Shown here in pieces: positions 1 through 32,470 of a DNA stretch of 32,470 nucleotides. The position numbers and the translations under genes are program-made. The notes beneath the pieces are model-generated. The model had not been told where the DNA came from and made no database searches. It saw nothing but the letters and a program-made list of their open reading frames with translations. Every line of letters begins with the position of its first letter. The stretch's first letter is position 1. Source of the DNA: Deltaproteobacteria bacterium (GTDB lineage: Bacteria > Desulfobacterota > Anaeroferrophillalia > Anaeroferrophillales > Anaeroferrophillaceae); assembly GCA_019306045.1 (NCBI GenBank), contig JAFDMG010000001.1:1-32470 (forward strand). Reading direction: 5' to 3'.

Positions 1-965
1 TCGGCGGGCGTGACGTCAAAAGCCGGGTTGCGCACCGGCACCCCGGCCGGCACCGTCGGCTGCCCGGCCAGGCCGGTCACCTCGGCCGGCGCCCGCTCCT
101 CGATGGGAATTTCCGCCCCGGTCGCCAGGCTGAAATCAACGGTCGACAGCGGCGCCGCCACGTAGAAAGGCACCCCGTGGGCCCGGGCCAGCAGGGCCAC
201 CCCGTAGGTGCCGATCTTGTTGGCCGTGTCGCCGTTGGCGGCAACCCGGTCCGCCCCGACGACCACCAGGTCGATCTCCCCCCGTCCCATAATGTAAGCC
301 GCCATGTTGTCGGTGATGACGGTCACCGGGATGTTATCCCGCTGCAGCTCCCAGGCGGTCAGCCGGGCTCCCTGCAGCAGCGGCCGGGTTTCGTCGGCAA
401 AAACCATTTTCACCTTGCCGGCGGCATGGGCGGCCCGCACCACCCCCAGGGCGGTGCCGTAGCCGGCACAGGCCAGGGCGCCGGCGTTGCAGTGGGTGAG
501 AATGCTGGCCGCCGCCGGAACGACCCCGGCCCCGTGGGCACCAAGCCTTTCGTTGGTTTCCACGTCTTCCCGCTGGATCGCCAGCGCCAGTTCCACCAAC
601 CGTCGGACGATCTCCTCCCCGGCGGCGCCCGCCGCCCGGGCGGCCTCCCACTTCCGGCGCATTTTCTCCAGCGCCCAGAAGAGATTGACTGCCGTCGGCC
701 GGGTGGCGGCCAGCGTCCGGCAGACCTGGGCAAAACCGGCTTCATCCAGCGGCTGGCCGGCCTGCAGCCGGTTTTGCATCCCCAGGGCCACCCCCATGGC
801 GGCGGCCACGCCGATGGCTGGCGCCCCGCGAATGACCATGGTTTTGATCGCCCGGGCAACGTCGTCATAATCCCGGCAGGTAAGATAGACTTCGGCCGCC
901 GGCAGGCGGGTCTGGTCCAGCATAACCACGCCGTCCTCTTGCCAGGCAATGGTGGCAAAGGACAT
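1..965 (-). CDS. mtnA: S-methyl-5-thioribose-1-phosphate isomerase MtnA, 3' end cut by window
   Basis: This open frame is missing from the ORF track because it runs off the window. It starts [12 protein letters not shown] and reads 321 codons to base 1. MtnA isomerises methylthioribose-1-phosphate to methylthioribulose-1-phosphate in the methionine salvage pathway, in the cytoplasm. Visible family signatures are RGAPAIG near residue 45, HCNAGALA with the catalytic Cys, and [19 protein letters not shown] with the catalytic Asp. The frame ends in [11 protein letters not shown], typical of the last part of the protein, so only about 25-30 residues are missing. The ATG at 965 overlaps the gatC stop (TAATG), so the two genes are translationally coupled. 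The family also contains eIF2B-like and ribose-1,5-bisphosphate isomerases, but these motifs fit MtnA well. Confidence 0.93.
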
Positions 966-1261
966 TACTCGATTACCTGCGGTACCTGGAAAAAGGATTC
1001 CTGGCGTTCGGGGGCGTTGGCCAGGCTCTCGTCGGGGGTAAAAGACCGGCCGGGAACATCTTCCCGCATCGGGGTGCCGGTCCGGGTGATGTGTGCCGTC
1101 GGCTCGATGCCGGCGGTGTCGATCTCGTTCAGCTTTTCCACATAAGCCAGGATGGCGTCCAACTGGCTGCCGTAGCTCGCCAGCTCTTCCTCATCCATGG
1201 CAATCCGGGCCAGCCGGGCCACGTGGGCCACCTGCTCCAGGTCGATTTTTTTGCCGCTCAT
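965..1261 (-). CDS. gatC: Asp/Glu-tRNA amidotransferase subunit C (GatC)
   Basis: A 98-residue GatC, the small belt subunit that holds GatA and GatB together in the enzyme that amidates Glu-tRNA(Gln) or Asp-tRNA(Asn). The sequence has the family start ([16 protein letters not shown]), the middle motif [17 protein letters not shown], and the [10 protein letters not shown] tail. The ORF track starts 22 codons upstream, but the ATG at 1261 has a good ribosome site (AGGAAA) seven bases ahead and gives the usual length. gatA and gatB are not in the window. The gene is followed by mtnA with a one-base overlap, so these two form a small operon separate from the nuo operon, whose terminator lies just upstream. 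Confidence 0.92.
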
Positions 1262-1338
1262 GGGATTTCCTTTCCGCTGCTGGTTGATTCGGCCGCCTAT
1301 CATAGCCAAAAGGGGGCCGGGCGTCAACCATGGCCATG

Positions 1339-1364
1339 AAAAAAGGCGGCCTCACGCGGCCGCC
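1339..1364 (-). terminator. Intrinsic terminator of the nuo operon
   Basis: Read on the minus strand, a perfect 7-bp stem GGCGGCC/GGCCGCC with a six-base loop is followed by six T residues. It lies about 30 bases after the nuoN stop codon and before gatC, so it ends the complex I operon. Confidence 0.85.
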
Positions 1365-1394
1365 CTTGTTGACAAAGCGCCAAAAACGGGCCTT

Positions 1395-2879
1395 TTACAT
1401 GATCATGGTCTTGATGGAAAACTGGGCCAGATCCCAGAGGTAGGAAGGCAGGATGCCCATCTGCAGCACGCCGAGGGCGGCCAGCACCAGGCCGACGACG
1501 ATCGCCGGCGAAGCCTTGGGCATCACCACTTCCTCCTCGGCTTCCTGGAAATACATCACCACCGTCACCCGCAGGTAGTAGTAAAGGGAGATGACGCTGT
1601 TGATCACCCCAAAAATGGCCAGCCAGACAAAGCCGCTCTTGATGGCCGAGCTGAAAAGGTAGAATTTGCCCATGAAACCGGAAGCCGGGGGAATGCCGGC
1701 CATCGAGAACATGAAAACCGCCATTGCCAGCCCCATGCCCGGGTACTTGAAGCCGAGGCCGGCAAAATCCTTCAGCTCGGTATACTCGCCGCCGTCCTTT
1801 TTCGCCAGCAGGGCAATGACTCCGAAAGCCCCGAGGTTGGTGAAAGCATAGCTCAACAGGTAAAAGAGAATCGCCGCCTGCCCCATCTTGGTGCCGGCGA
1901 CAAAGCCGACCAGCAGGTAGCCGGCATGGGCGATGCTCGAATAGGCCAGCATCCGCTTGATGTTGGTCTGGGACAGGGCCACGACGTTGCCGATGGTCAT
2001 GGTCAGGAAGGCCGCCAGCCACATGATGGCCGTCCAGTCTACCTGCAGGTGCCCCAAGGCAATGAAAAACACCCGCATGAACGCGGCGAACGCGGCCGCC
2101 TTGACGCCGGTGGCCATGAAGCCGGTAACCACCGTCGGCGCCCCCTCGTAAACATCAGGGGTCCACATGTGAAAAGGAAACATGGCCATCTTGAAACCAA
2201 AGCCGACCGTCATCAGGGCGACGCCGCCGAGCAACAGGCGGCTGTGGATGACTTCCGGGTGGGCGGTGAGGAAAGCACCGATCTTGACCACGTCCATGGT
2301 CCCGGTAGCCCCGTAAAGCAGGGCGAAGCCGAAGAGCAGAAAACCGGAGGCAAAGGCCCCCAAGAGGAAATACTTCAATGCCGACTCAATGGATTTGGCG
2401 TCGGTGGAACGGAAGCCCGCCAGGACGTAAATGGAGATGGACATGGTTTCCAGGGCCAGGAAAAGCAGCAGCAGGTTGCCGGCCGCGCCCATGAACATCA
2501 TGCCGACGGCGGCAAAAAGCAGCAGGCAGTAGTACTCACCGCTGTCCAGGGCCGGGCAGGAACGCTGGTAATTGATTGAAGAAAGGACGGTCAGCAGGGC
2601 AACCACGCAGATAATCACGGAGATGAAGGAGGAAAAACCGTCGGCAAGCACCATGCCGCTGTAGGCCGATTCCCGCATCCCGATGGTCAACAGAGCGCTG
2701 AACAGGGCGGCCACGACCCCGACCACGGCGATGAGACCGTTGGCGGCCGAAGTCTTTCCTGCCTCCCGGTCGGCAAAAACGTCCACCAGCAGCACCGTCA
2801 AAGCTGTCAGGGACAGGATCAACTGAGGCAAGATTGCTTTTACGTTCAGAGCCGGGACGACAAATTCCAGCATCTCCAT
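1395..2879 (-). CDS. nuoN: NADH-quinone oxidoreductase subunit N (NuoN)
   Basis: A 494-residue polytopic membrane protein, one of the three antiporter-like proton-pumping subunits of complex I. It shows the Proton_antipo_M core: the LALETMSISIYVLAGF helix with a conserved Glu, FGFKMAMFPFHMWTPDVYEGAPT with the broken-helix Lys, and NIKRMLAYSSIAHAGY. The ORF track begins at a TTG. The ATG at 2879 sits six bases after GGAGG and is the better start. It is the last gene of the nuo operon, 66 bases after nuoM, and is followed by an intrinsic terminator. Length and motifs are normal for the family. Confidence 0.95.
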   Translation of the reverse strand: MEMLEFVVPALNVKAILPQLILSLTALTVLLVDVFADREAGKTSAANGLIAVVGVVAALFSALLTIGMRESAYSGMVLADGFSSFISVIICVVALLTVLSSINYQRSCPALDSGEYYCLLLFAAVGMMFMGAAGNLLLLFLALETMSISIYVLAGFRSTDAKSIESALKYFLLGAFASGFLLFGFALLYGATGTMDVVKIGAFLTAHPEVIHSRLLLGGVALMTVGFGFKMAMFPFHMWTPDVYEGAPTVVTGFMATGVKAAAFAAFMRVFFIALGHLQVDWTAIMWLAAFLTMTIGNVVALSQTNIKRMLAYSSIAHAGYLLVGFVAGTKMGQAAILFYLLSYAFTNLGAFGVIALLAKKDGGEYTELKDFAGLGFKYPGMGLAMAVFMFSMAGIPPASGFMGKFYLFSSAIKSGFVWLAIFGVINSVISLYYYLRVTVVMYFQEAEEEVVMPKASPAIVVGLVLAALGVLQMGILPSYLWDLAQFSIKTMIM

Positions 2880-2945
2880 CACATTCCTCCACAAAATAAT
2901 AACAACAGGGGATTATCTGAATCTATAATTTTCCTGACGACAATG

Positions 2946-4535
<1,590 letters not shown>

Positions 4536-4589
4536 CTACCTGTCTCCTTGAAACCTGAAAGGATCTTTTTTCACCCTAGTCCAAGGCGG

Positions 4590-6692
4590 CTAGGAAAGCG
4601 CCTTGATGAAGTAATAGATGATGAGAACGACGGTACCCAGGACAACGGAAACCGCGTAGCTCTGAACATAACCGGACTGCAGGTAGCGGATGACGCCGCT
4701 GAACCAGCCGACCACCCGGGCCACGCCGTTGACCGTCCCGTCGACGATCGCCACGTCGACCCCTTTCCACAGCAGCTGGCTGAAACCGTGAATCGGCTTG
4801 ATGACCACCAGTTCGTAAAGCTCGTCCACGTACCACTTGTTGAGCAGCAGGCGATAGAGGAAGGGGAAGCTTTCGGCCAGCTTGGCCGGCAGTTCCCGTT
4901 TACGGATGTACATGGTGTAGGCGATGAAGATGCCGATCAGGGCGATGGCCACCGAGATCCCCATCAGCAGGTACTCGGCAAACAGGGAATGGTGCGCCCC
5001 GGCATGCTCGGCCATGGCGGCCGCGTGGCCGGCAACGGCATGCCCGGCGGCCGCTGCGTGCTCCGCCGCCCCGTGGGCCGCCTCGGCCAGGTGGTGGGCG
5101 CCGCCGGCCATTGCTGCCCCGGCTTTCTTGAGCAGCTTTTCCGGTCCCAACCCCATTACCGGTTCAAGGAAATGTTCAATCCGGTTGTTGCCGCCCAGGG
5201 CCTTGGGCACTCCCAGGTAGCCGCCGACGGCGGCCAGGAAAGCCAGGATCATCAGGGGCACGGTCATTGACTTGGGCGATTCGTGCAGGTGCTCGGCGGC
5301 GCCGTCCGGGGCCCGACACTCGTTGAAGAAAGTCATGAACACCAGGCGGAACATGTAAAAGGCGGTCATGCCGGCGGCCACGGCGCCGATCAGCCAGAGA
5401 ACGAAGTGCCCGTGGGCATAGGTCTGCCAGAGAATTTCGTCCTTACTGAAGAAGCCGGAAAAACCGGGGATCCCGGCAATCGCCAGGGTGGCAATCAGAA
5501 AAGTAACATAGGTAATCGGCGTCTTGTCTTTCAGGCCGCCCATGTTGCGCATATCCTGGGCGTCGGCATGGGAATGCACCTTGTGCAGGCCGTGGTGCAT
5601 GGCATGAATCACCGAACCGGAGCCAAGAAAGAGGAGGGCCTTGAAAAAGGCATGGGTGAGGACGTGGAACATGCCGGCGGCGAAGGCGCCGACCCCGAGA
5701 CCGAGAAACATGTAACCCAGCTGGCTGACGGTGGAATAGGCCAGCACCTTCTTGATGTCATTCTGCACCAGGCCGATGGAAGCCGCGAAAATGGCCGTCA
5801 GGGCGCCGAAGGTGGCCACCACTCCCATGGCAAAAGGCGACAGGGAATAGAGAATGTTGGAGCGCGCGATCATGTAGACGCCGGAGGTAACCATGGTGGC
5901 GGCGTGGATCAGGGCGCTGACCGGGGTCGGACCCGCCATGGCGTCCGGCAGCCAGACGTACAGCGGTATCTGGGCCGACTTGGCGGTGCAGCCGACAAAC
6001 AGCAGCAGGCAAATGGCGGTAGCCATTGAAGGCGACAACAGGTGCACATGCGGGAAAACCTCGGAAAACTGCAGCGACCAGACCCCGTGAGCCCCCAGCT
6101 GGGTGTAAAGAAGCAACAGGCCGAGGATGAAGCCGAAGTCGCCAACCCGGTTGGTGATGAACGCCTTTTTGCCGGCGATGGCGTTGGCCTCTTCCGAGAA
6201 CCAGAAGCCGATCAGCAGGTAGGAACAGAGGCCGACCCCTTCCCAGCCGAGAAACAGCAACAGGTAGTTGTTGGCCAGGATCAGGTTGATCATCGAGAAC
6301 ATGAACAGGTTCAGATAGGTGAAGAAACGGTAGTAGCGGCCCTCCTCGTGGTACATGTAGCCGATGGAATAGACGTGGATCAGGAACCCGACCCCGGTGA
6401 CGAACATGCACATCATCATGGAGAGGGGATCGATCTGGTAGGCAACGTAGGTATGGAGGACGCCGCCGCTGATCCAGTCAAACCAGGTAAACTCGTAGAG
6501 CCGCTGGTCGGGCGGCAGGCCCAGCATCTGGAAGAACAGAACGCAGGTCAGGACAAAGGAGAGCCCGACGGCAACACATGCCACCCAGTGCACGATATCC
6601 TTGTTTATCTCCTCTATCCGCCGCCCAAGGAGGCCGTTGATCAGAACCCCGATGATCGGGAAGATGGGAATCAACCACACTTTGTCGAACAT
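4590..6692 (-). CDS. nuoL: NADH-quinone oxidoreductase subunit L (NuoL)
   Basis: A 700-residue distal antiporter-like subunit of complex I with the long lateral-helix C-terminus. The core motifs are GWEGVGLCSYLLIGFW with the channel Glu, SAQIPLYVWLPDAMAGPTPVSALIHAATMVTSGVYM, and NDIKKVLAYSTVSQLGYMFLG. The ATG follows a GAGAGGG ribosome site. Residues around 515-570 form an unusual His/Ala-rich stretch (AHHLAEAAHGAAEHAAAAGHAVAGHAAA) just before the last helices. The rest is normal. Location in the operon (between nuoK and nuoM) is the standard bacterial order. Confidence 0.96.
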   Translation of the reverse strand: MFDKVWLIPIFPIIGVLINGLLGRRIEEINKDIVHWVACVAVGLSFVLTCVLFFQMLGLPPDQRLYEFTWFDWISGGVLHTYVAYQIDPLSMMMCMFVTGVGFLIHVYSIGYMYHEEGRYYRFFTYLNLFMFSMINLILANNYLLLFLGWEGVGLCSYLLIGFWFSEEANAIAGKKAFITNRVGDFGFILGLLLLYTQLGAHGVWSLQFSEVFPHVHLLSPSMATAICLLLFVGCTAKSAQIPLYVWLPDAMAGPTPVSALIHAATMVTSGVYMIARSNILYSLSPFAMGVVATFGALTAIFAASIGLVQNDIKKVLAYSTVSQLGYMFLGLGVGAFAAGMFHVLTHAFFKALLFLGSGSVIHAMHHGLHKVHSHADAQDMRNMGGLKDKTPITYVTFLIATLAIAGIPGFSGFFSKDEILWQTYAHGHFVLWLIGAVAAGMTAFYMFRLVFMTFFNECRAPDGAAEHLHESPKSMTVPLMILAFLAAVGGYLGVPKALGGNNRIEHFLEPVMGLGPEKLLKKAGAAMAGGAHHLAEAAHGAAEHAAAAGHAVAGHAAAMAEHAGAHHSLFAEYLLMGISVAIALIGIFIAYTMYIRKRELPAKLAESFPFLYRLLLNKWYVDELYELVVIKPIHGFSQLLWKGVDVAIVDGTVNGVARVVGWFSGVIRYLQSGYVQSYAVSVVLGTVVLIIYYFIKALS

Positions 6693-6784
6693 GTCCCTCT
6701 CCTGCCAGTTTCGCTTTATCTGCTGTTGCTATCTTTTTTTCGCCCCGACGATGCCGTCGCGGAAACGCTTGCCGTCCCGTGGCG

Positions 6785-7090
6785 CTACCACTTCATCAGG
6801 TTGAATGATTCAACGTTGATGGTGCCTTTTTTCCGGTACATGAGGATGAAAATCGCCAGCCCGACGGCGGCTTCGGCGGCCGCCACCGCCATGACGAACA
6901 GGACCATGAAAATCCCGTCCAGGGACTGGTTGGCCCGGCTGAAGGTGATGAACAGCAGATTCACCGCCCCCAGCATGATCTCGATGCACATGAAAACGAC
7001 GATGGCATTACGCCGGGTAATGGCCCCGATCGCCCCAATGATGAAAAGAACCACTGCCAGTGCCATGTACAGGTTTTGATAAGCCACCAT
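6785..7090 (-). CDS. nuoK: NADH-quinone oxidoreductase subunit K (NuoK)
   Basis: A 101-residue subunit with three transmembrane helices, part of the proton-transfer axis of the membrane arm. The two conserved membrane acidic residues are visible: one in FMCIEIMLGAVNLLF and one in VAAAEAAVGLAIFI. The track starts at a GTG at 7099. The ATG at 7090 is preceded by GAGGTG at the right distance and gives the normal family length. It lies 15 bases after nuoJ. A 92-base gap to nuoL holds no recognisable gene or hairpin. Confidence 0.95.
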   Translation of the reverse strand: MVAYQNLYMALAVVLFIIGAIGAITRRNAIVVFMCIEIMLGAVNLLFITFSRANQSLDGIFMVLFVMAVAAAEAAVGLAIFILMYRKKGTINVESFNLMKW

Positions 7091-7105
7091 TTCAGCCACC
7101 TCGCC

Positions 7106-7615
7106 TTACTGCTTCTGTTTTGCCAGCACGACAGCCCCCACCACCCCGGCGGTCAGGAGGATGGAAGCCAGCTCGAAAGCCAGCAGGTAATCGGAAAAGA
7201 GGAAATTGGAGAGCACGGCTATCTGGCCGTATTTCTGCATCAGCTGGTCGGTAATCGGCCCGTGCATGGCCAGCACCCCCTTGTTCACCGCCACCACCAG
7301 CAGTTCAAGGAAAAGCACCAGCAGGGCGACGACCCCCACCACCTTGCTCTTCCGCACCGGCGCCTTTTCTCCCTCTTCCTGGCGGATATTCAGCATCATG
7401 ATGGCGTAGATGATGAACATCATGATCGCCCCGGCGTAGACGATGATCTGCAGGATGGCGATGAACTCGGCCCTGAGCAGGAGATAGAGCACCGCCATGA
7501 AGAAGAAGGAAGCGACCATCCATAAGGCGCTGTGAATGGTGTTTTTGGCGAAAATCACCATCAGGGAAGTAACGATGGCGAACCCACCACACAAGAGCAA
7601 CATGATCAGTTCCAT
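7106..7615 (-). CDS. nuoJ: NADH-quinone oxidoreductase subunit J (NuoJ)
   Basis: A 169-residue, five-helix membrane subunit of complex I. The family pattern is clear: NTIHSALWMVASFFFMAVLYLLLRAEFIAILQIIVYAGAIMMFIIYAIMML, which contains the helix with the pi-bulge that takes part in coupling. It starts at ATG seven bases after GGAG and is followed closely by nuoK. Length and composition are ordinary for the family. Confidence 0.96.
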   Translation of the reverse strand: MELIMLLLCGGFAIVTSLMVIFAKNTIHSALWMVASFFFMAVLYLLLRAEFIAILQIIVYAGAIMMFIIYAIMMLNIRQEEGEKAPVRKSKVVGVVALLVLFLELLVVAVNKGVLAMHGPITDQLMQKYGQIAVLSNFLFSDYLLAFELASILLTAGVVGAVVLAKQKQ

Positions 7616-7642
7616 GGATATACTCCGCTACCGTTCAAAAAG

Positions 7643-8122
7643 TTATTTGCCCGTGAAAACAAAACGCTCGGGGTGTTTCAGTTTTTCGATATCGAAAATG
7701 AAATCTTCCCGGTGGTAATCGACGTAGTCATAGACCTTGGTCAGCTCGATGGCATCCTTGGGGCAGGCTTCCTGGCAGAAGCCGCAGAAGATGCAGCGGA
7801 TCTCGTCGATGATAAACTCTTTCGGGTACCTGGTCTGCCCTTCCTCCTCGTAGGGAACGATGGTAATCGCCTGGGGCGGGCAGATCTTGGCGCAGAGGCC
7901 GCAGGCGACGCACTTCAGCTTTCCCTGGTCGTCCACCTTCAGGCGGTGCAGCCCCCGCCAGCGATCCCGGACTTCCCGCCGCTCCTGGGGATACTGGATG
8001 GTGATCGGCTTGGTGAAAAAGTTCTGCAGGGTGTACTTCAAGCCTTTGAACAGGGGCAGGAGGTACTTGCCTTTTTCCGGCCGCCGGCTGCTGACGTTGA
8101 TGACGTAATCGGGCTTGTCCAT
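7643..8122 (-). CDS. nuoI: NADH-quinone oxidoreductase subunit I (NuoI), 2x[4Fe-4S]
   Basis: A 159-residue ferredoxin-like subunit carrying clusters N6a and N6b, which pass electrons from the peripheral arm to N2 on NuoB. Two full cluster motifs are seen, CVACGLCAKICP and CIFCGFCQEACP. The start at 8122 (MDKPDYVINV) has AAGG seven bases ahead; the upstream ATG in the track touches the ribosome site and is less likely. It lies between nuoH and nuoJ. In this operon it would receive electrons from the formate dehydrogenase that takes the place of NuoG. Confidence 0.96.
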   Translation of the reverse strand: MDKPDYVINVSSRRPEKGKYLLPLFKGLKYTLQNFFTKPITIQYPQERREVRDRWRGLHRLKVDDQGKLKCVACGLCAKICPPQAITIVPYEEEGQTRYPKEFIIDEIRCIFCGFCQEACPKDAIELTKVYDYVDYHREDFIFDIEKLKHPERFVFTGK

Positions 8123-8155
8123 AATCATACCTTTACGCTAACGGGTCGTTGACCA

Positions 8156-9142
8156 TCAGATATTGAAGATTACCATCCACAGGCCGGTGAGCAAGATGTT
8201 CAGCAGGCCGGCCGGCAGCAACACCTTCCACCCCAGTTCCATCACCTCGTCGTAACGGTAGCGGGGAAAGGTGGAACGTTCCCAGACACAGAAGAAGATC
8301 AGGGCAAAGGTCTTGATGAAGAACCACACCGGCCCCGGCAGCAGCGGCCCATGCCAGCCGCCGAGGAACAAGGTGGTCACCATGGCGGAAAAAACGAACA
8401 TGTGGGCGTACTCCGCCATGAAGAAAAGGGCGAACTTCATGCTGCTGTATTCGACATTGTAGCCGCAGGCCAGCTCGGCCTCGGCCTCCGGCATGTCGAA
8501 AGGCGTCCGGTTGAGCTCCGCCAGGCCGCAGACGATGAAAATGAAGAAGGCCAGGGGCTGCTTGACGATGTTCCAGAGGCCCGCCTGCTGCTCGACGATC
8601 CCCACCAGGCTCAGGGTCCCGGACACCATGACGACGCTGATCACCGCCAGGGCCATGGACAGCTCGTAGCTGATCATCTGGGCGGAGGCCCGCAGGCCGC
8701 CGAGCACCCCGTACTTGTTCCCGGAAGACCAGCCGCCGAGCATGACCCCGTAAGAGCCGATGGTGGAAATCCCGAGAACATAAAGGATGCCGATGTCCAG
8801 GTCAGTCAGGTAAAGGGTGATCTTGTGCCCCATGATGGTGACCGAGTCGCCGAAGGGGATGATCACCAGCAGGGAGAGGGCGGCGGCGATGCTGATGATC
8901 GGCGCCAGGATGAACACCGGCTTGTCGGCGTTGTCGGGCACCACCTCTTCCTTGAAAAACCCTTTGATGCCGTCGGCGATCGGCTGCAGGAGGCCGTGGA
9001 AGCCGACCCGCGTCGGCCCGTGGCGCAGCTGCACGTGGCCGAGAACCTTGCGCTCGATCCAGGTGGAATAGGCAACGATCAGCATACTTACCGCAAAAAC
9101 CACCAGGGTTTTGATGATCAGTATGGACAGAAATTCAACCAT
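8156..9142 (-). CDS. nuoH: NADH-quinone oxidoreductase subunit H (NuoH)
   Basis: A 328-residue membrane subunit that forms the quinone-chamber roof and links the peripheral and membrane arms. Family signatures are YSTWIERKVLGHVQLRHGPTRVGFHGLLQPIADGIKGFFKE, FAELNRTPFD-type sequence (GLAELNRTPFDMPEAEAELACGYNVEYSSMKFALFFMAEY) and FPRYRYDEVMELGWKVLLP. The ATG has a perfect AAGGAGGT ribosome site. It begins 12 bases after the stop of the formate dehydrogenase gene, so they are tightly co-translated, which supports the view that the dehydrogenase belongs to this complex. Confidence 0.97.
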   Translation of the reverse strand: MVEFLSILIIKTLVVFAVSMLIVAYSTWIERKVLGHVQLRHGPTRVGFHGLLQPIADGIKGFFKEEVVPDNADKPVFILAPIISIAAALSLLVIIPFGDSVTIMGHKITLYLTDLDIGILYVLGISTIGSYGVMLGGWSSGNKYGVLGGLRASAQMISYELSMALAVISVVMVSGTLSLVGIVEQQAGLWNIVKQPLAFFIFIVCGLAELNRTPFDMPEAEAELACGYNVEYSSMKFALFFMAEYAHMFVFSAMVTTLFLGGWHGPLLPGPVWFFIKTFALIFFCVWERSTFPRYRYDEVMELGWKVLLPAGLLNILLTGLWMVIFNI

Positions 9143-9154
9143 GAACGACCTCCT

Positions 9155-11827
9155 TTACGATGCCTTTTCCACTTTGACGGCACAGACTTTATATTCGGGA
9201 ATCTTCGCATCCGGGCAGAGGGCGGGATTGGTCAGCAGGTTGACCGCCGCCTCGCTGAAATGGAAGGGCACGAAAACCACGCCGGGCTGCGGCCTCTCCG
9301 TCAACCAGGCCTTGACCTTGATGCTGCCGCGCCTGGAGGTAATGTTGATGAAGTCGCCCTCGCCGACGCCCAGCTTTTCGGCGTCGGCCGGGTGAATCTC
9401 CGCCAGCAGCTCGGGGTAGAGGCGGGTCAGGCCCGAACCCTTCCGGGTCATGGTGCCGGTGTGGAAATGCTGCAGCACCCGGCCGGTACTGAGGATGAAG
9501 GGATACTCATCGTCCGGGGTTTCCGCCGGCGGCCGGTAGTCGATGGCGAAGAAGACCCCCTTGCCGCAGGCGTACTGGCCCACGTGCAGCACCGGCGTCC
9601 CGGGATGATCCTCGTCCGGGCAGGGCCAGGCCAGGGCCTTCTTTTCCAGACGTTCGTAGCTGATGCCGCCGTAGCTGGGGGTCACCTTGCGGATCTCCTC
9701 CATGATCGCCCGGGCGTCGGCGTAGTTCATCTGGTAGCCCATGGCGGCGGCCAGCTGGCAGATGATCCAGCTGTCCTCCCGGGCCTCGCCCACCGGCTCC
9801 ACCGCCTTGCGGACCCGCTGGACCTTGCGCTCGGAATTGGTAAAGGTGCCGTCTTTCTCGGCAAAGGAAACCCCCGGCAGCACCACGTCGGCCAGCTGGG
9901 CGGTCTCGGTAAGGAAGATGTCCTGCACCACGAGAAAATCCAGCTTTTTCAGGGCTTCCTCGATGTGGTGCAGATCCGGGTCGCTGACCATGGGGTTTTC
10001 ACCCATGATGTACATGCCCCGCACCTTGCCTTCCTCCACCGCCGGGAACATCTCGGTTACCTTGAGACCGGGAACCTCGGAGAGGCTTTCCAGCCCCCAG
10101 GCCTTGGCAAACTTCTCCCGCACCTCCTGGTCGGCAACCTTCTGGTAGCCGGTGAAAACGTTGGGCAGGGCCCCGAGGTCGCAGGCGCCCTGGACATTGT
10201 TCTGGCCGCGCAGCGGGTTGACGCCGCCGCCCCGGACGCCAATGTTGCCACAGAGCATCGCCAGGTTGCCGAGGCACTTGACGTTGTCGGTGCCGCTGGT
10301 GTGCTGGGTGATACCCATGGCGTAAAGGATGGAAGCCGGCCGCGCCTGGCCATACATTTTGGCGGCCCGGTAAAGGTCGCCGGTGGCAATCCCGGTAATC
10401 TCGGCAACATATTCCGGGGTGTATTTTTCCAGGTTCTTGGCAAACTCCTCGTAGCCGACGGTGCACTCGGCGACATGGTCGGCGGCCTGCCAGCCCTCCT
10501 TGATGATGATGTGCATCAGGCCGTTGATCCAGGCCACGTCGGTGCCCGGCTTCGGCTGCAGCCAAAGGTCGGCGTAGTCCACCAGGTCAATCCGCCGGGG
10601 ATCGACCACCAGCAGCTTCGCGCCCCGCTTCAGCACTGCCTCCTTGATGTAGTTGGCAAAAATGGGATGGTTCTCGGTGGTGTTGGTCCCGGTCACCAGG
10701 ATGGTTTCCGCTCGCAGCACATCCATGATCGGGTTGGTCATCGCCCCACTGCCAAACGTGGCGGCCAGTCCGGCCACCGTGGAGCTGTGTCAGAGACGGG
10801 CGCAGTGATCGACATTGTTGGTGCCGATGACCGCGCGCATGAATTTCTGGAAAAGATAGTTTTCTTCGTTGGTGCACCGGGCCGAGGAGAGACCGGCAAT
10901 GGCGTCGGGACCGGACTCCTCCTTGATGCTCTTGAATTTCTCGGCCACCAGGCTCAGGGCATCGTCCCAGCTGGCCTCCCGGAACTCACCGTCTTTCTTG
11001 ATCAGGGGCTTGGTCAGCCGTTCCTCGCTGTTGATGAACTCGTAGCCGAACCGCCCCTTGACGCACAGGCTGCCGCGGTTGACTCCCTTGCCCTCCTTGG
11101 TGGTCACCGCCATGACCCGGTTCTGTTCCACGTTCAGTTCCAGCTGGCAGCCGCAGCCGCAGTAGGTGCAGGTGGTCGGCACCCGCTTCACCAGCCAGGG
11201 GCGGCCCTTGTAGCGGCTGAGGTTCTCGGTCAGGGCCCCGGTGGGACAGACCTGGAGACACTCGCCGCAGGACTGGCACTTGTCCTCGTCAATGACCACC
11301 ACCTGGGAGCCGTAGCCGGCGCCCTTGATGTCGATGGCGCCGATACCCTTGATCTCCCGGCAGGCGGTGACGCAGCGCAGACACATGATGCAGCGGTCGG
11401 GCCAGTAGCGGATCAGCGGCGTGGCATACTGGGAACTGCGCTCCGGCTTCGGCGTCTGGTATTCGACCCGGTCGATGCCGAACTCGTAGACCAGATCCTG
11501 CAGCAGGCATTCGCCGCCCTTGTCGCAGATGGGACAGTCGAGAGGGTGGTTGACCAGGATCAGCTTCAGGGAATCCTTGCGAATCCGCTGCAGGCGCTCC
11601 GAGTTGGTGGTCACGCTGATGCCTTCCACCACCGGGGTCGTACAGGCAGCCATCGGGTGTGCGCACCCTTCAATCTCGACGACACACATCCGGCACGAAC
11701 CGATGGGATCCAACCGCCCATGGAAACAAAGCGTCGGAATGCTGATGCCGGCGGACTTCGCAGCCGCAAGAATCGTCGTTCCCGCGGGAACTTTTACTTC
11801 CTTGCCGTCAATCGTTAACTTGACCAT
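9155..11827 (-). CDS. fdhA: Selenocysteine formate dehydrogenase alpha subunit in the nuoG position
   Basis: The track shows two ORFs (10790-11833 and 9155-10777) in the same frame, split by a single TGA at 10792-10790. Read through as selenocysteine they give one 890-residue protein. The N-terminal NuoG-like part has a [2Fe-2S] site (C34, C45, C48, C62), a His/Cys3 cluster (H94, C98, C101, C107) and two [4Fe-4S] motifs (C146-C156, C184-C194). The Mo/W-bis-MGD domain begins with CTYCGCGCQ plus C255, and the active-site string NNVDHCARL-U-HSSTVAG is the hallmark of formate dehydrogenases, with Sec346 as metal ligand. The C-terminal MGD-binding domain (FVPFHFSEAAVNLLTNPAL) also matches FdhA rather than NuoG. 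It should oxidise formate to CO2 and feed electrons to NuoI. The alternative start at 11833 has a poorer ribosome-site spacing. Confidence 0.93.
10760..10792 (-). promoter_or_regulatory. Sec UGA codon and bacterial SECIS hairpin of fdhA
   Basis: The UGA is at 10792-10790. Beginning 12 bases after it, a 7-bp stem GGUGGCC/GGCCGCC (one G-U pair) encloses the loop GGACU. The first loop G is base 22 counted from the U of UGA. This matches both the distance and the GGnCU loop of the Escherichia coli fdhF element. SelB should bind here to insert selenocysteine. Confidence 0.9.
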
Positions 11828-11906
11828 GCTCATATTCCTGCACTCGTTAAGTTATGCTACTGTATCTGGAACCTGCAAAATTAGCCTGTCTTCGCCGCCT
11901 GACCCC

Positions 11907-13859
11907 TCAGCCGACGGCAATGGTCGCCACCCGGTAACAGCGCAGGCAGCGGTCCGCCTCGGCCATCGCCTCCTGGGGCGAAAAGCCCTGTTCTACCTCG
12001 TCGAAGGTATATTTCCGGGTATCGGGCGGCAACATTTTCAGCTGGTAGCGGGGCCGGCCGCCGATGAAGCCGATCTCTTCCTGGGGATCGTAAACCTTCA
12101 CCTGGGAGAAGAACTTGTCGAAATAATCGTTTTCGGTGGCCACCAGCGGCTCGTCGTTGATAAACTTGTCGATGTTGAACGCCGCCTTGCGGCCGCCGGC
12201 ACAGGCGGTAATCAGGGCCCCGGGACCGGTTTCGCAGTCGCCGGCGGAAAAAATCTTCGGGTTTTCCGTCTGCTTGGTGTCCTCGTTGACGACGATGGTG
12301 TGCCAGCGGGTGGTCTTGACATTATCGACGCCCTCGAGCAGGGAGAGATCGATGGTCTGGCCGATGGCCGGCACCACGATGTCGCAGTCGATGACAAACT
12401 CCGAACCTTCCACCGGCTCCGGCCGCCGGCGGCCGGACTCGTCCGGTTCCCCCAGCTGCATCTTGATGCATTCGAGGCCGACCACTTTGCCGTTCTCGGC
12501 CAGCACCTTGATGGGCTGGGTGAGAAAATGGAAGTTGACCTTTTCTTCCTTGGCGTCGTGAATTTCCACGTCGTCAGCCGGCATCTCCTTTTCCGTCCGC
12601 CGGTAGACCAGGTTGACGTCTTCCTTGCCGATGCGGAAGGAACAGCGGACACAGTCAATGGCCACGTTGCCGCCGCCGACCACCACCACTTTCTTGCCTT
12701 CGGGATAGGGATCGATGCCGCTGTTGATGTCCAGCAGGTACTTGACCCCGGGGATGAAACCCTGGTAGCCGGCGTCCTCGCCCTCCACCCGCATGGAAGA
12801 ACTCAGGTGGGCGCCGATGGCGACGAAAACGGCGTCAAAGTCGGCCTCCAGCTGCGACAGCTTGACATCCTTGCCCACCTCGGTGTTGTAATGGATGGTG
12901 ACCCCCAGCTTCTGGATCATCTCCACCTCGTGGCGCAGGATCTGCCGCGGCAGGCGGTAGTCGGGAATGCCGACCGCCGACATGCCGCCCGGCTCGCCCA
13001 GACGCTCGTAAATCGTTACCTGGTGTCCCTTGCGGGCCAGGTGATAGGCGCAGGTGACCCCGGCCGGCCCGGCGCCGACGATGGCCACCTTGCCGGTCTT
13101 TGCCGACGGCACCACCTGGTATTCGGGCTCCCGCCCGTGGTCCAGCTCGTAGTCGGCGACGAAGCGCTTGAGAAATTTTATGGAAATGGCTTCATCCAGG
13201 TTGGCCCGCCGGCAGTGCTCCTCGCAAGGCCGGACGCAGACCCGGCCGACGACGCCGGGCAGGGGCAGGCGTTCGCGGATCACCTCCAGGGACTCCTGGA
13301 ACTTGCCTTCCTTGATGCACTCGACGTAGGTGGGAATATCCAGGTGGATCGGGCAGGCATCCATGCAGGGAGCGGTCAGGCGTGAACGGTACTTGCCGGC
13401 CGGCACGGCGGCGCCCCCGGCGGCGGCGGCGAAATCATCGGCAAAATGTTCCAGGGCATGCAGCAGGGGCAGCGGTCCCGACTGGCCGATGTTGCACTTG
13501 GAAGACTCGCTGATTGACTCGGCCAGGCCGGCGATCAGCTCCAGGTCCGCCGGCCGGCCCTGGCCCCGGCACAGGCGGCCGAGGGTATCGGCAATCACCC
13601 GGGTGCCGATGCGGCACAGGAAGCACTTGCCGCAGGACTGCTGCTGGACCTCTTCCATGTAGGTGCGGCAGAGATCGACGACATTAACCTCGGCAGAACG
13701 CAGCACGATGCCGTACCAGCCGATCAACGCCTTGATCTCCTCGTCCTGCTGAAAATATTCCGGCAACGAAACTTTGCCAACCGTTTCAAAATCCTGGGGT
13801 TCCTTGCCGCGGTTATCCACGACTTCGCCGCCCCAGGAGCTGAAAAGTATCTCTGCCAT
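11907..13859 (-). CDS. NuoF-type 4Fe-4S domain fused to GltD-like NAD(P)H flavoprotein
   Basis: A 650-residue protein in the place of nuoE/nuoF. Residues 60-140 look like the C-terminal cluster domain of NuoF (SCGKCFLCRIGTRV with C76, C79, C82, then C122). From residue 160 it is a GltD/NfnB/SudB-type flavoprotein: an N-terminal cluster module (C165, C169, C208, C212, C216), an FAD motif GAGPAG at 262, an NAD(P)H motif GGGNVA at 395, and the FAD-closing GDCETGPGALITACAGGRKAA. The last residues contain CLRC. The FMN/NADH fold of NuoF and the thioredoxin-like NuoE are absent. It probably exchanges electrons between NAD(P)H and the FeS chain of the formate dehydrogenase; direction and nucleotide preference cannot be read by eye. 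The ATG at 13859 has GGGAG seven bases ahead and is preferred over the TTG at 13883. Confidence 0.85.
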   Translation of the reverse strand: MAEILFSSWGGEVVDNRGKEPQDFETVGKVSLPEYFQQDEEIKALIGWYGIVLRSAEVNVVDLCRTYMEEVQQQSCGKCFLCRIGTRVIADTLGRLCRGQGRPADLELIAGLAESISESSKCNIGQSGPLPLLHALEHFADDFAAAAGGAAVPAGKYRSRLTAPCMDACPIHLDIPTYVECIKEGKFQESLEVIRERLPLPGVVGRVCVRPCEEHCRRANLDEAISIKFLKRFVADYELDHGREPEYQVVPSAKTGKVAIVGAGPAGVTCAYHLARKGHQVTIYERLGEPGGMSAVGIPDYRLPRQILRHEVEMIQKLGVTIHYNTEVGKDVKLSQLEADFDAVFVAIGAHLSSSMRVEGEDAGYQGFIPGVKYLLDINSGIDPYPEGKKVVVVGGGNVAIDCVRCSFRIGKEDVNLVYRRTEKEMPADDVEIHDAKEEKVNFHFLTQPIKVLAENGKVVGLECIKMQLGEPDESGRRRPEPVEGSEFVIDCDIVVPAIGQTIDLSLLEGVDNVKTTRWHTIVVNEDTKQTENPKIFSAGDCETGPGALITACAGGRKAAFNIDKFINDEPLVATENDYFDKFFSQVKVYDPQEEIGFIGGRPRYQLKMLPPDTRKYTFDEVEQGFSPQEAMAEADRCLRCYRVATIAVG

Positions 13860-13913
13860 CAGCCCACTCCCATTTCCTGACAATATTGAAAACTAGCTAT
13901 CTGTCAACGTCGG

Positions 13914-15086
13914 TTAACGGTCGATCTCTCCCAGAACAATATCAATGCTGCCGATGATGGCGATGACATCGGCAATCATGTGACCAACGATCATCTTCGG
14001 CAAGGCGCTGGTCAGGATGTAACATGGGGAACGGATCTTCATCCGGTAGGGATGTTCACTGCCGTCCCCGACCAGGTAGAAGCCCAGCTCGCCCTTCGAA
14101 CCCTCCACCGAGGCGTAAACCTCGCCCTCGGGGGCGTGCGGTCCTTCGCACTGAATCTTGAACCGCCGGATCAAGGCGGAAATGTCTTCCATCACTGCGC
14201 CGAGGTCGGGATTGGCCACCCAGGGATTGTCCACGTTGACCGGTCCCTCGGGCAGGTTCTCGATGGCCTGGTCGATGATGTTGATCGACTGCTTGAACTC
14301 CTCCATGCGCACCAGGTAGCGGTCGTAGACGTCGCCGACCTCGCCCACCGGCACCTGGAAATCGAAGTCATCGTAGCTGCTGTAGGGGCGGACCTTGCGC
14401 AGGTCATAGGGGACCCCGGAACCCCGGAGACTGGGACCGGTGAAGCCGAAATTGACCGCGTCCTCGGCGGAAACCTTGCCGACCCCCATGGTCCGCTTGC
14501 GCCAGATGATATTGTCGGTCAGCAGGGTGTGGTAGCCGTCGATGGCGGTGGGAAACCACTTGACGAAGTCGCGGACAAACTTGATGAAATCCGGGGTGAT
14601 GTCCTTGGCCAGGCCGCCAACCCGCAGGTAGGAGGGGGTCAACCGGTAGCCGGAGGCCTCCTCGTTGATGTTCATGATCATTTCGCGATCACGGAAAGTG
14701 TAGAAAACGACGGTCATGGCGCCGATATCGAGGGCATGGGAACCCAGCCACAGGTGGTGCCCCATGATCCGGGCCAGCTCGCCCATGATCACCCTGATGT
14801 ACTGCGCCCTTTTCGGCACCTCGATTCCCAGCAGCTTTTCCACCGCCAGGCAGTAGCCGAGGTTGTTCAGGGAAGCGGCCGTATAGTCCAGCCGGTCGGT
14901 AAGGGGAATTACCTGCTGAAAATTCATGCCTTCAGCGATCTTTTCGATTCCCCGATGCAGCTGGCCGACGTGCGGCGTCGCCTTGACAATAACTTCGCCG
15001 TCCAGCTCGAGCACGATCCGCAGCACCCCGTGGGTCGCCGGATGGTGTGGTCCCATATTGAGGGTCAATGTTTTGCCTTCAGCCAT
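13914..15086 (-). CDS. nuoD: NADH-quinone oxidoreductase subunit D (NuoD)
   Basis: A 390-residue 49-kDa-type subunit that forms the quinone pocket with NuoB. The quinone head-group ligands are kept: the His in GPHHPATHGVLR and the Tyr in DRLDY. Other signatures are HVGQLHRGIEKIAEG, MGELARIMGHHLWLGSHALDIGA and the end IIGSIDIVLGEIDR. The nickel ligands of related hydrogenases are not present, so this is a true complex I subunit. The ATG at 15086 is six bases after GGGGA; the track's TTG start is less likely. The gene follows nuoC closely and is separate from it (not a NuoCD fusion). Confidence 0.96.
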   Translation of the reverse strand: MAEGKTLTLNMGPHHPATHGVLRIVLELDGEVIVKATPHVGQLHRGIEKIAEGMNFQQVIPLTDRLDYTAASLNNLGYCLAVEKLLGIEVPKRAQYIRVIMGELARIMGHHLWLGSHALDIGAMTVVFYTFRDREMIMNINEEASGYRLTPSYLRVGGLAKDITPDFIKFVRDFVKWFPTAIDGYHTLLTDNIIWRKRTMGVGKVSAEDAVNFGFTGPSLRGSGVPYDLRKVRPYSSYDDFDFQVPVGEVGDVYDRYLVRMEEFKQSINIIDQAIENLPEGPVNVDNPWVANPDLGAVMEDISALIRRFKIQCEGPHAPEGEVYASVEGSKGELGFYLVGDGSEHPYRMKIRSPCYILTSALPKMIVGHMIADVIAIIGSIDIVLGEIDR

Positions 15087-15107
15087 CGTTTTTCCCCAAA
15101 TCAACTG

Positions 15108-15620
15108 TTACAATACTTCGATTGTATCCGGATCCCATTTCTTGTCAAAATCCTTCCCTTCCACCGGGAACTCCTTGCGCAGCGGATGCCCCTCGAAGCC
15201 GTCCCAGGTCAGGATGCGGCGCAGGTCGGGATGATCGGCAAAACGGATGCCCATCAGGTCGTAGACCTCCCGCTCGGCCCACATGGCGGCATGCCAGATG
15301 CCGGTCACCGTCGGCACTTCGGGAACTTCCAGCTCATCGGCCACCGGCACCTTGACCAGCAGGCGGTGCAGATGGGTGGTCGAAACCAGGACGTAAACGA
15401 CCTCGAAACGGGGTTTGCGGCGCCGCTGCGAGTTGTCGATGCTGAGGACGTCGATGAGCAAATCGAAAGCCAGCTGCTCATCGTCATGGAGAAACCGCAT
15501 GACATCCAGCAAAGCTTCCGCCTTGATCACCAGCTGCAGGTCGTCGCAGCACTCCTGTTCGGCCAGCACGGCGTCGCCAAACTTGCCCTTGACAGTTTCA
15601 GCTATTTTTGCGTTTTCCAT
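15108..15620 (-). CDS. nuoC: NADH-quinone oxidoreductase subunit C (NuoC)
   Basis: A 170-residue 30-kDa-type structural subunit of the peripheral arm. The diagnostic C-terminal signature AEREVYDLMGIRFADHPDLRRIL followed by EGHPLRKEFPVEG is intact. The track starts at a TTG; the ATG at 15620 has AGGTGA six bases ahead. It lies 25 bases after nuoB and 21 bases before nuoD on the same strand. It has no cofactor-binding residues, as expected for this family. Confidence 0.95.
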   Translation of the reverse strand: MENAKIAETVKGKFGDAVLAEQECCDDLQLVIKAEALLDVMRFLHDDEQLAFDLLIDVLSIDNSQRRRKPRFEVVYVLVSTTHLHRLLVKVPVADELEVPEVPTVTGIWHAAMWAEREVYDLMGIRFADHPDLRRILTWDGFEGHPLRKEFPVEGKDFDKKWDPDTIEVL

Positions 15621-15645
15621 CGGCAATCACCTGTCCGCTGCCTGA

Positions 15646-16140
15646 TTATTCATCCACGTCAGGAAGCATGTCAAAACGTTCGGTCTTGATCTTGGCCTGC
15701 AGCTTCATCAGGCTGGCCAGCAGCGCCTCGGGGCGCGGCGGGCAGCCGGGAACGTAGACGTCCACCGGGATGATCTGGTCGACCCCCTGGACAACGGCGT
15801 AGCTCTTGAAAACGCCGCCGCAGGAAGCGCAGGCGCCCATGGCGATCACCCACTTGGGTTCGGTCATCTGGGCGTAGATCCGCTTGACCATGACCGACAT
15901 TTTCTTGGTCAGCGTCCCGGCGACGATCATCAGGTCAGACTGACGCGGGGAAGGACGGAAAACCTCGGAACCAAACCTTGCGATGTCATAGCTTGCCAAA
16001 CTGGTAGCCATCATCTCCAAGGCGCATCAGGCCAGACCGAAGGTACAGGGCCAGATCGAATTGCTCCGCCCCCAGTTTACCAGCGCGTTCAGGTTGGTAA
16101 CCAGGAAGCCTTCGCCTTTCAAGCCACTCTCTATTCCCAT
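15646..16140 (-). CDS. nuoB: NADH-quinone oxidoreductase subunit B (NuoB) with in-frame TGA at an N2-cluster cysteine, probable selenoprotein
   Basis: The track cuts this gene into a C-terminal ORF (15646-16020) and the end of another ORF (16027-16359). Both are in one frame, separated only by a TGA at 16029-16027. Starting from the ATG at 16140, which has GGGAG seven bases ahead and overlaps nuoA by ten bases, the gene encodes 164 residues, the normal NuoB length. The N-terminal half reads [17 protein letters not shown], then TGA, then CALEMMAT. The family sequence is TFGLACCAIEMM, so the TGA falls exactly on the first of the two adjacent cysteines that bind cluster N2. The other ligands remain: C39, C104 (MGACASCGG) and C133 (VPGCPPRPE). 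I infer Sec38. Alternatives are a TGC-to-TGA sequencing error or a recent nonsense mutation. Confidence 0.8.
15982..16029 (-). promoter_or_regulatory. UGA codon and candidate SECIS hairpin in nuoB
   Basis: After the UGA (16029-16027) the RNA can fold as GAU / AUGGCU / CCA, loop GUU, UGG / AGCUAU / AUC, with small internal loops between the helices. The apical loop starts with G at base 29 from the UGA, inside the range known for bacterial SECIS elements. It is less classical than the fdhA and ushA-like hairpins here (loop at base 22, GGnCU), so it supports but does not prove selenocysteine insertion. Confidence 0.5.
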
Positions 16141-16487
16141 TCCAACGCTCCCTTTTTCCAGACATAGACATAGCAGATGAACAGAATAAGCATGAAAACC
16201 AGCATCTCCACGAAGCCGAAGACGCCCAGCTTGCGATAGTGAACCGCCCAGGGATACATGAAAACGCATTCCAGGTCGAAAACCAGGAACAGCAGGGCCA
16301 CGACATAGTACTTGATCGGCGTCGGGGCGTAGGTCACCCCTTCCGTCGGCATGCCGCACTCGTAGGTTTCCCTTTTGACCTTGAAACGCCGGCGGGGCCC
16401 CAGGGCTGTGGAAAGAACCACGGCAAAAACGCCAAAGCCGATGCCAACCAGCATCATCACCAGTACGGGAACATAGTTAATCAGCAT
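16131..16487 (-). CDS. nuoA: NADH-quinone oxidoreductase subunit A (NuoA)
   Basis: A 118-residue, three-helix membrane subunit and the first gene of the nuo operon. Family signatures are the loop [13 protein letters not shown] with the conserved Cys and the helix [16 protein letters not shown] with the conserved Asp/Glu pair. The ATG at 16487 has GAGGG about six bases ahead. Its last ten bases overlap the start of nuoB. The region upstream carries a strong promoter-like sequence. Confidence 0.96.
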
Positions 16488-16599
16488 TTTCCGCCCTCAC
16501 ATCCAGTTTTAGCTCTGCCTGGCCGGGCCAGGTTCACGATGGTACAAGTTTGTTAAGCCGGGATAATTATCTTGTGAAGGTTTTTATTAAAACGGTGAA

Positions 16600-16628
16600 T
16601 TTATATCTGAGGGCAACCCCCTTGTCAA
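16600..16628 (-). promoter_or_regulatory. Sigma70-type promoter of the nuo operon
   Basis: On the minus strand a perfect -35 box TTGACA (16628-16623) is separated by exactly 17 bases from TATAAA (16605-16600). Transcription would start near 16593, giving a leader of about 105 bases before nuoA. The match is among the best in the window. Confidence 0.72.
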
Positions 16629-17023
16629 GGGAAAAAAAGCAAAACATATTGTCGACCAGCCACAAAAAGTAGCTGTTTTTTCTGGATAAAAAACATCATC
16701 TCTAGGCTGTTTCCAGGTAAAGGTCGTGATATTAATACTTTTCCCGCCAACCTGCCCCCGGAAATCCCGGGCCGGCGCCGCCGGGAATTAAAATCATGAG
16801 TTATTTACATATATTAATGGTACAATCGGGTATTGTTGCGACCGCCCTGCCGGTTTACCGGGCTGTTCCCGGCTGCCGATGCCGCCGCGCCCGGGGACGG
16901 CGCTTCCCGGACAAACCGCTCTCCGGCCGGAGGTTTTACCCCCCCCGCCAAAATTGCCTGAACAACCGGGAAAAAACGGCCGGCAGACACCCGGTTTTGC
17001 ATACAGTATATATTATTAACCTG

Positions 17024-17037
17024 TTGAATTTCTTCAA
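17024..17037. promoter_or_regulatory. Candidate FNR/CRP-family operator
   Basis: TTGAA-N4-TTCAA differs from the FNR consensus TTGAT-N4-ATCAA at one base in each half. It sits about 60 bases upstream of the -35 box of the multiheme cytochrome promoter, a position usable by an activator. Short motif, so the call is weak. Confidence 0.3.
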
Positions 17038-17097
17038 ATTTTCTTGCATTGGCCAAGATTTTGTGCTATGTGCAAAATCCCACTAAAGATCGGTCTA

Positions 17098-17126
17098 TTG
17101 ACATATTTCTATTAAAAGATAAGTAA
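17098..17126 (+). promoter_or_regulatory. Candidate promoter of the multiheme cytochrome gene
   Basis: A perfect TTGACA (17098-17103) is followed after 16-17 bases by a weak -10 region (TAAGTA/AAGTAA) in a very AT-rich stretch. The gene starts about 50 bases downstream with an AAGGAGG ribosome site. Confidence 0.45.
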
Positions 17127-17173
17127 ATTACTAAGATTATTATAAATTTCTACTCTTTAAGGAGGACATGGAG

Positions 17174-19396
17174 ATGTCACACATCAGGAAAATGTGGCAG
17201 CTGCTGGTGGATTTCCTGCGCGATTTCATCGGGGAAGCCGTCAGGGGCACCAAACAGCACTGGAAAGGCATTGCCATCTTTACCGCGGTGGCTTTTGTTT
17301 GTTTCATCATTTTAATCGCCCTGCTGCTCAAGGCCACCGCCAGCTACAAGTTCTGCGGCATGTGCCACAACATGGACATCTATATCCAGTCCTGGAAGGA
17401 ATCGACCCACAAGAACGTCAGTTGCCTCGAATGCCACTTCGAACCAGGGGTCTGGGGTGAATTGAAGGGCAAGTGGAAGGCCCAGACTCACGTGGTGATG
17501 AAAATCACCGGCACCGCCCCGCCCCGCCCGCACACTGAAATCAGCGATGCCAGCTGCCTGCGGGAAGGCTGCCATTCCCTCGACAAGCTCCGTGAAAGCT
17601 CCATCACCTATAAAGGGGTGGCTTTCAGCCACGGCACCCACCTGGACGAACTGCGCCGCGGCAAAAAACTGAAATGTGTCAGCTGCCACTCCCAAATTGT
17701 GCAGGGCAAGCACCTGACCGTTACTGAAACCACCTGTTTCACCTGCCATTTCTACCAGAAAGAAGAACACCCCGAAATGGCCGACTGCCAGCTGTGCCAT
17801 GTCAAGACCAAGGTGAAGCTGTTCATCGACGCCAACAAGAACCTGCCTTTCAAGCACCGGGAATACCTGGACCGCAAGGTTTCCTGCCGCCAGTGCCATT
17901 TTGACATCATTGCCGGCGACGGCCACCTGAAAGACAACATCTGCGTCCAGTGCCACGCCGAGCCGAAGATCCTGCGCAGCAAGTATGACAGCGAACACAT
18001 CCACATGAACCACGTCACCCTGCACAAGGTGGAGTGCTTCCGCTGTCACGCCGTCATTCAGCACTTTATTCCCCGGCCGGCCGACAGTCCGGTCCCCGGC
18101 AAGCAGATCCAGCGCACCGAACTGACCGGCTACCATTACGACACCAACTGCATCAAGTGCCACGCCTTGGATCAGCATGACAACAAGCGCCTGATGTTCA
18201 TGGGCAAGGGGGCATCCGACCTGCCCGATCTGCCCAGCCGCATGTACCTGGCCCATCTCGACTGCGCCAGCTGCCATGTCAAGCTTTCCGAAACCGACGG
18301 GGTTTTCCGGGGCATTAAGCGCGATGGCTTCGAGGAGATCATCAAGTCCTGCTCCGACTGTCACGGACCGGGATACGACGACATGGCCAAGCACTGGAAG
18401 AAACTGCTGACCAAGCAGATCGAGCTGACCAAAAGCGCTCTGCTGAATGCCCGCAACCAGCTGGCCGCCCACAAGAAATCGCCCAGCTACGAACAGGCCT
18501 CACTGCTGATCGAGCAGGCCGGCAAGAACCTGCGGTTTACCATCCACGGCAAGGGACTGCACAACATCGACTACGCCCTGAAGCTGCTGGCGGACAGCCG
18601 GGAAAAGGTGGAAAAATCCCTGGCGCTGATCACTCCCGGCTACCAGGCCAAAAAGATCACCTCACCTTCGGGCTGCACGACCCTCTGCCACAGTTGCGTC
18701 GAGTGCATCGAGACCAAGCCGGTGCCCTTTGGCAACGTGGAATTCCCCCACGACGTTCACGTCAGCGATGAGGGGCTGGCCTGCCTTGACTGCCACAGCC
18801 CCCGCAGTCGGCACGGGGAAACCTATCTGAAAAACTGCAACGAGTGCCACCATGGCAGCGGCGCCGGCGCCGTCCAGTGTGAAGACTGCCACGTGGCCAC
18901 CTACAACCTTTACCACGGCCAGAACGGCTGCGACGAAATCAGCTGTGACGTTCAGGGCAAGCCCAACCCGATGGTCAAGGAAGTCAAATGCGCCGAATGC
19001 CACGTCCAGGTCACCGAGGGCGACCAGGCCACCGTGGACGGCATCAAGCAGACCTGCGTCGACTGTCATGACGACAGCTATGCCGCCATGGTGGACGACT
19101 GGGAAAAGCAAGCCAAGGCCATGAACCTGGAGAAGCTGCGGGCAGACTTGGAGGAGATCCAGCAGATGGTACTGCTGGCGATCAGGAACGGCCAGTACAC
19201 CTACGATGCCCAGGACCTGATCAACAATGCCGACAAGAACCTGACCCAGCTGGAGAAGGGCAACCCCATCCACAACCTCAAGTTCTCCAGCGAACTGGTC
19301 AGCAAGGTGCAGTACCTGCTGAGCCTGGCCAGGGAAAAACTGCAGCGGCACTCGACGATCAAAACCCTCCAGGAAGGGGAGTACATCTCCAAGTAA
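17174..19396 (+). CDS. Membrane-anchored NapC/NirT-type giant multiheme cytochrome c
   Basis: A 740-residue protein with one N-terminal transmembrane helix (IAIFTAVAFVCFIILIALLL) and the rest predicted in the periplasm. The first hemes (YKFCGMCHNMDIYIQSW...CLECH) resemble the NapC/NirT/NrfH quinol dehydrogenases, so it likely takes electrons from menaquinol. I count 16 CXXCH motifs, plus one CX4CH (CLREGCH), one CX3CH (CTTLCH) and a CX4C without His (CDEISC). Two long helical stretches that follow a heme motif (about residues 393-488 and 628-727) look like copies of each other. AAGGAGG lies eight bases before the ATG at 17174 but only two before the one at 17168, so 17174 is chosen. It stands alone between a promoter and a terminator, divergent from the nuo operon. 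Its electron acceptor is unknown. Confidence 0.85.
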   Translation: MSHIRKMWQLLVDFLRDFIGEAVRGTKQHWKGIAIFTAVAFVCFIILIALLLKATASYKFCGMCHNMDIYIQSWKESTHKNVSCLECHFEPGVWGELKGKWKAQTHVVMKITGTAPPRPHTEISDASCLREGCHSLDKLRESSITYKGVAFSHGTHLDELRRGKKLKCVSCHSQIVQGKHLTVTETTCFTCHFYQKEEHPEMADCQLCHVKTKVKLFIDANKNLPFKHREYLDRKVSCRQCHFDIIAGDGHLKDNICVQCHAEPKILRSKYDSEHIHMNHVTLHKVECFRCHAVIQHFIPRPADSPVPGKQIQRTELTGYHYDTNCIKCHALDQHDNKRLMFMGKGASDLPDLPSRMYLAHLDCASCHVKLSETDGVFRGIKRDGFEEIIKSCSDCHGPGYDDMAKHWKKLLTKQIELTKSALLNARNQLAAHKKSPSYEQASLLIEQAGKNLRFTIHGKGLHNIDYALKLLADSREKVEKSLALITPGYQAKKITSPSGCTTLCHSCVECIETKPVPFGNVEFPHDVHVSDEGLACLDCHSPRSRHGETYLKNCNECHHGSGAGAVQCEDCHVATYNLYHGQNGCDEISCDVQGKPNPMVKEVKCAECHVQVTEGDQATVDGIKQTCVDCHDDSYAAMVDDWEKQAKAMNLEKLRADLEEIQQMVLLAIRNGQYTYDAQDLINNADKNLTQLEKGNPIHNLKFSSELVSKVQYLLSLAREKLQRHSTIKTLQEGEYISK

Positions 19397-19421
19397 AACC
19401 TGGAACTCATTTAACACCAAC

Positions 19422-19454
19422 AAAAAAGGACGGCCTGACAGCCGTCCTTTTTTT
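19422..19454 (+). terminator. Intrinsic terminator after the multiheme cytochrome, probably bidirectional
   Basis: A 10-bp perfect stem AAAGGACGGC/GCCGTCCTTT with a six-base loop is followed by further T residues. The run of A on the other side would serve as a T tract for minus-strand transcripts, though kup ends 240 bases away. The remaining bases to 19696 are GC-rich and show no gene. Confidence 0.9.
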
Positions 19455-19696
19455 GTCCCGATTTTCCCTGGCCCGGTCGGCAACCGCCAAAGGCCACCCG
19501 CCCCCGGATAGCAGAAAGCGGAAAAGCCAATCCTGCCTTTTTCCCGGCACCGCCAGGGCCGGCAGCCATCCAGGCCGCGCCGACCGGCACGCCGCTTTTT
19601 CCTCGCCGGCAGCGCCGCCGCCAAGCCGGAATTCGTTGTCCCGGCCGGGGCGACACCGGCCTTCTGCCGAGGTAATTTACCCGGCGGCCGGCAACC

Positions 19697-21616
19697 TCAG
19701 ATCTCCCAGGCCACCCCCAGTTCAACCACCTGGGTCGGCGGAATATCGAAAAAATCCACGGCATCGAAAGCGTTGCGGGACATGAAGGCAAACAACTTGA
19801 CCTGCCAGCGGGGCATGAGCGGCCGCTCGCCGATGGTGAGTTTTTCCCGGCCGAGAAAAAAGCTGACCTGCTCCAGGTCAATTTCCAGGCCCTGCTCCCG
19901 GGCCAGGGAAAAGATGTTGGGCATGCTCGGTTCTTCCATGTAGCCGTAGTTGGCCGTCAGCCGGTAAAAACCGCCGCCCAGCTTCTCCAGGACCACTTTC
20001 TGGCTGTTGGGCACCCGGGGCAGTTCACGGGTGGCCACATGGAGGAGCACGACGGTGGTGTGGATGATCCGGTTGTGCCTGATGTTGTGCTGCAGGGCCA
20101 TGGGGACCACGTCGGGGTTGCCGCTCAGAAAGACCGCCGCCCCGTTGATCCGGGTAGGCTGTTCCCGGGCCAGCAGCTCCTGCAGGGCAGCAAAATCCAT
20201 CGCCTGTGACTTGATCCGCGTCCCCAGCAGCTCCCGGCCCTTTTTCCAGGTAACCATAACCGTGAACACCAGTCCCCCGATCACCAGCGGAAACCAGGCG
20301 CCGTGCATGATCTTGCCGATATTGGCCAGGAAAAAAGCCAAGTCCATAAGCAGGAAAAAAAACACCAGGGGCAGCAGGTAGAGCCGCCGCCAGTGCCACT
20401 TTTCCCGGGCCACCACGTAAAAGAGGATGGTGGAGATCAGCATGGTCGAGGTCACCGCCACCCCGTAGGCGGCCGCCAGGTGGCTGGAAGAGCGAAAGCC
20501 AACCGCCAGCCCGATGGTACAGATCATCAACAGCCAGTTGATCAACGGCACGTAGATCTGGCCGATCTGGCTGGCAGAGGTGTGAATAATGCGCAGGCGG
20601 GGAAAGTAGCCCAGCTGCACCGCCTGGCGGGTGAGGGAAAAGGCCCCGGAAATCACCGCCTGGGAAGCGATGATGGTGGCGGCGGTGGCCAGGATGACGA
20701 TGGGAATCATCAGCCACGAAGGCACCAGGGCGTAGAACAGGTTGGCGGCCAGGGAAGGGTCCCGGAGCAGCAGGGCTCCCTGGCCGAAATAGTTCAGCAG
20801 CAGGGCCGGCAGCACCAGCACCAGCCAGACGATCCGGATCGGCAGGCGGCCGAAATGGCCCATGTCGGCATACAGGGCCTCGGCGCCGGTGGCCACCAGG
20901 AACACCGCCCCCAGAACCAGGAAGCCGTGGAGATGGTTGTGGCGGATAAAATCAAAGGCATACCAGGGGGAAACGGCCAGGAGAATGCGCGGCTGCCGGA
21001 CGATGCCCGCGACCCCGAGGACGGCAAGCACGACGAACCAGCAGCAGATCACCGGCCCGAAAACCGCCCCCACCTTGCCAGTGCCGTGGGGCTGGACCAT
21101 GAAAAGACTGGTGAGAATGACCACCGTCAGGGGAATGACATAGGGCTCGAAACGGGAAGTGATGACCTTGATGCCCTCAATGGCGCTCATCACCGAAATG
21201 GCCGGGGTGATCATGCCGTCCCCGTAAAGAAGGCAGGCCCCGAAGAGGCCAAGGGCCACCAACAGCCACTTCTGCTGCCGCTGCAACAGCTTGCGGGGAC
21301 GAATCAGCGAGGTCAGGGCGATAATCCCCCCCTCGCCATGGTTGTCGGCCCGGAGAATAAACGTCAGGTATTTCAGCGTCACGATCAGCACCAGGGTCCA
21401 AAAAATCAGGGAAAGGACGCCCATGATGTTGACCGGGGTCACCGGGATGCCGTAATCGCCGTGGAAACATTCCCGGATGGCATACAGGGGACTGGTGCCG
21501 ATGTCGCCGAACACGATCCCCAGGGCGGCAATGGAGAGGGAAAGCAGGCGGCGGCGCGGCTCCCGGGCGCCACTGTCCTTTTCCCGGCCGGTTTCAGGTT
21601 GCGGTTTGTCAGCCAT
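19697..21616 (-). CDS. kup: Kup-type potassium uptake transporter
   Basis: A 639-residue Kup/HAK/KUP family potassium symporter of the inner membrane. The start of the membrane part has the signature LSIAALGIVFGDIGTSPLYAIRECF, followed by NHGEGGIIALTSLI, the GDGMITPAISVMSAIEGIKV string and about twelve hydrophobic helices. A soluble C-terminal domain of about 200 residues follows (VFLSGNPDVVPMALQHNIRHN...), as in full-length family members. The ATG is preceded by a weak GGGGG ribosome site. The gene lies 250 bases downstream of the ushA-like gene on the same strand, but a terminator separates them, so kup should have its own promoter. Confidence 0.95.
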   Translation of the reverse strand: MADKPQPETGREKDSGAREPRRRLLSLSIAALGIVFGDIGTSPLYAIRECFHGDYGIPVTPVNIMGVLSLIFWTLVLIVTLKYLTFILRADNHGEGGIIALTSLIRPRKLLQRQQKWLLVALGLFGACLLYGDGMITPAISVMSAIEGIKVITSRFEPYVIPLTVVILTSLFMVQPHGTGKVGAVFGPVICCWFVVLAVLGVAGIVRQPRILLAVSPWYAFDFIRHNHLHGFLVLGAVFLVATGAEALYADMGHFGRLPIRIVWLVLVLPALLLNYFGQGALLLRDPSLAANLFYALVPSWLMIPIVILATAATIIASQAVISGAFSLTRQAVQLGYFPRLRIIHTSASQIGQIYVPLINWLLMICTIGLAVGFRSSSHLAAAYGVAVTSTMLISTILFYVVAREKWHWRRLYLLPLVFFFLLMDLAFFLANIGKIMHGAWFPLVIGGLVFTVMVTWKKGRELLGTRIKSQAMDFAALQELLAREQPTRINGAAVFLSGNPDVVPMALQHNIRHNRIIHTTVVLLHVATRELPRVPNSQKVVLEKLGGGFYRLTANYGYMEEPSMPNIFSLAREQGLEIDLEQVSFFLGREKLTIGERPLMPRWQVKLFAFMSRNAFDAVDFFDIPPTQVVELGVAWEI

Positions 21617-21639
21617 AACTGCCCCCGTTACTCGATACA

Positions 21640-21663
21640 GAAAAACCCGGCCCTGCGGGCCGG
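21640..21663 (-). terminator. Terminator-like hairpin in the kup leader
   Basis: On the minus strand, a 7-bp GC stem CCGGCCC/GGGCCGG with a three-base loop is followed by GTTTTTC, only 24 bases ahead of the kup start codon. Its position inside the leader suggests transcription attenuation or a riboregulator. I could not recognise a known riboswitch, including the c-di-AMP (ydaO) type. Confidence 0.5.
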
Positions 21664-21790
21664 CGGCAAGGATCCGATCTTAATACAGGCAGCAGTTTTA
21701 TGCCAGCAGGAAATCGCCCCTTGCCGTTTACGGGACGGCGCCCCCCGATCAACATGGCATGGGCAAGCGGCAAAAATCCCCGCGGCCAAT

Positions 21791-21811
21791 AAAAAAAGGA
21801 GCCTTGGCTCC
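21791..21811 (-). terminator. Intrinsic terminator after the ushA-like gene
   Basis: On the minus strand, stem GGAGC/GCTCC with loop CAAG is followed by seven T residues, about 55 bases after the stop codon. Confidence 0.75.
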
Positions 21812-21866
21812 CCTCCCCTGCTGCTGACCGGCTGGCAGCCAGCCACGAATCATGCCCTTGACAAGC

Positions 21867-23306
21867 CTATTTTTTCTTCTCCCCAAGCGAGCAGGTTTTG
21901 TGAAAATATTTCTGGAAATTGAACTCCGGGCTTTTTTCTTCGATATGACACTGCAGGCAGACGGCCGGCTCCTTTTTCTTGACAATTTTACTGGGATCCC
22001 CTTTCAAGGCCACGTGCAGGGAACCGGGACCATGACAGGATTCGCACTGGACATTGGCATAAAAACCGATGTTGTGCAGGTCGCTGAAACCACCTTTCCG
22101 GCCATAACCGAGGGAATGGCAGCCGATGCACTCCTTGTCGAACTCCTGCCCCCGGAGGATGAGAGCATGATACGCCCGTGCATGGGCGCTGTTCTGCCAG
22201 AGGGTGTACCGTTGGGGATGGCACTTCCGGCAAGTCTGCACGCCGACGTATTTCTTATCGCCGGTGGCCGCCAGTTTCTTGGTCGGAATCGTCATGTTGG
22301 TGGTCGCCTTGACCGCCTGTAGCCGCTTGATTTTCTCCAGCACGGCGGTCACCTTGGGGGCGATAACCGGATGATCCGGCATCGAAAGCTTCAATTTGAC
22401 AAAACGGTTGTAATAGTAGAGGCCGTCAACGATCTTGCCCTCGTACCGCTCCGTGGCCGACAGCTGCTTCTCCTTGTCATCATCGAGGAACTTGACTTCC
22501 AGGTAGCCGATGCACTTGCCGCCCCGGTCGAGGTGGGTGATATAGGTATTTTTGGCCACCAGGGGAATGGAGATCTGGTTTTTCTTGCTGCTGCCAATGA
22601 TCAGGTTGATTGGCAAGCCCCGATGGCCCATCTTGCGGCACTTCAGCCCGGTCATGTTGGTCAGCAGGATGATGTACTGAGCCCCCTTGCTTCGTAATTC
22701 AGCGGTAATCTTGCCCGCCTCTTCAAAAGGATCTTTCACCTTCAGCTTGTGGCCACCGGGAATCTTGGCCAGCTTCAGCCGCTTGTCAATCAGCCCGAAA
22801 ATCCCCACCTTGACGCCGTCAATGGTGTACAACAGGTAAGGCTTGAAAAGCCGCTGGCCATGGCTGTCGCACAGGTTGGCCGAGATGAAGGGAAATTTGG
22901 CTTTCTTCTCTTCCCGCTTGAGAAAATCAATCCCCAGGGAGAGATCATAAGCGCCGATATTGAAAGCGTCACAGCCCATGAAATTGTAGGAGGAGATAAT
23001 CAGGTCGGCAACCAATTGGGCCTCGACCTTCTGTTTCGGTTTGATGCCTTCCCGACGGAAAAGCAGATTGCCGGCGTTGACAATCAGCGGCCGGGGGACC
23101 TCTTTCTTAACCTTTTCCAGGAAAGTTGCGCGCTTGGCCAGACCGCCACGCGGATTCTTGTGTCAGCCGCAGGGGACAATGGAGCCCCGTTCGTCCGCCG
23201 AATAGACAATGTGCAGACTTTTCCCCTGGAGGGCCGCCAGGCTGCCGCCGGGGCAACAGCAGAGCAGCAAGAACAGACTCAGCAACAAACAACCACTCTT
23301 CTTCAT
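21867..23306 (-). CDS. UshA-like tetraheme selenoprotein
   Basis: The track starts at 23015, but the same frame runs back to an ATG at 23306 if the TGA at 23165-23163 is read as selenocysteine. The 479-residue product begins with a signal peptide (MKKSGCLLLSLFLLLCC...SLA). A UshA/5'-nucleotidase-like domain follows, starting LHIVYSADERGSIVPCG-U-HKNPRGGLAKRATFL. Cysteine homologues of this family have PCGC at that place, so Sec48 pairs with C46 in a CxU motif. The usual metal ligands look lost: NDxHG is ADERG and GNHEF is GAYDL, so phosphatase activity is doubtful. The C-terminal part carries four heme sites (CRKCH, CIGCH, CESCH, CLQCH) in a cytochrome c554-like arrangement. I recall database families named UshA-like (seleno)protein, so the type has precedent; its function is unknown. 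Confidence 0.87.
23129..23165 (-). promoter_or_regulatory. Sec UGA codon and SECIS hairpin of the ushA-like gene
   Basis: After the UGA (23165-23163) the RNA forms CGCG-UGGC / GCCA-(AG bulge)-CGCG around the loop GGUCUG. The first loop G is base 22 from the UGA, as in Escherichia coli fdhF, and the loop contains the same GGUCU. The same position and loop type occur in the fdhA gene of this window. Confidence 0.9.
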
Positions 23307-23410
23307 CAGTTTTCCATCCTCAAAAACAAAACCGGCCGGCAACGGAAAAGAAAAAAAGACAAAACCGGCAACTGTCCGCCGCCAGGCGGTAATTCCCTAC
23401 TGTTTAAGTA

Positions 23411-23440
23411 ATGATAGCATATTTAAGCTTTGTAGTGCAA
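23411..23440 (-). promoter_or_regulatory. Candidate promoter of the ushA-like gene
   Basis: TTGCAC (23440-23435), an 18-base spacer and TATCAT (23416-23411) on the minus strand, about 105 bases before the ATG. Confidence 0.45.
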
Positions 23441-23458
23441 GCTAATAACCTATCCCGC

Positions 23459-23487
23459 TTGACTTCAAAAATGAGATAAGGTAATCG
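23459..23487 (+). promoter_or_regulatory. Candidate promoter of hemL
   Basis: TTGACT and, after 17 bases, a weak TAATCG -10 box. Just downstream a nine-base direct repeat GGCAAGCAA occurs twice with an 11-base period (23491-23510), which may be an operator. hemL starts at 23553. Confidence 0.35.
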
Positions 23488-23552
23488 GTAGGCAAGCAAG
23501 CGGCAAGCAAAACCACGACCACCACTCAGCCAGCATGCGAGAGGAGATCCAG

Positions 23553-24836
23553 ATGAATTCAACTACCTCGGAAAAACTTTTTTCCCGTGCCCAGGCAGTC
23601 ATTCCCGGCGGCGTCAACAGCCCCGTCCGGGCTTTCCGGGCCGTTGGCCTGCCTCCCCGCTTCATCGTCCGGGGCCGCGGCTGCAACGTATTTGACGCCG
23701 ACGGCAACCTGTACATCGACTACGTCGGCTCCTGGGGGCCGATGATCCTCGGCCACGCCCATCCCGAGGTGGTTTACGCGCTCAAGGAACAGGCGGCCCG
23801 GGGGGCCAGTTTCGGGGCGCCGACCCCCCTGGAAATTGAGCTGGCGGAGATGATCTGCGCCGCCCTGCCGGCGATGGAGATGGTCCGGATGGTCAATTCC
23901 GGCACCGAGGCCACCATGAGCGCCATCCGCCTGGCCCGGGGAGCCACCGGCCGGCGAAAAATCATCAAGTTTGCCGGCTGCTACCACGGCCACGTGGACG
24001 CCCTGCTGGTCAAGGCCGGTTCCGGGGCCACCACCCTCGGGGTGCCCGACAGCGCCGGGGTGCCGGCGGAATTCACCGGTCTGACCCTGTCGGCCACCTA
24101 CAACGACCTGGAATCGGTGGACGAACTGCTGCGCCGGGAGGCCGGCGAAATTGCCGCCATCATCGTCGAACCGGTGGCCGGCAACATGGGCACCATCCCG
24201 CCGGCGCCGGGCTTCCTGGAAGGCCTGCGTGCCCGTTGCGACAAGCACGGCATCCTGCTCATTTTCGACGAAGTAATGACCGGCTTCCGGGTGGCCTACG
24301 GCGGCGCCCAGGTCCGCTACGGCATCACCCCGGATCTTACCTGCCTGGGCAAGATCATCGGCGGCGGCCTGCCGGTCGGGGCTTTCGGCGGCCGCCGGGA
24401 AATCATGGAACTACTGGCCCCCCTGGGGGCCGTCTACCAGGCCGGCACCCTCTCCGGCAACCCCCTGGCCATGGCCGCCGGCCGGGCAACGTTGAGAATT
24501 TTACGGGATGAAAATCCCTACCCCCGGCTGGAGGAGAAAACCGCCTACCTGGCCGGCGAAACCGACCAGCTGCTGAACCGCTACGGCATTCCCCATTACT
24601 GCACCCGGGTGGGTTCCATGTTCTGCACCTATTTCACCGACCGGCCGGTACGCAATTATCAGGATGCCCAACAGGCCGACACCGAGTTTTTCGCCCGTTA
24701 TTTTGCCGCCATGCTGTCCCGGGGAATCTACCTGGCACCCTCCCAGTTCGAAGCGGGATTTGTCTCCGCCGCCCACGGCGACGACGCCCTGGAAGACACC
24801 CTGACCGCCCTGGAACAAACATTAAAAAATCTCTAA
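23553..24836 (+). CDS. hemL: Glutamate-1-semialdehyde 2,1-aminomutase (HemL)
   Basis: A 427-residue PLP enzyme that converts glutamate-1-semialdehyde to 5-aminolevulinate, the C5-pathway entry to heme and other tetrapyrroles. Family motifs are [13 protein letters not shown] at the N-terminus, [16 protein letters not shown], the [20 protein letters not shown] string, [15 protein letters not shown], and the PLP-binding Lys in [18 protein letters not shown]. The ATG at 23553 lies eight bases after GGAG; the track start six codons earlier overlaps that ribosome site. It is full length. The gene is divergent from the ushA-like gene and 154 bases ahead of the F0 genes. A heme supply gene fits a neighbourhood with about 29-31 c-type heme sites. 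Confidence 0.97.
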
Positions 24837-24854
24837 TTTAAGGCCAGTTTCACC

Positions 24855-24883
24855 TTGACTTGGAGTGCCCCTTATGGTATGGG
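24855..24883 (+). promoter_or_regulatory. Candidate promoter of the F0 gene cluster
   Basis: TTGACT, a 17-base spacer and TATGGG, a weak -10 match, in the 154-base gap between hemL and atpZ. No clear terminator after hemL is visible, so read-through from hemL is also possible. Confidence 0.33.
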
Positions 24884-24990
24884 AGGCTTGCTTTTCAATC
24901 ATGACTGCTCTTTCACAAAACTGAAAATCACAGTAAACGGCAGCAGGAAAAAAGCAAGCCGTTTAACCTCTTTGCCAGGTCTGGGTTCCC

Positions 24991-25242
24991 GTGCCGTCAA
25001 CGAAGCCTCCCAGGTTCAAAAAAGTTTTCGATCAGATCAGCCGCTACGGCACCGTGGGCCTCGAGCTAGGGCTTTCGGTCGGCATCGGCGTCGTCCTGGG
25101 TTACTATTTGGACAAGTGGCTGGATACCAGTCCCTGGCTGACCCTGTTCATGATGTTGTGCGGGGTGGCCTCCGGGTTCAAACGCCTTTACAGCGCCATG
25201 AAGCAGATCGAAAAGGAAGAAAAACAACGGGACAGTCAATAG
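24991..25242 (+). CDS. atpZ: AtpZ/AtpQ-type F0-associated membrane protein
   Basis: An 83-residue protein with two predicted membrane helices. The string GLELGLSVGIGVVLGYYLDKWLDTSPWLTLFMMLCGVASGFKRLY is typical of the small AtpZ/AtpQ proteins (also called putative F0F1-ATPase subunit, DUF3464-type) found ahead of atpI. They are thought to help with assembly or with cation supply to the synthase. It starts with GTG; the ribosome site is weak. The gene is followed ten bases later by atpI and then atpB and atpE, which supports the call. Confidence 0.8.
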   Translation: MPSTKPPRFKKVFDQISRYGTVGLELGLSVGIGVVLGYYLDKWLDTSPWLTLFMMLCGVASGFKRLYSAMKQIEKEEKQRDSQ

Positions 25243-25252
25243 CAGGTGAACG

Positions 25253-25708
25253 ATGGCCAAGGAAAACAGCAGCCGTCCGCACGGCAAGCAGGATCTGGAA
25301 TTACGGCGACTCAAAAGAATCGAAATGCTGATCGGGGCCATCCTGCTGGTCCTGGTGGCGGCCGCTTTCCTGATGAAAAAGCCTTTTTTTCGCCCGTTCG
25401 ACGTCCTTGCCGGGGGCGTGGTTGCCTATCTCTACTTCCATTTTCTGGCCAAGACCATGTACGGTGCTTTTTATGCCCCCGAGGACGACCGGGAAGAGAT
25501 CAACATCTCCCCGCACCTGCTGTTCAAGATTATTATCCTGACCTTGGTGTCGGTGGTGGTCACCCTGTTGCTCCTGGTGCCCATGGGCCGGGAAGTCGGC
25601 CTCTGTCGGCCGGTTGGCTACCTGGTAGGGTTTTCCGCCATGTTCATGGCCATCCTGGGTGACGGGGTTTTCACCGGCCTGTTCGGCACTTTGAAGCCAA
25701 AGGAATAA
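25253..25708 (+). CDS. atpI: ATP synthase subunit I (AtpI)
   Basis: A 151-residue protein with four hydrophobic helices (LIGAILLVLVAAAFLM, PFDVLAGGVVAYLYFHFLA, LLFKIIILTLVSVVVTLLLLV, VGYLVGFSAMFMAILGDGVFTGL). This layout and the position directly before atpB fit AtpI, the assembly factor for the c-ring. Sequence conservation in this family is low, so the call rests mainly on context. The ATG follows AGGTGAA. Confidence 0.82.
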   Translation: MAKENSSRPHGKQDLELRRLKRIEMLIGAILLVLVAAAFLMKKPFFRPFDVLAGGVVAYLYFHFLAKTMYGAFYAPEDDREEINISPHLLFKIIILTLVSVVVTLLLLVPMGREVGLCRPVGYLVGFSAMFMAILGDGVFTGLFGTLKPKE

Positions 25709-25722
25709 GCAACTTTCACCAA

Positions 25723-25749
25723 CCGGCGGCCGGCGCCTTTTGCCGCCGG
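25723..25749 (+). promoter_or_regulatory. Hairpin between atpI and atpB
   Basis: A perfect 8-bp stem CCGGCGGC/GCCGCCGG with an 11-base loop and no T tract after it. It may protect or divide the transcript so that atpB and atpE are made in larger amounts than atpI. Confidence 0.45.
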
Positions 25750-25785
25750 ACCCGCAAGTCGAAACAACCTTTTAAGGAGTTTTCC

Positions 25786-26490
25786 ATGCATCATGTCACC
25801 ATAACCTTTGCCGGCCTGATTCCGGGCCTGAACAAACTCCCGGTTCACATTGGCAATGCCATCCTGATTGCCCTGATCATCATCGTCATGGTATTGGTGG
25901 GCACGGCCAGGATTCGCAAGGGCAACGTGGAAGACGTCCTGGTCCCCGAGGGCAAGTTCAGCCTGCAGAACCTGCTGGAAACCATGGTGGAGATGATTCT
26001 CAAACTCATCAGCGACACCATGGGCGCCGAAATCGCCCGCGACTACATGTTCATTATCGGCGGTTCCGCCTTTTTCATCCTTTTCTCGAACGTTTCCGGG
26101 CTAGTGCCCGGCTTTGTACCTCCGACCGACAACCTGAACACCACGGCGGCCTGCGCCCTGACGGTCTTTTTTCTCACCCACTACTTCGGCTGGAAGGAAC
26201 ACGGAGTCAAATACCTGCGCCAGTTCACCGGTCCCTTCCTCTGGCTGTCGCCATTGATGATCCCCATCGAAATCATCGGTCACCTGGCCCGCCCCATGTC
26301 CCTCTCCCTGAGGTTGTTCGGCAACATCATGGGCGACCACTTGGTGGCGGCCATCTTTTTCATGCTGGCGCCCCTTTTCGTGCCGGTGCCGTTGGCGTTC
26401 CTGGGACTTTTCGTGGCCTTTGTTCAGACCTTCGTTTTCATCTTGCTGTCAATGGCGTATTTCAGTGGCGCCATTTCCCACGATCATTAA
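25786..26490 (+). CDS. atpB: F0 ATP synthase subunit a (AtpB)
   Basis: A 234-residue membrane subunit that provides the ion half-channels next to the c-ring. The essential Arg is in MSLSLRLFGNIMGDHLV. Another family string is FFILFSNVSGLVPGFVPPTDNLNTTAACALTVF. The ATG has AAGGAG six bases ahead. It is followed by atpE. The b, delta, alpha, gamma, beta and epsilon genes are not in the window, so F0 and F1 genes are split, a common arrangement in Desulfobacterota. Confidence 0.97.
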   Translation: MHHVTITFAGLIPGLNKLPVHIGNAILIALIIIVMVLVGTARIRKGNVEDVLVPEGKFSLQNLLETMVEMILKLISDTMGAEIARDYMFIIGGSAFFILFSNVSGLVPGFVPPTDNLNTTAACALTVFFLTHYFGWKEHGVKYLRQFTGPFLWLSPLMIPIEIIGHLARPMSLSLRLFGNIMGDHLVAAIFFMLAPLFVPVPLAFLGLFVAFVQTFVFILLSMAYFSGAISHDH

Positions 26491-26529
26491 AATTTATCAC
26501 CAAATATTGTCTGAAAGGAGGTGAAAACT

Positions 26530-26841
26530 ATGAAAAGGATTATGCAGTTGTTATCGGCTCTGATGGTGTTCGGCGTCGCCGGCGCAGCCATGGCCGCCGA
26601 AGGGGCGGGAGGCTACGGTTCCTCTTCCCTGGCTTACGGTGCGGCCCTGGCCATCGCCGTGGCTGCCGCTGGCGGTGCCATCGGTCAGTCCCTGGCCATC
26701 AAATCCGCCCTTGAGGGGATTGGCCGCAACCCGAGCGCTGCCGGGAAAATCACCACGCCGATGATTATCGGTCTGGCGATGATCGAGTCTCTGGTCATCT
26801 ACGCCCTGGTTATCGCTTTGATGCTGGTTTTGAAGATCTAA
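26530..26841 (+). CDS. atpE: F0 ATP synthase subunit c (AtpE)
   Basis: A 103-residue subunit. It has a cleavable-looking N-terminal leader ([23 protein letters not shown]) and then the two c-subunit helices. The loop is RNPSAAGK and the ion-binding Glu is in [20 protein letters not shown] Gln in helix 1 (GGAIGQS), the Glu-Ser pair and a Tyr four residues after the Ser match part of the sodium-binding pattern, while the helper Thr is Leu. The ATG at 26530 is eight bases after AAAGGAGG; the in-frame GTG at 26521 touches the ribosome site. Confidence 0.96.
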
Positions 26842-26889
26842 TTGCGCCGTTTTTTCAGCGGCCAGCTCCAAGTTCAGTATAGTCAATTG

Positions 26890-26925
26890 GCGGGCATCTT
26901 TATCTCTGGATGCCTGCTTTCCTTT
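26890..26925 (+). terminator. Terminator after the F0 genes
   Basis: A 9-bp stem GCGGGCATC/GATGCCTGC (one G-T pair), a ten-base loop and the T-rich tail TTTCCTTT, about 50 bases after the atpE stop. Confidence 0.65.
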
Positions 26926-27099
26926 ACTCGGGGGCTGCATACAATATATTGAATGTCATGTATTCATCTATACAGATTAATCTGAATCTGGTCCGCAGCC
27001 GGCGGATGCCGGGGATGCCCGAACGGCCGGCAACCTGGTGAAATTCCGGTCCAGCACTGACATTCGAGCTGCATCAGCAAGCAATCAAAAGAGAGGAAC
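26926..27099 (+). promoter_or_regulatory. Promoter and structured leader region of the cbcL-like gene
   Basis: This 174-base gap starts AT-rich, with a possible -10 TATACA at 26970 and directly after it a perfect 12-base palindrome CAGATTAATCTG (26973-26984). The next 80 bases are GC-rich and full of short inverted repeats (GCCGGC...GCCGGC, GGGGATGCCC). They contain GGTGAAATTCCGGTCCAGCACTGA, which faintly recalls a cobalamin riboswitch core but lacks the rest. Likely a regulated leader of unknown class. Confidence 0.4.
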
Positions 27100-29007
27100 A
27101 TGCCTAAAAACAAGGAGCGGGTTGAAACTATGAAAGCACCTACCAGCAAGAATGTTGGCATCCTGATACTGGTATTAATCCTGCTGAGTGCCCTGAGCAT
27201 CCCTGCATCCTGGGCCAAAGAGCAGAAGAAAGATGTCTGCCTGGAATGTATCTCCGTGGCCCAGTGTCTGGAATGTCATGACGAGATCAGCAACACTACC
27301 TTTGCGGCCTCCGCCCATGGCAGCAATGCCTGCACCAGCTGCCACCGTGACATTTACGACCTGGAAAAACACGCCGACTGTGAGGTTCCCATGCAGCCGG
27401 TCAAGTGCGGCTTCTGCCACAAGGAGATCGCCAAGCGCTTCGCCCTTTCGGTCCACGCCGACAACGATGTCGGCTGCACCGACTGTCACTCCAACATCCA
27501 CGAGCTGCAGGCTTACAAGGGCGACAAGAAAAACATCATCCAGATGTGCAGCAGCTGTCACGACGAGAATGAGGATTACCTGCAGAGCGTCCACGGCAAG
27601 GGCCTGATGGCCGGCAACCCCGACTCCCCCTCGTGTTCCGACTGTCACGGCCTGCATGACATCAAGGAGATGAAGGTTGAGGACAGCAATTCCAAACGGG
27701 CCCAGGAAGCTCGGGAGTTCCATACCAAATCCTGCCAGAAGTGTCATGCCGACCAGGAGATGATGAAGCGCAACAACGTCTACACCCTGGCCTTCAAAAC
27801 CTACGAACATGACTACCACGGCAAGGTGGAACGCCTGGGCGGCGCCAAGTACGTGGCCGGCTGCGCCGATTGTCATACGGCCCACAAGCAGCTGCCCCCG
27901 GACGATCCTGAATCCTCGATCTCCAAGCAGGGACTGGTGAAAACCTGCTCCAAGTGCCACGAAAAGGCCAACGAGAACTTCGTCCAGTACATTCCCCACG
28001 TGGACTACCACGACAAGGAAAACTTCCCGCTCTTCTACTGGACTTACATCGCCATGACCGGCCTGCTGGTGGGCACCTTCGCCTTTTTCTGGCTGCATAC
28101 CATCCTCTGGCTGATCCGCAGCTACATCGAAAAGAACCACCTGCGCAAGCAGGGCATCTTTGTTCCCCATGCCCACAACCCGAAGGTCTTCTACCGGCGC
28201 TTCGGCTTCATGGAGAAACTGCTCCACTTCATGATGATGACCAGTTTCCTCGGCCTGGTGATCAGCGGCGCCCCGCTGAAGTTCAACGAAGCTCCCTGGG
28301 CCAAGGGCGTGGCGGCCCTGCTGGGCGGTCCCATCAATGCCGGCCTGATCCACCGGGTATGTGCCGCCATCACGTTCACCTATTTCGGCATTACCCTGCT
28401 CTGGAGCCTCTACTACCTGTTCATCAAACCGACCGGGGAGACTTTCCTGCAGAAGCTGCTGGGACCGGATTCCTTGTTCCCGCGCAAGAAGGACCTCGAC
28501 GACCTCATCGGCATGTTCAAATGGTTTTTCGGCGCCAAGGAACAGCCCAGGTTCGACCGCTGGACCTACTGGGAAAAATTCGATTTCATCGCCGTCTTCT
28601 GGGGTATGTTTGCCATCGGCTTCACCGGCCTGATGCTCTGGATGCCGGAGTTCTTCGCCTCCTTCATGCCCGGCTGGATGTTCAACGTGGCCATTATCGT
28701 CCACTCCGACGAAGCCCTGCTGGCCTCGGTGTTCATCTTCACCGTCCACTTCTTCAACACCCACCTGCGGCCGGAGAAATTCCCCATGGATATGGTTATT
28801 TTCACCGGCGTCCTGCGGGGCTACGAAATGGAAGAGGAACGTCCGGAGCAGTATGAACGGCTCAAAGCCCAGGGCAAGCTGGACAAGCTGGTGACCAAGT
28901 ATCCCGGCGTTCTCCAGGAAGCCATCGGTCAGCTGATCGGCATGACCGGCGTCGCCCTCGGGGTTATCTGTCTCATCCTGATCGCCTGGGGATTTTTCGG
29001 CAGTTAA
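27100..29007 (+). CDS. CbcL-like fused multiheme cytochrome c / b-type membrane cytochrome
   Basis: A 635-residue protein. After a signal peptide (VGILILVLILLSALSIPASWA) there is a periplasmic domain with nine CXXCH sites: CLECH, CTSCH, CGFCH, CTDCH, CSSCH, CSDCH, CQKCH, CADCH and CSKCH. From about residue 310 it becomes a membrane b-type cytochrome like those of formate dehydrogenases and hydrogenases. Candidate heme-b ligands are His in MEKLLHFMMM, LIHRVCAAITFTYFG and FTVHFFNTHLRPEKFP. The same nine-heme plus diheme-b design is known in CbcL of Geobacter, which oxidises menaquinol for reduction of low-potential metals; a similar role here is inference. The first ATG (GAGAGG close by) is kept; the ATG at 27130 is a possible start. 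Flanked by a leader region and a strong terminator. Confidence 0.87.
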   Translation: MPKNKERVETMKAPTSKNVGILILVLILLSALSIPASWAKEQKKDVCLECISVAQCLECHDEISNTTFAASAHGSNACTSCHRDIYDLEKHADCEVPMQPVKCGFCHKEIAKRFALSVHADNDVGCTDCHSNIHELQAYKGDKKNIIQMCSSCHDENEDYLQSVHGKGLMAGNPDSPSCSDCHGLHDIKEMKVEDSNSKRAQEAREFHTKSCQKCHADQEMMKRNNVYTLAFKTYEHDYHGKVERLGGAKYVAGCADCHTAHKQLPPDDPESSISKQGLVKTCSKCHEKANENFVQYIPHVDYHDKENFPLFYWTYIAMTGLLVGTFAFFWLHTILWLIRSYIEKNHLRKQGIFVPHAHNPKVFYRRFGFMEKLLHFMMMTSFLGLVISGAPLKFNEAPWAKGVAALLGGPINAGLIHRVCAAITFTYFGITLLWSLYYLFIKPTGETFLQKLLGPDSLFPRKKDLDDLIGMFKWFFGAKEQPRFDRWTYWEKFDFIAVFWGMFAIGFTGLMLWMPEFFASFMPGWMFNVAIIVHSDEALLASVFIFTVHFFNTHLRPEKFPMDMVIFTGVLRGYEMEEERPEQYERLKAQGKLDKLVTKYPGVLQEAIGQLIGMTGVALGVICLILIAWGFFGS

Positions 29008-29042
29008 GCCAGTTAAGCCATAATTTTCCATTAACCACGACA

Positions 29043-29072
29043 ACGGGGCGCCATTGGCGCCCCGTTTTTTTT
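29043..29072 (+). terminator. Intrinsic terminator after the cbcL-like gene
   Basis: A perfect 10-bp stem ACGGGGCGCC/GGCGCCCCGT with a three-base loop followed by a run of T residues. Confidence 0.92.
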
Positions 29073-29116
29073 AACGTTAAGCTAAACTGTCAACCAGTGC
29101 TGTTTGTGCCGCGTTT

Positions 29117-29767
29117 TCAGGCCAGCAGCACCAGGCCGCATAGGGAAGCAAGGCCGTCCCCGGCATCGGCGGCGGCCCTGGCTAGCACCAGGCTGGCCGC
29201 CTGCAGGAGCCCGGTCACCTCAACGCCAAAACCGGACATGGACGGCCGGGCCACCTGGGGATGGCGACAGCCGCCGCCTTCAACCAGCACCCGGCAGACG
29301 GCATGATCCCGGCAAAAAAGGTTTTTGCAGGAACCGCCGGCAAAACCGCGGGCCGCATGGCCCCGCTGCCCGGCGGCCTGTTCGACGGCGGCCACCAGTT
29401 CGTGCAGCAACCGGAAGGCCTCGTCCCGATCACTGGAAAAAAGAACGTCGGCAGGCAGATCGATTTTCAGCACCAATGCCCGAGGGAACTGGTCCAGCAG
29501 CCGGCGCATGGCCGGTGGACCGCCCACGTAAGGAGGACAGGAGGCCGACAGGCCGTAGCCTTCACAGCGGGGCTGCCGGCAGCGGTCGGCCAGTTCGTCG
29601 ACCACCGGCACCGCCGCGCTGGCAATCGGCACGGCGGCGGTAGCTCCCAGCTGCCCGGCCAGCCGGAGCAGATAAGAAAAGCCGGCAGTAGCTGCCGGCT
29701 TTTCTCCTGCTTTTTCGTCATCCATCCCCGGCCGCGGAACAAGCGGCCGCTTGTCGACCGGCGTCAT
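29117..29767 (-). CDS. DUF2284 family metal-binding protein
   Basis: About 216 residues with a Cys-rich pattern of the DUF2284 family: CRQPRCEGYGLSASCPPYVGG in the first third and GGSCKNLFCRDHAVCRV...GGCRHPQVARPSMSGFGVEV in the second. Such proteins are common in anaerobes and are thought to bind a metal or FeS centre; the function is not known. The start is uncertain: the track uses a TTG, I list the ATG at 29767, and the ATG at 29725 is equally possible. None has a good ribosome site. It follows the TrpB2 gene on the same strand, with a terminator-like hairpin covering its first codons. Confidence 0.72.
   Translation of the reverse strand: MTPVDKRPLVPRPGMDDEKAGEKPAATAGFSYLLRLAGQLGATAAVPIASAAVPVVDELADRCRQPRCEGYGLSASCPPYVGGPPAMRRLLDQFPRALVLKIDLPADVLFSSDRDEAFRLLHELVAAVEQAAGQRGHAARGFAGGSCKNLFCRDHAVCRVLVEGGGCRHPQVARPSMSGFGVEVTGLLQAASLVLARAAADAGDGLASLCGLVLLA
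29675..29705 (-). terminator. Perfect 14-bp hairpin inside the 5' end of the DUF2284 gene
   Basis: AGAAAAGCCGGCAG and its exact complement are separated by only three bases, and the minus-strand copy ends in CTTTTCTT. It has the form of an intrinsic terminator about 110 bases after the trpB2 stop, but lies inside the open frame of the next gene. Confidence 0.6.
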
Positions 29768-29815
29768 TGGGAACGGCCCCGGCAATCCGGCGCCAGCCCC
29801 CGCGGCCGCCGCCGG

Positions 29816-31210
29816 CTACCACTTGCCACTTTTCTTGATTTCCGGCTTGGGCAGGTTTTCCAAGGACGACTTGACCGAGGTCTGGAAATCCTCATCGGGA
29901 ATCTCGTAATTGGCCAGTTTGCCGCTCAGGTAGGCGTCGTAGCCGGAAAGGTCGAGCAGGCCGTGGCCGCTGTAATTGAACAGGATAACCTTTTCCTTGC
30001 CTTCTTCCTTGGCCTTGAGGGCTTCCCGGATAGTGGCGGCAATGGCATGGCTGGTCTCCGGGGCACAGACGGGCCCCTCGGTGCGGGCCCACTGGACGGC
30101 GGCGGCATAGCACTCCATCTGGGGAATGCTCAGGGGCCGCAACAGGCCTTCCACCACCGCCTGGCTGACCAGGGGCGCCATGCCGTGATAACGCAGGCCG
30201 CCGGCGTGCAGGGGCGGCGGCACGAAATTATGGCCCAGGGTAAACATGGGCAACAGCGGCGTCATGCCGGAAGTGTCGCCGAAATCATAGGCAAACGGCG
30301 CCTTGGTCATCGTCGGACAGGATTGGGGCTCGGTGGGAATGATGTCAATCTCGGCCCCGTTGATCTTGTCATAAACGAAGGGGAAGGAAAGGCCGGCAAA
30401 ATTGCTGCCGCCGCCGGCGCAGCCGATCACCACGTCCGGCTTCTCGATCCCCACCTTGGCCAGCTGCTTCTTGGCTTCCAAGCCGATGACCGTCTGGTGC
30501 ATCATGACAAAATTGAGCACGCTGCCCAGGGAATAGCGGGTCTTGCCGCTCTTGTCGGTCACCGCCGCCTCGATGGCCTCGCTGATGGCCATTCCCAGGC
30601 TGCCGGGGGTATCGGGATACTGCTCGAGGAACTTCCGCCCCACTTCGGTCTCGTTGCTGGGACTGGCGATGCAGTTGCCTCCCCAGACCTGCATCAGGAT
30701 TTTCCGGTACGGCTTCTGGTCGAAGCTGATGCGCACCATGAAGATCTTGCACTCCAGCCCCACCAGGCAGCAGGCGAAGCTCAGGGCGCTGCCCCACTGG
30801 CCGGCACCGGTTTCGGTGGTTATCCGCTCGATGCCGAACTGCTTGTTGTACCAGGCCTGGGGCAGGGCCGAGTTCGGCTTGTGGCTGCCGGCCGGAGAAA
30901 CACTCTCATCCTTGTAATAGATCTTGGCCGGGGTCCCCAGCGCCCGTTCCAGGTTGAGGGCCCGCTTCAACGGCGACGGCCGCCAGCGGGCCAGCATGCC
31001 CAGCAGCTCCTCCGGGATATCGATCCAGCGCTCTTGGCTGAACTCCTGTTCCACCAGGTTCATGGGGAACACCGGGGCCAGCATCTCCGGGGTCACCACG
31101 GTGCCGTCGGGGGTCACCGGGGGCTGCATCGGGGTGGGCAGATCAGCCGCCAGGTTATACCACTGGCGGGGCATTTCATCCTCGGACAGATAGATTTTCC
31201 TGATTTCCAT
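29816..31210 (-). CDS. trpB2: TrpB2-type tryptophan synthase beta-like enzyme
   Basis: A 464-residue PLP enzyme of the TrpB2 branch, longer than ordinary TrpB by an N-terminal extension. It has RPSPLKRALNLERALGTPAKIYYKDESVSPAGSHKPNSA with the PLP Lys, TTETGAGQWGSALSFAC, the phosphate-binding CAGGGSNFAGL, and GLRYHGMAPLVSQ. TrpB2 proteins join indole (or sometimes phosphoserine-type donors) with serine to make tryptophan and often act as indole-salvage enzymes apart from TrpA. No trpA is nearby, which fits. ATG at 31210 has GGAAGG a few bases ahead and is preferred over the GTG at 31216. Confidence 0.93.
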   Translation of the reverse strand: MEIRKIYLSEDEMPRQWYNLAADLPTPMQPPVTPDGTVVTPEMLAPVFPMNLVEQEFSQERWIDIPEELLGMLARWRPSPLKRALNLERALGTPAKIYYKDESVSPAGSHKPNSALPQAWYNKQFGIERITTETGAGQWGSALSFACCLVGLECKIFMVRISFDQKPYRKILMQVWGGNCIASPSNETEVGRKFLEQYPDTPGSLGMAISEAIEAAVTDKSGKTRYSLGSVLNFVMMHQTVIGLEAKKQLAKVGIEKPDVVIGCAGGGSNFAGLSFPFVYDKINGAEIDIIPTEPQSCPTMTKAPFAYDFGDTSGMTPLLPMFTLGHNFVPPPLHAGGLRYHGMAPLVSQAVVEGLLRPLSIPQMECYAAAVQWARTEGPVCAPETSHAIAATIREALKAKEEGKEKVILFNYSGHGLLDLSGYDAYLSGKLANYEIPDEDFQTSVKSSLENLPKPEIKKSGKW

Positions 31211-31304
31211 GCTCACCTTCCTGAACTTGGGGGTTGAAACCCTGATGGCAGGCGAAAAACTCCCGCCGTTACGGTCGTCAAAACAGCGCCGTCACTTTTC
31301 CCTT

Positions 31305-31333
31305 TCTATAGCAGAAAAAAGCCGATTTACCAA
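31305..31333 (-). promoter_or_regulatory. Candidate promoter of trpB2
   Basis: TTGGTA (31333-31328), a 17-base spacer and TATAGA (31310-31305) on the minus strand. The -35 box overlaps the stop codon of the upstream glycosyltransferase gene. Confidence 0.45.
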
Positions 31334-32470
31334 CATTTTCTCCCGTTCCCGCCGGCCAGGGAGGCAAAAAGATCATCGTAGCGCGGCGCCATCACCGACC
31401 AGTCGTAAGACCGCACCCAAGCGCGAAAATTATCCCTGCCGGCCAATCGGCGCGGGGCTTTCAACAAGGCCGCCAGCCGGCGTTCCAGATCGGCCTCGCC
31501 GTCATATAGGTACCGGGCCCGCCGGTCGGCGGGAACGTGCTCCGGGTAGCTCAACCGCCGCGGCAGCAGGGGATGGCAGCGGCAGTAAAGCGCCTCGACG
31601 ACACTGACACCGAAAAAATCATGGCGGGCAGTCACCGGCAGAATATCGGCCCGGTGCAGCCAAGCGGCATATTCCCGGCGGGACTCCACATAACCCCACT
31701 GAACTATCCTGGCCGCCAACCGCCGGCGGGCAGCGGCAAAAACTTTCGGCTGCCGGCCGTAGCGCTGACCCAGCACCGCCAGCCGGAAAGGGAGCCCCCG
31801 GTCCGCCAGGCGCAGCAGCAAGCGGAAAAACGCTTCCGGGTTCTTATCGTCCTCCCAGCGGTGATTCCAGAGAATGAGCGGCGGCTTTCCGGGCGGAAAT
31901 TGCCGTCTCGCCGGCGGCATGCCCCCCTCATCCAGGGAAGCCAGGTCCACCCCCAGCGGCAGGACCCGGCTCTTGGCCGCGATCAGCGCGGCGGCAGCCG
32001 GGGAGCGGTAATCCGGGAACTGCTGCAGAAAACCGGGCAGTGCGGCCAGGAAGCTCCGGCGGTGGTAGGCGGAATTGAAAAGAACCACGTCGGCGGCCAG
32101 GGCGCTGGTGAAGTTGATGAACTGGTAATGGCGATCCCGACGGCGTTCCGGGTCGGGGTCGGCGGGAGACCAGGGATAGGTGAGCTGATTCTCATGAAAA
32201 TAGAGCCCGGTCCGCAAATCGGCGGTCGACTCCCGGGTCAGGCCAAGAAAGGCCGCCAGGTCCAGCATGTCGGTAGCCAGCAGCAGCCCCGGTTCATCGC
32301 CGTCGGCTGCGGCCGCCAGTTGCCGATAGTCCTCGGCCAGCTTGACCGCCCCGCCATGCATCCGCCATTTCCAGAAGCGAGCCGGCAGGGAAAGGATCTC
32401 GACCCGATGGCGGCTGTGGCGCCGGTAGCCGGCCGCCCAGGCGGCGTGGGAGCCGCCGTAATAGGGCTCG
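31327..32470 (-). CDS. GTDC1/DUF3524-type glycosyltransferase (tRNA-queuosine mannosyltransferase-like), 5' end cut by window
   Basis: The track begins at an internal Met. The frame continues to the window end as EPYYGGSHAAWAAGYRRHSRHRVEILSLPARFWKWRMHGGA, the strongly conserved start of the DUF3524 domain. Only a few N-terminal residues are missing (381 codons are present). The middle has the domain strings YFHENQLTYPWSP and DRHYQFINFTSALAADVVLFNSAYHRRSF. The C-terminal half is a GT-B glycosyltransferase (ILWNHRWEDDKNPEAFF...ADILPVTARHDFFGVSVVEALYC). Animal GTDC1 (QTMAN) adds mannose to queuosine in tRNA-Asp. Bacterial members are related, and a queuosine-glycosylating role here is inference; the acceptor could differ. 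Confidence 0.88.
   Translation of the reverse strand, partial: EPYYGGSHAAWAAGYRRHSRHRVEILSLPARFWKWRMHGGAVKLAEDYRQLAAAADGDEPGLLLATDMLDLAAFLGLTRESTADLRTGLYFHENQLTYPWSPADPDPERRRDRHYQFINFTSALAADVVLFNSAYHRRSFLAALPGFLQQFPDYRSPAAAALIAAKSRVLPLGVDLASLDEGGMPPARRQFPPGKPPLILWNHRWEDDKNPEAFFRLLLRLADRGLPFRLAVLGQRYGRQPKVFAAARRRLAARIVQWGYVESRREYAAWLHRADILPVTARHDFFGVSVVEALYCRCHPLLPRRLSYPEHVPADRRARYLYDGEADLERRLAALLKAPRRLAGRDNFRAWVRSYDWSVMAPRYDDLFASLAGGNGRKCW

Follow-up and report, generated by a model that had tools for sequence, protein, structure and literature searches.

A Predicted Selenocysteine at a Cluster N2 Ligand Position in the Complex I Subunit NuoB of Nitrospirota and Desulfobacterota-Type Bacteria

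A Complex I Operon with an In-Frame TGA in nuoB

The window, which means here the whole stretch of 32,470 nucleotides that was analysed, carries a nuo operon on its minus strand. The genes follow the order nuoA-B-C-D-[NuoF 4Fe-4S/GltD-like]-[NuoG-FdhA fusion]-H-I-J-K-L-M-N, and nuoB is surrounded by genes for the core subunits of complex I (nuoA, C, D and H-N). The evidence throughout is sequence comparison and computation. The features are as follows.

16131..16487, minus strand: nuoA (NF005922, 1.8e-39)
15646..16140, minus strand: nuoB, 164 residues with the TGA read through, PSST/Oxidored_q6 family (TIGR01957, PF01058, phmmer)
16027..16029, minus strand: in-frame TGA, predicted selenocysteine, nuoB codon 38, first tandem-cysteine position
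16024..16026, minus strand: TGC for Cys39, second tandem cysteine (Nqo6 Cys46), directly after the TGA
15988..16011, minus strand: SECIS-like hairpin spanning nt 19-42 after the UGA, with GUU (16001-15999) as its apical loop (fold and synonymous entropy)
15108..15626, minus strand: nuoC (TIGR01961)
13914..15104, minus strand: nuoD (TIGR01962, 541 bits; residue mapping)
11907..13883, minus strand: NuoF-type 4Fe-4S domain with a GltD-like FAD/NAD(P) oxidoreductase (PF10589, PF14691, PF07992)
9155..11833, minus strand: NuoG-like N-terminus fused to FdhA (TIGR01591, 889 bits on read-through; PF13510, PF10588, PF00384)
1395..9142, minus strand: nuoH, I, J, K, L, M and N (Pfam PF00146, Fer4, PF00499, PF00420 and PF00361 three times)

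The nuoB gene contains one in-frame TGA, and its read-through product has the sequence TFGLA-U-CALEMM at this point. When read through, the protein scores 236.7 bits against TIGR01957 (cut-off 142.7), matches PF01058 and is found by phmmer to be homologous to Thermus Nqo6 (2fug_6, E=1.9e-67). The gene thus shows the in-frame UGA, the uninterrupted frame and the homology to either side of the codon by which bacterial selenoproteins are recognized. All NCBIfam matches of the protein are to ordinary models of NuoB or hydrogenase. The gene starts within nuoA, with an overlap of 10 bases, and GGGAG lies upstream of the start. In an ungapped alignment to 2fug_6, residue 38 corresponds to Nqo6 Cys45 and E. 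coli NuoB Cys63, while the intact Cys39, Cys104 and Cys133 correspond to Nqo6 residues 46, 111 and 140 and to E. coli NuoB residues 64, 129 and 158. These four Nqo6/NuoB positions are established ligands of cluster N2. The initial annotation had described a single TGA at the first tandem cysteine with both sides intact, three retained ligands, an overlap with nuoA and a ribosome site, and had assigned the TGA codon to an N2 ligand position; the family scores, the alignment and the gene boundaries bear all of this out.

The FdhA part of the NuoG fusion has the classical selenocysteine codon of formate dehydrogenase (TGA at 10792-10790, context NNVDHCARL-TGA-H), as had also been claimed for the fdhA of this operon. 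Across 9155-13883 on the minus strand, NuoG is represented by the selenocysteine-containing NuoG-FdhA fusion, and NuoE/NuoF are replaced by the NuoF 4Fe-4S domain and the GltD-like flavoprotein. The operon apparently encodes a formate-linked complex I. A tie between the nuoB selenocysteine and formate dehydrogenase operons was considered and rejected because TGA-containing nuoB genes are also found beside other molybdoenzymes and in other gene orders. Genes for multihaem cytochromes lie near the nuo operon, at 17168-19396 and 27100-29007 on the plus strand and at 21867-23015 on the minus strand; one of them has a NapC/NirT-type N-terminus.

Distribution of the TGA Codon

The exact pattern TFGL[AGSC]-TGA-TGY-A-x-E-M was matched by 82 contigs among 84,980 species, and all of them belong to Nitrospirota or Desulfobacterota-type bacteria (Nitrospirota, Thermodesulfobacteriota/Deltaproteobacteria and the Tharpella group). 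The carriers include an isolate, Thermodesulfatator autotrophicus S606, whose TGA lies in NZ_LSFI01000021.1, and a genome assembled as a single contig of 2,322,224 bases. In the window's phylum, the pattern was present in 34 of 395 genomes; a TGA at the second tandem cysteine and the reversed pattern were each found in none of these 395. A NuoB family search in the nearest 59 genomes revealed a single in-frame nuoB TGA in two more distant families and, within the window's order, in 15 of 22 genomes. The TGA sits at the same position in every case in which the codon was read out. In none of the 82 distinct copies does a stop occur across the first 95 residues downstream of it, and all of them retain the second tandem cysteine. 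Homologues with Cys at this codon are represented by 21 NuoB rows, in addition to Nqo6 Cys45. The close relatives, to which the initial annotation had looked for a decision, mostly carry TGA and not Cys, and its worry that one wrong base might explain the picture is not borne out, the same codon being found in about 80 species from independent assemblies. On this comparison of genomes, the in-frame TGA is genuine rather than an error of assembly. Its extent was underestimated at first, and it points to a widespread predicted selenoprotein family rather than to one odd gene.

Selenocysteine Machinery and Genetic Code

The window genome, a draft that is 78% complete, contains all the sel genes by which the initial annotation had proposed to check its reading: selA, selB, selD and a tRNA-Sec with the anticodon TCA (UCA). 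Its selD (L134, G000 C80:38310-39245) itself has an in-frame TGA and would encode a Sec-SelD. Full-length SelB scored above the curated cut-off in 39 of the 40 TGA-NuoB genomes tested, and the exception is a 0.7-Mb draft. In G003 (96% complete, 610 contigs), SelB above the cut-off was not found, which counts against the selenocysteine reading. Three Nitrospirota genomes with TGA-NuoB (G402, G426 and G427; loci L058, L117 and L126) have at least two long SelB genes above the family cut-off. Translation of nuoH, kup and the GltD-like gene still ends at TGA in the usual way, and the genetic code is therefore unchanged.

A Hairpin Downstream of the UGA

A hairpin with a G in its apical loop, as expected of a bacterial SECIS element, lies just 3' of the UGA and is weak in the window copy. 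It consists of a 6-bp lower stem, an internal loop, a 3-bp upper stem and a GUU triloop at nt 29-31, the U of the UGA being nt 1. The structure that had been described earlier, with its GUU loop and first G at base 29, therefore exists, but folding alone lends it no support: the window hairpin is unremarkable against shuffles (z = +0.97) and is one of the weakest copies, and the support comes from comparison instead. A search of the whole window against Rfam at the gathering threshold gave no match, which is no argument against a SECIS element.

Hairpins occur at about nt 19-42 after the UGA in most clades, with stems that are unrelated in sequence. Examples are GACGA-cggga-TCGTC in Nitrospirota, GGCTGCT-gga-AGCAGCC in the Thermodesulfobacteriota type, GTCGCC-agttc-GGCGAC in the Syntrophaceae type, GGCTGC-aggt-GCAGCC and GGCAGC-aggt-GCTGCC in the Caldimicrobium type, and GTTGCTG-gtt-CAGCAAC in G044. 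The loop differs and is larger in one Nitrospirota clade (L054, L116). Measured against synonymous recodings, the hairpins of TGA copies are more stable (mean z of -1.61 for 79 copies and -1.54 for 85 copies), compared with -0.46 for 15 Cys-NuoB paralogues from the same genomes, -0.08 for 25 other Cys-NuoB genes and -0.5 to +0.3 for shifted control stretches of nuoB. The difference has a Mann-Whitney p of 6e-9, uncorrected for relatedness. In three close relatives of the window (L016, L018, L023), the hairpins fold no better than synonymous recodings; this and the weakness of the window hairpin count against the selenocysteine reading.

Codon usage in this region is also restricted. Over codons +6 to +13, the synonymous entropy amounts to 0.11 in 22 Nitrospirota copies and 0.15 and 0.06 in groups of 11 and 13 copies; in 14 copies of the window's order, it is 0.22 versus 0.61 elsewhere. 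Across the four TGA clades, the values elsewhere in nuoB range from 0.59 to 0.68. For the Cys paralogues of the same genomes, the entropy is 0.78 at these codons versus 0.65 elsewhere, with only four codons scorable. The Nitrospirota codons ACG ACG ... TCG TCA CAC are identical in 22 of 22 distinct copies. Covariation was found at two pairs with double changes among seven distinct sequences, with a score reached by 1 of 500 shuffles, and a second group has one double change in five sequences, too few for a test; compensatory changes are few and the sequences are related, and this kinship inflates the nominal significance. A tally of differences per codon position was set aside because of a one-residue difference among clades downstream. 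Taken as a pattern of codon use, the hairpin region appears to be under synonymous constraint only in TGA copies.

Cysteine Forms and the Second nuoB

The NuoB tree shows TGA forms interleaved with Cys forms; at least nine changes are needed, five of which are forced by well-supported branches. Such a tree would require several gains or losses of selenocysteine, and we count this against the selenocysteine reading. The Cys form of G006 (L184), from the window's order, is nested in a TGA clade, and its hairpin has lost some pairs (GGCCACCAGTCTGGCAAGC versus GGCTACCAGTTTGGCAAGC), as is expected after a reversion from Sec to Cys. The Cys form of G028 (L183) lies within the Syntrophaceae-type TGA group, where the nearest fork is more weakly supported, and still keeps the hairpin remnant GGTC...GACC. 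Judged from the tree, both copies are likely to be recent Sec-to-Cys reversions and might serve as natural controls. A second intact nuoB with Cys is present in the window genome on contig C199 (L003, G000), in its own nuo operon and in a distant Cys-only clade. The initial annotation had held that a second intact copy beside a decaying one would speak against its reading; the intact copy exists, but as a deep paralogue beside a TGA copy that is not decaying.

A Selenoprotein Reading and Its Rivals

The nuoB gene very probably encodes a selenoprotein in which Sec38 would be inserted via SelB and the hairpin and would ligate N2 together with Cys39, Cys104 and Cys133. All checks open to sequence analysis favour this reading: the conservation of the TGA in two phyla, the complete selenocysteine machinery, the constraint on the clade-specific hairpin in TGA copies only, a Cys revertant whose hairpin has lost pairs, and the mapping to an N2 ligand. 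SelB with Sec-tRNA would bind the hairpin that starts about 19 nt after the UGA, and selenocysteine would be inserted as residue 38. NuoB would then fold normally, with the four residues holding N2, the [4Fe-4S] cluster that donates electrons to quinone. In the window, the protein would serve the formate-linked complex I with the NuoG-FdhA fusion in place of NuoG, and elsewhere other nuo operons. Selenocysteine insertion is well supported by sequence; its actual occurrence, an Se-Fe bond and any change in the potential or protonation of N2 are inferred.

Several other explanations of the TGA can be considered. A sequencing error or decaying pseudogene needs only a single base change from TGC or TGT, and the fragmented draft with its second intact nuoB would suit it. 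As a general explanation it is refuted by the conservation of the TGA: independent assemblies share the codon, among them those of a cultured isolate and of a genome in one contig. A TGA at the next Cys codon, which an error could reach just as easily, is absent from all 395 genomes, the downstream frame is open in 82 of 82 copies, and practically no credence is left for this explanation. An open read-through frame would fit any inserted residue, and a near-cognate tRNA or a changed code might, independently of SelB, place Cys, Trp or some other amino acid at the UGA. This is very unlikely, given that TGA is a stop in three other genes, that the NuoB TGA accompanies SelB and an RNA constraint just downstream, and that it occurs only where Cys is otherwise universal. 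Termination at the UGA and a restart downstream would yield NuoB in two pieces, and several ATG codons (ALEMM) do follow shortly after. A restart at a later Met would omit the second tandem cysteine, an N2 ligand that directly follows the UGA and is invariant in 82 of 82 copies, and a split protein would need neither the selenocysteine machinery nor a hairpin; we consider it barely credible.

The remaining explanation accepts the insertion of selenocysteine but lets another group bind the cluster, leaving Sec38 to redox or protective chemistry. In its favour, ligation by Sec38 is a prediction from position, and the loop with the tandem cysteines is under strain in solved enzymes and shows mobility in a mutant (PMC8042128). 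The residue occupies the exact ligand position and the three other ligand positions are retained, which makes this alternative improbable, if less so than the preceding ones.

Cluster N2 and the Quinone Site

The NuoD of the window keeps His25 and Tyr74, which correspond to Nqo4 His38 and Tyr87, and these quinone-site residues are kept in 96 and 94 matches from the Sec loci, with no exceptions. At the position of Nqo4 His169, which we take to be the redox-Bohr histidine, the window NuoD has Thr156. Threonine is found there in 88 of 88 Sec-locus matches (L051-L132) and also in nearly all Cys relatives compared; it is therefore a background trait and not a partner of selenocysteine, and a specific pairing of Sec with the loss of this histidine was rejected. 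A study of complex I describes higher mobility for the first tandem cysteine than for the second; the first one lies near the quinone-ligating Tyr144, presumably in Yarrowia numbering (PMC8042128). A selenolate ligand could plausibly be expected to shift the pKa and the reduction potential at N2. It is a tentative and rather doubtful idea that a selenolate-ligated N2, at a mobile position beside the quinone-binding tyrosine and without the redox-Bohr histidine, would give a different control of protonation and potential.

Relation to Known Selenoproteins and Significance

The protein resembles NuoB/Nqo6/PSST (NDUFS7) in family, length, operon place and the four cluster-ligand positions, but its first tandem cysteine is encoded by UGA and a hairpin follows downstream. 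FdhA of the same operon, the prototype of the bacterial SECIS, shares the in-frame UGA, the machinery and a hairpin directly downstream within the coding sequence. Its selenocysteine binds Mo/W, whereas that of NuoB would bind an Fe-S cluster in a quinone-reducing module. PF02508 is the membrane Rnf/Nqr family and not NuoE or NuoB of complex I. With the ocean-metagenome selenoprotein of this family called "NADH:ubiquinone oxidoreductase subunit E", the likeness is one of name only (PMC2398784, PMC13188914). In the selenoproteins HdrA and VhuD/MvhD (CxxU), Sec also replaces a cysteine of an iron-sulfur electron-transfer protein, but their folds are unrelated and they belong to soluble heterodisulfide/hydrogenase systems without quinone reduction or proton pumping (PMC13188914). 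NuoB is missing from a 2026 inventory that covers 119 families of prokaryotic selenoproteins (PMC13188914), and a study of complex I in Manganitrophaceae does not mention selenium (PMC9040806). Text searches of an open-access library of papers found no description of selenocysteine in NuoB or complex I, in agreement with the initial annotation, which knew of none. On present sequences, Sec-NuoB would be a new family of selenoproteins that uses the known UGA/SelB route and no new decoding principle.

Few enzymes have been studied as much as complex I, whose N2 ligands are regarded as invariant. Exchanging S for Se, a single atom, at the quinone-donating cluster is an experiment that many would want, and in nature bacteria have apparently made it. 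It could provide a spectroscopic handle (77Se) on N2 and a test of how the tandem cysteines contribute to the coupling between electron transfer and proton transfer. It would also tie selenium supply to energy conservation in anaerobic bacteria that use sulfur and formate. In genomes with a TGA-containing nuoB, ordinary annotation may split or discard the gene.
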